From Citrobacter sp. Cu233 (GTDB lineage Bacteria > Pseudomonadota > Gammaproteobacteria > Enterobacterales > Enterobacteriaceae): a stretch of 64,000 bases of DNA. The stretch lies in NCBI RefSeq assembly GCF_030332225.1, contig NZ_JAOWIF010000041.1, positions 1 to 64,000 on the forward strand, written 5' to 3'. Under the pieces are notes generated by a model. That model worked only from the letters and a program-made list of their open reading frames with translations. It did not search any database and was not told the origin of the DNA. This document shows, in pieces, positions 1 to 64,000 of the stretch; the stretch's first letter is position 1; every line of letters starts with the position of its first letter. The translations under genes and the position numbers were made by a program.

Positions 1-42
1 CGTTGCTTTAGCAACGACCCGTAGGGCGAGGGTAACTGAGTC

Positions 43-60
43 ATCCTCCCGGATGCACCA
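43..60 (+). repeat. Isolated tRNA-Arg 3' tail repeat
   Basis: The last 18 bases before position 61 match the T-arm/acceptor end and CCA of tRNA-Arg(ACG), but the preceding 42 bases do not form the rest of a tRNA (no TTCGA loop, no anticodon arm). In E. coli the argQ-argZ-argY-argV-serV array lies between yqaB and csrA and its spacers carry copies of the tRNA 3' end. This is most likely the last such copy, so the array should lie just left of the window. It is not a functional tRNA. Confidence 0.65.
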
Positions 61-174
61 TCTTCTCCTGAATTAACGCCTTATCTTCCCTGAACAATCC
101 TCAATTCGCTGTCAGCGACAAAATCAATCAATTACGATAAAATAACGTCTGGTTAATCGGCTTGTGAGAAGACG

Positions 175-741
175 ATGTACGAACGTTATGCAGGTTTAAT
201 TTTTGATATGGATGGTACCATCCTGGATACCGAGCCTACGCACCGTAAAGCGTGGCATGAGGTATTAGGACGCTATGGGCTACGTTTTGATGAGCAGGCT
301 ATGGTCGCTCTCAACGGTTCCCCAACATGGCGTATTGCCCAATCGGTGATTGAACTGAACCATGCCGATCTTGACCCCCATGCTCTGGCGCGTGAAAAAA
401 CCGATAAGGTTAAAAGCATGCTGCTGGATAGCGTCCAGCCTTTACCGTTGGTCGATGTTGTGAAAGCCTGGTATGGTCGCCGTCCTATGTCAGTTGGCAC
501 AGGGAGCGAAAGTGCGATTGCAGAAGTTCTGCTCACTCACCTTGGGCTGCGTCATTATTTTGATGCCGTGGTCGCGGCCGATCACGTACAACGCCATAAA
601 CCGGCTCCTGATACCTTCTTGTTATGTGCTGAGCGTATGGGCGTTGTTCCGGCTCGTTGCGTTGTGTTTGAAGATGCCGATTTTGGGTTGCAAGCAGCGC
701 GTGCGGCAGGAATGGATGCCGTGGATGTTCGGTTACTGTGA
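175..741 (+). CDS. yqaB: HAD-family sugar phosphatase YqaB (fructose-1-P / 6-phosphogluconate phosphatase)
   Basis: A 188-residue cytosolic HAD hydrolase that dephosphorylates small sugar phosphates; the E. coli homologue acts on fructose-1-phosphate and 6-phosphogluconate. Motif I is DMDGT, with nucleophile Asp11 and acid/base Asp13. Motif II is the Thr in VGTGS (about 109), motif III is Lys142 in HKPAP, and motif IV is the acidic FEDADFG (about 165-171), which binds Mg2+. A cap domain lies between motifs I and II. The start has a GAGAAG ribosome site just upstream. The stop overlaps the GTG start of yqaA by 4 bases, so the two are translationally coupled. Confidence 0.95.
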   Translation: MYERYAGLIFDMDGTILDTEPTHRKAWHEVLGRYGLRFDEQAMVALNGSPTWRIAQSVIELNHADLDPHALAREKTDKVKSMLLDSVQPLPLVDVVKAWYGRRPMSVGTGSESAIAEVLLTHLGLRHYFDAVVAADHVQRHKPAPDTFLLCAERMGVVPARCVVFEDADFGLQAARAAGMDAVDVRLL

Positions 742-1166
742 GTGATGGACTGTCGCTACTTTCACTGTTTGCCAGCAGCTTTCTCAGCGCCACGCTATTA
801 CCTGGTAATTCTGAAGTTGTTTTAGTTGCCTTACTGGTTTCTGGAGCGAGTCATCCCTGGGTCTTAGTTTTAACAGCAACAATGGGTAATAGCCTTGGAG
901 GGTTAACTAACGTTATCCTTGGGCGTTTCTTTCCGTTGCGTAAAACATCGCGCTGGCAAGAGAAAGCCACTGGCTGGCTGAAGCGCTATGGCGCTGTCAC
1001 ACTATTATTAAGCTGGATGCCGGTTGTGGGTGATTTACTGTGCTTGTTAGCGGGATGGATGCGCATCTCGTGGGGGCCGGTGATCTTTTTTTTATGTCTT
1101 GGCAAAGCGCTGCGCTATGTTGTGGTCGCGGCGGTTACGACGCAAGGCATTATGTGGTGGCACTAA
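738..1166 (+). CDS. yqaA: Inner-membrane protein YqaA (VTT/DedA-related)
   Basis: A 142-residue, strongly hydrophobic protein of the DedA/SNARE-associated (VTT) family; no enzymatic role is established. Membrane segments lie at about 5-30, 35-60, 85-108 and 112-138, with the small-residue motif PGNSE near residue 22 and a GD pair near 97 typical of the family. It starts with GTG inside the end of yqaB (GTGA overlap). The sequence is nearly identical to my recollection of E. coli YqaA, so the name is secure although the function is not. Confidence 0.93.
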   Translation: MSDGLSLLSLFASSFLSATLLPGNSEVVLVALLVSGASHPWVLVLTATMGNSLGGLTNVILGRFFPLRKTSRWQEKATGWLKRYGAVTLLLSWMPVVGDLLCLLAGWMRISWGPVIFFLCLGKALRYVVVAAVTTQGIMWWH

Positions 1167-1216
1167 TTGTGTTGTGGAATAACCTTCAGGGTGACCAATA
1201 CCATTATGCTAATTAA

Positions 1217-2803
<1,587 letters not shown>

Positions 2804-2811
2804 TACAAAAG

Positions 2812-2884
2812 AAAAAGGCCACTCGGGAGTGGCCAAAATTTCATCTCTGAAAACAGGGATGATGATAACAAATGCGCGTCTTTC
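2812..2884 (-). ncRNA. micA: MicA, sigma-E dependent Hfq-binding sRNA
   Basis: About 73 bases on the minus strand between gshA and luxS, the conserved MicA position. The 5' region begins GAAAGACGCGCATTTG and continues with the unstructured seed that pairs with the ompA leader in E. coli. A short hairpin follows, then the terminator hairpin GGCCACTC/GAGTGGCC and a U-run at 2812-2816. The first hairpin loop differs from E. coli (TTTT in place of an AATT-like loop) while both stems are kept. MicA lowers outer-membrane protein synthesis during envelope stress. Confidence 0.93.
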
Positions 2885-2889
2885 ATATA

Positions 2890-2920
2890 CTCAGACTCGC
2901 CCCGGAACAAAGAGTTCAGA
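2890..2920 (-). promoter_or_regulatory. Sigma-E promoter of micA
   Basis: Read on the minus strand, TGAACTC (-35) is followed after 16 bases by TCTGA (-10), and the MicA 5' end lies 7 bases further on. This is the sigma-E pattern (GAACTT/TCTGA). The same layout is known for E. coli micA. Confidence 0.75.
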
Positions 2921-2952
2921 ATATTTTAAAAAAATTTATCGGAGGTGGCTAA

Positions 2953-3468
2953 ATGCCGTTGTTAGATAGTTTTACTGTCGATCACACCCGGATGGAAGCT
3001 CCTGCAGTCCGGGTTGCAAAAACGATGAACACCCCGCATGGCGACGCTATCACCGTGTTTGATCTGCGTTTCTGCATTCCGAACAAAGAAGTGATGCCTG
3101 AGAAAGGTATTCATACGCTGGAACACCTGTTTGCTGGTTTTATGCGTAACCACCTGAATGGCAATGGTGTCGAGATTATTGATATTTCGCCAATGGGTTG
3201 CCGTACCGGCTTCTACATGAGCCTGATTGGAACGCCGGACGAACAACGCGTAGCTGATGCCTGGAAAGCGGCAATGGCAGATGTGTTGAAAGTACAGGAT
3301 CAGAATCAGATCCCGGAACTGAACGTCTACCAGTGCGGTACGTATCAGATGCACTCCCTCAGCGAAGCGCAGGATATTGCTCGTCATATTCTGGAACGTG
3401 ATGTTCGCGTTAACAGCAATGAAGAGTTGGCGCTGCCGAAAGAGAAATTGCAGGAACTGCATATTTAG
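2953..3468 (+). CDS. luxS: S-ribosylhomocysteine lyase LuxS
   Basis: A 171-residue metalloenzyme that splits S-ribosylhomocysteine into homocysteine and DPD, the precursor of autoinducer 2. It belongs to the activated methyl cycle and to quorum signalling. The metal site HxxEH is at His54-Glu57-His58 and the third ligand is Cys128 in YQCGTY; the catalytic Cys is at 83. A strong GGAGGTGG ribosome site precedes the ATG. Length matches E. coli LuxS. The micA promoter lies within its upstream region on the opposite strand. Confidence 0.98.
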
Positions 3469-3531
3469 TTGTCATGCTGAAAGATGGTACTTACACATAC
3501 TATCTGACCGACAGAATTGTGCTGAGTGCAG

Positions 3532-3557
3532 GCCCGGTAAGCAACGAGTTACCGGGC
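3532..3557. repeat. REP-type palindrome after luxS
   Basis: GCCCGGTAA and TTACCGGGC form a 9-bp stem around an 8-base loop. It has the enterobacterial REP/PU form and is very like the element at 11462-11493. It may stabilise or end the luxS transcript; the run of A after it would give a U-run only on the minus strand. Confidence 0.65.
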
Positions 3558-3665
3558 AAAAAAAGGTTCATTGCAGGTTAGCGTGAACCAATAGAAAACG
3601 GCAGTCAGAACGTTTAGGTTTGTATTCGCCAAAACACACCCTGAACCTTCAAAACTGCCGTTACT

Positions 3666-3999
3666 ATGAATGCTAACCAGACTTCTCTTTTCTGGAAAGG
3701 ATTCAGTGTCTTTTCCTGCACTGAAATTGCCCACGATACCCCGCTCATCCGCCTTCAGCCCCTGACTTTCCCACAGCCATGTTGTCGTGGATGCAACTGC
3801 AATATTCCGCATATTCACGATACTCCCCTGACGGCGTGTCAAGGAGCGTGAACTGCTCAACTGGAAGGTCTGGCTGGATGTGCCTGTTTGCCGTCTGCGC
3901 TGTTCACCCTGCGGCATTATGACTGAAAAAATCGGCTGGCTGCCAGGACGTCAGCGATACACCGCCATCCGACGTATAACCTTGTACGGTACCAGATGA
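3666..3999 (+). pseudogene. Broken N-terminus of an ISL3-family transposase
   Basis: Two adjoining fragments in different frames (3666-3851 and 3850-3999) read together like the N-terminal zinc-binding region of ISL3-family transposases. The first begins with SLFWKGFSV and has a CCRGCNC cluster; the second has CRLRCSPCG followed by IGWLPGRQRYT. A +1 frameshift at about 3850 and a stop at 3997 break the gene, and the catalytic DDE region is missing. The family call is from recalled motif layout, so moderately sure. Confidence 0.6.
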
Positions 4000-4008
4000 T
4001 CAAAATAG

Positions 4009-4218
4009 CGTGGAGATTCTCTGTCTTATCACCTGAGTTTTAGCGGCGCGGTATCAGAGATATTACGGTTACTAATCGGACAGCCGTGGTCATCTCCGGG
4101 AGCCATCCAGAGTCATCTGAAGCACTTTTACAGCAGCGCAGCGATGCTGAAACAGCCCTCACGGCGGGGGCGGGAGTATGCGAGGGAAGTGAGGGAGAAA
4201 AGGTCAAATATCCCTTAA
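4009..4218 (+). pseudogene. C-terminal remnant of an IS4-family transposase
   Basis: Seventy codons open from 4009 to the TAA at 4216-4218, with no start codon of their own. The reading ends with SRRGREYAREVREKRSNIP, which resembles the extreme C-terminus of IS4-type transposases (basic RxYPRxVKxKxSxYP). The fragment abuts the ISL3-like piece directly, so the two insertions were probably nested and then eroded. No complete terminal repeats are obvious. Confidence 0.55.
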
Positions 4219-4221
4219 AAA

Positions 4222-4254
4222 ATAATGCCGGTCACCTTAAGTGACCGGCATTAT
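4222..4254 (-). terminator. Intrinsic terminator of the emrAB operon
   Basis: A perfect 14-bp stem (ATAATGCCGGTCAC paired with GTGACCGGCATTAT) around a 5-base loop. Read on the minus strand it is followed by TTTTTTAAGGG. It lies 27 bases beyond the emrB stop codon. Confidence 0.9.
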
Positions 4255-4280
4255 CCCATCAAGGGCCATTTTACGTTCTG

Positions 4281-5819
4281 TTAGTGCGCGCCGCCGCCGC
4301 CACTGCCTGCACCGAATGGCGGTTTGGCAAACCACACCAGGCCGAGTAGCACGAGGAAGATCCCAGCAGACATCCAGAAGATTTCGTTAGCCGAAATAAT
4401 CAGCCCCTGGTTGGTGATTTGCTGCGCCAGCCAGCCGGATGCCTGTTCTTTGGTCATCCCTAATCCCTGCAGCTGGTTATACATAGCCTGTGCATTAGGA
4501 TTATAAGGATTTACTGACTCCGTCAGTTGCGCGTGGTGCAGAGACTCACGGCTAGTCCACATCGTTGTGGTGATCGATGTACCAATAGAACCCGCCAGCG
4601 TTCGCGTAAAGTTAGACAGGCTCGATGCCGCCGCCATACGTTCAGGCGGTAAACCCGATAGCGTGATGGTGGTCAGTGGCATAAAGAAGCAAGCTACCGC
4701 GAACCCCTGAATAAACTGCGGCCAGGCCGATGCGCCAAAATCCATACCGGGTTCGAACGTCCACGCACGCCAGTAGAAACAGACGGCATACATGATGAAG
4801 CTGAACGTAACCAGCCGACGCATATCCAGTTTGTGTGCGAAACGGCCGATAATCGGCGACAGGATCACCGGAATCACCCCAACCGGCGCAGACGCCAGAC
4901 CTGCCCAGGTTGCCGTATATCCGTACACCTCCTGCAATAACTGCGGCAACAGGACGATTGCGCCGAAGTAGAGCATATAGGCCAGACTGATACACAGACA
5001 GCCGATGGTAAAGTTACGCGACTTAAACAGCGAGAGATCGACAATGGGGTGCTCGTCGGTAAGCTCCCAGACGATGAGGAAGCTGATTGCCACCACGGCA
5101 ACCACCGTCAGGATGATAATTTCCTGCGAGGCGAACCAGTCCAATTCTTTGCCGCGGTCGAGCATAATCTGCAAACTGCCGATACCAATGACCAGCAGTG
5201 CCAGACCAATGGCGTCGATACGCCGCTGCTCGGTTTTGGTTTCCCGACCGCGCAGGGTTTGCAGCGTCATCAATACCACTACAGCACCGATTGGCACGTT
5301 GATGAAAAATATCCAGCCCCAGTGATAGTTGTCGCTGATATAGCCCCCAAGAATTGGGCCACATATCGGGGCAACAATCACCGTCATCGACCAGAGCGCG
5401 AGGGCAATGGAGCGTTTGGCGGGAGGATAGTTATTCAGTAACAGGCTTTGCGAGAGCGGAATTAACGGACCGGCGACAATACCCTGAATGACGCGGAAGA
5501 AAATCAGCATGTTCAGGCTGGTGGACATCCCACATGCCCATGACGCAATGACGAAGGCGATAGTTGACCACATGAATAGTCTTACTTCGCCAACGCGTTT
5601 TGCCAGCCAGCCGGTGATCGGAATAGAGATAGCATTCGCCACCCCGAATGAGGTGATCACCCAGGTTCCCTGGCTCAGCGAAGAGCCGAGGTTCCCGGCG
5701 ATAGTGGGGATCGCCACGTTAGCAATGGTGGAGTCCAGCACCTGCATGAATGTCGCCAGGGACAGCGCAATCGTCATAATGACGAGCTGCGCGCCTTCCA
5801 GCGGTTTTTGCTGTTGCAT
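4281..5819 (-). CDS. emrB: Multidrug efflux MFS transporter EmrB
   Basis: A 512-residue inner-membrane proton antiporter (DHA2 family, 14 membrane segments) that with EmrA and TolC exports hydrophobic toxins such as CCCP, nalidixic acid and thiolactomycin. Visible family features include the motif C-like GPILGGYI near 153 and the LDSTIAN motif near residue 28, which is typical of DHA2 transporters. I chose the start MQQQKPLEG, which gives the E. coli length, over a Met three codons upstream. The C-terminus ends in a Gly-rich tail and AH as in E. coli. It lies 16 bases after emrA. Confidence 0.98.
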   Translation of the reverse strand: MQQQKPLEGAQLVIMTIALSLATFMQVLDSTIANVAIPTIAGNLGSSLSQGTWVITSFGVANAISIPITGWLAKRVGEVRLFMWSTIAFVIASWACGMSTSLNMLIFFRVIQGIVAGPLIPLSQSLLLNNYPPAKRSIALALWSMTVIVAPICGPILGGYISDNYHWGWIFFINVPIGAVVVLMTLQTLRGRETKTEQRRIDAIGLALLVIGIGSLQIMLDRGKELDWFASQEIIILTVVAVVAISFLIVWELTDEHPIVDLSLFKSRNFTIGCLCISLAYMLYFGAIVLLPQLLQEVYGYTATWAGLASAPVGVIPVILSPIIGRFAHKLDMRRLVTFSFIMYAVCFYWRAWTFEPGMDFGASAWPQFIQGFAVACFFMPLTTITLSGLPPERMAAASSLSNFTRTLAGSIGTSITTTMWTSRESLHHAQLTESVNPYNPNAQAMYNQLQGLGMTKEQASGWLAQQITNQGLIISANEIFWMSAGIFLVLLGLVWFAKPPFGAGSGGGGAH

Positions 5820-5835
5820 CACACGCACCTTTGAA

Positions 5836-7008
5836 TTAGCCCGCGTTGGCCTGCACGATCTCTTCGATCATCTTATTGACCGGATCAAGGTTGATTTCAC
5901 GTGCATTACTTTCTGATACTGGCGTTGTGCGGACCTGGCTTGCCAGGATCTGCCCGTCACGATTAGCGGTATCTACCGTAACCAGTGTCGACAAACCAAT
6001 ACGCAGTGGATGTTGTGCCAGTTGCTGTGCATCCAGTTCGATACGTACCGGCAAACGCTGGACGACTTTGATCCAGTTACCGGTCGCGTTTTGCGCCGGC
6101 AGCAAGGAGAACGCGCTGCCCGTCCCCATATCCAGGCCGACGACTTTCCCGGTGTATTTCACATCATCACCGTAAATATCACTGATAACGGTCGCCGGTT
6201 GGCCAATACGCATGTGCGCCAGCTGTGTTTCTTTGAAGTTGGCATCCACCCACAGATTAGTCGCCGGAACAACTGCCATCAGCGGCGTCGTGGGGCTAAT
6301 TTGTGCGCCAGGCTGCACGGCACGACGGGAAACGTAGCCGGTCATCGGACTGACAATTTTGGTACGTTCCAGTGCCAGCCAGGCATTACGCACTTCGGTG
6401 GCAGCCTGTTGTACAGCAGGCTGATCTTCCAGCTTGCTACCCAGAATCATTGCCTGGTTCGCATTATATTGTTGGATAGCGACATCAAGCTGAGCCTGAG
6501 CGCTGGCGACGGCATCGCGGGCATGTTGCAGTTCTTCGCGGCCAATCAGGTTGGCGTTACCCAGTGGGACACGGCGGTTAAAGTCGCTTTGTGCCTGGGC
6601 CAGCGCGGTTCTCTGCACTTCAATGCTTGCCTGCAGTTGCTTGCTGTTGATCATCAACTGGTGTGTCTGGCGCACGCTGGACGCCAGCGCAGTTTTGGCT
6701 TTTTCAAATGCCTGTTTGGCATCTGTCTGATCGAGAGTGACCAGTACATCGCCCTGTTTTACAAAGTCAGTGTTATCAGCCCAGACTTTCGTCACGCTGC
6801 CTGATACCTGCGCCATAATTTGAACCTGGTTCCCTGCCACGTAAGCATCGTCTGTCTCTTCGATATGACGCAGTACTAAAAACCAATAAATCCCATATGC
6901 CACGGCAATGATAATAAAGAGCAAGGTCAGCAGGAGCAGCATACTTTTACGTTTGCCATTCTTCTTGACCGGTTGCTGCGGGGTTTGAGTCTCCGCATTT
7001 GCGCTCAT
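5836..7008 (-). CDS. emrA: Multidrug efflux membrane-fusion protein EmrA
   Basis: A 390-residue periplasmic adaptor that links EmrB to TolC. There is a short cytoplasmic N-terminus, one membrane helix at about 24-47, a biotinyl-lipoyl-like domain (near residues 60-95), a long alpha-helical hairpin rich in Gln and Ala (about 95-205) and a beta-barrel C-terminal half, which is the HlyD layout. The start MSANAETQ matches the E. coli protein; an in-frame Met 32 codons upstream is not needed. It is the middle gene of mprA-emrA-emrB. Confidence 0.97.
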   Translation of the reverse strand: MSANAETQTPQQPVKKNGKRKSMLLLLTLLFIIIAVAYGIYWFLVLRHIEETDDAYVAGNQVQIMAQVSGSVTKVWADNTDFVKQGDVLVTLDQTDAKQAFEKAKTALASSVRQTHQLMINSKQLQASIEVQRTALAQAQSDFNRRVPLGNANLIGREELQHARDAVASAQAQLDVAIQQYNANQAMILGSKLEDQPAVQQAATEVRNAWLALERTKIVSPMTGYVSRRAVQPGAQISPTTPLMAVVPATNLWVDANFKETQLAHMRIGQPATVISDIYGDDVKYTGKVVGLDMGTGSAFSLLPAQNATGNWIKVVQRLPVRIELDAQQLAQHPLRIGLSTLVTVDTANRDGQILASQVRTTPVSESNAREINLDPVNKMIEEIVQANAG

Positions 7009-7067
7009 GTTGTTCTCCACGATCTTATTTTTTTCACATCGGCTGGGGCCGACCTGTTTATCAGAAA

Positions 7068-7090
7068 GGCCAGCACTGTGCGTGCTGGCC
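7068..7090 (-). terminator. Stem-loop between mprA and emrA (possible attenuator)
   Basis: GGCCAGCAC and GTGCTGGCC pair around a 5-base loop within the 129-bp mprA-emrA gap. On the minus strand the stem is followed by TTTCT, a weak U-tract, so it could end part of the mprA transcripts and lower emrAB expression. This role is inference. Confidence 0.5.
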
Positions 7091-7137
7091 TGTCGGTTTT
7101 TCATTTTTAAATCTGGATTTCTGAGCGAGTCAGCGCG

Positions 7138-7668
7138 TTAGCGCAGCGCTTCTAATACCGCGCCATCCTGCTCCATCTGATCAAGACGGGTCAGAAGTTT
7201 ACGGGTGATGTGCTCAAGTTGATCTTTTTCGGTGGTGCTGAGAGATGACCAAAGCTGATGAAGGCAGTTGTGCTGAGGCGGTAATACCTCCTGCAAAAAA
7301 GCATGGCCTTTTTCGGTCAATTGCAGATGCAGACAGCGGCGATCGTTATCGCTTTCGCGACGCTCGATCCAGCCACGCTTTTCTAACTCATCCGCGATGC
7401 GGGTGGCGTTAGTCCGTGACGAGCCAAGTGCGCAACTCAGTTCAGAAGGCTGAATACTGTGGTTTTCCTGAGACTCCAGCGTAATCAACGCCATAAACAA
7501 CGTCTCGTTAATCCCTTGAGCTTTCAGCATCTTATTGCGGTTTTCCAGCAGCTTGCCCTGCATATGCATGCAAAGACGAGTCAGAAGCACTTCCTGATAA
7601 GGGAACTCTTCGTAGCGGCTGGCGCGAAATTTTAGCATTTGTTCAATGGGCGTAAACGAACTATCCAT
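7138..7668 (-). CDS. mprA: MarR-family repressor MprA (EmrR)
   Basis: A 176-residue winged-helix repressor of the emrRAB operon that is released by uncouplers, nalidixic acid and similar ligands. The MarR core spans about 50-150; the recognition region is [19 protein letters not shown] and the wing carries the ESDNDRR motif, both characteristic of the family. Length and sequence follow E. coli EmrR closely. It is the first gene of the operon with emrA and emrB and is expected to repress its own promoter in the gap 7669-7758. Confidence 0.97.
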
Positions 7669-7758
7669 TTGGGTATAACCTCATTAATTTCAGCCGATAT
7701 AGTAACGACAGTGACAAATAAAGTAAATGTATTATTTATTTAAAATGATTATTTTCAT

Positions 7759-8094
7759 CTATGAAACAAACAGCATTTTCCAGGCTAATCCATAGCCCAG
7801 AGCACTCAGTAGGGTCGGAATGATGATGCTGCGGGTCTTATAGAAGCTTGCACCCAGTACCACAAACCCCACCAGCGTAGGCACAAAACGACGAGCGTCG
7901 TGCATCACCTCTGGCGCGGTAGACACCACCAGCAGGGCGCAAATTGATGCAATACCGATGGTGTCGAGTAATATTCCAGTGGCTCCGCGTTTTGTCGGGC
8001 GTACATTCCCCATTCGCAGACGCAGTGGTAAATAGCGAAAACAGAAATTGACGCAGCCGACCAGCAGACCGAGCAGCAGAACCTCATAGCTCAT
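7759..8094 (-). CDS. ygaH: L-valine exporter small subunit YgaH
   Basis: A 111-residue membrane protein of the AzlD family. With YgaZ it forms a branched-chain amino acid exporter (valine in E. coli). Hydrophobic segments lie at about 3-20, 40-60, 66-83 and 88-108, with the family motif [11 protein letters not shown] near residue 19. Its start overlaps the end of ygaZ by 11 bases, which fits co-translation of a two-subunit exporter. Confidence 0.95.
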
Positions 8095-8821
8095 CAGGGC
8101 CTCCCAGCCAGAACGACTGAACGAGCGCGGTCAGGCATCCGCAGGCTATGCCTGCCAGGATGGCTGCCGGGATGGAAAACAGCATCACGCCAGCCAGCGC
8201 ACCGGCTAATGCTGCCGTGACGCATAGCGTTTGCTTACGCTGGAAAGAGGCAAGCAGAAAACTCATAAACAGTGCCGGGAGCATAAACCCCAGCGCAGCT
8301 TCTACCGCCGGGAACCCCTTCAGTAAGCCAGTGCCGGAAAATGCGCCGATAACCGTGCCAAGTACCCAGGAAGCCCAGGAGCATAGCGCGATGCCGATCA
8401 TCCAGTTTTCACTCCAGCGCCGGTTATCCCGCACCAGCTTCGCCGTTGCAGCGGCAAAGACTTCGTCGGTGAGGCCAAAGGCCCATAGCGCGCTTTTAGG
8501 TTTGCTCAGCTGTCGGGCGATACGGCTACGTAAAGATGGGCCGTACAAAACGTGGCGAACATCCATCGCCATGACGGTCAGAGCCGCGACCCACAGTGAG
8601 CTGCCTGCGGCGAGCATGGTTGTGATGACAAACTGGCTGGCGCCGGCGTAAATGATGCAGGAGAAAAAAACGCTTTCAACGGGAGTAAAGCCCAGGCGAG
8701 TCGCATTCATGCCAAATGCAAATGCAACCGGAATATAACTGATAACTATCGGTAGGCTGTCTTTGAATCCTTCAGTTAACGTTGCAGAACGGAATTCAGA
8801 CTGGGGAACAGGGCTTTCCAT
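8084..8821 (-). CDS. ygaZ: L-valine exporter large subunit YgaZ (AzlC family)
   Basis: A 245-residue inner-membrane AzlC-family protein, the larger half of the YgaZH exporter. The family signature [13 protein letters not shown] lies at about 52-64, and about seven hydrophobic segments follow, including LTDEVFA near 118. It is the first gene of ygaZH and lies upstream of mprA in the same direction, as in E. coli. Confidence 0.96.
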
Positions 8822-8890
8822 AGGATTATAGGCTTCATTACCGAAATTAAAATAACCTGGCTCAATGAGTTATAACCTTAGCAGACTGAT

Positions 8891-8916
8891 GGGCTCCTTA
8901 ACACCCTGAGGAGCCC
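8891..8916 (-). terminator. Stem-loop downstream of ygaY
   Basis: GGGCTCCT and AGGAGCCC pair around a 10-base loop, 28 bases after the ygaY stop on the minus strand and before ygaZ. There is no good U-tract after it, so termination may be weak or depend on Rho. Confidence 0.5.
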
Positions 8917-8943
8917 AATCAAAGGTAAACAGACGTTATACGC

Positions 8944-10128
8944 TTAATTTACGGCTTCCTGGCGGTGAAAACCTCGCCACCAGACCAGCAGGTTGAGTAC
9001 GGCAACGGTCACACCTGCCAGACAAACGCCAGCCCAGCCAGCATGCTGCCAGGCTGAGGCTGAAATCAGAGAACCTGCCGCACCACCAATGAAATAGCTG
9101 GTCATGTACCCGGCAGTCAGACGATTACGCGCGTCCGGGTGAATGCGATAGATCACCGTCTGGTTGGTGATATGTACCCCCTGAACGGTCAGGTCCAGTA
9201 CCAGGATACCGATAATCAGCATCGGCACTGAAGTATGTCCAAGCCAGATAGCCAGCCAGGAGAGCAACAGTAACAGCAGGCCTGCGGTAGTTGTGAGATG
9301 TGATTTACCCTTATCGGCAAAACCGCCCGCCGGACGAGCGCCTAACGCACCGGCAGCACCTGCCAGACCGAACAGGCCAATCATTCCCTCTGAATAGTTA
9401 AACGGCGGTGCGGCGAGTAAAAATGCCATTGATGTCCAGAGGATACTGAAGTTGGCAAAGGTCAGGCAGCCCAGCATCGCGCGGGTGCGGAGTAATTTAT
9501 CGTGGATAAACAGGCTAAACACGGAGCCCAATAGCTGCGGGTAGTTAAGATGGGTCTCTGATTTCATCTTCGGCAAACCACGCCACAGGGCAATCGCCAT
9601 CAGCGCCATCAATACTGAGGCCACCCAAAACACGGTGCGCCAACCGCCGAGATTCGCCAGCAACCCTGCAACAGTTCGCGCCAGCAAAATCCCCAGCAAC
9701 AGGCCGCTCATAATCGTACCAACGACTTTACCGCGCTTGTCTGGTGTGGCGAGCGTCGCCGCCAGCGGAACAAGGATCTGTGCGACAACGGAGAACAACC
9801 CGGTTAGCGCAGTGCCGAGGATAAGCATCCCCAGCGACTGACTGCTGGCAGTAATCAACATGCCACCTGCGGCTAACAGTGTCATTGAGACAATCAGCAT
9901 CCGACGTTCAAACATATCGCCAAGCGGTACCAGAAACAGTAGCCCCGCAGCGTAGCCAAGCTGTGCTGCAGTGACGATAAAGCCCGCAGTACTGGCCGAC
10001 AGCGAAAAGTTTCGCGCGATGGTGTCGAGCAGTGGCTGGGCGTAATAGTTACTGGCAACGGCGAGGCCGGTCGCCACAGACATTAAAACAATCAGTGCCG
10101 GGCTAAGCCCGTGAGTGGGTTTGGTCAT
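8944..10128 (-). CDS. ygaY: MFS transporter YgaY (intact)
   Basis: A 394-residue major-facilitator protein with 12 hydrophobic segments in two six-helix halves and a motif A-like GDMFERR in the loop after the second helix. Substrate unknown; the family includes sugar and drug exporters. The start MTKPTHG is preferred over an in-frame Met 44 codons upstream because that extension is low in hydrophobicity and overlaps a likely promoter region. In E. coli K-12 the equivalent locus is a pseudogene; here the frame is uninterrupted. It lies between proX and ygaZ. Confidence 0.88.
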   Translation of the reverse strand: MTKPTHGLSPALIVLMSVATGLAVASNYYAQPLLDTIARNFSLSASTAGFIVTAAQLGYAAGLLFLVPLGDMFERRMLIVSMTLLAAGGMLITASSQSLGMLILGTALTGLFSVVAQILVPLAATLATPDKRGKVVGTIMSGLLLGILLARTVAGLLANLGGWRTVFWVASVLMALMAIALWRGLPKMKSETHLNYPQLLGSVFSLFIHDKLLRTRAMLGCLTFANFSILWTSMAFLLAAPPFNYSEGMIGLFGLAGAAGALGARPAGGFADKGKSHLTTTAGLLLLLLSWLAIWLGHTSVPMLIIGILVLDLTVQGVHITNQTVIYRIHPDARNRLTAGYMTSYFIGGAAGSLISASAWQHAGWAGVCLAGVTVAVLNLLVWWRGFHRQEAVN

Positions 10129-10229
10129 TGTTTTCAACTGAATAATGGGTTGCAGAAAACAATCATAACGGAAGTGATTAAATGTTGCTGATTTGTTGGG
10201 TGATGGATTGTGCGGTGAGGGGAAGGCGT

Positions 10230-10312
10230 GTAGGCCGGATAAGGCGCATCGCGCCGCCATCCGGCTTTGGTGTGGTGACTGGGCCTGAGAGCGCTATGCT
10301 TGTCAGGCCGAT
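10230..10312. repeat. REP element and second palindrome after proX
   Basis: A classical REP core (GCCGGATAAGGCGC facing GCGCCGCCATCCGGC) occupies about 10233-10265. A second stem, GGCCTGA facing TCAGGCC, lies at about 10285-10312. Together they lie between the proX stop and ygaY and probably form the 3' end of the proVWX transcript. Confidence 0.8.
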
Positions 10313-10319
10313 GAGTGGG

Positions 10320-11315
10320 TTATTTCTGCGCAGCCAGCGCTTCTTTTACCCAGCCGTCGAACTGCTGCTGGTGGGCTTTGATCCAGCCATCAACGTGGCC
10401 CTGAACGTCAGCTTCTGAGGCTTTACCATCATGCATCATTGCGTTCTGCGCGTTGATATCTGCCAGTGGCAATTTCATGATGGCAAACAGTTTCGCCGCA
10501 GCCGGGTTTTTCTCCGCCCAGGCCTTGTTCGCGACAATGTGCATGGTGTTTACCGGGAAGCCATAGTTCGCGCCGTTCGGCAGTTTGGTATCGATATCTT
10601 TCTGTTCACCGGGCAGAGAAGAGAACGGGACCTGCAGCCAGACGACATCTTTGCCCGGTTTCATCACGTCACTGACCCAGTATGGTGTCCAGGTGTAGTA
10701 CAGGATTGGTTTGCCTTCTTTAAAGCGGGTAATGGTGTCAGCCATCATTGCTGCATAGTTACCGTGGCTGACCTCGACTGTTTTTTCCAGATCGAACGCT
10801 TTGTTCTGGTGGTTAATCACGGCTTCACAACCCCAGCCCGGCGAGCAGCCCATCATGTCAGCTTTACCGTCGCCGTTGGTATCAAAGATTTTGGCGATTT
10901 TTGGATCTTTTAGCTGGGCAATATTGGTGATTTTGTACTGCTCAGCGGTTTTCTTATCGATCAGATAACCCTGTGCAGCGCCTGTTACGAATACCCCCTC
11001 GCGATAGAATTTTTTATCTCCGCCCGCAGCAGCGTACATATCATCATGTAGCGGCTGCCAGTTCACGGCGGTAAACGTCGCATCGCCAGAGGCAATAGAG
11101 GTATAGCCGACGTTGTAGTCGACTTCGCTTGTCTTATTTACGGTGTAGCCCAGTTTCTCCAGCGCACGGCTAACTAACTGCGTCTGGAAGGACTCTTCAG
11201 AGATGGTGCTCTGGATAGGTTGTACAGTGATGCCTTTGCCCGGCAGGTCAGAAGCGAAAGCGCTGGTGGAGACAAGGGTGGCAAACGCTGTGGCAAAAAT
11301 TACGGTATGTCGCAT
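10320..11315 (-). CDS. proX: Glycine betaine/proline-betaine binding protein ProX
   Basis: A 331-residue periplasmic protein with a signal peptide at 1-21 ending in AFA. It binds glycine betaine and proline betaine in an aromatic cage and delivers them to ProVW for osmoprotection. Segments typical of the family include NWQPLHDDM, the disulfide region [12 protein letters not shown] near 156-166 and YYTWTPYW near 208. Length matches E. coli ProX (330). It is the last gene of proVWX, 187 bp after proW. Confidence 0.98.
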
Positions 11316-11330
11316 CGTTGTTCCTTATTA

Positions 11331-11450
11331 CACTTCATCCTTCAAGCTACCTCTTAGTTGGCTGCACTCCGGCCCCCAGTCACGTCTACTGGTACGCTCC
11401 AGGGGATACATTCGTTTGCCGCCGCGATGCAACTTGAACGATTTTGTGTA
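11331..11450. repeat. Long imperfect palindromic intergenic repeat
   Basis: About 120 bases in the proW-proX gap whose outer parts (CTTCAAG near 11341, CTTGAACG near 11433) and inner parts (CCCCAG, CAGGGG) are inverted copies. The block has the form of the long palindromic interspersed repeat seen many times between enterobacterial genes (recalled core: CCCCAGTCAC ... GGGGATTCA ... GCCGCC). It would fold into a large hairpin in proVWX mRNA and may alter proX stability relative to proVW. Confidence 0.55.
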
Positions 11451-11461
11451 AGCTAATGAAT

Positions 11462-11493
11462 TGTAGGCCCGGTAAGCAAGGTGTTACCGGGCA
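11462..11493. repeat. REP-type palindrome after proW
   Basis: GCCCGGTAA and TTACCGGGC pair around a short loop just beyond the proW stop. It is nearly the same sequence as the element after luxS (3532-3557), both preceded by the REP-like GTAGG or GCAGG. Confidence 0.65.
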
Positions 11494-11502
11494 ACGGGTG
11501 AA

Positions 11503-12567
11503 CTACTTAGTGAAAGGGCGGGTGAGAAGCCCAACCGGACCGGTGGTGTACCAGCGACGGTTACCGCGGCTACGCGAGTCGCGGCCTACGGCCTGTGTCA
11601 GACGGTCCAGAATGATGGCGAGGATCACGATCCCCACACCGCCAACGGTAGCCAGACCCATGTCCAGACGACCGATACCGCGCAAAACCATCTGACCCAG
11701 CCCACCGACGGCGATCATCGACGCGATAACCACCATGGAGAGTGCCAGCATCAGCGTCTGGTTCACCCCTGCCATAATCGTGGGCATCGCCAGCGGCAAC
11801 TGCACTTTAAACAGCATCTGACGCGGGCTGGCACCAAAGGAGCGTGAGGCCTCGATCAGATCGGCCGGGACCTGATTAATCCCCAGAATGGTCAGACGCA
11901 CGATGGGCGGCAGGGCGAAGATAATTGTCACCACGACGCCGGGGACGTTGCCAATACCGAACAGCATGACGATCGGTACCAGATAGACGAACGCGGGCGT
12001 AGTCTGCATGGCATCCAGCAGAGGGCGTACAATCTTCGCCGCACGCGGGCTGCGCGCCAGCCAGATCCCCATTGGCAGGCCTATCACCACGCAGAACAGC
12101 AACGCGGTTAGCACCAGCGCCAGGGTGATCATTGCCTGCGACCAGGCACCGATAGCACCGATAGCAATCAGTGAAATCAGCGTGGCGGTGCCCATTCCGA
12201 TACCGGAAATTTGCCATGCGATCAGGGCAAACAGGATAATTGCCACCGGCGCAGGCATGCCCAGCAGGAGTTGCTGAAAGCCATTAAGTATGTAATCCAC
12301 CGGGACACGAATGCCCTGGAAGACAGGACGGAAATGGGTGACCACCCAATCGATCCCTTCGGTGACCCAGCTATCCAGCGGGATCAGCGTTTTATGGAAT
12401 GGATCCATAATATTGAAATGTTCTGGTGCCGGTGCAGGTGCACTGGTCAGCCAGTCTGCGCTAGTGCCGTCGGCAGGTGCGCCTGCGGGCGTCCCCCAGG
12501 CATCAGCAGATTGCGCGGCGCTGTCGGCCGCAGGTGTGGTATCCCACGGATTGGTTTGATCAGCCAT
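11503..12567 (-). CDS. proW: Glycine betaine ABC transporter permease ProW
   Basis: A 354-residue inner-membrane permease. The long N-terminal tail (about 100 residues, rich in Ala, Pro and Asp) is characteristic of ProW, followed by BPD-type transmembrane segments. The EAA loop, which contacts ProV, reads [20 protein letters not shown] at about 236-255. Its start overlaps the end of proV by 8 bases. It carries glycine betaine delivered by ProX. Confidence 0.98.
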
Positions 12568-13762
12568 TGTTTACCCCCTCGCGATCTAAAGCCTGTAGCA
12601 GCATGCGTTTTGAAATAATGCCCACATACTGTTGTTCCTCATCGACAACCGGCACCGCGCACGGGGCCTGACCGACATGAGAAAGTAACTCGCTAAGAGG
12701 AGTTTGTGCATCCACGGCTAGCGGCTCGTTGATTAATGCCGCATCAATACCTTGTGCCTGGCTTAACGCTGTTTTTAATGAATCGATCGACACCACGCCG
12801 ACGAATTTATTGCCGCGTTCAATCACGTAACCATATTCGCGATCTTTGTCCTGCAGTAATTGCAGGGCCGAACGGGGGCCGACGCCTGGCGTTTTACGAA
12901 TTAGCCCTTCAGGGCTACGACGGGATATATCTTTAGCGCTAAAGACCTGGCTAATATCTACGCCACGGAAGAAGGTACGCACATAATCATTCGCCGGATT
13001 ATTCAGGATTTCATCCGGTGTACCGACCTGTACCACTTCACCGTTTTGCATAATGGCAATTCTGTCGCCAATACGCATCGCTTCGTCAAGATCGTGGGAA
13101 ATAAAGACCACGGTACGCTGATGCTTCGCCTGTAGTTTTACCAGTTCATCCTGCATTTCGGTGCGAATTAACGGATCGAGCGCCGAGAAGGCTTCATCCA
13201 TTAATAAGATATCGGGATTGATGGCTAATGCGCGGGCAAGACCCACGCGCTGGCGCATTCCGCCGGAAAGTTCATCCGGGTAGCCGTGCGCGTAATTCTC
13301 CAGACCTACCTGACGTAACGCATCCAGCGCTTTTTCACGACGCTCTTCAGCGGCAACACCGGCTAATTCCATACCGAACGCCGTATTGTCCAACACCGTC
13401 ATGTGCGGCATCAGGGCAAAGGACTGGAAGACCATCGCAATCTTTTTTCTGCGCACCTCGCGAAGTTCAGCATCGGAGATTCGGGCAATATCTACGCCGT
13501 CTATCAATACCTGTCCGCGGGTGGGTTCAATCAGGCGATTGAGAAGGCGTACCATTGTGGATTTACCCGAACCAGATAATCCCATGATGACAAATATCTC
13601 GCCTTCTTCAATGGCCAGACTGGCGTCTTTAACGCCAAGCGATAGCCCTGTTTTATCCAGAATTTGCTCTTTTGAAAGTCCTTTTTCAATATATTTGAAC
13701 GCTCTCTGGGGATGCTCGCCAAATATCTTATAGAGATTTTTAACTTCTAATTTAATTGCCAT
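12560..13762 (-). CDS. proV: Glycine betaine ABC transporter ATPase ProV
   Basis: A 400-residue ABC ATPase that drives ProW. Walker A is GLSGSGKS (about 60-67), the signature is LSGGMRQR (about 164-171) and Walker B is ILLMDEA; two CBS domains occupy the C-terminal third (about 280-390) and sense ionic strength. It is the first gene of the osmotically induced proU operon. In E. coli and Salmonella a downstream element inside proV binds H-NS; the AT-rich upstream and early coding DNA here are compatible with that. Confidence 0.98.
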
Positions 13763-14116
13763 GCAATAGAATGATTCCTGTTATTTGTTTATATCGATAT
13801 ATTACCTGATGGAAATAGTGACCTTTTTCTACCCTAACATACTGAGAATCTGAGACAACCCTGAATTTGTTTGTGGCATGAATATTGCCAAACGTCAGAT
13901 GGCGGGATTTCCCATGATATAAGGGCTGAGCGCGGATGCGCCTTGAGGGATATTTTTTGTAAATGACACTGAAAACGCGCCTGAATTGTTGAAATACAGG
14001 CGAATATTGCGGCTGATATTGAGTGTAGATCACCCAATCATATTTGTGTGATAAAAATGTGATCTCGTTAAAATATTAACGCGGAAAATGTAAGGTATTT
14101 CCCGCGGAAGGAAACA
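13763..14116 (-). promoter_or_regulatory. proU promoter region (P2 and upstream DNA)
   Basis: This 354-bp gap between nrdF and proV holds no gene. On the minus strand TTGTCT (13853-13858) and TAGGGT (13831-13836), 16 bases apart, form the sigma70 promoter P2 of proU, about 70 bases before the proV start. The surrounding sequence is very like the E. coli proU leader as I recall it. The flanking AT-rich DNA fits H-NS silencing. I see no clear sigmaS P1 promoter. Confidence 0.7.
14080..14106 (-). terminator. Possible terminator of nrdHIEF
   Basis: CGCGGGAAA and TTTTCCGCG form an imperfect stem directly after the nrdF stop on the minus strand, followed by TTAATATTTTAACG. The stem is short and the U-tract interrupted, so this is tentative. 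Confidence 0.35.
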
Positions 14117-17203
<3,087 letters not shown>

Positions 17204-17231
<28 letters not shown>

Positions 17232-17614
17232 AATTCGCTCACTCCTTTTCGAACGTTTTCGATATCGCTTTGCGTACCCATCAGCTCAAAACGATAGAGC
17301 CATGGCACGCCGCATTTTTGTGAGACGACCTCACCCGCACGCCCATAAGCCTCGCCGAAATTGCGATTGCCAGAAGCGATCACGCCACGGATTAATGCCC
17401 GGTTATGAGGATCGTTTAAAAAGCGGATCACCTGACGCGGGACTGCGCCTGCGGTACCGCCGCCGCCGTAAGACGGCACGATTAAAATGTAAGGCTCGTC
17501 TACCCGGATCCTCTCGCGTTCATTAAGCGGAATGCGGATGGCGGGCAGCGCCAGACGCAGCACAAAGCGGTGCGTATTTTCGGAGCTGCTGGAGAAGTAG
17601 ACGAGCGTCGTCAT
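17204..17614 (-). CDS. nrdI: NrdI flavodoxin-like activator
   Basis: A 136-residue FMN protein that supplies the oxidant for assembling the Mn(III)2-tyrosyl radical of NrdF. The phosphate-binding loop is [11 protein letters not shown] at residues 7-17 and a flavin loop [11 protein letters not shown] lies near 49-59. I start at MTTLVYFSS, the E. coli equivalent, and not at a Met 21 codons upstream that lies inside nrdH. The start overlaps the nrdH stop. Confidence 0.97.
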
Positions 17615-17856
17615 GCGCTGACCACGCGTGGTTCCGGGCGCAGGCGATTGATCATGTCCGGGCGAAATCCTGACCAACGGGTTTCACCTGCCACCACGAC
17701 AGGCAACTGACGAAAACCTTGCTCGCGCAGGGTATCTGCCAGTTCAGGCTGCAAATCGACATTCACCATCTCAAAGTCAAAACCACGGCTTTCCATTGCC
17801 CGCTTTGTGGCATGGCACTGAACACAGTTATTACGAGTGTAAATAATAATACGCAT
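17611..17856 (-). CDS. nrdH: NrdH glutaredoxin-like electron donor
   Basis: An 81-residue thioredoxin-fold protein that reduces NrdE. The redox motif is CVQC at Cys11-Cys14, followed by HATKRAM, and the C-terminal SGFRPDMI segment is typical of NrdH. The start MRIIIYTR is preferred over a Met five codons upstream on length (E. coli 81). It is the first gene of nrdHIEF. Confidence 0.96.
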
Positions 17857-17899
17857 GATTCGTATTTCCATTTAAAGGTAAAAGAGCGATGCATAGTGA

Positions 17900-17946
17900 A
17901 CATCGGTTTATGTGTGTGCTGATAGAGAAGATACTAGATGTAGATG
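17900..17946 (-). promoter_or_regulatory. Candidate NrdR box pair upstream of nrdH
   Basis: ATACTAGATGTAGATG at 17931-17946 and ACATCGGTTTATGTGT at 17900-17915 each partly match the NrdR consensus acaCwAtATaTwGtgt. The first keeps the CTA...TAG core and the second keeps both ends. They start exactly 31 bases apart, about three helical turns, which is the known spacing for NrdR tetramer binding. Confidence 0.45.
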
Positions 17947-18027
17947 AAAGAAGATTCAACCATACAAGATATGGGAATTTTGGCGGGGTGATGTTCAAGG
18001 CGATGCGTGGGGGCGAGGGGGCTTGTT

Positions 18028-18047
18028 GCCGGATAGGGCTATCCGGC
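18028..18047. repeat. Short REP-like palindrome
   Basis: GCCGGATAG and CTATCCGGC form a nearly perfect 20-base palindrome just after the stop of the AhpD-like gene. It probably serves as its 3' end. Confidence 0.6.
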
Positions 18048-18057
18048 GACCGATAAA

Positions 18058-18489
18058 TTACATGCGCATACCCACCGCCAGGCGGTTAAAGCAGTTCATC
18101 AGGCTAATGGCGAACGTCAGATCGCTTATCTCTTTGGCGCTAAAATGGTCAAGCAGCGGCAGATAAACAGCGTCTTCGGCGTGCGTAGAGGCGATATGAG
18201 TGACGGACTCAGCCCAGGCCAGCGCCACTTGCTCCCGCTCACTGAAATGGTGGCTAACCCGCCACCCTGCCAGTGCATCCAGTTTGGCCTGTTCTACGCC
18301 AGACTTGCGCAGCGCTTTGCTGTGCATTTCAAGGCAAAATGCGCAGCCGTTGATTTGTGAAACCCGCAGGTAAATCAGTTCCGTCAGCGTGGGTTCCAGT
18401 GCGCAGTTTTCCAGCGCTTTGCTTGCCAGAACCAGGGCGTTATAAATTTCAGGGCTGAGTTCATAATAGGGCTGGCGTAACATTGTCAT
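18058..18489 (-). CDS. AhpD-like / carboxymuconolactone decarboxylase-family protein
   Basis: A 143-residue all-alpha protein of the AhpD/CMD family. The peroxidase-like motif CxxC is at Cys49-Cys52 (NGCAFCLEMHSK), with His56 and an upstream Glu in the proper places, so a thiol peroxidase or reductase role is likely; the substrate is not known. I start at MTMLRQPYY; two earlier in-frame Met codons lack a better ribosome site. It is divergent from a MocR regulator across 90 bp with a shared inverted repeat. In E. coli this interval carries ygaM, so the pair is a local replacement. Confidence 0.85.
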   Translation of the reverse strand: MTMLRQPYYELSPEIYNALVLASKALENCALEPTLTELIYLRVSQINGCAFCLEMHSKALRKSGVEQAKLDALAGWRVSHHFSEREQVALAWAESVTHIASTHAEDAVYLPLLDHFSAKEISDLTFAISLMNCFNRLAVGMRM

Positions 18490-18531
18490 GGTATTGCTCC
18501 TCATTTGGATGACCTGCAATGTAGCACTATA

Positions 18532-18577
18532 ATGGTCTGCTAAAGAGAACCATATTCTTACTTAAAAAGCAGACCAT
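18532..18577. promoter_or_regulatory. Inverted repeat between AhpD-like and MocR genes
   Basis: ATGGTCTGC (18532-18540) and GCAGACCAT (18569-18577) are perfect inverted copies 28 bases apart, with a further GAACCAT between them. The right arm touches the MocR start codon at 18580. This fits an operator for the MocR protein acting on both genes. Confidence 0.6.
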
Positions 18578-18579
18578 AA

Positions 18580-19914
18580 ATGCCGCGCTACCAGCAAATC
18601 GCTCGTCAGTTAAAAACCGCCATTGAGAAAGGGGAGCTTAAGCCTGGCACACGATTGCCATCCAGCCGAACCTGGTCTCAGGAGCTTGGCGTTTCACGCT
18701 CGACGGTGGAAAACGCCTACGCTGAGTTGGTGGCGCAGGGTTGGCTTACGCGACGCGGGCAGGCAGGAACCTTTGTCAGCGAGCAATTGCGACTGGAAAC
18801 CTCGCCCGCCACCCCTGCCGTATTCGCCGGAGAAAACGACACACCACAGCTCTTTCAGATGGGATTGCCTGCCCTCGATCTTTTTCCACGCGATATCTGG
18901 GCACGGGTAATGGGGCGACGTTTGCGTACCCAAACACGTTTTGACCTTGCAGTGGGGGATGTTTGCGGTGAACGGCTGTTACGCCAGGCGATAGTCGATT
19001 ACCTGCGAGTGTCGCGCAGCATTGAATGTCTACCGGAACAGGTTTTTATTACTTCGGGTTATGCGGCATCAATGATGTTGATCCTGCGCACGCTGGCAAA
19101 GCCCGGTGAAGGGATGTGGGTTGAAGATCCCGGTTTCCCGCTCATCAGGCCAGTGGTCGCGCAGGAGAGTGTGGTACTGATGCCTGTTGCGGCTGATGCC
19201 GATGGCCTTGATGTCAGTGCCGGGATCCGTGACTACCCACAGGCGCGTTTTGCCTTGCTGACACCCGCTCACCAAAGCCCACTGGGCGTGGCGCTTTCTC
19301 TGGCTCGTCGTCATCAGTTGCTGGAATGGGCTGACCGCGCACAGGCGTGGATCATCGAAGATGACTACGACAGTGAGTTTCGTTACCACGGCAAACCGCT
19401 ACCACCGCTTAAAAGTCTGGATGCGCCGCAGCGAGTGATTTATGCGGGTACGTTCAGTAAATCGTTATTTCCCGCTTTACGCACCGCCTGGCTGGTGGTT
19501 CCGCTGACTCAGGTCGCACATTTTCGCCAACAGGCCGCGCTAACAGCTTGCAGTGTGCCGGTTTTATGGCAACAAACGCTGGCCGATTTTATGCGCGACG
19601 GTCATTTCTGGCGGCACTTAAAACGTATGCGCCAGCATTATGCCCAACGGCGTCAATGGATGGACAGCGCCCTGACAGAGCAGGGTTTTAGCGTGGTGCC
19701 ACAAGAGGGCGGGATCCAACTGGTGATCGCCGTGGCGGGGGATGACAATGCGTTAGTACGCAAAGCGAATCAGGCCGGGTTGGCGGTTCAGGCCTTAAGC
19801 CGATGGCGCATCACCTCAACAGGTCAGGGAGGAATATTACTGTCATTTACCAATATCCGATCGGCAGAAATGGCGCAGCAGGCTGCATATCAACTCCGGT
19901 TGGCGCTGACATAA
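18580..19914 (+). CDS. MocR-type GntR-family regulator with aminotransferase domain
   Basis: A 444-residue regulator with a GntR winged helix at about 1-65 (LPSSRTWSQELGVSRSTVENA) joined to a fold-type I aminotransferase-like domain (about 95-440). The PLP lysine is Lys294 in GTFSKSLFP and the cofactor Asp lies in EDDYDSEF. MocR proteins usually respond to PLP plus an amino-acid or vitamin-B6 ligand; which one is unknown here. The ATG at 18580 follows the operator arm GCAGACCAT with no clear ribosome site, so the mRNA may be leaderless or the start weak. The likely target is the divergent AhpD-like gene. Confidence 0.88.
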   Translation: MPRYQQIARQLKTAIEKGELKPGTRLPSSRTWSQELGVSRSTVENAYAELVAQGWLTRRGQAGTFVSEQLRLETSPATPAVFAGENDTPQLFQMGLPALDLFPRDIWARVMGRRLRTQTRFDLAVGDVCGERLLRQAIVDYLRVSRSIECLPEQVFITSGYAASMMLILRTLAKPGEGMWVEDPGFPLIRPVVAQESVVLMPVAADADGLDVSAGIRDYPQARFALLTPAHQSPLGVALSLARRHQLLEWADRAQAWIIEDDYDSEFRYHGKPLPPLKSLDAPQRVIYAGTFSKSLFPALRTAWLVVPLTQVAHFRQQAALTACSVPVLWQQTLADFMRDGHFWRHLKRMRQHYAQRRQWMDSALTEQGFSVVPQEGGIQLVIAVAGDDNALVRKANQAGLAVQALSRWRITSTGQGGILLSFTNIRSAEMAQQAAYQLRLALT

Positions 19915-20037
19915 ATTTGCGTTGTTCTTAAGATATTCATCTCACCGTCTGCACTCGTTTATGGACTTTTCTGAAAGCGTTGCTAATGCTGAATCAGGTA
20001 AGGTAAGCCCGCAGTAAAAGATAACGAGGAAAATAAT

Positions 20038-20388
20038 ATGTATTTACGACCTGATGAGGTGGCGCGCGTACTTGAAAAAGTGGGCTTTACCGTTGATGTA
20101 GTCACACAGAAAACATACGGTTATCGACGTGGCGAGAATTATGTATACGTAAACCGTGAAGCGCGGATGGGACGTACCGCATTGGTGATTCATCCCACGC
20201 TAAAAGAGCGTAGTTCTTCACTGGCAGAACCGGCCACGGATATTAAAACCTGCGATCACTATCAGCAATTCCCGCTTTATTTAGCCGGCGATACTCATGA
20301 ACATTATGGTATTCCACACGGCTTTAGCTCGCGTATCGCGCTGGAGCGCTATCTGAATGGGTTGTTTGGCGACGTGAGTTCAAACTGA
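20038..20388 (+). CDS. ygaC: Conserved protein YgaC (DUF2002)
   Basis: A 116-residue cytosolic protein of the DUF2002 family, function unknown. The sequence opens [17 protein letters not shown] and keeps the family segments [13 protein letters not shown] and [11 protein letters not shown]. In E. coli ygaC is reported as Fur-regulated; I do not see a clear Fur box here. A strong GAGGA ribosome site precedes the start. Neighbours (alaE, stpA) are as in E. coli. Confidence 0.92.
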
Positions 20389-20425
20389 TAACGCGACTGG
20401 CGGTGCCAGTCGCGATGATATGTTG

Positions 20426-20875
20426 CTAAGCTTTAGCCTGGTGGTAGCTGCTGACCTTAAACAGGCGGCGGCAATAATCAAGGAAGTAGCCATATACTGC
20501 ACCCATCAGCATTGAGACCACGATGTTTGAACTTACCGCAGCCGTGATCTGGTGCCAGTCTGCGCCAACCGTCAGCAGAATAATCACATACACCGGTGAC
20601 TGGAATGTGACATAGGCCAGTACATCCGCCAGATTTTTTGCCCATCCTGCCTGCGTGGCTTTGCGTGCCGCGCGCATAAACAAATCGCGGTACATACCGT
20701 ATGGCCAGGCGATCAGGATGTTGACGGGGATGGCGACCAGTCTGGAATACAGTGACTGTTCGAAGCTCATTCCTGAAAGGAATATCTCGATCAACATGTT
20801 CACGACAGAACAATAAACAACCATCGCGAACGTGTCTGCTACAGCATGACGCAAGCGTGACTGCGGAGAGAACAT
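20426..20875 (-). CDS. alaE: L-alanine exporter AlaE
   Basis: A 149-residue inner-membrane exporter that prevents toxic build-up of L-alanine. Four hydrophobic segments lie at about 16-38, 48-65, 86-106 and 112-132, and the sequence begins [18 protein letters not shown] as in E. coli. The frame is open for 76 further codons upstream, but that extension is Lys/Asn/Phe-rich non-coding DNA and I take the ATG at 20875. It is convergent with ygaC. Confidence 0.95.
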
Positions 20876-21431
20876 GTTAATGCTCCTTGTAAAAAGGGGA
20901 AAAAAGGTTTTCAATACCTTTGTTGCTAGTGATTTGTCTTGTTGCTTTCGCGTTTTAATAGGATATCTGCCTGCATAATAACTAGCAACTAGCTTAAAAT
21001 TTTTATTTATTGCCTTTTTGTCGATAAAATGCTCTGTGATGGTTTGTTTTTTGTTCGTTTTGGCATTTTCGTTGTCATGTAAATTAAAATGATTAAAAAT
21101 CAATAGGTTGCTTTGACTTGTTTTTCTGAACTTTTTGCGCTCCTTTTTGAATGCTGACGAATATTTCGCATATCTACCGCAACGCCTGTGCGATGCCTGT
21201 ATTGGTTTATCTGGTGCAGCAGTGGGATATCCCGAAGTCTATTTATTCTGGTTTTTGGCCGAATATAAAATATCGGTGACTAAAGAATATTGTATGACAA
21301 GATAAATAATAATAGTGGTTGTCGTTTTAATATCTTGCGACAAAAAAGAGACTGGAAAAAGAAAAAGTACTCGCATACAATTTGCCTCGTAATACCGATT
21401 TTTGTTTTTGCGTTAAAGAGGTTTTATTAAT
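20876..21431. promoter_or_regulatory. AT-rich gap between alaE and stpA
   Basis: The 556-bp gap holds the alaE promoter (minus) and stpA promoter (plus). It is strongly AT-rich with several A/T tracts, which fits binding by H-NS and StpA itself; stpA is known to be repressed by H-NS. Apart from one weak 42-codon frame at 21151-21279 I see no gene, tRNA or clear hairpin. Confidence 0.5.
21151..21279 (+). CDS. Possible 42-residue small ORF, doubtful
   Basis: An ATG-started frame of 42 codons in the alaE-stpA gap, encoding [17 protein letters not shown]... with a hydrophobic middle ([10 protein letters not shown]) and an aromatic C-terminus. The upstream sequence lacks a convincing ribosome site. 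I do not recognise it; it may be chance or a decayed fragment. Confidence 0.2.
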
Positions 21432-21833
21432 ATGAGTTCAATGTTAAAAAACTTAAATAATATTCGAGCGCTACGTGTCATGGCGCGTGAATTATCCGTT
21501 GAGGTTCTGGATGATATGCTGGAAAAACTCCGGGTAGTCACCAAAGAACGACGTGACGAAGAAGAACAGCTGCAGCGCCAACGTGCAGAACAGCAGGAAA
21601 AAATTAATACACTGCTGGCGATGATGAGAGCTGATGGGATTGATCCTGAAGAACTGCTGAGCATGTCGGCGGCAACGTCGCGTTCGGTTAAAAAGCGTCA
21701 GCCACGTCCGGCGAAATACCGTTTTACGGATACCAATGGTGAAATCAAAACATGGACTGGACAAGGCCGCACGCCGAAGCCGATTGCGCAGGCGCTGGCT
21801 GCCGGTAAATCTCTCGATGATTTTTTGATCTAA
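21432..21833 (+). CDS. stpA: Nucleoid protein StpA (H-NS paralogue)
   Basis: A 133-residue nucleoid-associated protein and RNA chaperone. The N-terminal coiled coil (about 1-65) mediates dimer formation with itself and H-NS; the C-terminal domain (about 90-133) holds the AT-hook-like DNA-binding loop TWTGQGRTPKPI. The basic linker KKRQPRPAKYRF and the ending SLDDFLI distinguish StpA from H-NS (which ends KFLI). It silences AT-rich, often horizontally acquired DNA. Confidence 0.95.
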   Translation: MSSMLKNLNNIRALRVMARELSVEVLDDMLEKLRVVTKERRDEEEQLQRQRAEQQEKINTLLAMMRADGIDPEELLSMSAATSRSVKKRQPRPAKYRFTDTNGEIKTWTGQGRTPKPIAQALAAGKSLDDFLI

Positions 21834-21840
21834 TATCAAT

Positions 21841-21862
21841 GCGGTGAGGGGAACCTCACCGC
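21841..21862. terminator. Terminator hairpin between stpA and the DUF2158 gene
   Basis: GCGGTGAGG and CCTCACCGC form a perfect 9-bp stem with a GGAA loop, followed on the plus strand by TTATTTT. It lies between two convergent genes and can serve both. Confidence 0.8.
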
Positions 21863-21868
21863 TTATTT

Positions 21869-22048
21869 TCAGCAGACGCCGAAATCGCCTTCTTCAGAAT
21901 ATCGCGTGACATCAGCTGTTTTTAGGGTGTATTTTTCGCCGCTTTCATTGCTGGCTTGTACAGCCACAATTTGTTCGTCTTTCACTTCGACAACTTTCAG
22001 TTTTGGTCCGCCCATACGCGGTTGCACCACATCGCCAGGTTTAAACAT
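21869..22048 (-). CDS. Small DUF2158 (YodC-like) protein
   Basis: A 59-residue frame from ATG at 22048 to TGA at 21869, with the start MFKPGDVVQPRMGGPKLKVV and a GGAGCGC ribosome site 4-10 bases upstream. The FxxGDVVxxRxGGPxM pattern is that of the small DUF2158/YodC family. The protein is Lys/Glu-rich, with a likely SH3-like beta fold; no function is established. It is convergent with stpA and shares its terminator. Confidence 0.8.
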   Translation of the reverse strand: MFKPGDVVQPRMGGPKLKVVEVKDEQIVAVQASNESGEKYTLKTADVTRYSEEGDFGVC

Positions 22049-22128
22049 ATTGCGCTCCTTTCTTGATCACAAAACCCACCATAGATCACGTCAATCGGCG
22101 GGTACAGCGCTGTTTCTTCTATTACCGC

Positions 22129-22656
22129 TTAATGAGTACGTCGGTTCCAGGGCATTTTGTCGAGCAGTCGCGCCATACCGCAGAAGCCAGTTACACCCGC
22201 AAGTACCAGCCCTGCACCGACAAAACCGCTGAGTAAGAAGAAGCCGCTGTTAACGGCGTAACCGAGAATGACGCCAAGCAAGGCAAGGCTGCCTGCGGCA
22301 ATCTGCACCTGACGCATTAGCGGCAATGGTTGTGAGCTATCTTTCACAACCGGCAGACCTGCTGCTTTCCAGCCGTCGAGCCCCCCCTCAAGCAGCCAGA
22401 CCTGTGCCGGCGCGGCGGCGGCATTCAATTTTGCCGCCGCATTTTGTGTACGCTTGCCTGACTGGCAGTGAAAAATAATGCACTCAGCCCGTAAGTTTGC
22501 GGGGAGTGAACCCTGCTCCAGGGTGGATAACGGTGCCAGGTGCGCCACGGGGATATGCTCGTACAGATACTCGTCAGCGTTGCGGATATCAATCAGTTTT
22601 GCGCCCTGAGCCAACAGCGTCTGCGCTTCGTGGGGGGAAATCATCCCAATGGTCAT
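22129..22656 (-). CDS. ygaP: Membrane rhodanese (thiosulfate sulfurtransferase) YgaP
   Basis: A 175-residue protein with a rhodanese domain at about 5-105 and two C-terminal membrane helices at about 118-160. The catalytic loop is HCQSGKRT with Cys64. It moves sulfane sulfur from thiosulfate to acceptors such as cyanide and is the only membrane-bound rhodanese type in E. coli. It lies 9 bases after ygaV, in an operon with its regulator. Confidence 0.95.
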
Positions 22657-22665
22657 AGTGGTTCC

Positions 22666-22965
22666 TTATGGGCAATACAGTGTTTTTAATGTGGCGATCA
22701 GCGAATTCACGGCCGCATTTTTAATGGAGTAAAGGATGCGCTGGGCATCACGCTGGCTGTCTATCAACCCCTCTTCACGCATTCTTGCCAGATGCTGAGA
22801 GGTGGCCGATGCACTAAGACCAGTAACGCGGGCTAACTCTCCCGCGCTGGTACCCGGTGAGCCACAAAGCATGCACAAAATCAGTAACCGTTTGGGATGA
22901 CTCATCGCTTTGAGCAAGGTGGCAGCCTGTTCTGCGCTGGCCTGCAGTTGTTCAAGTTCAGTCAT
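22666..22965 (-). CDS. ygaV: ArsR-family regulator YgaV
   Basis: A 99-residue winged-helix repressor that controls ygaVP and responds to sulfide/tributyltin in E. coli. The helix-turn-helix is SAGELARVTGLSASATSQHL (about 40-59). Cysteines at 31, 34 and 98 are candidates for sulfur or metal sensing; the E. coli protein as I recall it has Ser at the position of Cys34, so the extra Cys is a difference. It is the first gene of ygaV-ygaP. Confidence 0.94.
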   Translation of the reverse strand: MTELEQLQASAEQAATLLKAMSHPKRLLILCMLCGSPGTSAGELARVTGLSASATSQHLARMREEGLIDSQRDAQRILYSIKNAAVNSLIATLKTLYCP

Positions 22966-23139
22966 ATGTATTTTAGCATTTCCTAAGTTAAGTTAATTCT
23001 AAAGTAAATGCGCGTCGTACGCCAGCGTAAAGAGCGTAAAGGAGGGTAAAACAGCAGGGGAAGCCAGGCAGAGTTGGATAAACTCACTAACCTTAGATTT
23101 CTATGAAATGATTATTTTTTTTGCTTGTAGGGAGTGTGT

Positions 23140-23298
23140 ATGGGTTTCTGGAGAATCGTTTTTACTATTATTCTGCCGCCGCTTGGCGTGTTGCTGGGGA
23201 AAGGATTCGGCTGGGCGTTTATCCTCAATATCGTTTTGACATTGTTGGGCTACATCCCAGGCCTTATCCATGCCTTCTGGGTGCAAACACGTCACTGA
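23140..23298 (+). CDS. yqaE: Small PMP3-family membrane protein YqaE
   Basis: A 52-residue protein made of two hydrophobic segments (about 5-24 and 29-48) with the UPF0057/PMP3 pattern: [17 protein letters not shown]...[12 protein letters not shown]. Members sit in the inner membrane and are linked to salt and envelope stress. The ribosome site is GGGAG, 5 bases before the ATG. It lies 97 bases upstream of kbp on the same strand. Confidence 0.92.
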
Positions 23299-23395
23299 TA
23301 GTCGTCACCGTAGCGGTGCAATCGCGCCGCTTTCCTTACCGCCTGTTCTCCTCTGCTACACTTTCTGGTGCTGCTTGTTAATCATCGAGGTGAAT

Positions 23396-23845
23396 ATGGG
23401 ACTCTTCAATTTCGTGAAAGATGCAGGTGAAAAACTCTGGGATGCGGTTACCGGAAACCATGACAGCGCGGAGCTGGTGAAAAAAGTGCAGGAGCATCTG
23501 AGCAAAACCGGTATTCCGGATGCAGATAAAGTGGACGTCCAAATTATCGAAGGTAAGGCAACCGTTTCTGGCGATGGATTAAGTCAGGAGGCGAAAGAAA
23601 AAATCCTGATTGCTGTCGGTAATATCTCCGGTATCGCCAGCGTGGACGATCAGGTTACAACTTCTGCGCCGGCGAGCGAAAGTCAGTTTTATACCGTAAA
23701 GTCAGGCGATACGCTGAGTGCGATTGCCAGGCAGGTTTACGGTAATGCCAATCTGTACAATAAAATATTCGAAGCCAATAAACCGATGCTAAAAAGCCCG
23801 GATAAAATCTACCCCGGCCAGGTTTTGCGTATTCCGCAAGAATAA
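23396..23845 (+). CDS. kbp: Potassium-binding protein Kbp (YgaU)
   Basis: A 149-residue cytoplasmic protein with an N-terminal BON domain (about 20-88) and a C-terminal LysM domain (about 97-146, [18 protein letters not shown] ... PGQVLRIP). In E. coli it binds K+ and supports growth at high salt or low potassium. The start [11 protein letters not shown] has a GAGGTG ribosome site and is preferred over an upstream in-frame codon that would add unrelated residues. It is convergent with csiR. Confidence 0.96.
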
Positions 23846-23857
23846 TGATATTCAGAT

Positions 23858-24544
23858 CTATTCCGTCAGTAATTTGCCGGACATGGCTTGCTGAATAATG
23901 GGAATTGGCGTCAGCAGATGCTGGCGCATTAACTCGCTGGCGCGTGCGGCATCGCGCGCCAGAATAGCGTCGGTCAGCGTTTGATGCTGATCGTGCTTAT
24001 CTTCCAGCATCTCTACCGACAGCACCGTTTTACGCAACCAGATGAAACGGTATCGTGCCGCCAAATCAAACAGTCGTTCACGCATTTGCAGCAGATATTG
24101 CGAGCCACAGCCAGCAACAATCGCCGTGTGAAACGCCTGATGACGCTGATCCCACTCATCAAGCATCTGCTCGCTGGCGTCAACGGCCTCCAGCTTGCCG
24201 AGCATATGCGCGCGTGCCAGAATCTCTGCTTCCCAGGCGTCGTCGCCGCGCGCGATAGCCAGACCCACCAGCATGGCTTCCATATTGGCGCGGGCATCGA
24301 AAATATCGAGTAACTCTTGCCCGGACATCGGTGCCACCCGATACCCTTTCTGATTGACCACCGTGACCAGTCGCTCTGCAACCAGTTGCGAAAGCGCTTC
24401 GCGTAGTGGCCCAACACCCAGTTCATAACGTGAGGTCAGCAGGCTCATACGCAGTTTCTCATCAGGCTGATATATACCGCGGATGATATCGTTCTTCAGC
24501 CAGCGGTACCCATCAATGGCCGTCGGTTGGGAAATGGCGGTCAT
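23858..24544 (-). CDS. csiR: GntR-family repressor CsiR (GlaR)
   Basis: A 228-residue regulator with a GntR winged helix at about 10-75 (LLTSRYELGVGPLREALSQL) and an FCD effector domain. In E. coli it represses glaH-lhgO-gabDTP and is released by glutarate. The FCD metal-binding residues fit His and Asp positions in DEWDQRHQAFH and KHDQHQTL. It is the last gene after gabP on the same strand, in the expected place to control the operon upstream. Confidence 0.95.
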   Translation of the reverse strand: MTAISQPTAIDGYRWLKNDIIRGIYQPDEKLRMSLLTSRYELGVGPLREALSQLVAERLVTVVNQKGYRVAPMSGQELLDIFDARANMEAMLVGLAIARGDDAWEAEILARAHMLGKLEAVDASEQMLDEWDQRHQAFHTAIVAGCGSQYLLQMRERLFDLAARYRFIWLRKTVLSVEMLEDKHDQHQTLTDAILARDAARASELMRQHLLTPIPIIQQAMSGKLLTE

Positions 24545-24589
24545 GGTCTTACTCCTGAATAAATGTCCCGGCCTGCGCCGGGATCAGAT

Positions 24590-25990
24590 TTAATGCGTAT
24601 TTTGCAACGGTGCTTTTTGCCACGATAGCAGTTTTTTCCAGCGTGACATAATGGGTACGGTGCAAATAATCGCGATGGCGAGTAGCCCGGTCGAAACCAC
24701 CTCCAGCTGTTGCGCCGGACGGAAGAGCATCACCACTAATACGAAGACAATAAAGGCGATCACCAGCCAGGTAAGCCATGGAAAGAGCCACATTCTCAGC
24801 TTAATTTCACCGCCTTGCGCCAGCAGGATTTTGCGCATCCGTAACTGAGAAATAGCAATCACCAGATAGACCAGCAGTGCGATGGCGCCGGAACTGTCGA
24901 TCAGAAACTTAAATACTTTGGCCGGCGCGTAATAATTGACGATCACGGTGAGGAATGCCGCTCCGGTAGAGAGTAGTACTGCCACGTACGGCGTTTTGCT
25001 GCGGTTTGTTTTACCCATAAAGGCTGGGGCATCGCCGCGACGGCTCAGGGAATAGAGCATACGGGATGACGTATATAGCGCTGAATTCAGGCAACTGGTT
25101 ACCGACAGCAAAATGACGCAATCCATGATCAGCCTGGCATATGGAATATGCAGTAACTCCAGCACCGAGCGGTACGATCCCACCTCTTTCAGCCCCGGCA
25201 TGTTCCATGGGATCAGCGCGACTACCACGAAAATGGAACACAGATAGAAAATGGAGATACGCCAGATGACCGAATTCGTGGCGCGCACGATGTGTTTATC
25301 CGGGGTGTCGGATTCTGCGGCGGCAATGGTGACAATTTCAGCCCCCATAAAGGAAAACATGGTGATGAGCATCGCACTGAGTACTGCGCCAAAACCATTG
25401 GGCATAAAGCCGCCCTGATCCCACAGTCGTGAAACGCCGCTGACCTCCGCGTACGGATAAAATCCGCTAATCGCTACCGCACCCAGGGCGATGAATGCCA
25501 GAATGGCAATCACTTTACACAGCGCCAGCCAGAATTCAAACTCGCCGTAATTTTTGACGCTCAGCAAATTACTGCCGGTTAATGCCAGGGTGATAACCAG
25601 GGAAAACAGCCAGATAGGCACTCCAGGGATCCATGAATGCAGGATGATGGCCGCAATATTAGCCTCCAGTGGGATAACCAACACCCAGAACCACCAGTAT
25701 AGCCAACCGATGGTATAACCAGCCCACGGCCCGATAGCCTTATCGGCATAGGTGGAAAAGGAACCGGTATCTGGGGTGGCGACGGCCATTTCGGCCAGCA
25801 TGCGCATAATCATCACCACCAGTAACCCGGCGAACAGATAGGCCAGCAGCACAGCCGGACCGGCTTCGGCAATCGCGACGCTTGAACCTACAAATAAACT
25901 GGCGCCGATAACCCCGGCAATGGACAACATGGTGACGTGGCGTGATTTCAGCCCGCCCCCTAAATCATGTGATTGTGACACTTGCCCCAT
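24590..25990 (-). CDS. gabP: GABA permease GabP
   Basis: A 466-residue amino acid-polyamine-organocation transporter with 12 membrane segments. The family signature GVIGASLFVGSS lies in the first helix region (about 27-38). It imports 4-aminobutyrate for GabT and GabD. It belongs to glaH-lhgO-gabDTP-csiR and is separated from gabT by a REP element. Confidence 0.97.
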   Translation of the reverse strand: MGQVSQSHDLGGGLKSRHVTMLSIAGVIGASLFVGSSVAIAEAGPAVLLAYLFAGLLVVMIMRMLAEMAVATPDTGSFSTYADKAIGPWAGYTIGWLYWWFWVLVIPLEANIAAIILHSWIPGVPIWLFSLVITLALTGSNLLSVKNYGEFEFWLALCKVIAILAFIALGAVAISGFYPYAEVSGVSRLWDQGGFMPNGFGAVLSAMLITMFSFMGAEIVTIAAAESDTPDKHIVRATNSVIWRISIFYLCSIFVVVALIPWNMPGLKEVGSYRSVLELLHIPYARLIMDCVILLSVTSCLNSALYTSSRMLYSLSRRGDAPAFMGKTNRSKTPYVAVLLSTGAAFLTVIVNYYAPAKVFKFLIDSSGAIALLVYLVIAISQLRMRKILLAQGGEIKLRMWLFPWLTWLVIAFIVFVLVVMLFRPAQQLEVVSTGLLAIAIICTVPIMSRWKKLLSWQKAPLQNTH

Positions 25991-26079
25991 CTTTAAACCT
26001 CTCGAAAGTATTTCACTTGGGAGAGCACCCCGGCATTCCCGCGCCGGGGCACGCGTATTATTGTTATTGACCCTGTTTA

Positions 26080-26112
26080 CCGGATGGCGGCTCCGCCTTA
26101 TCCGACCTACGG
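26080..26112. repeat. REP element between gabT and gabP
   Basis: CCGGATGGCGGCTCCGCCTT followed by ATCCG is a standard REP sequence, about 30 bases beyond the gabT stop. It may set the relative stability of gabT and gabP messages. Confidence 0.8.
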
Positions 26113-26141
26113 ATTGCGTTTTTTATTGGCAGAATGTGGTG

Positions 26142-27425
26142 TTAAGCCTGCTTCGCCTCGGCAAAACACTGAGCAATAATGTCCAGACCCTGACGGATTT
26201 GTGCCTCTTCAATGGTGAGTGGAACAAGGATGCGCAGCACGTTGTAGTACGGTCCGCAGGAGAGCAGGATCAACCCTTTGTCACGTGCACGCGCGACAAC
26301 GTCGGCGGTCAGTTTGGCATCGGGCCTGGTGTGGTCGCCGTCTTCGAACAACTCAATGGCAATCATTGCGCCCAGCCCGCGAACATCACCAATCTCGCGG
26401 TGCGTTTCCGCAATGGCCAGCAGACCATCGCGCAGGGTTTTGCCCAGGTCGTTCGCCTTTTGCAGCAGGTTTTCCTGCTCGAAAATGTTCAGCACTGCCA
26501 GCGCGGCGGCACAGGCAATCGGGTTACCGGCATAGGTGCCGCCCAGACCACCCGGTGGGACGGCGTCCATCACCTCGGCGCGTCCGGTGACGCCGGCCAG
26601 CGGGAAGCCACCGGCGATGGATTTTGCGAAGGTGGTCAGATCCGGGGCCACACCCATTTGCTCCATCGCAAACAGCGTACCGGTACGACCTGCGCCGCTC
26701 TGCACTTCATCGGCAATCAACATTATCCCGTGTTCGTCACAAATTGTGCGCAGGCGCTGCATAAAGGCCGGGGAGGCGGCGTAAAAACCCCCTTCGCCTT
26801 GTACGGGTTCAATGACGATAGCGGCAATATCTTCCGGGGCCGCGTCGTTTTTGAAAATACGGTGGATGCTGGCAATCGCATCGTCATCGCTGATACCGTG
26901 CAGCGCGCAAGGGTACAGCGCACGATACACATGACCCGGCATCAGCCCCATGCCAGCAGAGTACGGGTTCACTTTCCCGGTTAATGAGAGGGTGTAGTGG
27001 GTACGGCCATGATAGGCACCGCTAAAGGCGATGGTCCCGGTTCGTTTGGTGGCCGCGCGGGCGATTTTCACCGCATTTTCCACGGCTTCAGAGCCGGTGG
27101 TGACCAGCAGGGTTTTCTTGGCGAAATCACCCGGTACTTTTTGGTTCATAATTTCACACAGCTCGAGGTACGGCTCATAGGCCAGCACCTGGAAGCAGGT
27201 ATGTGACAGTTTTTTCAACTGCGCTTCTACCGCAGAGACAATCTGCGGATGCAGATGACCGGTATTCAACACCGCAATACCGCCAGCAAAATCGAGGAAC
27301 TCACGGCCTTCAACGTCCCAAACCCGGCAGTTTTCTGCGCGTTCGGCAAAAATCGGGTGGATTTGTCCTACGCCACGAGGAACGGCGTTGCTGCGACGTT
27401 GCATGAGTTCTTTATTGGTGCTCAT
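26142..27425 (-). CDS. gabT: 4-aminobutyrate aminotransferase GabT
   Basis: A 427-residue PLP enzyme that moves the amino group of GABA (or 5-aminovalerate) to 2-oxoglutarate, giving succinate semialdehyde (or glutarate semialdehyde) and glutamate. The PLP lysine is Lys268 in TFAKSIAGG; the Asp of IADEVQSG binds the pyridine nitrogen. The start MSTNKELMQ gives the E. coli length; an earlier in-frame Met would add 12 residues. It lies 25 bases after gabD. Confidence 0.98.
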   Translation of the reverse strand: MSTNKELMQRRSNAVPRGVGQIHPIFAERAENCRVWDVEGREFLDFAGGIAVLNTGHLHPQIVSAVEAQLKKLSHTCFQVLAYEPYLELCEIMNQKVPGDFAKKTLLVTTGSEAVENAVKIARAATKRTGTIAFSGAYHGRTHYTLSLTGKVNPYSAGMGLMPGHVYRALYPCALHGISDDDAIASIHRIFKNDAAPEDIAAIVIEPVQGEGGFYAASPAFMQRLRTICDEHGIMLIADEVQSGAGRTGTLFAMEQMGVAPDLTTFAKSIAGGFPLAGVTGRAEVMDAVPPGGLGGTYAGNPIACAAALAVLNIFEQENLLQKANDLGKTLRDGLLAIAETHREIGDVRGLGAMIAIELFEDGDHTRPDAKLTADVVARARDKGLILLSCGPYYNVLRILVPLTIEEAQIRQGLDIIAQCFAEAKQA

Positions 27426-27450
27426 CAGGTGTTCTCCAGTATTTATTTTA

Positions 27451-28899
27451 TTAAAGGCCAATACACATATATTTGATTTCTAAGTAGTCTTCGATGCCGT
27501 ACTTCGAACCTTCGCGGCCAAGACCGGAGGCTTTAATGCCGCCAAAGGGGGCAACTTCATTTGAGATGATGCCGGTATTAATACCGACGATGCCGTACTC
27601 CAGCGCTTCACCCACGCGGAATACCCGGCTGAGATCACGGGCGTAGAAGTAGGCCGCCAGCCCAAACTCGGTGTCGTTGGCTTGTGCAATGACGTCAGCT
27701 TCATCTTTAAAGCGAAACAGCGGCGCCAGCGGGCCGAAGGTCTCTTCTTTGGCGACCCTGGCAGTATTGGGCACGTCCACCAGAATCGTGGGCTGGAAGA
27801 AGTTGCCGCCCAGTGCGTGAGCCTTACCTCCCGCTACGATGCGTGCGCCTTTATCCAGCGCGTCGGCGATGTGTTCCTGCACTTTTGCGACGGCTTTTTC
27901 ATCGATCAGCGGTCCGGTGGTGACCTGCGGATCCAGACCGTCACCGAGGTGCAGTTTGTTCACCGCCTGCTGGAGCTTGTCGGCAAACTGCTCATACACG
28001 CCGTCCTGAACATACAGACGGTTGGCGCAAACGCAGGTCTGCCCGGCATTACGAAACTTCGATGCCAGCGCACCTTCCACGGCTTTATCAAGGTTGGCAT
28101 CGTCAAAGACGATAAACGGCGCATTGCCGCCCAGTTCGAGTGACACCTTCTTGATATCTTTGGCGCACTGCTGCATTAGCTGGCGTCCAATCTCAGTGGA
28201 GCCGGTAAACGACAGCTTGCGTACCAGCGGGTTGCCAGTCAGCTCATTACCAACAGCACTGGCTGAACCCGTCACGACGCTGAAAACACCTGCCGGGATC
28301 CCGGCGCGATTGGCCAGTTCAGCCAGCGCCAGCGCGGAGTACGGCGTCTGGCTGGCCGGTTTGAGTACCATCGTGCAGCCTGCCGCCAGCGCCGGACCGG
28401 CTTTACGGGTGATCATTGCGGAAGGGAAGTTCCACGGTGTGATAGCGGCGGTAACGCCGATCGGCTGTTTGATGACGATCAGACGCTTATCAGCTTGATG
28501 GCCTGGAATGGTGTCGCCGTAAATACGTTTGCCCTCTTCGGCAAACCACTCGATAAATGAGGCGGCATAAGTGATTTCGCCTTTGGCTTCCGCCAGCGGT
28601 TTACCTTGTTCGAGGGTCATCAGGCGGGCGAGATCGTCCTGATGCTCAATCATCAGATTGAACCAGCGACGCAGGATATTGGCCCGCTCTTTAGCGGTCA
28701 GCGCCCGCCATGCGGGTAGGGCGCGATTAGCGGCTTCAATGGCTTCACGGGTTTCATCGGCCCCCATTTTCGGTACGCTACCCAGTTGCTGACCATTCGC
28801 GGGGTTGGTCACCGCGAGGGTCTCGCCGCTGTTGGCGTCACGCCAGTGACCGTCAATCAGTGCCTGCTGGCGAAACAAGGTGGGATCGTTAAGTTGCAT
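27451..28899 (-). CDS. gabD: Succinate/glutarate semialdehyde dehydrogenase GabD
   Basis: A 482-residue NADP-dependent aldehyde dehydrogenase that oxidises succinate semialdehyde and glutarate semialdehyde. The catalytic Glu lies in VSLELGGNAPF and the catalytic Cys in AGQTCVCANR (about 288), where a second Cys two residues on forms the known redox switch. The Rossmann motif GSTEIGRQL is present. It follows lhgO in glaH-lhgO-gabDTP. Confidence 0.98.
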   Translation of the reverse strand: MQLNDPTLFRQQALIDGHWRDANSGETLAVTNPANGQQLGSVPKMGADETREAIEAANRALPAWRALTAKERANILRRWFNLMIEHQDDLARLMTLEQGKPLAEAKGEITYAASFIEWFAEEGKRIYGDTIPGHQADKRLIVIKQPIGVTAAITPWNFPSAMITRKAGPALAAGCTMVLKPASQTPYSALALAELANRAGIPAGVFSVVTGSASAVGNELTGNPLVRKLSFTGSTEIGRQLMQQCAKDIKKVSLELGGNAPFIVFDDANLDKAVEGALASKFRNAGQTCVCANRLYVQDGVYEQFADKLQQAVNKLHLGDGLDPQVTTGPLIDEKAVAKVQEHIADALDKGARIVAGGKAHALGGNFFQPTILVDVPNTARVAKEETFGPLAPLFRFKDEADVIAQANDTEFGLAAYFYARDLSRVFRVGEALEYGIVGINTGIISNEVAPFGGIKASGLGREGSKYGIEDYLEIKYMCIGL

Positions 28900-28922
28900 G
28901 ATTGCTTCCTGTCGTAAAAAGG

Positions 28923-30191
28923 TTAACGGGTAAAGGCGGCGTGTAATGTCTCCACGCTACGTGCCGCACGCAGCGTGCGTCCGGGATTGCTCTGGTTTTC
29001 CAGCAGGGCGTGAACTTTGCTGACGATATGCGCGCCGATAGGGAGAGCCGACGTTGCCGCCGGAGACGGGGCGTTACAGGTGTGAATTGAACGCGGCGTA
29101 GTGACAAACAGAAAATCGTCGATCAGCTTGCCGTCCGGCGATACCGCCTGTGCCCGCACGCCTGCAGGCCACGGCTGCAGATCGTTAAGCGTCAGGCTCG
29201 GGCAGTATTTTTGTACCAACCGCAGATAGCCGCTTTTGCACAGCGAATTTTTCATTTCGCCAAGCCCGGATCGCAGATTGTTTTGCAGCACGCGGCGGAT
29301 GCCGGAAGAGCCGAGGATCTCCAGCGTATCGCTGAGCGAGAAGTCGCGTTTACGGTAGCCTTCGCGTTTAAACGCCAGCACCGCGTTGGGGCCGACCGTG
29401 ACGCTGCCGTCGATCATGCGGGTAAGATGCACGCCGAGAAACGGCATCGCCGGATCGGGGATTGGGTAGATCAGATGATTAACTATCTGGTTATGTTCTG
29501 ACGCCAGGCGGAAGTATTCGCCACGGAACGGACAGATGATAAAACCGGGCTCGACGCCAAGCATTTTCACCAGCCGGTCAGCCATCAGCCCGGAACAGCT
29601 AATCAGCGTCGCGCCCTCATATTCCTGGCCCTGACGGGTATGCACAATCACGCCCGCGGCGTGCTCTTTCAGTGCGCTGACTTCGGCGTTATAAATAATC
29701 TCGCCGCCTTTGGCCTGGAAAATCTTCGCCATCGCGGTGGTCACTTCACGGTAGCTGACTATCCCACTTGAGGGGACAAAAATGCCGCCCAGTCCGGTAA
29801 TGTTCGGCTCACGCTCACGCAATTCTTCGGCGTTTAACCACTCGCGCTCTAAACCGTTAGCGGCGGTGCGATCCCAAAGCGCACGCATGCGCTCCATTTC
29901 CAGCTCCGAGGTGGCAACCAGCATTTTTCCGCAAACGTCATAGCGGATGCCGTTTTGGTCGCAAAAGGCTTTGGTGGCGCGATTTCCGGCCAGGCAAAAC
30001 TGCGCCTTCAGGCTGCCGGGGGTGTAATAAACCCCGGCATGAATCACGCCGCTGTTGTGGCCCGTCTGGTGACAGGCCGGGCCGGACTCTTTTTCCAGCA
30101 GCGCGATTTTGGCGTCCGGATAGACATCAATCAGTTGCATGGCGGTCGACATGCCGATAATGCCGCCGCCAATAATCACAAAATCATACAT
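28923..30191 (-). CDS. lhgO: L-2-hydroxyglutarate dehydrogenase LhgO
   Basis: A 422-residue FAD enzyme that oxidises L-2-hydroxyglutarate to 2-oxoglutarate and passes electrons to the quinone pool. The dinucleotide-binding motif GGGIIG is at residues 8-13, and the DAO-family segment GPACHQTGHNSGVIH follows near residues 40-54. The start MYDFVIIGG matches E. coli (422 residues). It takes the product of GlaH, directly upstream. Confidence 0.97.
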   Translation of the reverse strand: MYDFVIIGGGIIGMSTAMQLIDVYPDAKIALLEKESGPACHQTGHNSGVIHAGVYYTPGSLKAQFCLAGNRATKAFCDQNGIRYDVCGKMLVATSELEMERMRALWDRTAANGLEREWLNAEELREREPNITGLGGIFVPSSGIVSYREVTTAMAKIFQAKGGEIIYNAEVSALKEHAAGVIVHTRQGQEYEGATLISCSGLMADRLVKMLGVEPGFIICPFRGEYFRLASEHNQIVNHLIYPIPDPAMPFLGVHLTRMIDGSVTVGPNAVLAFKREGYRKRDFSLSDTLEILGSSGIRRVLQNNLRSGLGEMKNSLCKSGYLRLVQKYCPSLTLNDLQPWPAGVRAQAVSPDGKLIDDFLFVTTPRSIHTCNAPSPAATSALPIGAHIVSKVHALLENQSNPGRTLRAARSVETLHAAFTR

Positions 30192-30210
30192 CCGCTTAAT
30201 TCCTTCGCGC

Positions 30211-31188
30211 TTACTGATGGGTCTGGTAATGGTGGGTGGCGTAGGCAAAATAACCACGCTGGCGCATCAGTTCGCGACGCAGGTCAGGATGCGAGGTGAA
30301 GCGGTCGCGACCGTGTAGCCAGAACAGGTTGTTGATCAGCAGGAATTTACCGACAGATACCGGAACGGAAAGAATGTTCTTGCTGGTTTCCAGCGCATCA
30401 GACAGGTCGCTCAGCCAGACGCCTTCTTCATAATCCTTCGGCTGGACAAACTGGTCGATGTAGCGCATCACCGGGCGGCCCTGCTGGTCGACGTCAAACA
30501 CTGGATGAAACACGTCCTGGCTAACGTTTTTGCTTGGCGGTGCGGCAAAGCGCATGGCACGGCGTGCCAGCGGGTGGGTAAAGTACTGATCCAGATGTTC
30601 CCAGTCGTCGAGATGCAGCAGCAGCGAGTTTCCGCCGGTCATGTTCTGCTCGTCGATTTTCATCATCAGCACGTAGTCGGTGATTTCTTCGAGGTAGGTA
30701 CCGTCGTTATGTAGCTCCATGACACGGTGCGGCTGACGCAGGTAGCTGTCGGAGTTATCGACGTTTTTCACCACGAAGCGCGCATAGTACTGACCGCTCA
30801 TCGCATCAAAATTGGAGCGCCCGATAAGATGGGCGACGGCTGTCGCCAGTTTGACCATCTCCTCCGCCTGCGCCACGTCATCAACGCCCACGGCGTTGAT
30901 CAGCAGCGCACCTTCAGCGCGGTCCAGCAGCGTTTTTAGCAGCAGCGGCTGCAACTGATTACCGCACAGATCGTCGAGGATATTCGCCACTTTGAAACGC
31001 AAGAAAGATTTGTATTCCAGCGCCTGCACCGGCCACTGCGCGACGGCTTGCAGAAATTGCTCCGTAGTCTCAGCACAGAAAGTCAGCTCCAGTAAGCGTG
31101 GAGACTGGGCTGATGGTTTCAGCGTGAAGCCGCTGTAGTGTTGGGCTGGATCTTCAGCGTTCGGTTGTACGGCAGTCAGTGCGTTCAT
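30211..31188 (-). CDS. glaH: Glutarate 2-hydroxylase GlaH (CsiD)
   Basis: A 325-residue Fe(II)/2-oxoglutarate dioxygenase that hydroxylates glutarate to L-2-hydroxyglutarate in lysine breakdown. The iron site is His160-x-Asp162 (LHNDGT) with a distal His in WLHGRDRF near 292. The start MNALTAVQ matches the E. coli protein (325 residues). It is the first gene of glaH-lhgO-gabDTP and in E. coli is strictly sigmaS and cAMP-CRP dependent. Confidence 0.97.
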
Positions 31189-31309
31189 CAGAATCGATCC
31201 TCTCAGTAGATTGTCAGGGAGACATGGCGATGCTCGTTTCGTAGCCATAAATTAAAAATATCTACATTTTTGAAAAACGCGCACAGAATGCGCTTGTTTG
31301 TTTATTATT

Positions 31310-31325
31310 TGTGATCAAAAGCAAC
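31310..31325 (-). promoter_or_regulatory. Candidate CRP site of the glaH promoter
   Basis: On the minus strand the right half TCACA of the CRP consensus is perfect and the left half is poor (GTTGC-TTTTGA-TCACA). It lies about 130 bases before the glaH start codon. E. coli csiD uses one CRP site centred near -68 with a sigmaS promoter, and the position here would agree with a start site near 31249. Confidence 0.4.
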
Positions 31326-31448
31326 AAATATTTAACATTATAAACGGTGAGGTTAAATGAAAAACGCGGAAGATAAACAGGAGAATGTTATTTAAAAACA
31401 GAGGATTAATAATACCGCCGCTGATGGGGGGCAGCGGCAGTAAAAATG

Positions 31449-32051
31449 TTAGTAACCGACTTTATAAATACGTCCGGTTTGAATGCCTTCCACGCTGCGG
31501 CGGTAAGCGTTGGCCACCGTTGCCGCTGGCACGCTTTCAAAGCCAGGGAAGAATCCATCGTAGGCTTCAGCAGATTCACTCAGTACGGTCGGGCTAATCA
31601 GGTTAATGCGCAAACCGCGTCCTAACTCGCAGGCTGCTGCGCGCACAAATCCTTCCAGCCCGGCATTTATGGTCGCGGCATTTGCCCCTTGGGCAATGGG
31701 CTCATGGGCGATAATGCCGCTGATCAGCGTAATAGAACCGCCATCGTTCAGGTAATGTTGCCCGGTCAGGGCCAGACGCACCTGGCCTAATAACTTATCC
31801 TGCAGACCCTGATTAAATTCACTGTCAGTCATCGTCGATAGCGGGCCAAAGAACAGATTGCCGGTGGCGGAAACAATAGCATCCACGCGTCCTGTTTTTT
31901 CAAATAGCGCCTGTACGCTCTCTTGTGAGGTGATATCGACCTGGTAATCACCCTGCGTGCGGCCCACGCGGATAACCTCATGTTTACGACTCAACGTCTC
32001 TGTGACTGCACGACCCACTGTACCGCTGGCACCAATAATGACGATTTTCAT
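31449..32051 (-). CDS. SDR-family protein lacking canonical active-site residues
   Basis: A 200-residue short-chain dehydrogenase-like protein with the NAD(P) motif GASGTVG at 7-13 and a Ser at 111 where the catalytic Ser is expected. The usual YxxxK is missing: the region aligning with YAASKAALEGF reads NAATINAGLEGF (124-135). This fits the Lin1944-like SDR subgroup, known for lost active-site residues. The start MKIVIIGAS is chosen over MV two codons before. It is divergent from a LysR gene across 98 bp; substrate unknown. Confidence 0.82.
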   Translation of the reverse strand: MKIVIIGASGTVGRAVTETLSRKHEVIRVGRTQGDYQVDITSQESVQALFEKTGRVDAIVSATGNLFFGPLSTMTDSEFNQGLQDKLLGQVRLALTGQHYLNDGGSITLISGIIAHEPIAQGANAATINAGLEGFVRAAACELGRGLRINLISPTVLSESAEAYDGFFPGFESVPAATVANAYRRSVEGIQTGRIYKVGY

Positions 32052-32118
32052 AACCACCTCCGCAATAGTGTGAGCCGCTATTCTTTAATGAAAATGAAAT
32101 CAGATAAACTGGCTAAAA

Positions 32119-32135
32119 GTTAGATGATTACTAAC
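32119..32135. promoter_or_regulatory. Inverted repeat between SDR and LysR genes
   Basis: GTTAG-ATGATTA-CTAAC is a 5-bp inverted repeat with a 7-base centre, 15 bases before the LysR start. It contains the LysR-type T-N11-A form and is a likely binding site of the divergent regulator. Confidence 0.55.
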
Positions 32136-32149
32136 CAGAGGTTTGTAAT

Positions 32150-33046
32150 ATGGATAAGCTGCGCGGCATGGAAACGTTTATCGCGGTGGTGGAAAGTGGA
32201 AGCTTTACCGGCGCGGCAACGCGACTGGAGATATCAGCGGTGATGGTGGGGAAATATATCGCGCTGCTGGAGGCGCAACTCGGTACGCGTTTGCTGGAAC
32301 GTAACACCCGTCGCCAGAGCCTGACTGACGCCGGGCGCGTCTATTTTGAAGAAGCCCGGCGGGTAGTGGAACAGGTATCGATAGCTGAACGCTCGGTGGA
32401 GCGACTGCGTTTGGCCCCGGCGGGGACGTTGCGCATCAGCGCGCCCACCTCCTTTGGCGCGTGTGTTATCTCGCCGCTGGCTGCGGATTTTTTGCAAACC
32501 TGGCCAGAAGTACGTATTGAGCTGGATCTGACCAACCGAATGGTGGATCTGGTCGATGAAGGGGTCGATCTGGCGATCCGCATTGGTGATATTCATCAGA
32601 CGGATGTAGTGGCGAAATATCTGTGTCCGTACCGTATGGCGATCTGTGCCTCGCCGGACTATCTTGCCAGACACGGCACACCACGAACGCCCGCGGATCT
32701 GGTGGATCATCTGTGTTTGTCGCATACCGTGTGGACGGCACGTAACGAATGGATACTGCCGGGTATGGAAGGTGAGGTCAGATGGAAACGCGATGCGATC
32801 CTGCGGTGTAACGATGGTCATGGTCTGCGTATGGCGGCGGTCGCGGGTGCGGGTCTGCTGTTACAGCCGGAAGTGCTACTGGCAGAAGAGCTTGCCAGCG
32901 GCAAACTGGTGAGGGTACTGGAGGGCTTTACGCCAGAGCCGCGACCGATTCATCTGTTGTGGCGACAGGATCTGCGCCCACTGCCCAAGCTGACGCAGTT
33001 TGTTGAACATGTGCTGGAAGGAACGCAGGGGCTACGCGGAAACTAA
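32150..33046 (+). CDS. LysR-family transcriptional regulator
   Basis: A 298-residue LysR regulator with a winged helix at about 1-60 (FIAVVESGSFTGAATRLEIS) and a periplasmic-binding-like effector domain at about 90-295. It belongs to the large CrgA/AaeR-like group that often sits divergent from an oxidoreductase gene. Its probable target is the SDR gene at 31449-32051, through the inverted repeat in the gap. The inducer is unknown. Confidence 0.9.
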   Translation: MDKLRGMETFIAVVESGSFTGAATRLEISAVMVGKYIALLEAQLGTRLLERNTRRQSLTDAGRVYFEEARRVVEQVSIAERSVERLRLAPAGTLRISAPTSFGACVISPLAADFLQTWPEVRIELDLTNRMVDLVDEGVDLAIRIGDIHQTDVVAKYLCPYRMAICASPDYLARHGTPRTPADLVDHLCLSHTVWTARNEWILPGMEGEVRWKRDAILRCNDGHGLRMAAVAGAGLLLQPEVLLAEELASGKLVRVLEGFTPEPRPIHLLWRQDLRPLPKLTQFVEHVLEGTQGLRGN

Positions 33047-33050
33047 AAAT

Positions 33051-33082
33051 GCCGGATGGCGCTGTGAACTGCGCCATCCGGC
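33051..33082. repeat. REP element between the LysR gene and tctA
   Basis: GCCGGATGGCGC and GCGCCATCCGGC are perfect 12-bp inverted arms around TGTGAACT. It lies between two convergent genes, 5-7 bases from each stop, and probably ends both messages. Confidence 0.85.
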
Positions 33083-33088
33083 AATTTG

Positions 33089-34603
33089 TTAGCCGATATC
33101 CACCTGCGGCTTATTGTTGCGTTTGCGGATCAGGCGCAGTACTGGCGGGATAACGATAACCATCACCGCCATCACCAGCAGGACTTTCGCCACGCCGCTG
33201 GCCCACAGAATATCCATGCTGCCATTACTGATGGACAGGGCCCGACGCAGGTTCTGCTCCAGCATTTCCCCCAGTACAAAGCCTAAAATTAACGGCGACA
33301 TCGGGAAGTGCATTTTACGCAAAATGTATCCCAGTACGCCGAGACCGACCATCAGTACCAGATCGAAGGTGGTGCTGTGCACGGCATACACACCGACCGC
33401 TGAGACCGCCGCAATGGCCGGAACCAGGAACCACAGCGGAATGGTCAGCATGCGGGTGAACAGACCGATTAACGGGATGTTCATGACCAGCAGCATCACG
33501 TTCGCAATCAGCAGCGCCGCGATCAGTCCCCAGACGATATCCGGCTGTTCGGTGAACATTGCCGGCCCTGGCGTGATGTTGTACAGCGTCAGCGCACCCA
33601 TCATCACTGCCGTGGTGCCGGAGCCCGGCACGCCGAGCGTCAGCATTGGGATAAACGAGCCACAGGCCGAGGCATTGTTGGCCGCCTCCGGTGCGGCCAC
33701 GCCGCGAATGTCCCCTTTCCCAAAGCTGTCGCTGTTACCGCTGAGTTTTTTCTCCGTCATGTAGGTGATAGCACTGGCGATGGTGGCCCCGGCACCGGGC
33801 AGGACGCCGACGAAAAAGCCAATCACCGACGAGCGCAGCGTGGCGCCCACGCACTGCGCGCCTTCTTTGGCGTTGAACATCATGCGGCCCGTTTTACGCA
33901 CCAGCGCCTGACCGCTGCTGGTATGTTCCAGCATTAATAATATTTCTGAGACAGAGAACAGCCCAATCACCACCACGATAAACTGCACGCCGTCGGAGAG
34001 ATGGACACTGTCAAAGGTGAAGCGATAAACCCCGGTGTTGGCGTCTACGCCGACGGTCGCAAGGCCAAGACCGATAAGCGCTGCCAGAAATGATTTCAGT
34101 GGATTCTGTGCCATCATGCTGCCGAGACAGGCAATGGCGAAGACCATTAAGGCAAAGTATTCTGCAGGACCGAATGACAGCGACCATTGTGCTAACGCCG
34201 GGGCAAACAGAATGATGCCGCCGATGGCGATGAGCGAACCAAAGAACGAGCTGACCGCTGAGATAGAAAGCGCTACGCCGCCGCGTCCCTGTTGGGCCAT
34301 TGGATAGCCGTCAAGGGCGGTCATAATGGCTGCCGCATCGCCAGGAACATTGAGCAGGATAGAGGAAATGCGCCCGCCGTATTCGCAGCCGATATAAACA
34401 GTCGCCAGCAGGATCAGTGCAGACTCCGCAGGCAGATGCAATGCGAAGGCCAGCGGCAGCAGGATCGCCACGCCGTTGATTGGCCCCAGGCCCGGCAGCA
34501 ACCCAACGATGGTGCCGACAAAGCAGCCGATCAAGGCGATAACCAGGTTTTCCGGTGTCATCGCCACCGCGAAACCCTGAGAAAGATAAATCCAGGTATC
34601 CAT
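33089..34603 (-). CDS. tctA: Tripartite tricarboxylate transporter large membrane subunit TctA
   Basis: A 504-residue inner-membrane subunit with about 12 segments. The family signatures GLLPGLGPINGVAILLPL (about 34-51) and GVLPGAGATIASAITY (about 262-277) are both present. With TctB and the binding protein TctC it imports tricarboxylates such as citrate using the ion gradient. The start MDTWIYLSQ matches Salmonella TctA (504). It is the last gene of tctCBA, 10 bases after tctB. Confidence 0.96.
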   Translation of the reverse strand: MDTWIYLSQGFAVAMTPENLVIALIGCFVGTIVGLLPGLGPINGVAILLPLAFALHLPAESALILLATVYIGCEYGGRISSILLNVPGDAAAIMTALDGYPMAQQGRGGVALSISAVSSFFGSLIAIGGIILFAPALAQWSLSFGPAEYFALMVFAIACLGSMMAQNPLKSFLAALIGLGLATVGVDANTGVYRFTFDSVHLSDGVQFIVVVIGLFSVSEILLMLEHTSSGQALVRKTGRMMFNAKEGAQCVGATLRSSVIGFFVGVLPGAGATIASAITYMTEKKLSGNSDSFGKGDIRGVAAPEAANNASACGSFIPMLTLGVPGSGTTAVMMGALTLYNITPGPAMFTEQPDIVWGLIAALLIANVMLLVMNIPLIGLFTRMLTIPLWFLVPAIAAVSAVGVYAVHSTTFDLVLMVGLGVLGYILRKMHFPMSPLILGFVLGEMLEQNLRRALSISNGSMDILWASGVAKVLLVMAVMVIVIPPVLRLIRKRNNKPQVDIG

Positions 34604-34613
34604 CGTTTCTCCG

Positions 34614-35048
34614 TTAACCCAGCCAGGCGCCGAGAGGTAAGGTGACGTCAAGCAGTCGATCGAAGGCATACCACAACAGAATGCCGAGAACCGACCCGGA
34701 AATACCCGCTGCCGGGATGGTGGCCCCGAACAGCAGGCCGATCACCACGGTGAGAATGGCTGTGGCAATGGGGAATCCCAGCCATTCAAAACCCCAGGCG
34801 TACATAAACAGAATAATCACCATCGTCAGCAGCTTTTGCAGCACGTGGCGGCGAGGCCAACTGATGGTGTCCGGGTGGCGCAACAGCAGCGCGACGGCAC
34901 ACAAGAGCATCAAGCTGATAATGCCCAGCGGAAAGGGGCGTGGCCCGACGGGTTCATAGCTGTATTCGCTGCTGATTTGCCAGGCCACGAACAGCCCGGC
35001 TATACAGAGCAACAGCCAGATACCCGCAAAAATACGATCGCTCATCAT
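34614..35048 (-). CDS. tctB: Tripartite tricarboxylate transporter small membrane subunit TctB
   Basis: A 144-residue membrane protein with four hydrophobic segments (about 6-24, 38-56, 72-95 and 98-138), typical of TctB. It has the family's FPxGI segment (RPFPLGIISL). It works with TctA and TctC; direct function within the complex is unknown. It lies 14 bases after tctC. Confidence 0.94.
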   Translation of the reverse strand: MMSDRIFAGIWLLLCIAGLFVAWQISSEYSYEPVGPRPFPLGIISLMLLCAVALLLRHPDTISWPRRHVLQKLLTMVIILFMYAWGFEWLGFPIATAILTVVIGLLFGATIPAAGISGSVLGILLWYAFDRLLDVTLPLGAWLG

Positions 35049-35062
35049 GGTTGCCCCTGTGC

Positions 35063-36040
35063 TTATTTAGCCAGACCAAAGGCTTTTGCCTGCTCACGAT
35101 AATCCGTGACCTGTTTCTTCACGTAGGCGTCGAGTTGCTTCCCGCTCATGTTGAATTCAAACAGGCCGCGCAGATCGCGTTGCTTTTTAAATTCATCGGT
35201 TTGCTGGAGTTTGTTAAAGGCGTCTACCCACCATTGATATTCGGCATCGCTGACTTTTGGCCCAACGTAGAAACCACGAATAATCGGCCAAACAAGGTCA
35301 TAGCCCTGCTCTTTGGCGGTGGGCACATTGGCTAACTGACCCGGCAGACGTTCATCAGAGAACACCGCCAGTACGCGGATTTTGTCGCCGTTGAGATACG
35401 GCACCATTTCACTGAGATCGCCGGAGACGACCTGGACGTGATTGCCCATCAACGCGGTGACCGGCTCGCCGCCGCCTTCAAAGGCGACATAACGCATTTT
35501 GTGCGGATCGACGTTGGCTTTTTGCGCCAGCAGCGCCGACTTCATCCAGTCCTGACTGCCGATAGAGGCGCCTGCGCCAATCACCACGCTGTTGGGATCT
35601 TTTTCCATCGCCGTCAGCAGGTCTTTCAGCGTCTTCCACGGGGAATCACTACGCACGGCAATCATGCCGTAGTCGGTGCCTACACTCGCCAGCCAGCGCA
35701 CATCATCAACGCCATAGCGGCCAAATTTTCCCTGCGACAGGTTCAGCAACGAACCACCAGAGAACGCCACTACGGTTCCGGCTTCGGCAGGACGTTGCGC
35801 GACGATGGCGTTATACGCCACAGCCCCCACGCCGCCTGGCATATAGGTCACGCGCATCGGTTTTTCGATGGCGCCAGTTTCCATCATGCTCACCTGAATC
35901 AGCTTACAGGTGAGGTCGAACCCACCGCCGGGTTTTGCCGGGGCGATACATTCGGTGCGCGAGGGCGCTTGTTCCGCCAGAACAGAGGTACTCATCAGTA
36001 ACATGCTTGCAGTAAGTGTACGAAATAATTGTTTTTTCAT
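35063..36040 (-). CDS. tctC: Periplasmic tricarboxylate-binding protein TctC
   Basis: A 325-residue exported binding protein with a signal peptide at 1-22 (cut after VLA) and the Bug/TctC fold; AKPGGGFDLTC holds the ligand-binding loop and MPGGVGAVAYN is the second signature. It captures tricarboxylates for TctAB. It is the first gene of tctCBA and divergent from the regulatory pair tctDE across 153 bp. Confidence 0.96.
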   Translation of the reverse strand: MKKQLFRTLTASMLLMSTSVLAEQAPSRTECIAPAKPGGGFDLTCKLIQVSMMETGAIEKPMRVTYMPGGVGAVAYNAIVAQRPAEAGTVVAFSGGSLLNLSQGKFGRYGVDDVRWLASVGTDYGMIAVRSDSPWKTLKDLLTAMEKDPNSVVIGAGASIGSQDWMKSALLAQKANVDPHKMRYVAFEGGGEPVTALMGNHVQVVSGDLSEMVPYLNGDKIRVLAVFSDERLPGQLANVPTAKEQGYDLVWPIIRGFYVGPKVSDAEYQWWVDAFNKLQQTDEFKKQRDLRGLFEFNMSGKQLDAYVKKQVTDYREQAKAFGLAK

Positions 36041-36193
36041 TGTTTATCCTCACGCCGGAAAACCGGATTTTCGGGTACGGAAGAAGATTTTTGTGATTAT
36101 GTGAGCCGATGTGTAGCAGTTCGGTTGCGTGATTGTTAAAACATTAACCTTTCAATTCCCTTTCAATGCGGCAGAAACTTTACAGGATGTGAT

Positions 36194-36868
36194 ATGCGTC
36201 TCTTATTAGCGGAAGATAACCGTGAGCTCGCTCACTGGCTGGAGAAAGCGCTGGTACAAAACGGTTTTGCCGTTGACTGCGTTTTTGACGGTCAGTCGGC
36301 CGATCATCTTTTACATAGCGAAACCTACGCGCTGGCGGTGCTGGACATCAATATGCCGGGACTGGACGGCCTTGAGGTGGTTCAGCGGCTGCGTAAGCGC
36401 GGGCAGACGCTGCCCGTTCTGTTGTTGACGGCGCGCAGCGCGGTGGCGGATCGGGTGAAGGGACTCAACGCAGGCGCGGATGACTATCTGGCAAAACCGT
36501 TTGAAATTGAAGAGCTTGATGCCAGGCTACGGGCCTTGTTGCGGCGTAGTGCAGGCCAGGTGCAAGGGATACAGCAACTGGGAGAATTGGCGTTTCACGA
36601 TGAAGGTTACTTTCTGCTGCAGGGACAACCGCTGGCGCTTACACCGCGTGAGCAGGCCCTGCTGACAGTACTGATGTACCGTCGACTGCGCCCGGTTTCA
36701 CGTCAACAGTTGTTTGAGCAGGTTTTCAGTTTGAGCGATGAGGTCAGCCCCGAGAGCATTGAGCTGTATATCCATCGGTTGCGGAAGAAGCTGCAAGGGA
36801 GCGACGTGCGTATCGCGACGCTGCGTGGCCTGGGTTATGTGCTGGAACGCTGCGATGAGGTGGGTTAA
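36194..36868 (+). CDS. tctD: Response regulator TctD
   Basis: A 224-residue OmpR-type response regulator with a receiver domain at 1-118 (phosphorylated Asp51 in VLDINMPG, acidic AED at 6-8, Lys in LAKPFEIEE) and a C-terminal winged helix (about 130-220). It controls the divergent tctCBA operon, in Salmonella in response to tricarballylate/citrate. The stop overlaps the tctE start by 14 bases. Confidence 0.96.
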   Translation: MRLLLAEDNRELAHWLEKALVQNGFAVDCVFDGQSADHLLHSETYALAVLDINMPGLDGLEVVQRLRKRGQTLPVLLLTARSAVADRVKGLNAGADDYLAKPFEIEELDARLRALLRRSAGQVQGIQQLGELAFHDEGYFLLQGQPLALTPREQALLTVLMYRRLRPVSRQQLFEQVFSLSDEVSPESIELYIHRLRKKLQGSDVRIATLRGLGYVLERCDEVG

Positions 36869-38267
36869 GCCCCAGTCGTTGTACCTGCAACTGCTGATGT
36901 TTCTCGGGCTACCGCTGCTGTTGTTGTGGGGACTCTCGGCGTTTAACAGCTACGTTAGCGCATTACAGGCCGCGACGCAGGCGTATGACCGGACGCTGCT
37001 CTCATCGGCCAGAACGGTTTCAGAGCGGCTGGTCGTGCGCAATAAACACCTGGAAGTCAACGTGCCGTGGGTGGTACTGGACAGCTTTGAACTGAATATG
37101 AACGACAGGCTGTATTACAAGGTGGTCGATCCTGCGGGGAAGGTTATCTCGGGTTATGACGATTTACCGGCCATGCCGCCCGCGACCTCGCGTACCCGGC
37201 TGTATCCGGCGTTAGCGTGGTTTTATCATACGGAATATCGCGGTGAGGCGATCCGCGTGGCACGCCTGCTCCAGCCGGTCAATGAGGGCGGGATTGTTGG
37301 CATGGCCGAAATTTATGTTGCCGAAACGCTGCAATCACGTCGTTATCTGGCGCGGCAACTGCTGTTTTCCTCATGGGTGTCACAAGGTCTATTAGTACTC
37401 CTGACGCTGGTGCTGGTCGGTTGGCTGCTACGTCGGGTATTGCGCCCCATGCGCCAGTTGTCATCGCTTATGGTTCGCCGCGAACCAGGACTGCTGACGC
37501 CATTGCCGGAGTTACTGCCGTGGTCGGAAACCCGTCTGCTGATTGTCGCATTCAACCGCTATATCGACCGACTGCGGGGGCTTATCTCCCGCCAGGAGCG
37601 CTTCAGCGCAGATGCTTCCCATCAGCTCAAAACACCACTGGCAGTGCTAAAAACGCAGGCGGCAGTGGCGTTGGCGAGCCCTCAGCCGCAACAATGGTAT
37701 GAGAGCTTACAGGCGATGAGTTCAACGCTGGATAACACCATTCAACTGACGGAAAGGTTGTTACAGCTTTCAGCGGTGAAGCGTAAAGAGCAGGGGGAAA
37801 GGCACTTTTCGCCCGTTAATCTGTATGACGTGGTGCAAACCAGCTGTTTTACCCGTCTGGCGCAGGCTCGCAGTAAAGCCATCGATCTGGGATATGAGGG
37901 AGAGCAGGAGGCGCTGTGGATTGAAGGGGATGAGGTGCTGCTCGGTGAACTGTGCGGAAATCTGCTGGATAATGCGCTGAAATATACGCCAGTACAGGGC
38001 GTGGTGACGGCGCGTTTAGTACGCGAGGGGGAGGCCGTGGTGCTGGTGGTTGAAGATAGCGGGCCAGGTATTGATGAGCAACGGGTGCATCAGGCGCTGT
38101 TGCCGTTTCATCGCCTGGATAACGTCGGCAATGTCCCGGGCGCAGGGATAGGCCTGGCTCTGGTCAACGATATTGCGCGTCTACACCGCACACACCCGCA
38201 GTTGTCGCGTAGCAATACACTAGGGGGGCTGAGCGTACGAGTCCGATTTTTAAGCATCACGATCTGA
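36855..38267 (+). CDS. tctE: Sensor histidine kinase TctE
   Basis: A 470-residue membrane sensor. Membrane helices lie at about 8-30 and 171-194 with a periplasmic sensing domain between them, a HAMP-like linker, the H-box at His256 (ADASHQLKTP), the N-box LCGNLLDNALKY near 370 and G-box DSGPGI. The ATG at 36855 lies inside the end of tctD and gives the Salmonella TctE length (471). It should phosphorylate TctD when tricarboxylate is present. Confidence 0.95.
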   Translation: MRWVKPQSLYLQLLMFLGLPLLLLWGLSAFNSYVSALQAATQAYDRTLLSSARTVSERLVVRNKHLEVNVPWVVLDSFELNMNDRLYYKVVDPAGKVISGYDDLPAMPPATSRTRLYPALAWFYHTEYRGEAIRVARLLQPVNEGGIVGMAEIYVAETLQSRRYLARQLLFSSWVSQGLLVLLTLVLVGWLLRRVLRPMRQLSSLMVRREPGLLTPLPELLPWSETRLLIVAFNRYIDRLRGLISRQERFSADASHQLKTPLAVLKTQAAVALASPQPQQWYESLQAMSSTLDNTIQLTERLLQLSAVKRKEQGERHFSPVNLYDVVQTSCFTRLAQARSKAIDLGYEGEQEALWIEGDEVLLGELCGNLLDNALKYTPVQGVVTARLVREGEAVVLVVEDSGPGIDEQRVHQALLPFHRLDNVGNVPGAGIGLALVNDIARLHRTHPQLSRSNTLGGLSVRVRFLSITI

Positions 38268-38344
38268 TGTCTTTATTTCTTTGGTACAGATTATTCTCAG
38301 TAAATTGCAAATAATAAAGTTAATTATCATTGTTATTTTAACAA

Positions 38345-38498
38345 TAACGGTGTGTGATTTATTGTTTTTATTTGTATTGTGACACCGTTAATTAATTTTA
38401 ACGGTTATCCTGGGAAAAAAGAGAAACGATTTTGTGCTATTCATCATACATATAGCAGTATTCATAGTCTAAGAATTGTTATCTGTCAATAACGGTTG
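38345..38498. promoter_or_regulatory. Four TAACGGT-type motifs upstream of the exopolysaccharide operon
   Basis: TAACGGTGT at 38345-38353 faces its exact inverted copy ACACCGTTA at 38382-38390; TAACGGTT recurs at 38399-38406 and TAACGGTTG at 38490-38498. The middle two also form CCGTTA-N8-TAACGG. Four copies within 154 bases in the only large gap of this locus suggest the binding sites of a dedicated regulator. This gap (38268-38724) is otherwise AT-rich and holds no gene; no JUMPStart or ops element is seen. Confidence 0.55.
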
Positions 38499-38659
38499 TG
38501 TTGTAAATTATCATCTTTTTTGGTGGTGGTGAAAAAATGCTCACTCATAAATTAATGATTGAAATCATGGTGATACAAATGATACATGGGTGATAGTCAC
38601 ACTAATAAACATTATTTTTTACATTTACTGACAATGTGCCATTGCGTTTTTTAGACTTG

Positions 38660-38668
38660 TGATATAAT
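38660..38668 (+). promoter_or_regulatory. Extended -10 promoter of the exopolysaccharide operon
   Basis: TGATATAAT is an extended -10 (TGn plus TATAAT) about 57 bases before the first start codon. The -35 region is poor (TTGCGT at 38642-38647 with only 15 bases spacing), which suggests dependence on an activator bound upstream. Confidence 0.5.
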
Positions 38669-38724
38669 TAGCAACATGAAAAGAGAAAAAAACAATTAAA
38701 TATCAATAAATAATGGGCTGAGAT

Positions 38725-40140
38725 ATGCTTAAAAATTCGCTAAAGATTAGCAGTCAAGGATATCCAGTCTTTTTGAAACTGGTCGATTTTATTGTAATTA
38801 ATATTACGTTAATTTTTAGCGCCCATCTGTTAGATATGGTGCCATTTAAGACCATTGTCATTCTGAGTATCCTCTTCTCAGTGTTTTTCTTACTGCTTGC
38901 TGAATACACAAAAATGTACCAGCAGAAGATAAAAACCATCGGCATACGCAACCAAAAACGGCTGCTTTTTTGTACACTGTTGGCGATATCGTTCAACGAA
39001 GTGATCAGCATGACGGTGGCCGAACCGGAGTCACTTGGATACCTGACAAGCCTGACACCGTCTTTTTTATCTCCTATTGTTTATTGGTATTTTATTCCTT
39101 TACCTTTTCTTTATTTTATTCGTTTTTTCATTTTTAAATATTCAACGAAAAAAAGCATTCGTGTGGCGATTATTGGTCTTACCGACAACGGTGTGGCAGC
39201 TGAAAAAGCATTGATAGCCGAATACTCCAATATCAAATTAGATTTGGCTTTTTATGACGAACGCGCTTTGTCCCGCTGTGGTGATATCGTGGATAAGATA
39301 AAAAGTCCTTTTCGTGGCCCTGTCATTAATCTGGTTGAAGAGGCCAAACAAGGGAATATCGACGAGATCTATATCGCATTACCGATGGTGGCATTACATC
39401 GTATTCGTCACTTTTTGGCCATGATGTCAGATACCACGGTAGATACCTATATTGTTCCTGATTTTTATACCTACAGTAACAATATGTCCAAGCTGCGCTC
39501 GATCCACAATCTGCAAACCATTGGCATCTTTAGCTCACCGTTTGAAGGGGCCGGTTCATTTATTAAACGTGCTGAAGACCTGATTCTCGGTAGCATCATT
39601 ATGGTGATGATCTCCTCACTGATGTTAGCGATTGCTATTGGTATTAAACTTACCTCACGTGGCCCGGTGTTTTTCAAACAAGATCGATACGGCCTGAGTG
39701 GACAAAAAATTAAGGTATGGAAGTTTCGCTCGATGCGAGTTATGGAGAATTCCGATACGGTTATCCAGGCCACCAAGAATGATCCACGTGTGACAAAATT
39801 TGGTAGTTTCTTGCGACGCACCTCTCTTGATGAACTCCCGCAATTCATTAATGTATTGCAGGGAAGTATGTCTATTGTCGGTCCCAGACCTCATGCGGTT
39901 ACGCACAATGAACAGTACCGCAAACAGGTCGAAAACTACATGATCCGCCATAAAGTTAAGCCGGGGATCACCGGGCTTGCGCAGATTAACGGTTTCCGTG
40001 GCGAAATCGATGCACTTTATAAGATGGAAAAGCGCGTTCAGTATGATATTGAATATATTCAAAACTGGTCGCTATGGCTGGATATAAAAATTATTATTAA
40101 AACTATTTTCAAAGGATTTGTCGGTAAGAATGCATACTAA
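38725..40140 (+). CDS. WcaJ/WbaP-type undecaprenyl-phosphate sugar phosphotransferase
   Basis: A 471-residue membrane enzyme that starts the repeat unit by moving a hexose-1-phosphate (usually glucose) from UDP-sugar to undecaprenyl phosphate. N-terminal membrane helices (about 15-125) are followed by a Rossmann-like CoA-binding-type middle domain (about 145-260) and the bacterial sugar-transferase domain (about 275-471) with helix LILGSIIMVMISSLMLAIAI and the conserved KVWKFRSM, DELPQFINVLQG and SIVGPRPH motifs. It is the first of eleven packed genes. WcaJ is the closest type I recall; the sugar is inferred. Confidence 0.93.
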   Translation: MLKNSLKISSQGYPVFLKLVDFIVINITLIFSAHLLDMVPFKTIVILSILFSVFFLLLAEYTKMYQQKIKTIGIRNQKRLLFCTLLAISFNEVISMTVAEPESLGYLTSLTPSFLSPIVYWYFIPLPFLYFIRFFIFKYSTKKSIRVAIIGLTDNGVAAEKALIAEYSNIKLDLAFYDERALSRCGDIVDKIKSPFRGPVINLVEEAKQGNIDEIYIALPMVALHRIRHFLAMMSDTTVDTYIVPDFYTYSNNMSKLRSIHNLQTIGIFSSPFEGAGSFIKRAEDLILGSIIMVMISSLMLAIAIGIKLTSRGPVFFKQDRYGLSGQKIKVWKFRSMRVMENSDTVIQATKNDPRVTKFGSFLRRTSLDELPQFINVLQGSMSIVGPRPHAVTHNEQYRKQVENYMIRHKVKPGITGLAQINGFRGEIDALYKMEKRVQYDIEYIQNWSLWLDIKIIIKTIFKGFVGKNAY

Positions 40141-41416
40141 ATTAATAGTTATTACCGGAATCGTGATATCGCAGTCCGCATGGGCTGATCTCACACCGAA
40201 ATCACACATTGGCTTTGCGGGGATCGACTTCCAGGGCAAAGTTGCTGTGGATTACGGTTATGATGATAACGTGACTTATCAACCCCATAACAGCGATGCG
40301 ATAGGTTCAGCTTTCCAGAGCGCGGCACCTGTGTTTAGTATGATCGGTGAGCGCGGTCAGGATAAGTATTTGTTAATGTATTCAGGAGATTATCGTAACT
40401 ACTCAAGCGATTCTGCCGATAACTATAACGACCATTTTTTCCGTTTTAACGGTGCCTGGCGTTATGGGCAAATGCACGGCTTAACCTTGAATCTGGAAGA
40501 TTCAATTGGGCATGAATCTCGCGGCCGCGATATCACAGAGGGCTTTTTGCCGAACCAGTTCCGCCAGTATGGAGTTAACTCTCCGCTGACGAATAATTTT
40601 ATCAACAGTGAATTGCGCTATAGCTATGGCGCACCAGATGGACGCGGCAAAGCGGAACTGGCACTGTTATATAAAAAACTGACGTTCGGGAATACCTCGG
40701 ATGTGCAGGATACCAGCCCGGATTTTTACAATTACATTCAGCAGCAGGAATGGCATGAAAATAGTCTGGTTGCTGAAGTTTTTGACCAATACACATCGAG
40801 AACGCGCTTTCGCTATAGTTTTATTACTAATCAGCGTCACTATGATAACAACTCAGAAAAAGACAGTAATGAATACTATTTGCTTTACGGTCTGAAATCG
40901 CAGTTGACGGGGAAAACCAACGTCGACATGAATATTTCATGGCTGTACAAAACATTTGAAAATGCCCCAAACTCGAATGATTTTAATGGTCTAAACTGGG
41001 ATATAAAGGGGGAGTGGAAGCCGTTAAATCAGTCAGTCTTCACTGCCCATTCTGCTCAAAGTATTAAAGACCCCTCGGAAGTTGGGGGGTATATTTTAGT
41101 GACTGAATATGGGCTTTCTTACCAGCATTTCTGGCTGGGTAATCGTTTTTCTACTTTGCTGGACTACTCATACACCACGGAAGACTATAAAAAACAGAAC
41201 AAGGATCGACATGATAAAAATGGTGTATTTAGCGTAACCATGAGCTATGACTACACGCCGTCTGTCAATTTTGAGATTAAATATCAATTAGATACCCTGA
41301 ATTCGAATAAGGATACTGATTCGTTTTATATCGGTCCCAACGACAATCAGGAAGTCATTAGAACGTTGGGTTATGATAATTCTATGATTATGCTTAAAGC
41401 TAAGGTTCAGATCTAA
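40130..41416 (+). CDS. Outer-membrane beta-barrel protein of the exopolysaccharide locus
   Basis: A 428-residue exported protein with a signal peptide at 1-19 (MHTKLIVITGIVISQSAWA) followed by alternating polar/apolar strands rich in Tyr, Asp, Asn and Ser, ending in a hydrophobic strand (MIMLKAKVQI). That pattern is of a large integral outer-membrane barrel of the kind annotated as exopolysaccharide beta-barrel protein. The ATG at 40130 is used because it gives the signal peptide; it overlaps the gene before by 11 bases. It is encoded directly upstream of a short OPX lipoprotein, so I infer that it forms the outer-membrane pore. Confidence 0.8.
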   Translation: MHTKLIVITGIVISQSAWADLTPKSHIGFAGIDFQGKVAVDYGYDDNVTYQPHNSDAIGSAFQSAAPVFSMIGERGQDKYLLMYSGDYRNYSSDSADNYNDHFFRFNGAWRYGQMHGLTLNLEDSIGHESRGRDITEGFLPNQFRQYGVNSPLTNNFINSELRYSYGAPDGRGKAELALLYKKLTFGNTSDVQDTSPDFYNYIQQQEWHENSLVAEVFDQYTSRTRFRYSFITNQRHYDNNSEKDSNEYYLLYGLKSQLTGKTNVDMNISWLYKTFENAPNSNDFNGLNWDIKGEWKPLNQSVFTAHSAQSIKDPSEVGGYILVTEYGLSYQHFWLGNRFSTLLDYSYTTEDYKKQNKDRHDKNGVFSVTMSYDYTPSVNFEIKYQLDTLNSNKDTDSFYIGPNDNQEVIRTLGYDNSMIMLKAKVQI

Positions 41417-41417
41417 A

Positions 41418-41975
41418 ATGAAAATAATAGAACTGTGCGCGTTTTTGCTATTCAGTATCCTGTTGGTCGGATGCACAACGTCCAGGCCACCATTAATGGA
41501 CGATCCTGCTGCGGTGGCAGAGGATTACCGAATTGGGGCGGGGGATACTGTCAATATCGTTGTTTACGGGGAACCCGAGATGACGATGAAATTTATTGTG
41601 GATAAGAGTGGAACAATAAACTTCCCTTATATCGGCGTGCTGGGTTTAAAAGATAAAACACCAGAACAGGTGAATATTGAATTAACTCAACGCTTGCGCA
41701 ATGGGTATATGGTTAATCCCATGGTGACAGTGAGTATTGCCGAGTTCCGTAAATTCTACGTGTCAGGGGAAGTGAAAAGCCCGAATGGATTCGCCTGGGA
41801 GCCGGGACTTACCGTAGAGAAAGCGATTGCTCAGGCGGGTGGATTTACTGACCGTGCAGATCGCAAAGATATCAACATTCGCCTCTCCGGTAGCAATCAG
41901 CTACTTGAGAATGTTGATTTAACGCACTCTGTTCGTCCTGGGGATGTCGTGATTATTGGCATGGGGTTCTTCTAA
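41418..41975 (+). CDS. Short Wza-like polysaccharide export (OPX) lipoprotein
   Basis: A 185-residue lipoprotein with lipobox LLVGC (lipidated Cys19). The Poly_export domain (about 33-110, YRIGAGDTVNIVVYGEPEM) is followed by one SLBB domain (about 112-180, FYVSGEVKSPNGFAWEPG). E. coli Wza has about 380 residues with further SLBB domains and a C-terminal amphipathic helix that makes the outer-membrane pore; both are missing here. It therefore cannot cross the outer membrane as Wza does and probably relies on the barrel protein encoded just upstream. One base separates the genes. Confidence 0.92.
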   Translation: MKIIELCAFLLFSILLVGCTTSRPPLMDDPAAVAEDYRIGAGDTVNIVVYGEPEMTMKFIVDKSGTINFPYIGVLGLKDKTPEQVNIELTQRLRNGYMVNPMVTVSIAEFRKFYVSGEVKSPNGFAWEPGLTVEKAIAQAGGFTDRADRKDINIRLSGSNQLLENVDLTHSVRPGDVVIIGMGFF

Positions 41976-41977
41976 CG

Positions 41978-44095
41978 ATGAAACTATCTATAGTGGAAAA
42001 CGGCAAGCAACGAGAAAACTCCGTCGATTTCTCCCGCTTTGCCAAAGAACTGAAAAAGAACGCCTGGAAAATCGCGCTGGCCGGTATTATTGCCGGGGTT
42101 GTCGCATATCCATTAATCAGCATGATGTCATCCAGGTATGTTTCGACTGCCACGGTGTTGATTAAGGCTCAGGCTGATAATGTGTCGCCCTTTCCCCAGG
42201 TTGATGGTTTTGATTCAACGCGTAGTGGTTACTACGAAACACAGTATGCATTGATGCAGTCTCGCATTATCCTCGAGCAGGCGGTCCGCGATCTGAAGCT
42301 GGATGAAAACCCGGATTTTACCGGGGTGAAGCCCGGCTCTGGCAGTGAAGATCAGCAGCTGAGGGTTGATCAGGCGCTGAAAACATTGTCGAAAGACCTG
42401 AAGGTCATCGGTATCCGTACCACTAATCTGGCCTCTATTTCTTATGAATCGTCCTCGCCTCAACTTTCAGCTGAGATAGCCAATGGCGTCGCTCAGGCTT
42501 TTATCAACTACACGGTAGAACAAAAGCGTCTGAACGCAGAGCAGGCTCGCAATCTCAACTTTGAAAAAATGGAAGAGATTCAGAAATCGATAGCGAAACA
42601 AAAAGAGGAAATGGATAGCTACCTGAAAAACTCTGGGCTGCTGACCTTCCGTGGTATTGATGGTTTTGAAACAGAGCAGTTAAGCATTGTGACCAACCGT
42701 CTTGCCGATGCGACCCAACGGCGTGTCGCCGCGGAGTCTGTTTACAATGAAGTCAATAGCCGAGGGAAATCTTCAGGCGATATCATTTCTCTGCCATCAG
42801 TTTCTGACCATGCGCAGATTCAGGATTTACGCATTGCGCTGATCCAGGCGCAGCGTACGTTGTCGGAACTGCGCAAAGTGTATGGGCCTAAAAGTGCCAA
42901 TATTTTAAAAGCAGAAGCCGATGTGCAATCAATCCAAAATCAAACGGGTCGGGTACTGGGTGAGCTAAAACTTGGCTTACGTCAGCAGTATTTGGCTGCG
43001 CTGGCCGACGAAAAGAATTACCAGCAGCAGGTTGCTGAGCAAAAAGAGATCTTCCAGAAGATGGCATCAAAACGGGATGCCTATAACAGCCAAAAATTGG
43101 CGTTAGATAAAATGGAAGATCTGTATAAAACGCTTTATCAGCGGACTCAGGAATTGTCGCTGTCCGGGGTTAATGCGGATGCGGTGCTGTATGATCCAGC
43201 CGTTCCTCCGTTAAAGCCGTCTAAGCCGAATAAATCGCTGCTGCTCGTGATGGTGGTGATGCTGGTTGTGGTATTCAGCATCATGTATTTCATCGTCAAA
43301 GCGGCAATGGATAATTCAATAAGCTCCCTGAGCCGTCTGAAGAAACGTCTCAATGTCGAGCCATTGGGCGAAATTCGTCGATTTACCGGTACTTCGGGAC
43401 GTGCACAGGTGCGGGATATGATACTGAAGAACCCGCTGAATGCCGATATCATCCACGGTATTCGCACCCGAATTATGCTGGATAACCGGCCGCTGCAGAC
43501 GGTCGCTATTGCTTCGGCGGAGCAGGGGGAAGGGCGCTCCCTGTTGGCGAATCTGTTGGCCAGCTCATTCAGCTTTGATCAGAAAACGTTGCTTATTGAT
43601 GCAGATTTCTTCAATACCAACGGCCTGTCTTCTGAACTGGCATCGGCGACTTCTGCTGGTGTGGCGGAGCTGTTGCGGGGTGAGGCTCCGCTTGAAAAGG
43701 CACGGGTTAAGATCGCTGAAAATCTTGATTTTATCCCCCACGGTAAGACGACCATTTCCTCTTTACTGATGCTGTCGTCAGAGCACGTTGAACCCGTGAT
43801 GCGCGAACTGAAGTCGCAGTATCAACGCATTATTATTGACGTTGCTGCGGTCAATCAAAGTCAGGATATCCAACTGATCAAACGCGCTGTTGATGGGGTT
43901 ATCTTTATCGTGAAAGCCGGGACCGGTTCTGCGGAGAATATCGCCAGCGCACTGGATAAGATTGAGGATAATCAGGGCGTGGTGATTGGCGCCGTGTTGA
44001 ATGCGGTCGAGGAAAAAAACCTTGAAACGCAGGAAGGGTTGCGCTCATTGAACTTCAATACTGACCAACTGATGACTACGCCAGGTCGTGTATGA
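41978..44095 (+). CDS. Wzc-like polysaccharide co-polymerase with degenerate BY-kinase domain
   Basis: A 705-residue inner-membrane protein with Wzz-type membrane helices near 31-50 and 416-436, a long periplasmic part with coiled coils (about 185-240 and 290-400) and a cytoplasmic BY-kinase-like domain (about 470-690). The Walker A motif reads EQGEGRSLLANLLA with Arg520 where the catalytic Lys is expected; Walker A' LLIDADF (538-544) is kept. The C-terminus (NTDQLMTTPGRV) has no Tyr cluster, and the locus has no Wzb-type phosphatase. It probably controls chain length without a phosphorylation cycle. It overlaps the flippase gene as ATGA. Confidence 0.93.
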   Translation: MKLSIVENGKQRENSVDFSRFAKELKKNAWKIALAGIIAGVVAYPLISMMSSRYVSTATVLIKAQADNVSPFPQVDGFDSTRSGYYETQYALMQSRIILEQAVRDLKLDENPDFTGVKPGSGSEDQQLRVDQALKTLSKDLKVIGIRTTNLASISYESSSPQLSAEIANGVAQAFINYTVEQKRLNAEQARNLNFEKMEEIQKSIAKQKEEMDSYLKNSGLLTFRGIDGFETEQLSIVTNRLADATQRRVAAESVYNEVNSRGKSSGDIISLPSVSDHAQIQDLRIALIQAQRTLSELRKVYGPKSANILKAEADVQSIQNQTGRVLGELKLGLRQQYLAALADEKNYQQQVAEQKEIFQKMASKRDAYNSQKLALDKMEDLYKTLYQRTQELSLSGVNADAVLYDPAVPPLKPSKPNKSLLLVMVVMLVVVFSIMYFIVKAAMDNSISSLSRLKKRLNVEPLGEIRRFTGTSGRAQVRDMILKNPLNADIIHGIRTRIMLDNRPLQTVAIASAEQGEGRSLLANLLASSFSFDQKTLLIDADFFNTNGLSSELASATSAGVAELLRGEAPLEKARVKIAENLDFIPHGKTTISSLLMLSSEHVEPVMRELKSQYQRIIIDVAAVNQSQDIQLIKRAVDGVIFIVKAGTGSAENIASALDKIEDNQGVVIGAVLNAVEEKNLETQEGLRSLNFNTDQLMTTPGRV

Positions 44096-45303
44096 GCTTA
44101 CTGAAGAGCGCTTCTACGATAGCCAGTTCATCAGTCGTTTCGCAGCTGATTGGTGCGCTGTCTATCTGGTTGATCTCACATAAGTACGATATGGCAGAGG
44201 TTGGGCTGTATGCGCTCAATTACAGTATCGCGGTGGTGGGGGCACAGGTATGTACCTTTGCCTCCCAGCTTTTGATTCCCAAACAGCAGGATGACGAGCT
44301 GGCGCAAAATGTGGTGTTCTGTTTGCTGCAAAGCGCGCTCATTGCATTACCGTATGCCGTCCTGACCGCGTGGTTGTTTCACCAGAACATACTGTTTCTC
44401 TATTTGCTGACGCTTTCAACGGCGTGGGCGTTAATATCGGAAAACTTATCGCTGCGGACAGCCAACTTTTATTTTCTGATTTTTCAGCGTATTTCGGTCT
44501 CTGTGGTGGTGGTGCTCTCGGTACTGCTCACGCACCAGGTACAGACATTTTACTGGTCGTGGGCCTGCGCCATGATACTGCTGACCACCAGCTGTATTTT
44601 ACATTCGTTTGATATTCGCTCGGTGACGTCGCAGCATTTGCGTCCGGCAAGTAATTTGCGATTTTTTAAACAGAATATTCATCACATCACTAAAGTCGGT
44701 AGTGCTGAGGTGCTGGCAATGGCGAGCAGTAACTTGCCTATTATGCTGATTAACTTCTGGTTTTCGGCGCTGACGGCGGGGTATTTTTCCGTTGTAAGCC
44801 GGTTCTGTCTGGCGCCGGTAGTGATTATCGGCAACGCGGTACGCAATACCATTTTTTCTAAATGGTCCATCGACTTCAGAAATAACACCTTCAATTATCA
44901 GGAGTATACGAAGGTACGTATGCTGCTGTTAGTGCTGGGGGGGGGCTGTACCTTAGGCGTCTTTATTTTCTATCCCATTGTGATGCGGCTGGGTTTTAGC
45001 GAAGACTGGATTAACTCCATTGAGACGTCGCGCTACATGTTGCCCTATTTGTTCCCGGCACTGGCGATAAGTCCTTTAACGGTGATTGAGCTTATTTTTG
45101 GCTCGCACCGCTATTTTCTGCGTATCCAACTTGAACAGTTGGCGATTGTGCTACTGGCGTTTGTGGTCGTTCCCTATTTTTACCATGATTATGCGGCGTC
45201 AGTAATATTGTTCTCTTCACTGACATTTATTCGCTATGCGTTCATTTACCTGAAAATGAACAAGCGGGCCAATCTCCTGAAAAACAAGCCGGTGATGCCA
45301 TGA
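44092..45303 (+). CDS. Wzx-type lipid-linked repeat-unit flippase
   Basis: A 403-residue very hydrophobic protein with about 12 membrane segments of the polysaccharide-transporter (MOP/RfbX) type, opening with TIASSSVVSQLIGALSIWL. It should move the undecaprenyl-linked repeat unit across the inner membrane. Start and stop overlap the genes on both sides as ATGA, so translation is coupled. Substrate specificity cannot be read from the sequence. Confidence 0.88.
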   Translation: MSLLKSASTIASSSVVSQLIGALSIWLISHKYDMAEVGLYALNYSIAVVGAQVCTFASQLLIPKQQDDELAQNVVFCLLQSALIALPYAVLTAWLFHQNILFLYLLTLSTAWALISENLSLRTANFYFLIFQRISVSVVVVLSVLLTHQVQTFYWSWACAMILLTTSCILHSFDIRSVTSQHLRPASNLRFFKQNIHHITKVGSAEVLAMASSNLPIMLINFWFSALTAGYFSVVSRFCLAPVVIIGNAVRNTIFSKWSIDFRNNTFNYQEYTKVRMLLLVLGGGCTLGVFIFYPIVMRLGFSEDWINSIETSRYMLPYLFPALAISPLTVIELIFGSHRYFLRIQLEQLAIVLLAFVVVPYFYHDYAASVILFSSLTFIRYAFIYLKMNKRANLLKNKPVMP

Positions 45304-46685
45304 CACTGAATACCGGAAATTATTTACAGGTCTACACATTTATAACGCTGATCCTGTGTGGTCTGGTGCAGTATTTTACCGGCCTGCAATCCGTGTTGTG
45401 GCTCCCGTTTTTCCTGACATTACTGATGGTGGGATTACTGGTGATGCAGACGCGAGACGGGGCGCTACGTCTGGATGCACAGGAAACCATTATCCTTGCG
45501 CTGTATTTTTCCTTTCTGGTACTGGCGGGAACATCGACCCTGATTCAGGGCGGGGTAACCGTTGCAATTGTGGCCTTCAAAAACGAAATCGCGTTATCGT
45601 TGGTGATGGTGTGTTTGCTGTTGGGTTTTTGCCGGGAATCGCAGATATATCGAGCGACACGCTATCTGTACTGGGTGTTCTACGCGCAAATCCCGGTGAT
45701 GATTTATCAGGTTTTGCTGGTTGTTCCTCAGCGTGTGGCTGTGCGCGGGGAAGATGAAAAATGGGACTCCGTGGTAGGGACATTCGGCGGAGACCCAATG
45801 GGTGGCGGCAATACGGCGGCGATGGGGTTATTTTGCCTGTTAATTATGTTGCTGAAACTCTCTGAATATAAGCACGGGCTTACGACGTTTAAATCCGCAG
45901 CGCTGCATATCATCCTTGGAATAGGGTTATGCATCATTGGTGAGGTTAAGTTTGTCATCCTGCTGTCACCGATATTTCTGGCATGGGTGTGGATATCGCC
46001 GAGCTATGTTAAAGATGTCAGTAAGGTAAATCTGAAGACGTTATTTGTCATTGTGGCAGGAATGCTGGTGCTCATCGGCCTGTCGATTATGATACTGGCC
46101 TGGTACTACGCTTCCGCTTTTGGCAGCGATCCGACGAAAGGCTCATTAAGCATTTTTATTGATTCATTGAGCTATATCTTTGATCCGAACTACATCATGT
46201 CGACCGGAGAGTTGGGGCGTTTCACAACGTTTCTGTTCTGGTTAAAAAATAACGATCTATGGGGACTGTCGGGCACATTATTTGGCTATGGGCTTAATGC
46301 CACAAACAGTGGTAGTACGGTCTCCCCTGGATTTTTGAACATTATCTATAACCTGATTTTAGACTCGACGGCTCTGAGTATGCTGCTGTGGGAAGTTGGC
46401 ATTATTGGCACGCTGCTGTTTATTGGCTTGTTTGTTTATGTTCTGAAAGTATGCCAGCCAAAACCAGTATTGATGCTTGAGCAGTTGGATAAACAGGATC
46501 TGCAGTTACTGAGCTTTGCGCCAGCATTTAATGCTTTCGCTATCAGTTGTTTAATCAGCTTGCCTTACAGCCAGATATTGATGATTACGCCGATGTTACA
46601 GTTCCTGTTCTATTTATCGCTGGGGGCGAGCTTAGTGATTCGTCGAACCGTACTTCGCAGTGCAGGGGGATGGTATGGACAATAA
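45300..46685 (+). CDS. Wzy-type polysaccharide polymerase
   Basis: A 461-residue membrane protein with about ten to twelve hydrophobic segments and one large outer loop (about 305-350, with many Gly, Asn and Ser), the usual Wzy/O-antigen ligase form. It lacks strong sequence motifs, as is normal for Wzy. Placed directly after the flippase and before the glycosyltransferases, it is the only polymerase candidate in the locus. The stop lies inside the next gene. Confidence 0.82.
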   Translation: MTLNTGNYLQVYTFITLILCGLVQYFTGLQSVLWLPFFLTLLMVGLLVMQTRDGALRLDAQETIILALYFSFLVLAGTSTLIQGGVTVAIVAFKNEIALSLVMVCLLLGFCRESQIYRATRYLYWVFYAQIPVMIYQVLLVVPQRVAVRGEDEKWDSVVGTFGGDPMGGGNTAAMGLFCLLIMLLKLSEYKHGLTTFKSAALHIILGIGLCIIGEVKFVILLSPIFLAWVWISPSYVKDVSKVNLKTLFVIVAGMLVLIGLSIMILAWYYASAFGSDPTKGSLSIFIDSLSYIFDPNYIMSTGELGRFTTFLFWLKNNDLWGLSGTLFGYGLNATNSGSTVSPGFLNIIYNLILDSTALSMLLWEVGIIGTLLFIGLFVYVLKVCQPKPVLMLEQLDKQDLQLLSFAPAFNAFAISCLISLPYSQILMITPMLQFLFYLSLGASLVIRRTVLRSAGGWYGQ

Positions 46686-47664
46686 GCCATTTATTTCAGT
46701 GAGTATTAAGACGCTCAACGAATCTAAAGGTATTGAGAAAACGATCGACAGCATTCGGCGTCAGTTGGTCGGGTATCCGCATAAAATTATTGTGGCTGAC
46801 AGTCTGTCGACTGATAACACCCAGCAGTTGGCAGTCAATAAAGGCGTCACGGTAGTGTCACTCACCGATCCGGGCGATCGCTGTTGTGGGGTGGGCCATC
46901 AGTTGGGTTATCTGTACAGCGAAGGGGAATATTTATTACTGATGGATGGAGATATGGATCTGGAAGATGGCTTCATTGACCAGGCTGTTGCTTTTTTGCA
47001 GGCGGAACCGGACTATGCCGGGGTGGCCGGTACTGTCGAAATGGATGATGCCGTTAACTATGAATTTAAGTCTCGTAAGCAGCGGATCAATAAAATCTAT
47101 CCTCTTGGCGATAGCGATCATCTGGGGGGCGGCGGACTGTATCGTCGGTCGGCAATTGAAAAAATTGGTTATCTGACCAACCGAAATTTGCACGCTTATG
47201 AAGAGGCTGAGCTGGGGCTGCGTTTAATCGAAGCGGGCTATAAACTGCGGCGTCTGGATATTCCTTACTTCAGCCATACGTCACATACGCTGCCGACGTT
47301 TAAGATGCTGGCGCGCCGCTGGACCAGCGGTTATTACCAGGCTCCAGGTGAGCTTTTGCGTTGTAGTTGGGGGAAACCCTGGTTTTCCCAGTCATTTAAC
47401 ATCGTGAAGAATGAGGCGGTATTTGCGCTATACCTTATTCTCTTATTTGTTGCGCTGCTCACCTTTAATATCAATGTGTTTGCCGTTGCGCTTTTACCAT
47501 TACTGGCATTTGCCTTGTTGAAGATTGTGCAAAATCGCTCGTTAAGCGATGGGTTGCAAAGCGTTATTAATTTAATCGTACGCTCAGCGGGGCTGATCAA
47601 AGGTATTTTTTATCCGGTACGCGATCCGCTGACTCCGCCCAACAGTAAAATCATTCATGAATAA
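46675..47664 (+). CDS. GT2-family glycosyltransferase
   Basis: A 329-residue GT-A glycosyltransferase. The N-terminal UDP-sugar fold begins ISVSIKTLNESKGIEKTID; the metal-binding acidic motif is LLMDGDMDLEDG, and GGGGLYRRSAIE plus EEAELGLRL (acceptor/catalytic Glu) follow. Hydrophobic segments near the C-terminus anchor it at the membrane. The ATG at 46675 follows AGGGGG and overlaps the polymerase gene by 11 bases. Confidence 0.9.
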   Translation: MDNKPFISVSIKTLNESKGIEKTIDSIRRQLVGYPHKIIVADSLSTDNTQQLAVNKGVTVVSLTDPGDRCCGVGHQLGYLYSEGEYLLLMDGDMDLEDGFIDQAVAFLQAEPDYAGVAGTVEMDDAVNYEFKSRKQRINKIYPLGDSDHLGGGGLYRRSAIEKIGYLTNRNLHAYEEAELGLRLIEAGYKLRRLDIPYFSHTSHTLPTFKMLARRWTSGYYQAPGELLRCSWGKPWFSQSFNIVKNEAVFALYLILLFVALLTFNINVFAVALLPLLAFALLKIVQNRSLSDGLQSVINLIVRSAGLIKGIFYPVRDPLTPPNSKIIHE

Positions 47665-47678
47665 CCGGGACAAGCGCC

Positions 47679-48890
47679 ATGAAAGTATTATTAGTTAACA
47701 AGTTTTTTTTCATTAAAGGCGGCGCGGAAACGGTTTATTTTCAAGAACGCGACATGCTGAAACAGGCTGGTGTTCAGGTCATTGATTTTTCCATGCAGCA
47801 TGAGAAAAATTTCCCCTCTGATTATGCTGATTATTTCGTCAGCAATGTTGATTACCATAAAGAGAGTAATCTGTTGGGGGGCATCAAAACTGCGGTTAAC
47901 TTTATTCATAACACCCAGGCCTGCAAAAAAATGCTGGCGCTTTTACAAAAAGAACGCCCTGATATCGTTCACTTTCATAATATTTACCATCAGTTGACGC
48001 CAGCGTTAATTAAAGTGGCGCGTAATTTTGGCTGCAAAACGGTGCTGACGGCGCACGACTATAAGATTGTCTGTCCTGCATACTCCATGTTACGTGATGG
48101 GAAGGTGTGTGATGCCTGTATCACCGGTACCGTTTTCAATGCCTTCCGCTATCGTTGTCAGGAAGGCTCTGCCTCTAAAAGCTTGCTGCTCTCGTTAGAA
48201 GCGACCTGGCAATACATTGCCCAAAATTATCAGGCTCTGGATGTGATTGTTTCACCCAGCCTCTTTCTACGCGGCGTGTTACTCCGAACGTTGCCGAAAT
48301 CGCGAATCGATGTGATCGTCAATGGTGTTGATGATAGCCAGCCCATCGATGAGGTCGTCGATGACGGTTATATACTGTACTTCGGCCGCCTGAGCCGTGA
48401 AAAGGGGGTGGCAACGTTGCTGGCCGCTCATCAGAAAATGCGTAACCCGGCTCCACTGAAAATAGTGGGGCACGGTCCGTTGCATGACGAGTTAGTGGCG
48501 AAATACCCGGAAGCGGAGTTTCTGGGTTATGTACAACAAGGTGATGCTCTCAATACGCTCATTAAGCATGCCCGAGTGGTGATCCTCCCCTCTGAATGTT
48601 ATGAAAACTGCTCAATGGCGGTGCTAGAGGCGATGTCTTTCGCGAAACCGGTGATCGGGGCGCGTATTGGCGGGATCCCCGAACAAATACGCGACGGTAT
48701 TGAAGGGATTTTATTTGAGCCGGGTAATGCGCAGGAACTGGCGAAGGCGATGGATACTCTGGTTGATGACCCGGATAAAGCACGCGTCATGGGCTTACGG
48801 GGTCGTGCGCGCCTGAGTGAAAAATATGCGCTTAGCAAACATATGGATACCTTACAGGCGCTATATAAAGAACTTCTGAGCAGGCCATAG
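47679..48890 (+). CDS. GT4-family glycosyltransferase (first)
   Basis: A 403-residue GT-B retaining glycosyltransferase. N-terminal loop FFIKGGAETVYFQ (about 9-21) and the C-terminal nucleotide-sugar site with the EX7E motif (E-NCSMAVL-E) and GARIGGIPE are typical. It adds one sugar to the lipid-linked unit on the cytoplasmic side. It lies 14 bases after the GT2 gene and one base before the next GT4. Confidence 0.92.
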   Translation: MKVLLVNKFFFIKGGAETVYFQERDMLKQAGVQVIDFSMQHEKNFPSDYADYFVSNVDYHKESNLLGGIKTAVNFIHNTQACKKMLALLQKERPDIVHFHNIYHQLTPALIKVARNFGCKTVLTAHDYKIVCPAYSMLRDGKVCDACITGTVFNAFRYRCQEGSASKSLLLSLEATWQYIAQNYQALDVIVSPSLFLRGVLLRTLPKSRIDVIVNGVDDSQPIDEVVDDGYILYFGRLSREKGVATLLAAHQKMRNPAPLKIVGHGPLHDELVAKYPEAEFLGYVQQGDALNTLIKHARVVILPSECYENCSMAVLEAMSFAKPVIGARIGGIPEQIRDGIEGILFEPGNAQELAKAMDTLVDDPDKARVMGLRGRARLSEKYALSKHMDTLQALYKELLSRP

Positions 48891-48891
48891 A

Positions 48892-50004
48892 ATGAGTAAA
48901 AAAATAACGGTTTTTGGTACCCGCGGTATTCCGGACGTATTGGGCGGTGTGGAAACCCACTGCCAGAATCTTTATCCGGCGATTAAACAACAGTTTGACG
49001 TTGATATTTGTGTTATCGCCCGCTCGCCGTATGTTAGCTACAAACGATCTTCTTATAAGAAAGTTGAGACCTATGCGCTGTGGGCACCCAAAAAACGGTC
49101 ACTGGAAGCGATTGTGCATTCCGTTTTAGCGGCGTTTAGAACCTGTGTCGACCGTTCTGATATTGTGCATGTCCATGCTATAGGGCCGGGTTTGGTGATC
49201 CCATTATTACGCGTGTTAGGTAAGAAGGTGGTTTTTACCCACCACGGGCCTGATTACGATCGTCAAAAATGGGGATTTGTCGCCAAAAAAATATTGCTGC
49301 TGGGCGAACGCTGGGCGGTGAGATATGCCAATGAGGTGATAGTGATTTCTGAGGTCATTAACCAACTGATTCAGAAAAAACATGCTCGCTATGATGCGCA
49401 TTTGATTTTCAACGGCGTCAATAAGCCCCGTCCGTTGTCAGATCAAACCATTCATGCCACGCTTTCCCGCTTTGGACTCGAAGCGAAAAACTATTTCGTG
49501 GTGGTCGGACGGTTTGTGGAAGAAAAGGGGATGCATGATGCCATCTCCGCGTACAAACAAAGTGGTTTGCAACAGCCGCTAGTGCTCATTGGTGATGCAG
49601 ATCACCCAACAGAATACAGTATTCGACTCAAGCAACTTGCCGCTGATACCCCTGGCGTGGTGATGACCGGATTTTTAAGGGGAGATGAACTTCAGGCAGT
49701 GTTTTCGCAGGCCCGGCTGTTTGTTATGCCTTCTTACCATGAAGGACTACCGATTGCGCTTCTGGAGGCGATGTCGTATTCCCTCCCGGCGGTGGTGAGC
49801 GACATCCCCGCAAATTTGGAGGTGCAGTTGCCGTCTGAGGCCTATTTTCGGGTCGGCTCATTGTCCAGTCTTGCTGAGAAATTAACCGCCTGGGCCAGCG
49901 CAAATAGCGTGGACTATCGTGTATATTTGCAAAATTATGATTGGCAGGAAATTGCCAGAAAAACAGTCAATGTCTATCACTCAATTGATAAAGATATAGG
50001 TTAA
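48892..50004 (+). CDS. GT4-family glycosyltransferase (second)
   Basis: A 370-residue GT-B enzyme beginning KKITVFGTRGIPDVLGGVET, a form seen in many exopolysaccharide GT4 enzymes that use UDP-hexoses. The EX7E motif lies in YHEGLPIALLEAMSY and is followed by AVVSDIPANLE. With the initiating transferase, the GT2 and the other GT4 this gives at least four sugars per repeat unit if each acts once (inference). Confidence 0.92.
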   Translation: MSKKITVFGTRGIPDVLGGVETHCQNLYPAIKQQFDVDICVIARSPYVSYKRSSYKKVETYALWAPKKRSLEAIVHSVLAAFRTCVDRSDIVHVHAIGPGLVIPLLRVLGKKVVFTHHGPDYDRQKWGFVAKKILLLGERWAVRYANEVIVISEVINQLIQKKHARYDAHLIFNGVNKPRPLSDQTIHATLSRFGLEAKNYFVVVGRFVEEKGMHDAISAYKQSGLQQPLVLIGDADHPTEYSIRLKQLAADTPGVVMTGFLRGDELQAVFSQARLFVMPSYHEGLPIALLEAMSYSLPAVVSDIPANLEVQLPSEAYFRVGSLSSLAEKLTAWASANSVDYRVYLQNYDWQEIARKTVNVYHSIDKDIG

Positions 50005-50006
50005 TT

Positions 50007-50414
50007 TTGACCAGTCCTCAGAATCGCCCCCCCGTCATTGAACGATTTTATGCTCAGCTTGATGTGCATATATCGGAGGGACTGACTCCGGAACAAAAAG
50101 AGGGGATCGAGAAAGCGATCGTCGCCAGCACTCTGGCATCAAGACATCGGATCGATATTCGCAGAAGTTTTCCATTTTTCGGTAAACGCTTTTATCTGGT
50201 TTTTTTATTCGGCAGAGACTTACGTCAGCGGCATCGTCAGGAGTCGACCTTATCGACCATGTTGCTCACTTTTTTGCTGCTGCTAGGCACGCTGTTTGTC
50301 ACCTGCTGCGTATTACTGACGCTATACATGATCAAATCCGCATTGGGTATTGATGTATTCCAACATTTTCACGTTGGTATTTGGGACTGGTGGTTAAGCC
50401 TGAAAGACCGCTAG
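50007..50414 (+). CDS. Small membrane protein of unknown function (TTG start)
   Basis: A 135-residue protein with a charged cytoplasmic-like N-terminal part (1-80, opening PPVIERFYAQLDVH), one or two membrane helices (about 85-112) and a short aromatic tail (GIWDWWLSLKDR). No Met or GTG codon is available before the folded part, so TTG at 50007, seven bases after AGG, is the only start. I do not recognise a family. It lies within the operon, 2 bases after the GT4 gene, so a role in assembly or export of the polymer is likely. Confidence 0.72.
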   Translation: MTSPQNRPPVIERFYAQLDVHISEGLTPEQKEGIEKAIVASTLASRHRIDIRRSFPFFGKRFYLVFLFGRDLRQRHRQESTLSTMLLTFLLLLGTLFVTCCVLLTLYMIKSALGIDVFQHFHVGIWDWWLSLKDR

Positions 50415-50445
50415 TGTTAACAAACCTGTGGAAGGCGTCACTGCG

Positions 50446-51837
50446 ATGAAGTGTAAATGGTTTTCTGCGCTGTTGTGTCTGTTCTGTCCGCTGACGGTAT
50501 TGGCCGCATTAACGACCGTAACCCCTAAAGCATTGACGGGCCCACTGACAAACCCAGGTATTGGGGTAGCCAGTTTTCATCAGGGATATGGTGAAACGCT
50601 TGGACTGGCGGATTATCCCGACACAGGCTTTGAGTATGAGCGCTTTTACTGGCGTGACCTTGAGCCTGTCGAAGGCCAGTACAATTTTGCACTGGTTGAT
50701 GACGCCTTCAGGTATGCTGCCGCGCATCGACCGGCGATGAACGTCGGACTGCGGTTTATGGCGCTTGCTGAGCCGGAAACCGGTTCACAAATTCCCGACT
50801 GGTTGATTAAAAAAGGCGTAAAGGGAACCTGGACGCCTGACAATAAAACCTTTATCCCTGATTTAGACGATCCCCTATTTATTGAATATAGCCAGCGCCT
50901 GCTGAACGCGATGGGTAAACGCTATGATGGTAACGAGAACCTGGCTTTCGTGGATATCGGCATGGTGGGGTCGTGGGGAGAGTGGCATAACAGCAATTTC
51001 CCGATGCTGAAGCCATTACTGGAGCGCTACACCACGGCGCAGTTGGACCGTTATGTGACGATGCATTTCACGGCTTTCCCCCGTACGCCAAAAATCATGT
51101 TGATGAGTGGTGGGCAAAGCCTGGCGAATGCGGTCGCGCGCGGGGCGGGCTGGCGTGCGGACTGCCTGGGCGATCTCCGCGTGTTTTCTGATTCATGGAA
51201 TCATATGGCGGATGATTATCCTCAACGGCTGCAGGCCGCACAGAAAAGCTCTTCAGGATTTAATGATGCCTGGAAACATGCGCCAGTGAGCTTTGAGATC
51301 TGCTCGTACATGCAGGACTGGAAAAATACGTTTCACTATACGCGAGAGGAAGTGCAGGGGATTTTTGACTGGGCGGTGAAGCAACATACCAGTACGATTA
51401 ACCTGAAATCGAGAACCGTGCCCCGTGAGTATCGTCCGATTGTCGACGAGGCACTGACAAAACTGGGCTATCGGTTTCGCTTAGCCTCCCTGAGCCACGA
51501 GTCAGTCTGGGAAGGGGGACAAGAACTCACCCTGACAAGCACCTGGTATAATGAGGGGAACGCGCCGATTTACCTTCCCTACACGCTGGCATTTCGTCTG
51601 GTTGATGAGGCCAATAAGGTGGTGGCACAAGGGAATGTCCCTGAAGATATACGTCACTGGCTGCCCGGAAAACACCCACTGAGTTACGGGATGCCGATGC
51701 CCGGGACGCTGCCGAAAGGGAAATATGCTATTGAAGCGGCGATTGTGGATAAATCCGGTGCGGCAAGAATTAACTTTGCCAATGAAGGGAAGCTGAGCAA
51801 CGGTTGGTATCGCGTGTCTGCGGTAACGGTGAAATAG
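50446..51837 (+). CDS. Secreted DUF4832-type protein (glycosidase-like)
   Basis: A 463-residue exported protein with a signal peptide at 1-20 (ending TVLA). The N-terminal two thirds look like a (beta/alpha)8 glycosidase barrel: RFYWRDLEPVEGQYNF, FVDIGMVGSWGEWHN (acidic residues in catalytic-like places). The C-terminal third is a beta-sandwich, matching the DUF4874/DUF4832 layout. Activity is not established; a polymer-trimming hydrolase or lyase acting in the periplasm is the natural inference. The ATG at 50446 is chosen for the signal peptide. It is the last gene of the plus-strand operon. Confidence 0.8.
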   Translation: MKCKWFSALLCLFCPLTVLAALTTVTPKALTGPLTNPGIGVASFHQGYGETLGLADYPDTGFEYERFYWRDLEPVEGQYNFALVDDAFRYAAAHRPAMNVGLRFMALAEPETGSQIPDWLIKKGVKGTWTPDNKTFIPDLDDPLFIEYSQRLLNAMGKRYDGNENLAFVDIGMVGSWGEWHNSNFPMLKPLLERYTTAQLDRYVTMHFTAFPRTPKIMLMSGGQSLANAVARGAGWRADCLGDLRVFSDSWNHMADDYPQRLQAAQKSSSGFNDAWKHAPVSFEICSYMQDWKNTFHYTREEVQGIFDWAVKQHTSTINLKSRTVPREYRPIVDEALTKLGYRFRLASLSHESVWEGGQELTLTSTWYNEGNAPIYLPYTLAFRLVDEANKVVAQGNVPEDIRHWLPGKHPLSYGMPMPGTLPKGKYAIEAAIVDKSGAARINFANEGKLSNGWYRVSAVTVK

Positions 51838-51848
51838 CCTGCCATAGT

Positions 51849-51873
51849 AAGGAGCCTGGCAATCAGGCTCCTT
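51849..51873. terminator. Terminator hairpin between the exopolysaccharide operon and galE
   Basis: AAGGAGCCTG and CAGGCTCCTT form a perfect 10-bp stem with the loop GCAAT. It lies 11-12 bases from the stop of each of two convergent genes, so it should end both transcripts. Confidence 0.85.
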
Positions 51874-51884
51874 ATCGTTAAAAA

Positions 51885-52901
51885 TTAAACGTGATAGCCA
51901 TCTGGATTGTTTTTTTGCCAGTTCCAGGTATCGCGTATCATTTCATCCAGATTGTAGATGGCCTGCCATCCCAGCTCTTTTCGTGCTAACGACGGGTCGG
52001 ACCAACATTCGGCAATATCCCCGGGTCTTCTGGCCACAATCTTATAATTAATTCGGGTTTGCGCCGCTTTCTCGAAGGCTGCGATCAGGTTAAGTACGGA
52101 ATATCCGATACCGGTACCGAGATTGATGACTTTGTATGCCGCACCTTTTTCCTGGCAATCCAGTGCTGCTAAATGGCCAGTTGCCAGATCCATCACATGG
52201 ATGTAATCACGCACACCGGTGCCGTCAGGGGTTGGATAGTCATTTCCATAGACCGACACGCTTTCCAGCTTGCCAATCGCCACCTGAGAAATATACGGTA
52301 CCAGATTGTTGGGGATACCATTCGGATCTTCACCAATCCTGCCCGATGGATGTGCGCCGACTGGGTTAAAGTAGCGCAGGCAGGTTATGCGGAAATCGGG
52401 CTGTGCGCGGGAAAAGTCTGCCAGAATTTGCTCGACCATGAATTTTGATGTGCCATACGGATTGGTGGTACCACCGGTTGGCGATTGTTCACTTAATGGA
52501 ACGCTTTCCGGGTTGCCATATACCGTGGCGGATGAGCTGAAAATAAAGTGCTTAACTCCCGCAGCTAGCATCTCACGCAGTAAAACCAGCGTGCCGGTGA
52601 CATTATTGTCATAGTAGGCAAGCGGTTCTTTTATTGATTCTGAAACTGATTTTAGTCCAGCAAAATGAATAACATCGGTGATGTTATGGTTAGAGAAAAT
52701 AGTTTTCAGAACATCGTTGTTCAGCACATCAGCAATATAAACGATGGGCGCTTTGCCAGTCAGTTCCGCAACCCTGTCCAGGGATGTTTGCGAGGCGTTG
52801 GAGAGATTATCGATGACCACAACATCATCACCTCTTTCCAGAAGCGTCAGCACGGTATGTGAACCAATATAACCAGCACCACCAGTGACCAGAATTTCCA
52901 T
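51885..52901 (-). CDS. galE: UDP-glucose 4-epimerase GalE
   Basis: A 338-residue SDR enzyme that interconverts UDP-glucose and UDP-galactose. The NAD motif GGAGYIGSH is at 7-15, the catalytic Ser lies in SSSATVYG and the catalytic YxxxK in YGTSKFMVEQI. Length and sequence are near E. coli GalE. As it sits in the exopolysaccharide locus and not in a gal operon, it may be a second copy supplying UDP-galactose for the polymer, so galactose is a likely constituent (inference). Confidence 0.95.
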   Translation of the reverse strand: MEILVTGGAGYIGSHTVLTLLERGDDVVVIDNLSNASQTSLDRVAELTGKAPIVYIADVLNNDVLKTIFSNHNITDVIHFAGLKSVSESIKEPLAYYDNNVTGTLVLLREMLAAGVKHFIFSSSATVYGNPESVPLSEQSPTGGTTNPYGTSKFMVEQILADFSRAQPDFRITCLRYFNPVGAHPSGRIGEDPNGIPNNLVPYISQVAIGKLESVSVYGNDYPTPDGTGVRDYIHVMDLATGHLAALDCQEKGAAYKVINLGTGIGYSVLNLIAAFEKAAQTRINYKIVARRPGDIAECWSDPSLARKELGWQAIYNLDEMIRDTWNWQKNNPDGYHV

Positions 52902-52967
52902 ACAGTCTCCAGATATTTTTTTTGCAAACTATCATTGATTCATCAATGCCACCGTCTTAAATAAACG

Positions 52968-53906
52968 TTATTGGTGGCGTCGGGTAAGGTAAAAATTCCG
53001 GTATTTCACCCTGCATTTATAAGATATTTTTTTAAGTATAGAAAACAGGCTGAATTTGCTTATCTTACTATCATACACGATATAGTTATCGGTGAAGTTC
53101 AGCGTGTGGACGCCCTCGCTTTGGTTGATGCTGGCATTGATCTGCGCAATCAAACGCTCATCAAAGCTGGATGCGTTAAGCGTGATTAACTCTTTGATAT
53201 AAACTGACTTTCCGTACGTTTCTGGCGTGCATTCCTGGGTAAGGAAATAGAGTTTATTATCAACGCAGTGTGGTGCGCCAGCGCCCCGGGGGTGTTGATT
53301 CGACAGGTTAAGTGTGGGCTCTATTTTTTGCCATGGCCCGGTGACATCACTGGCAGTATGGATAACTAACTCATCTTCCATCGTGGTGGATAAAAGATAA
53401 AGATTTTCATGTAACGAGACGACGACGTTATCGGTGAGCGCCAGGTCAGGTACTAATACTTTTACCTGTCTCCAGCGCGTAGGGAAATCTATCGACTGGA
53501 ATAAGATAACCTCTTTCCTTTCTGAAGACTCCGGGATCATGAAAAGCTGATCGTTGCTGTAAAATAAAAAAGGAAATGATAAATGGCATTTCAGGTTATC
53601 AAAACCGTCGAGTTTCACATCCTCAAGCTCAACCAGGTTAGCATCAAGGATACGGCAGCGCAGGATACCTTGCGAATTACGAAAGCTTAGTGCTTCATAA
53701 AAAATATAAACTTTATTGTCTTTTTCAATAATGAAAGGATCGGCCTGAAAGGTATATTTCTTTTTGAGCTGTTGGGCTCGGGTGCGGTTCAGAATTTCCA
53801 GCGTGTTCGTGGGAAAGGTATGCGAACCCTTATTTTTTAGGATCATAGTATCCCATGATTCATGAAAAAATAACATATTAATCAGTCTGTTATTTTTCGT
53901 TCGCAT
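52968..53906 (-). CDS. Putative sugar-transfer protein with five-bladed propeller-like domain
   Basis: A 312-residue cytosolic protein without signal peptide. Segments FQADPFIIEKDNKVYIFYEAL, HLSFPFLFYSNDQLFMIPESS and HPRGAGAPHCVDNKLYFLTQE are repeated blades of the propeller seen in the N-terminal domain of plant GINT1-type transferases and in some bacterial polysaccharide loci. The catalytic role is unknown. A good AAGGAG ribosome site lies 9 bases before the ATG. It lies 66 bases upstream of galE in the same direction, probably one transcript. Confidence 0.7.
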   Translation of the reverse strand: MRTKNNRLINMLFFHESWDTMILKNKGSHTFPTNTLEILNRTRAQQLKKKYTFQADPFIIEKDNKVYIFYEALSFRNSQGILRCRILDANLVELEDVKLDGFDNLKCHLSFPFLFYSNDQLFMIPESSERKEVILFQSIDFPTRWRQVKVLVPDLALTDNVVVSLHENLYLLSTTMEDELVIHTASDVTGPWQKIEPTLNLSNQHPRGAGAPHCVDNKLYFLTQECTPETYGKSVYIKELITLNASSFDERLIAQINASINQSEGVHTLNFTDNYIVYDSKISKFSLFSILKKISYKCRVKYRNFYLTRRHQ

Positions 53907-54059
53907 GCGTAACTGCTCCTTTTTATCGCTTAATCTATTGCGTGTTCCACGACGGCCACACTGATGGCTAGTGTAAAAGCTAGTCGCAAGAGGGGTGTTT
54001 GTCTACTGACAGAAATCGTAGTGGGAGGATTGCCAGAGCATCCGTGCTCCAGTGCTGAT

Positions 54060-54695
54060 TTACTCGAAATGGACGTGTGGATTATCGGCCAGCGAAACGT
54101 AAGTTTTGCTGTTCTTATCCAGAGTACGAATTTCTCCGCTTTCGATGTCGTAAACCCAGCCGTGCAGACGAATCGCGTTGTTACGCAGGCCAACAGCCAC
54201 GCAAGGGTGCGTTTTAATGTTGTTCAACTGGGCAATAACGTTTTCTTCCACCATGGCATTTACTTTATCGATTTCGTTAGCCCAGGTTTTCTTTTCAACC
54301 ACGGCTTTCGCAGCATCGGCATAGTGCAACCAGTGGGCGACAGCAGGCATCGGATCCAGGGGTTGGCTTTCTGCGATGGCTTTCATCGCGCCACAGTTGG
54401 AGTGGCCACAGATAACGATATCAGTCACACCTAAAGCAACGACCGCGTACTCAATGGTGGCAGACACGCCGCCAGGCTCTGGGCCAAAAGACGGGACAAT
54501 GTTACCGGCGTTACGGATAACGAAAAGCTGTCCTGGCTCTTGCTGCGTCACTAACTCAGGCACCAGACGGCTGTCAGAACAGGAGATGAAAAGCGCCTTA
54601 GGATTCTGGCTGGATGCCAGGCTGCGGAAGAGTTCCTTACGTTGAGGGAAAATCTCTTTTTGGAAGTTGAGGAAGCCCTCAATGATATGTTGCAT
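54060..54695 (-). CDS. cynT: Beta-class carbonic anhydrase (CynT type)
   Basis: A 211-residue enzyme that interconverts CO2 and bicarbonate. Zinc ligands are Cys39, His98 and Cys101, with the Asp41-Arg43 pair of CSDSRLV. It is much nearer to E. coli CynT (same residue numbers, PELVTQxEPG, [15 protein letters not shown]) than to Can. The cyanate genes cynS and cynX are not beside it, so its job is probably bicarbonate supply and not cyanate detoxification. Confidence 0.93.
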
Positions 54696-54850
54696 AGCAG
54701 TGTCTCTTTTCTCTGTTTAAGCAGGTTATGATGAAGATCACACTTTCCAGTTTAACACCAGCCGACAGAAGAGAAAGACTTTATAGCAGTTCGGTCAATA
54801 TCTTTGGGCAATTTTGCCCTGACAACGCAGGGCAAGCGTAGCGGTCTGTG

Positions 54851-56023
54851 TTACATGTTCTGCCGTTTCTGGTATGCCGTTTTTAGTCTGTTCATTGCGT
54901 CCACCAGTACGGCGCGCGGGCAGCCAACGTTGAGACGCATGTGCCCCTCTCCGCCTGGGCCATATTGTGACCCCGGAGACAGGCCGAGTCGCGCTTCATG
55001 GACAAAAAAATCGCGTAGCTGCGTCTCGCTAAGCGCCATTTTTTCGGCATTCAGAAAGAGCAGATAGGATGCGCCACCATAGACAATCGAGATCAACGGA
55101 CAGTGCATTTCAATTTCACTTTTAACAAATGCCACGTTATCAGCCAGATAAGCCAATAATTCCCGGTGCCAGTCACCGCAATGGGTATAAGCGCTATAAA
55201 TCGTTGCCTGTTGCAGTGAGTGAGTTTCTGCAAGATAACAGTTATCGAGAAAATGATAGAACCGGTGACGCAGTTCATCATTCTTTATAATGGCTATCCC
55301 GCCCTGGATCGCCGCCGTGTTGAAGGTCTTGCTGACAGAGGTCAGTACGATTGACTGACTTCCTGCTGTGTCATCGAGGGTAAAAAAGGGCAGGTGTTGC
55401 TTACCTGGCAGAGTTAAATCGCTATGTACTTCATCGGAGAGAATGATGACACCAGCCTGCTGGCAATAGTGACTGATTTTTTCAAGCGTTTCCCGCGACC
55501 ACACCATTCCACCAGGATTATGTGGCGAGGGAAAAAGAAACATTTTGCACTGTTTAAGTTTTTCGCTGAAATCCTGCCAGTCAAATTCATAGCAACCGTC
55601 TTTTTCAATGAGACGGGTCTGGAGTAAATGCCTGCCGCTGGTTTTCACCAGGTTAGGGTAGGGATCATATATTGGGGTACAGGTTAATATATTGTCTCCC
55701 GTGCGGGTAAGCGCCAGCAAAGACATGACAATGGTTTTTATGACGCCGGGAACAAAATGCAGCCAGTGCGATTTAAGCTCGGCATCATACTGTTTTGCGT
55801 ACCACTGGATAACGGACTCTTTCCATTGCGGATAATCCAGGTTATAGCCCTGAACAGGCTGCTCTACTACTGTGCGTAAGGTATTCATGATGGGCTCTGG
55901 TGTACCAAAATCCATATCCGCAATCCACAGTGGTAATACATCGCTGGTACCGTACATTTGTTGTAATTGTCCGTATTTGCGACAATTAACATCCCTTGTG
56001 ACAATAGCATCAAACAAAGACAT
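54851..56023 (-). CDS. MalY/PatB-type PLP C-S lyase
   Basis: A 390-residue fold-type I PLP enzyme of the MalY/PatB (cystathionine beta-lyase-like) group. The PLP lysine is Lys232 in SVSKTFN; SDEVHSD holds the Asp for the pyridine nitrogen and PHNPGG the substrate loop. It should split the C-S bond of cystathionine or cysteine conjugates to pyruvate, ammonia and a thiol. The start MSLFDAIVTRDVN is preferred over an earlier Met. It lies 140 bases after nhaC, likely in one unit. Confidence 0.9.
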   Translation of the reverse strand: MSLFDAIVTRDVNCRKYGQLQQMYGTSDVLPLWIADMDFGTPEPIMNTLRTVVEQPVQGYNLDYPQWKESVIQWYAKQYDAELKSHWLHFVPGVIKTIVMSLLALTRTGDNILTCTPIYDPYPNLVKTSGRHLLQTRLIEKDGCYEFDWQDFSEKLKQCKMFLFPSPHNPGGMVWSRETLEKISHYCQQAGVIILSDEVHSDLTLPGKQHLPFFTLDDTAGSQSIVLTSVSKTFNTAAIQGGIAIIKNDELRHRFYHFLDNCYLAETHSLQQATIYSAYTHCGDWHRELLAYLADNVAFVKSEIEMHCPLISIVYGGASYLLFLNAEKMALSETQLRDFFVHEARLGLSPGSQYGPGGEGHMRLNVGCPRAVLVDAMNRLKTAYQKRQNM

Positions 56024-56163
56024 TGCTAACTCCTGGATAGTCTCTGAAATAAATAATTTAAGCCGCGTAAATGAGCCAATAATGTTTATGCACACGTCAT
56101 GTACATATCTGGTTGATATAGTAAAATTACCCTGGTGATCGCTGTCTTTAGCTATTTATCACT

Positions 56164-57624
56164 TTACGATTCTTGTTCAACCCGATTGGTAGTAAGTTCA
56201 TTAGGCTCATATTTAGCAATGCCAATACCGGTTGCTGCCCACAGCAATGCAAAGATGACGCCGCTGTAACATAGAATTGCCCATGGCAGATAATCAAGAG
56301 TTGTCACGCCCAGCATCGTGGCGCAATAAACGCCAGAAGCAGACCACGGAATAATAGGTTCGACAACGGTTCCGGCATCTTCGGTGGTTCGCGAAAGATT
56401 CTTCGCAGCCAGTCCACGTTTTTTGTATTCATCTTTAAAGGCATCGCCGCACAATAACAACGGTAAGGTTCCATTGGCGGTACAGGCGCAAATGGTGAAC
56501 GTCGTAACAATGGTGGTAGCGACCAGGCGGAATGTTGATTTAACTCCTTTTGTCAGTGCGTTAATAACCGTGTGCAGGGAGCCTGTCGCGCTCATGGCAC
56601 CAGCAAAACTAAAGGCGCTGAAGACGGTCACAAAACTGCTGAACATAGAGATTGCGCCGCCTCGCTCTAATAAGCGCGAGACATCAGATGACAGTGCAGG
56701 AATATGATCTCCGGTGAGCATCGCGAGCTTAAAGCCGCTGACCACGGATTCACCGACCGAAGATGCGCTGAATTGTTGAAAAACCAGAGCCAGAATCATT
56801 GATACGATGGTGGACAAAAACAGCATCGGGATAGGCGGTTTTTTCGACAGTGAGCCGTACAATACTATAATCGGTGGTAGCAACAACAGAATGTTGAACT
56901 GATAAATCTGGCCGATAGCGTTCATTAAATGGGTGATATTTTCTGGTGCGCTGGCAGAGGCATCAATGCCCATACCCATATAGCTATAAACCACGCAGCA
57001 AATAATGAATCCCGGGCCGGTGGTCCATAGCAAATGGCCAATATGTGAGTACAGATTTACACCGGCAGCCAGTGCCGCCATATTGGTTGAATCGGAGACA
57101 GGCGAGAGTTTATCGCCAAACCAGCAACCTGAAACAATGGCTCCGGCGGCGATGGGCAGAGAGACATTAAGGCCAATGGCCACACCAATCATGGCAATTC
57201 CGACGGTACCAATGGAACCCCATGACGTGCCGGTACACACTGAAATTAATGCACCCAGCATAAATGCTGAAATATAAAAATACTGGGGGTTAATCCACTT
57301 CAAACCATAATAGATCATCATCGGGATGGTACCTGATACCATCCAGGAGCCAATCAAAAAACCGATACTGGCGACAATCAGAATGACGGGCAGTGCTTCT
57401 GATATTTTATTGCAAATCGATTGCAGAATATCATCCCACGTATAGCCATGAGCAATAGCGATAAATGAAGCGGCTGCCGTTCCCATCAGGATCATAGGTT
57501 CGGCGCGAATATTGAATATAAAATATCCGATGCTAATCCCTCCCAGCATGATCACCATCGGTAATACTGACCAAAAGAAAGAGAGTTTTTTTCTGTAGTG
57601 TGAGGTACAGCTATTTTGTTCCAT
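56164..57624 (-). CDS. NhaC-family Na+/H+ antiporter
   Basis: A 486-residue inner-membrane transporter with about 11-12 segments. The NhaC motifs GTSWGSIGTVG and GCWFGDKLSPVSDSTN (about 153-195) are clear. Family members exchange Na+ for H+, and some carry malate/lactate or amino acids, so with the C-S lyase next door it may import a sulfur amino acid (inference). The start MEQNSCTSHY follows GGAA; an earlier Met would add 12 residues. Confidence 0.9.
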   Translation of the reverse strand: MEQNSCTSHYRKKLSFFWSVLPMVIMLGGISIGYFIFNIRAEPMILMGTAAASFIAIAHGYTWDDILQSICNKISEALPVILIVASIGFLIGSWMVSGTIPMMIYYGLKWINPQYFYISAFMLGALISVCTGTSWGSIGTVGIAMIGVAIGLNVSLPIAAGAIVSGCWFGDKLSPVSDSTNMAALAAGVNLYSHIGHLLWTTGPGFIICCVVYSYMGMGIDASASAPENITHLMNAIGQIYQFNILLLLPPIIVLYGSLSKKPPIPMLFLSTIVSMILALVFQQFSASSVGESVVSGFKLAMLTGDHIPALSSDVSRLLERGGAISMFSSFVTVFSAFSFAGAMSATGSLHTVINALTKGVKSTFRLVATTIVTTFTICACTANGTLPLLLCGDAFKDEYKKRGLAAKNLSRTTEDAGTVVEPIIPWSASGVYCATMLGVTTLDYLPWAILCYSGVIFALLWAATGIGIAKYEPNELTTNRVEQES

Positions 57625-57818
57625 AATTCCATCCCAATCGTTAACGGTTGAACAAGCCAAAGAAATACCTGCTACAGGCCAATCAATAACGGAGTGGCGT
57701 AGTTACGTGAGTTGATGAACGAACTCTATTTTATTAACTGTTTCAGGCGATCTGTTCTGGCCTGCTGTTATGATGTTCATATTTCAGCAGTAAAATAAGC
57801 GATAGATTTGATAGTCAA

Positions 57819-58757
57819 TTATCCCTCCGCATAAGGTGGATGATTTCGGCGTTGCTGGCTGAGCTTGCGATACTGCTGAGGCGGCATACCGACGTATTTA
57901 TGAAATGAGCTATAAAATCGACTGCTGGAGCGAAAACCCGCAATCATCGCGATATCCAGAATGGTTTTATCGGTGTCGCTGAGTAATGCCCGTACATGGT
58001 TGATGCGCATCGCCGTAATATATTGTTTCATCGTTAGTTGCATTACGCGATGAAAGATACCCATTGCATAATTAGGATTAAGTTTGACGTGATCGGCAAT
58101 GGCCTCGACTGTCAGCAATTTGTCACAGTTGGCGGCAATAAATTCCAGCATCTGGCTGACGTAAAATTGTGAATGCCGCGAAATGCTGTTCTTCTGGGTC
58201 CGTGCCGTTTGGTTTCCCAATACTGTCCGCCAGCCTGAGAGGCTAAACCGCTTGAGCATCAAGGCGATTTCATCAATGGCTAACTGACGAATCTGTTCGT
58301 TATCGCTGTTGAGCTCATTTTGCCAACGTTGAACCTCAAAAGCGCTAAGCTGCTGGGATGCTGACGAGGTAATCACCCTGCCGTGCGTCACGTGATTAAT
58401 CAGCTCTCTATCCAGCGGCCAGGACAAAAATAAATGCATTGGCAAGTTGAAGATAGCCATTTGCTTACAGTGCCCTGCATTCGTGAGCTGATGAGGGGTA
58501 CACGCCCAGAACAGTGTGATAAAGCCTTGTTTACTCTGTACCACTTCGTCATTGAACAGGTACTCAACATCACCATCAAATGGCACATTCACTTCAACCT
58601 GCCCATGCCAGTGACTGTAAGTCATGGCCAGTGGCTCCCGCAATTCGACATCCATACGCTGATACTCTGAATAGAGTGCCAGTGGGCTACGAGTCTTTTT
58701 TTCATAGCTGCGACACATATGGGGATCATGTGGCAGCAGCGGAATACTTTTAGCCAT
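57819..58757 (-). CDS. AraC-family regulator closely resembling MelR
   Basis: A 312-residue regulator with an N-terminal cupin-like sensing domain (about 30-150) and a C-terminal AraC domain (about 200-300). From memory it follows E. coli MelR nearly residue for residue, including SHWHGQVEVNVPFDGDVEYL, LFWACTPHQLT and QYITAMRINHVRALLSDTDK. Yet no melAB lies here; the genes downstream on the same strand are nhaC and a C-S lyase. It is probably a MelR paralogue with a new target. The gap to nhaC is 194 bp. Confidence 0.88.
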   Translation of the reverse strand: MAKSIPLLPHDPHMCRSYEKKTRSPLALYSEYQRMDVELREPLAMTYSHWHGQVEVNVPFDGDVEYLFNDEVVQSKQGFITLFWACTPHQLTNAGHCKQMAIFNLPMHLFLSWPLDRELINHVTHGRVITSSASQQLSAFEVQRWQNELNSDNEQIRQLAIDEIALMLKRFSLSGWRTVLGNQTARTQKNSISRHSQFYVSQMLEFIAANCDKLLTVEAIADHVKLNPNYAMGIFHRVMQLTMKQYITAMRINHVRALLSDTDKTILDIAMIAGFRSSSRFYSSFHKYVGMPPQQYRKLSQQRRNHPPYAEG

Positions 58758-59037
58758 TACGGGTTGGTTCCTGAAAAGTGAATTTGACCATGAGGTAGCG
58801 CCAAAGCATGAACATAGCTTAACTGAAAAAAATCACCGTTTTCTCTCCATTTTCGCGAAATTATTCCCAAAAACTCAGATCGCCTGTCTGTCACGTGAAG
58901 ATCTGAGTTATCGGGAATGACGAGCTTTACATCAGTATTCCCGGTATGCGAAGGCGCATAAATCGGAGTTATAGCAATGGCTTAAATTCACGCCATACCG
59001 TACCTTTTTAGAGGTAACCACTGATAAAGGAATCATC

Positions 59038-59517
59038 ATGTCCAGACTCCGTACTTTAGCAACGGCTTTAGTCGCTGTTGCCGCGATGACGATGTGTGCC
59101 ACGCCTGCATTTGCTAACCCCGGAAACGGTAATGGGAATGGAAATGGTAACAGCGGCAATCATGGTAATAGCCAGAAAGGAAATTCAGGTCACAAAGGCA
59201 ATCCGCAGTCAGATCAGCGTAAAAATTATGGCAAACCTGATCACGTCGATAGTGACATCAGCTATCACGTGGCAAGGCAATACGCTGTCCAATATGGTTT
59301 GACGGGGTATAAGTCACTGCCACCGGGCATTGCCAAAAATCTGGCTCGAGGAAAACCGCTCCCTCCTGGAATTGCGAAGAAGAGCGTCCCCCCCTCCATG
59401 TTGAATCAACTTCCGTATTATCCTGGCTATGAATGGCAGGTTATCGGTGACAATCTGGTGTTGATTGCGCTGAGCACCGCGGTCGTCACCGCCATTATTA
59501 ATGGTGTGTTTGATTAA
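59038..59517 (+). CDS. CigR-family (RcnB-like) exported protein
   Basis: A 159-residue exported protein. The signal peptide (1-26, ending AFA) is followed by a Gly/Asn-rich low-complexity stretch (27-60), a conserved part with doubled SLPPGIAKNLARGKPLPPGIAK (two PPGIAK copies) and a C-terminal membrane helix (about 139-157). That is the layout of CigR, the anti-virulence regulator of Salmonella SPI-3, and of RcnB-domain proteins. No SPI-3 genes are near, so the role is unknown. An AAAGGA ribosome site precedes the start. Confidence 0.85.
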   Translation: MSRLRTLATALVAVAAMTMCATPAFANPGNGNGNGNGNSGNHGNSQKGNSGHKGNPQSDQRKNYGKPDHVDSDISYHVARQYAVQYGLTGYKSLPPGIAKNLARGKPLPPGIAKKSVPPSMLNQLPYYPGYEWQVIGDNLVLIALSTAVVTAIINGVFD

Positions 59518-59549
59518 GACGCTTAGCCGTAACTGCCCACTGATGTCTT

Positions 59550-59606
59550 ATCCGGCCAGCTAAAGCCTGTAAAACGTAGGCCGGATAAGCGAAGCGCCAT
59601 CAGGCA
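59550..59606. repeat. REP pair (BIME-like) after the CigR-family gene
   Basis: Two REP cores in opposite orientation: TTATCCGGCCAGC near 59549-59561 and GTAGGCCGGATAAGCGAAGC followed by GCCATCAGGC at 59576-59605. It lies between convergent genes. Confidence 0.8.
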
Positions 59607-59636
59607 TTGACAGCCCGTGGCGAAAGCAAGGGAAAA

Positions 59637-61385
59637 TCATAGCCCATACAGTTTTATTTTTCGGTACAGCGTGGCAATGCTGATCCCCAATTCTGTCGCG
59701 GCTTGTTTCTTACCATCAACGCTTGAACCAAATCGCTGTATGACATTTTCAATGGCATCTCTTTCTGCTTGTTTACCCTGGTGGGCAAGCTGGCGAGGTT
59801 GCGCCATCATTGTGCTTTTTCTGCCATCGGCTGCGGTAAGCAGGTAAGGGGGCAGATGGCTGGCATTGATCCCGGCGGCTTCTCCGCGCATGACAAAAAT
59901 GTACTCGATGACGTTGCGCAGTTCACGGATGTTGCCCGGCCAGTGCCAGGCATAAAGGCGGTTAATAACATCATCAGGAAGTTTCTGCGGTGGTCGCTGG
60001 TAGCTTAGCGAAAATTCATCGGCAAAATATTGTGCCAGGACGGCGATATCCGCCCGTCGTTCGCGCAGGGAAGGGAGAACCAATGGCACCACGTTCAGGC
60101 GATAGAAAAGATCTTCACGAAACTGATTATTCTCGACCATCGCGCTGATGTTTTTGTTGGTTGCGGCAATAATCCGCACGTCAATATTGATGGTGTTGTT
60201 AGACCCCACACGGGTGATGGCTTTTTCCTGCAGTACCCTGAGCAGCTTGGCCTGCAAATGCAGTGGCATATCGCCAATCTCGTCGAGGAACAGGCTACCC
60301 CCATTGGCCAGCTCAAATTTTCCCACACGTCCTTTGGGATCGGCACCGCTGAATGCGCCGCGTACGTAGCCAAACAGTTCGCTTTCCAGTAGTTGTTCAG
60401 GGATAGCGGCGCAGTTGATGGTCACGAAGGGGGCGGCTTTACGCGGACTGCTCTGATGAATGGCAAATGCCACAACTTCTTTACCTGAACCACTTTCCCC
60501 GGTGATCAGTACACTGGCATAGCTGTTGGCGATTTTGCCAATGGTACTTCTGAGTTGTTCCATTGAGGGGGAATGACCAATCAGACGTACCTGTGTGTCA
60601 GACTCATAGGGCGAGGGGGCAATCGTGCTCAGGTAGTCGTGCGCATCGCGAAAGATAACCATGGTTAGTCGGTCGTTATCCAGCGACGAGAGCGAGATCT
60701 GTTTACACAGCACATGGTGTTTTTGCCCTTCAAGCGTCAGCCATGCTTCCTCATCGCCATACAAACTGTCTCCGGTCGTTTCAATGGTCAGGGGTAATCC
60801 CTGAACCTCACGGTTAAGTATGCGATCTGCTGAATGGTTGGCATGCCAGATGCGACCCTTGCCATCAATGGCTACAACGCCGCGATCCATTGCATCAATC
60901 AGGCGACGAAAGGCACCGAGTGTTTCCTGCGCGCGTAAGCGTTCCAGGCATTCAAAGACCTTACTGGAGATCATGACGGCAATTTGCTCAATAAACGTGA
61001 CAAATTTATCGATCTGGCTAAGCAAGGTGTCACGCTGTATTTGCGTTGAGCAAATAATGCCGATCACCCCAATGACGCGGTTATTGAGAAAAATAGGGGC
61101 ATTCAAATCCAGCATTTCAGAGCAGTAATGGTGTTTTTCACACAGCTGACATAGAGGATGTTCACCGGGGTTTTTGATCAATACCGTCTCACGGACCTGC
61201 AAAACATGCCGATAGATATAACCATTTTTTGCCACGTTCTCATTGAGCATATGTCGGTACTTACCGGTGCCAGCAATGCGCATTAAAGATTCATCAATGA
61301 TTTCTACATCAGTCCCGGTAATGCCAGAAATAGCATCGGCATAATTGCATATATCATCCTGGATATTGCTCAGTACTGAAATCAT
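59637..61385 (-). CDS. Sigma54-dependent enhancer-binding regulator of the diaminopropionate locus
   Basis: A 582-residue activator like YgeV/PrdR. The N-terminal GAF-like sensing part (1-145) holds a Cys cluster C79-x2-C82-x5-C88; a PAS domain follows (about 155-250). The AAA+ domain has Walker A GESGSGKE (296-303), GAFSGA at 344-349 (Ser for the usual Thr of GAFTGA), Walker B LFLDE and Arg-rich sensor II; the Fis-type helix-turn-helix is at 557-578 ([21 protein letters not shown]). The start MISVLSNIQ follows GGAGAA; a Met 11 codons earlier lacks one. It is divergent from dpaL and is its likely activator. Confidence 0.9.
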
Positions 61386-61524
61386 GATACTTCTCCGGTA
61401 AGCTCTCTCATTTCTCAATAAAAATGATAAATAGGCGAATTATTGCAAAATTGATTTGCGAAAAATCAATCTATTGCATTGTTTTTGTATGTTTTTTTAA
61501 TTTTATCCTTCGCGATCACACTAT

Positions 61525-61540
61525 TTCTCATTTATGAGAA
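61525..61540. promoter_or_regulatory. Palindromic candidate enhancer site
   Basis: TTCTCAT-TT-ATGAGAA is a perfect 7-bp inverted repeat. It is centred about 138 bases before the sigma54 -24 element of dpaL, a normal distance for an enhancer-binding protein site, and so is a likely binding site of the divergent regulator. Confidence 0.6.
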
Positions 61541-61668
61541 TTTATCAAAATCAGGCGATAAACTAACGCAGGCTGTTTTTACCTCGTTAGCGTTAGGAAT
61601 TTTTTAACGCATTGAAATAAAAGTGTTTAATAAATTAATTCTAAGCATTCCCTCATTTTCTAAAAAAC

Positions 61669-61684
61669 TGGTAAGTATTTTGCT
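61669..61684 (+). promoter_or_regulatory. Sigma54 (-24/-12) promoter of dpaL
   Basis: TGGTAAGTATTTTGCT has GG at 61670-61671 and GC at 61682-61683, with exactly 10 bases between, as required for sigma54 (TGGCAC-N5-TTGC). The expected start is near 61695, 68 bases before the start codon. Confidence 0.75.
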
Positions 61685-61762
61685 TTTATGAATTACCGAT
61701 AGCGTAAATAACTCTGTATTACACCGATTACAGGGAATGAATTACCAGGACAATGAGGTTTT

Positions 61763-62980
61763 ATGATGCAGCAAAACTTATCATTTTTTATCAACCAGAC
61801 GCCGTTTACCGAACACCCTAACGCACCGCTGGCACCATTTAGTCGCCAGGAACTGGTAAAAGCGTTGAATTTTCATCGGTCTATTCCGGGATATGCTCCG
61901 ACGCCGCTGTATACGCTGCCGGCTCTTTCCCAAAAACTGGGCGTAAAAAATATTTACCTCAAAGATGAGTCTCAGCGTTTTGGCCTGAAAGCCTTCAAGG
62001 CACTGGGCGGCGCCTACGCGATGGCATGCCATATCGCGGAATTAGTGGGGAAGGATATCAGCGAATTACCGTTTGATGTCATGACCAGTGAAGCAGTACG
62101 CCATGACCTGAAGACCGTGACGTTTGCCACCACCACCGATGGTAACCACGGGCGCGGTGTCGCGTGGATGGCGCGCCAGTTAAAGCAAAATGCGGTGGTT
62201 TACATGCCGAAAGGGTCTTCACAGCAGCGGCTGACATCAATCCGCAATGAAGGTGCTACCGCTGAAATCGTGGATATGAACTATGACGATGCCGTGCGCA
62301 TGACCGCGGATCAGGCGCAAAAGTATGGCTGGATCGTTGTACAAGACACGGCCTGGGAAGGGTATGAAAAGATCCCACTGTGGATTATGCAGGGCTACGG
62401 CACGCTGATGCTGGAGGCGATTGATCAGCTCCATCAGGTCGCCCCGACGCATGTTTTCGTTCAGGCCGGGGTGGGTTCATTTGCGGGAATGGTGCAGGGA
62501 ATGGTGACGGCCGCGTGGGGTGAAAATCGTCCGAAAGTGATCGTCGCTGAAGCGTTAATTGCCGACTGTCTTTATCGTTCTGCCCGTGCAAAAGAGGGGG
62601 ATGCTGTTGCGGTAGGCGGCGATTTACAGACCGTGATGGCGGGTCTGGCCTGCGGTGAGGCAAACAGCATTGGCTGGACGTTACTGCGTGATTATGCCAC
62701 CGCATTTGCTTCCTGCCCTGATGAAATCGCGGCGCTGGGGATGCGTATGTTGGGTAACCCGCTGGCGGGCGACCCACAAATTATTTCAGGTGAATCTGGG
62801 GCCGTCACGACAGGTCTTCTGGCGCTGTTGATGACCTCCCCGGATTTGGCACCAACCCGTGAGCAACTGGGTCTGGATGAGCATTCCCGCGTGTTGCTGA
62901 TAAGTACCGAAGGTGATACCGACCCGCAACAATATTTGGATATTGTCTGGGGCGGTCAGTACCCGGGCATCAATAAATAA
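61763..62980 (+). CDS. dpaL: 2,3-Diaminopropionate ammonia-lyase
   Basis: A 405-residue fold-type II PLP enzyme that turns D- and L-2,3-diaminopropionate into pyruvate and two ammonia. The PLP lysine is Lys79 (RFGLKAFKALGG), the catalytic Asp is Asp126 (TTDGNHGRG), VQDTAWEGY holds the second active-site Asp and QAGVGSFAG the phosphate loop; GDLQTVMAGLACGE is typical of the family. It differs clearly from both E. coli YgeX and Salmonella DpaL as I recall them, so it may be a third subgroup. It is the first gene of a sigma54-driven unit. Confidence 0.93.
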   Translation: MMQQNLSFFINQTPFTEHPNAPLAPFSRQELVKALNFHRSIPGYAPTPLYTLPALSQKLGVKNIYLKDESQRFGLKAFKALGGAYAMACHIAELVGKDISELPFDVMTSEAVRHDLKTVTFATTTDGNHGRGVAWMARQLKQNAVVYMPKGSSQQRLTSIRNEGATAEIVDMNYDDAVRMTADQAQKYGWIVVQDTAWEGYEKIPLWIMQGYGTLMLEAIDQLHQVAPTHVFVQAGVGSFAGMVQGMVTAAWGENRPKVIVAEALIADCLYRSARAKEGDAVAVGGDLQTVMAGLACGEANSIGWTLLRDYATAFASCPDEIAALGMRMLGNPLAGDPQIISGESGAVTTGLLALLMTSPDLAPTREQLGLDEHSRVLLISTEGDTDPQQYLDIVWGGQYPGINK

Positions 62981-63012
62981 TTTCCTGATTGAGAGCATTA
63001 ACGGAGAAACAC

Positions 63013-64000
63013 ATGTTATCTGCAACCCGTATTGAAGACGTTATTAAAAATTGTCAGGCGCTGATCCAGCAAAAAAGCTATTCCGGTCAGGAAGGGGACG
63101 TGGTAAATGCCATAAAAACAATGATGCAGCATTACCAGTTCGACGACATCCATGTTGATAAATACGGCAATATCGTCGGCGGTATTGTGGGAAATCAGCC
63201 GGGGAAAACGCTGGTTCTGGATGGTCATATCGATACTGTGCCGGTGAATGAAGAGAAGTGGACCCGCAACCCGTACGGCGGTGATATTGACGATGGTAAG
63301 ATTTATGGCCGTGGCACCACCGATATGAAAGGTGCTGTTGCTGCGATGATCTCCGCCGTCGGTTTTTTCGGCCAGGATAATCAGCGCAATTTCGCCGGGA
63401 AAATTTACGTCGCCTGTATCGTTCATGAAGAGTGTTTTGAAGGCATTGCCGCTCGTCTGGTCAGTGAGCGCTATAAGCCTGATTACGTCATCATTGGCGA
63501 AGCTTCTGAACTGAATCTGAAAATCGGTCAGCGTGGTCGTGCTGAAATTGTGGTTGAAACCTTTGGTAAGCCAGCACACTCCGCCAACCCGCAGGCAGGA
63601 ATTAACGCAGTGTACAAAATGGCGCAGTTGATCGACAAAATTCGCACCATCACTCCGCCAACTCACCCGGTGCTTGGTCCCGGTATCCTGGAACTGACAG
63701 ACATTAAATCGTCGCCGTACCCAGGTGCATCAGTGGTGCCGGATTACTGCCGCGCCACCTACGATCGCCGCTTGCTGGTGGGTGAAACCAAAGAAAGCGT
63801 TATCGCTCCACTGGAAAATGCACTTGCGGAGCTAACCGCCCAGGACCCGCAGTTCAAAGCCCGCGTCTCTTACGCAGTTGGCAAGGAGTCTTGCTATACC
63901 GGAGCCACCATTGAGGGTGAGCGTTTCTTCCCTGGCTGGGTTTATGACGAGTCCGACGAGTTCGTGCAGGCCGCTCTGGCGGGTGTTCGCGAAGCGGGCT
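63013..64000 (+). CDS. YgeY-type M20 metallopeptidase/deacylase, 3' end outside window
   Basis: The first 329 residues of an M20 zinc hydrolase; the window ends before the stop (family about 400 residues). Metal-site residues are His72 and Asp74 (LDGHIDTVP), bridging Asp104 (GTTDMKG), catalytic Glu139 and ligand Glu140 (VHEECFEG). It is of the YgeY group found with diaminopropionate and selenium-linked purine loci. It starts 32 bases after dpaL with an ACGGAGAAA ribosome site. It may free diaminopropionate or a like amino acid from a conjugate for DpaL (inference). Confidence 0.88.
   Translation, partial: MLSATRIEDVIKNCQALIQQKSYSGQEGDVVNAIKTMMQHYQFDDIHVDKYGNIVGGIVGNQPGKTLVLDGHIDTVPVNEEKWTRNPYGGDIDDGKIYGRGTTDMKGAVAAMISAVGFFGQDNQRNFAGKIYVACIVHEECFEGIAARLVSERYKPDYVIIGEASELNLKIGQRGRAEIVVETFGKPAHSANPQAGINAVYKMAQLIDKIRTITPPTHPVLGPGILELTDIKSSPYPGASVVPDYCRATYDRRLLVGETKESVIAPLENALAELTAQDPQFKARVSYAVGKESCYTGATIEGERFFPGWVYDESDEFVQAALAGVREAG

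Follow-up and report, generated by a model that had tools for sequence, protein, structure and literature searches.

In the current analysis, an operon of eleven co-directional genes encoding a Wzx/Wzy polysaccharide pathway has been identified on the plus strand (38725-51837) of a 64,000-nucleotide stretch of the Citrobacter sp. Cu233 genome, referred to here as the window. It very probably represents an exopolysaccharide pathway of the EPS-III type. The gene set has already been named in print, as EPS-III in Vibrio vulnificus and as 'cps2' in Klebsiella oxytoca. An earlier examination of the letters of this DNA (the sequence-only reading) had offered to give up its proposal if the gene set proved to be already named and its polymer described; the name exists, and the literature searched yielded no description of a polymer from an EPS-III-type locus.

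Organisation of the operon and its surroundings

The following features have been assigned to the locus.

38658..38668, plus strand: probable promoter -10 region, TGTGATATAAT, extended -10 by consensus match, 56 bases upstream of the gene 1 start codon
38725..40140, plus strand: gene 1, phosphoglycosyltransferase of WcaJ type (Und-P glucose-1-phosphate transferase); TIGR03023 488.3 bits (cut-off 410.75), PF02397
40118..41416, plus strand: gene 2, outer-membrane beta-barrel of BBP2_2/EpsL type; PF10082 6.8e-12
41418..41975, plus strand: gene 3, short OPX lipoprotein of class 3 make-up (Poly_export + SLBB); PF02563, PF10531
41978..44095, plus strand: gene 4, Wzc-like PCP-2a fused to a predicted tyrosine pseudokinase; Wzz/GNVR and BcsQ-like ATPase domains
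44092..45303, plus strand: gene 5, Wzx flippase; PF13440 22.7 bits, just below the cut-off of 23
45300..46685, plus strand: gene 6, probable Wzy polymerase; 11 predicted hydrophobic segments
46660..47664, plus strand: gene 7, GT2 glycosyltransferase; PF00535
47679..48890, plus strand: gene 8, GT4 glycosyltransferase; PF13692, PF00534
48892..50004, plus strand: gene 9, GT4 glycosyltransferase with DUF1972-like N-terminus; PF00534, PF09314
50007..50414, plus strand: gene 10, small membrane protein; one hydrophobic segment, residues 80-109
50428..51837, plus strand: gene 11, secreted DUF4832 protein, glycoside-hydrolase-like; PF16116 1e-15
51885..52901, minus strand: galE, UDP-glucose 4-epimerase, convergent; Epimerase family
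52968..53906, minus strand: propeller-type protein GINT1_N; PF24793 8.4e-28
54060-54695, minus strand: beta-carbonic anhydrase gene, beyond the propeller gene

Neighbouring genes of the operon overlap by 4-26 bases or are separated by gaps of 1-14 bases. The starts at 40118 (TTG), 46660 (GTG), 50007 (TTG) and 50428 (GTG) were set mechanically, and the real ones may lie a few codons downstream. In the Pfam/NCBIfam search eight of the eleven products have a Pfam family above the cut-off and Wzx falls just under it, in agreement with the Wzx/Wzy-type exopolysaccharide operon proposed earlier. As that proposal had described, the eleven genes face galE and the propeller-type gene, with tctE on one border and the carbonic anhydrase gene on the other, and the window contains no tRNA gene. 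A second galE-like gene, 55% identical, is encoded elsewhere in the genome.

The -10 candidate is kept in 11 Citrobacter sequences, one of them that of the window, and in slightly altered form in four Buttiauxella loci; the E. coli copy does not preserve it. The region 38268-38724 has no match, at one mismatch or fewer, to the ops/JUMPStart core GGCGGTAGNNT, in agreement with the reported lack of a JUMPStart. The 13 matches to this core across the window are at chance level (mean 11.6). No RcsAB-box-like site was found at 3 mismatches in 38268-38724.

Predicted outer-membrane export components

The OPX protein of gene 3 has 185 residues, a lipobox (LVGC) seen by eye near the N-terminus and no Wza_C match in the Pfam search, and the gene is adjoined by that of the barrel in every mapped locus that holds both. 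A short OPX without Wza_C beside a predicted outer-membrane beta-barrel corresponds to the OPX/beta-barrel export system as defined in extracts of PMC9601211 and PMC9603273, which describe composite short-OPX/beta-barrel export including VpsN/VpsM. PDB sequence searches with the PCP and the OPX gave Wzc, VpsO and Wza as relatives; the barrel and the DUF4832 protein had no match in the PDB sequence search.

The Wzc-like protein is a predicted pseudokinase

The product of gene 4 has Arg in place of the Walker A Lys, lacks the DTPP motif and has no Tyr in its last 25 residues, and thus lacks the features of an active Wzc-type tyrosine kinase (Walker A Lys, DTPP, Tyr-rich tail). All 41 PCPs scored from EPS-III-type loci have lost the kinase motifs; neither the Walker A Lys nor DTPP occurs in any of them, and a single tail Tyr is seen in two. 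This comparison is drawn from 53 mapped loci, with L116, L131, L137 and L138 omitted (no single PCP match above 600 aa) and the variant loci L133-L135 tallied apart. The fourth gene is therefore best regarded as a putative PCP-2a fused to a BY pseudokinase, as is VV1_2305, the fourth gene of EPS-III, which PMC12004946 lists as a fused pseudokinase PCP-2. The pseudokinase had not been remarked in the sequence-only reading.

With a pseudokinase domain in the Wzc-like protein, Wzb would not be needed, which fits the missing wzb; gene calls and family matches agree that the operon contains neither wzb nor a full-length wza. The same genome holds another Wzc with GKT, DTPP and a Tyr-rich tail, and the ORF just upstream of it resembles, by eye, a low-molecular-weight tyrosine phosphatase. 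These observations weigh against the idea that decay of an enterobacterial locus of the capsule or colanic-acid-like kind (group 1/4) produced the operon through loss of wzb and the Wza C-terminus, an idea to which the WcaJ family of the phosphoglycosyltransferase and the Wzx/Wzy type of the pathway lend some colour. The intact Wzc and its phosphatase-like neighbour lie elsewhere in the genome, and the upstream region carries no ops/JUMPStart or RcsAB-like box; the wza-wzb-wzc arrangement with JUMPStart/ops upstream, characteristic of group 1 capsule and colanic acid, is absent. Nothing looks recently lost at the locus, since relatives in both Enterobacteriaceae and Vibrionaceae likewise carry the barrel, the short OPX and the degenerate kinase. 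Decay from such a locus is thus extremely unlikely, and the operon was rightly set apart from colanic acid and group 1 capsule. Cellulose and the yjb locus have been set aside on family matches alone.

Predicted repeat-unit assembly and the remaining proteins

Wzx shows 8 hydrophobic segments in a simple scan. The product of gene 6 has no Pfam match at E<=10 and is named Wzy because of its 11 predicted hydrophobic segments and its place; its relatives are 55-99% identical, except for a variant at 47-49%. The small membrane protein of gene 10, also without a Pfam family at E<=10, is matched in most mapped EPS-III-type loci, though not in L117. The DUF4832 protein additionally gives a Glyco_hydro_42 match at its cut-off (21 bits), and its Glu185 and Glu290 are invariant across an alignment of 40 sequences that includes the window. 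Not every copy has this gene: L019, L131 and L132 show no DUF4832 match after the small gene. In Gram-positives DUF4832 is described as an accessory gene of Pel clusters (PMC7112168).

As judged from the protein families, the phosphoglycosyltransferase would transfer glucose-1-phosphate to undecaprenyl phosphate, giving an Und-P-glucose start, and the GT2 and two GT4 enzymes would assemble a repeat that is most simply a tetrasaccharide. Since galE is the only nucleotide-sugar gene travelling with the operon, the repeat may be built of common sugars, for example glucose, galactose (galE) and possibly GlcNAc. It would be flipped by Wzx and polymerised by Wzy, with the Wzc-like protein predicted to steer length and export without tyrosine phosphorylation. 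The chain may then leave through the periplasmic short OPX lipoprotein joined to the outer-membrane beta-barrel, and the secreted DUF4832 protein is probably a hydrolase that trims or processes the polymer.

Relationship to known loci

EPS-III of V. vulnificus spans VV1_2302-2312, eleven genes by locus number, and VV1_2302 is a predicted phosphoglycosyltransferase (PMC8268162). The window locus resembles it in having eleven genes in fixed order, the phosphoglycosyltransferase first and the fused pseudokinase PCP-2 fourth. A fetched locus, L127, is taken as the putative EPS-III by its gene count, its order and elimination, its genome also having a nine-gene brp-like locus; it carries the same eleven genes as the window at 41-68% identity, and no galE/propeller pair was seen there. 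EPS-III differs further in its Vibrio host and its regulators BrpR, NtrC/DctD and RpoN. The composition of its polymer is stated to be not elucidated (PMC9040800). Earlier mutants indicated that EPS-III contributes to EPS production and biofilm (PMC4584020, PMC9040800); the available part of PMC11077940 concerns only the regulation of EPS-II and EPS-III.

The cps2 locus of K. oxytoca DSM 29614 (PMC6258164, Table 3), compared here through its annotations, has the same eleven in the same order; its twelfth gene, annotated as a WcaB acetyltransferase, takes the place that galE and the propeller gene have in Citrobacter. The rhamnose/glucuronate EPS of K. oxytoca is not assigned to this locus type, as the authors of PMC6258164 suggest cps1 as its source. 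The operon, called unusual in make-up, is thus not so in the wider sense, given these two counterparts and the recurrence of its first four genes as the head of vps/cps-type Vibrio loci.

This shared head (phosphoglycosyltransferase, beta-barrel, short OPX, Wzc), found in V. cholerae vpsL-M-N-O, V. parahaemolyticus cps and V. vulnificus brp, could place the operon among the rugose biofilm loci of VPS/cps/brp type (vps-II). Seven of the eight fetched low-identity loci have this head (L137 lacks a PCP match); between cps and vps the first four genes are 31-54% identical in the same order (PMC2987987), and V. cholerae VpsN/VpsM is an OPX/beta-barrel translocon as proposed for the window locus. 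Beyond the head there are a GT2 match in L138 (43% identity) and GT4 matches in L136, L138, L141 and L142 (22-27%). However, L136-L143 (23-27% barrel identity) give no match to the window Wzx, Wzy or small gene, and the vps/cps/brp PCPs retain the kinase motifs and Tyr tail in all six scored, whereas that of the window does not. Since the four-gene head is shared but Wzx and Wzy are different, membership of this group is very unlikely, and L136-L143 were rejected as copies of the same locus. The 15-gene syp-like Vibrio locus described in PMC8941931 was likewise set apart, by its description.

Among PCP-2 systems, Myxococcus EpsV/EcpK and Caulobacter HfsA/HfsB offer a parallel, a phosphorylation-independent PCP-2 working with a BY pseudokinase; the pseudokinase there is a separate protein, in contrast to the fused one of the window and of VV1_2305 (PMC12004946). 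As far as the accessible text goes, PMC7305143 surveyed cps (galF-gnd/ugd) and kps loci, a scope that would miss an EPS-III-type locus, and PMC8117528 deals with colanic acid.

Distribution and mobility

The EPS-III-type locus is standard in the genus: its Wzy gene is present in 17 of 17 genomes, and the label 'accessory' was not borne out. Of the fetched loci, 23 of 29 from Enterobacteriaceae and 7 of 9 from Vibrionaceae keep the same gene order. The gene set is not a chance grouping, because all eleven genes are found again, in unchanged order, in another family.

The operon might be intact in sequence and yet silent or non-functional in Citrobacter, a relic. One V. vulnificus study found biofilm unchanged, under the conditions tested, on deletion of the first gene (PMC8268162), and two fetched Enterobacteriaceae loci (L115, L123) are degraded or rearranged. 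Against this, all eleven frames are open in the window, the Wzy gene is kept throughout the genus and the DUF4832 residues are invariant, so a relic is held to be very unlikely.

In E. coli the relative of the operon lies between inverted IS1 copies in a 17,288-bp IS1 composite transposon. Two full IS1 copies bound the same E. coli segment at different sites, and exact 9-bp target duplications are found at 2 of 10 inspected copies and absent in 8. The operon or part of it occurs in 29 of 5426 E. coli genomes, after four of 33 first matched were dropped for matching only 44-65 bases of galE; these counts are not independent, because several genomes are the same strain (ATCC 8739 at least three times). 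An IS1-free copy in another genome (L100) shares 99.78% identity with the E. coli core. Relatives are also carried on plasmids. The window copy is not flanked by IS1, no IS1 match being found anywhere in the window. The carriage of relatives on a transposon or plasmids had not been remarked in the sequence-only reading. A literature search, to which subscription journals were mostly closed, found nothing in print on the transposon or the Citrobacter locus.

Implications

The broader view, in which we place even confidence for and against, is that of a conserved, non-serotype exopolysaccharide common to Enterobacteriaceae and Vibrionaceae, whose Wzx/Wzy machine has a fused pseudokinase and works independently of phosphorylation, and whose entire pathway, from the initial sugar transferase to the exit at the outer membrane, travels as a single IS1 composite transposon among E. 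coli sites and plasmids. The locus supplies an inventory of the components behind a conserved enterobacterial polymer of which the literature searched holds no description, and the E. coli copies show a compound transposon spreading a whole Wzx/Wzy export pathway. The current PCP-2 model holds Wzc phosphorylation cycling to be necessary (PMC12004946). With a large family, including the copy of E. coli ATCC 8739, a laboratory strain, whose Wzc-like protein is devoid of kinase motifs, a phosphorylation-independent PCP-2 model becomes testable in a tractable host.

Organisation of the operon

The operon is made up of eleven genes on one strand, in which neighbouring genes overlap by at most 26 bases or are separated by gaps of at most 14 bases. 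Their order is as follows.

38725-51837 (+): phosphoglycosyltransferase (PGT), beta-barrel, short OPX export protein, Wzc-like PCP, Wzx, Wzy, GT2, GT4, GT4, small membrane protein, DUF4832 protein

Convergent to the operon are galE and a GINT1_N propeller gene (52968-53906, minus strand), followed by a carbonic anhydrase gene. The propeller matches mapped relatives at 58-77%, as against 75-90% for the neighbouring galE. The window is Citrobacter DNA, its beta-barrel protein matching named Citrobacter loci at 92-97%. A probable extended -10 element situated 56 bases 5' of the first start is kept in 11 Citrobacter sequences, the window included, and occurs in slightly changed form in four Buttiauxella loci. 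Neither an ops/JUMPStart core nor an RcsAB-like box has been found upstream of the operon, and the 64-kb window contains no tRNA gene and no match to IS1. A MicA sRNA (Rfam RF00078) lies at 2813-2884 on the minus strand. The border on the tctE side is variable, since the distance from tctE to the operon is about 6 kb in two Citrobacter loci (L004 and L011) and about 0.5-1.3 kb in the other loci showing tctE.

Named counterparts

Vibrio vulnificus has three EPS loci, of which EPS-III (VV1_2302-2312, eleven by number) is, according to PMC8268162, apparently a single operon with VV1_2302 as a predicted phosphoglycosyltransferase. Deletion of VV1_2302 left biofilm unchanged in that study, and earlier mutants, as cited in PMC4584020 and PMC9040800, link EPS-III to EPS production and biofilm. 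Genome G602 encodes an eleven-gene locus on a 3.27 Mb contig (L127), which we infer to be EPS-III. Its 1.74 Mb contig carries a nine-gene locus (L142) with a layout like that of brp, and the barrel matches twice on this contig. The cps2 cluster of Klebsiella oxytoca is listed with the same gene set as the window operon and WcaB in addition (Table 3 of PMC6258164).

Eight loci with the barrel at 23-27% (L136-L143) fit the vps/cps/brp type of Vibrio biofilm locus. They have the PGT-barrel-OPX-PCP head in common with the window operon, except that L137 is without a PCP match, but show no match to its Wzx, Wzy or small gene. Kinship of glycosyltransferases beyond the head is not nil, because GT2 is matched in L138 (43%) and GT4 in four of the eight (22-27%).

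Conservation and distribution

All eleven genes occur in order in 23 of 29 Enterobacteriaceae loci, which were picked through a Wzy match, so that presence of Wzy is by construction. Among the remainder, Wzx is split in two pieces in L113, the small gene is without a match in L117, L103 and L116 are cut by sequence ends, L115 has lost several operon genes, and L123 is rearranged, its examined stretch lacking a PGT. Nineteen Vibrionaceae genomes match the barrel along most of its length (38-53% identity); nine were examined (L124-L132) and seven have all eleven genes. The PCP of L131 is interrupted, and DUF4832 is absent from the examined stretches of L131 and L132. Ten genes of the type are encoded in A. 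fischeri (L019); the final 0.9 kb of the stretch is without a match to DUF4832. A variant locus in three of nine Vibrionaceae genomes with 30-33% barrel identity (L133-L135) has other ORFs and no match at the place of GT2; its DUF4832-like ORFs run in the opposite direction. In a tree built with FastTree from five concatenated proteins of 44 loci and the window, the Enterobacteriaceae and Vibrionaceae copies are split with support 1.000; hence no recent exchange is seen between the two families.

The sequence-only reading had called the locus accessory. This is not borne out for the genus, as the Wzy gene (E <= 1e-10) is present in 17 of 17 genomes; genus matches with a reported internal stop nevertheless have an open frame of 469-481 aa. 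Within Enterobacteriaceae 30 of 392 genomes encode it, in 15 of 154 genera (the window copy itself, the remainder at 60-92% identity). The family of A. fischeri has it in 29 of 197 genomes, 20 at 55-67%, including G461 where it is in pieces with a stop, and nine at 47-49%. A class sample of 369 genomes yielded its own genome and four others at 24-28%, with no further ones. Serotype loci are usually more variable in Wzy. The operon is a discrete type.

A pseudokinase PCP and the export proteins

In the PCP of the window the Walker A lysine is replaced by arginine (GEGRS), Walker B is without DTPP, and the last 25 residues have no tyrosine. Kinase motifs were scored in 41 PCPs of the eleven-gene type, some of them near-identical: 32 from Enterobacteriaceae (window, plasmid and E. 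coli copies included) and nine from Vibrionaceae. Both the Walker A lysine and DTPP are missing from every one of them; tail tyrosines are absent from 39, and two have one. All six vps/cps/brp-type PCPs scored have every motif intact with 3-4 tail tyrosines. The variants L133-L135 are all without tail tyrosines, and the Walker A lysine is kept in L135 alone. The other Wzc of the window's genome keeps GKT, DTPP and a tail rich in Tyr; directly upstream of it is an ORF resembling, by eye, a low-molecular-weight tyrosine phosphatase. The lack of wzb, already remarked on in the sequence-only reading, fits such a PCP without kinase motifs. Phosphorylation-independent PCP-2 scaffolds have been proposed from EcpK/EpsV and HfsB/HfsA in PMC12004946. 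The window family is the fused form of PCP-2 and pseudokinase, noted there for one Vibrio member, the fourth EPS-III gene VV1_2305 (PCP-2 fused to a BY pseudokinase, after Cuthbertson et al.).

PMC9601211 and PMC9603273 describe systems, among them VpsN/VpsM, in which a short OPX that does not span the membrane acts in export jointly with an outer-membrane beta-barrel. The window OPX has 185 aa, a lipobox and no Wza_C match, and its gene adjoins that of the beta-barrel. A lipobox is present in the Enterobacteriaceae OPX N-termini inspected and not in those of Vibrio. The DUF4832 protein has a GH42 match at the cut-off, with Glu185 (in a GxWGEW motif) and Glu290 identical in 40 of 40 aligned sequences; it is predicted to be secreted and glycoside-hydrolase-like.

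Downstream genes and a possible repeat unit

galE and the propeller follow the operon in ten Enterobacteriaceae loci (L095-L102, L104, L115) and also in L021-L023, copies from E. coli and Enterobacter. L103 is cut; of the 18 further Enterobacteriaceae loci, 15 have after DUF4832 a gene that resembles by eye a serine acetyltransferase (hexapeptide type), and the K. oxytoca gene is annotated likewise; in these 15, among L105-L122, it stands at the place of the Citrobacter galE and propeller. The differing gene suggests a swappable decoration of the polymer. The repeat should use sugars made anyway by both families, since galE is the only nucleotide-sugar gene beside the window operon and the mapped core of other loci has no further ones. 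A tetrasaccharide would be the simplest guess from a glucose-type PGT and three GTs. According to PMC9040800 the composition of the V. vulnificus EPS has yet to be worked out, and no description of a polymer of the eleven-gene type was found in the literature searched.

An IS1 composite transposon in E. coli

The operon or part of it is found by megablast in 29 of 5426 E. coli genomes, several being the same strain (ATCC 8739); four further genomes match in galE only. The same 8.3 kb alignment occurs in 28 (27 chromosomes and one plasmid), and in the remaining genome a plasmid copy is truncated by IS26 (L150). In each of ten chromosomal copies inspected (L021, L144-L149, L163-L165), two inverted IS1 copies enclose the operon, galE and the propeller, giving a unit of 17,288 bp with a core of 15,752 bp. 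In seven both IS1 are full length and identical, and different sites have a common block whose limits coincide exactly with the outer ends of the IS1 copies. Identity to the L144 core is 99.98% or higher in these seven, and L163-L165 depart from L144 at 1-3 of the 17,288 positions. The unit is an IS1 composite transposon that contains the entire EPS operon. The ten copies lie at about six places.

Places of the E. coli copies
L021: cof/ybaE, ATCC 8739
L144: island at a tRNA-Leu gene
L146, L147, L165: uvrA-ssb island
L149: pgpA/yajO
L164: ykgJ-side place
L163: tRNA-Ser island; L145 and L148 are derivatives, each with one edge in common with L163 (by eye)

Exact 9-bp duplications flank two copies (L149, L163). 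Simple insertion does not fit the other eight, where no such duplications were found, and this suggests later deletion or inversion.

An Enterobacteriaceae locus (L100, genome G227) has a core 99.78% identical to that of the transposon, no IS1 in the stretch examined, and an adjoining ORF resembling, by eye, a LacI-type repressor; its lineage is the likely source of the transposon core. The copy on an E. coli IncY plasmid (L022) lies near tetR(A); one IS1 is intact there, and another is reduced to a 95-base remnant with IS5 adjoining. A Citrobacter-like copy is carried on four Enterobacter plasmids; the three that were inspected also contain the carbonic anhydrase gene and a complete or partial PatB-like gene. 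Replicon types of the Enterobacter copies (L023, L151, L162) are IncFIB/IncFII, IncFIB and IncR.

The window operon is real and well conserved. It belongs to a kind of locus that has been named but not described chemically; of most interest are the pseudokinase found throughout the family and the transposon formed with IS1.
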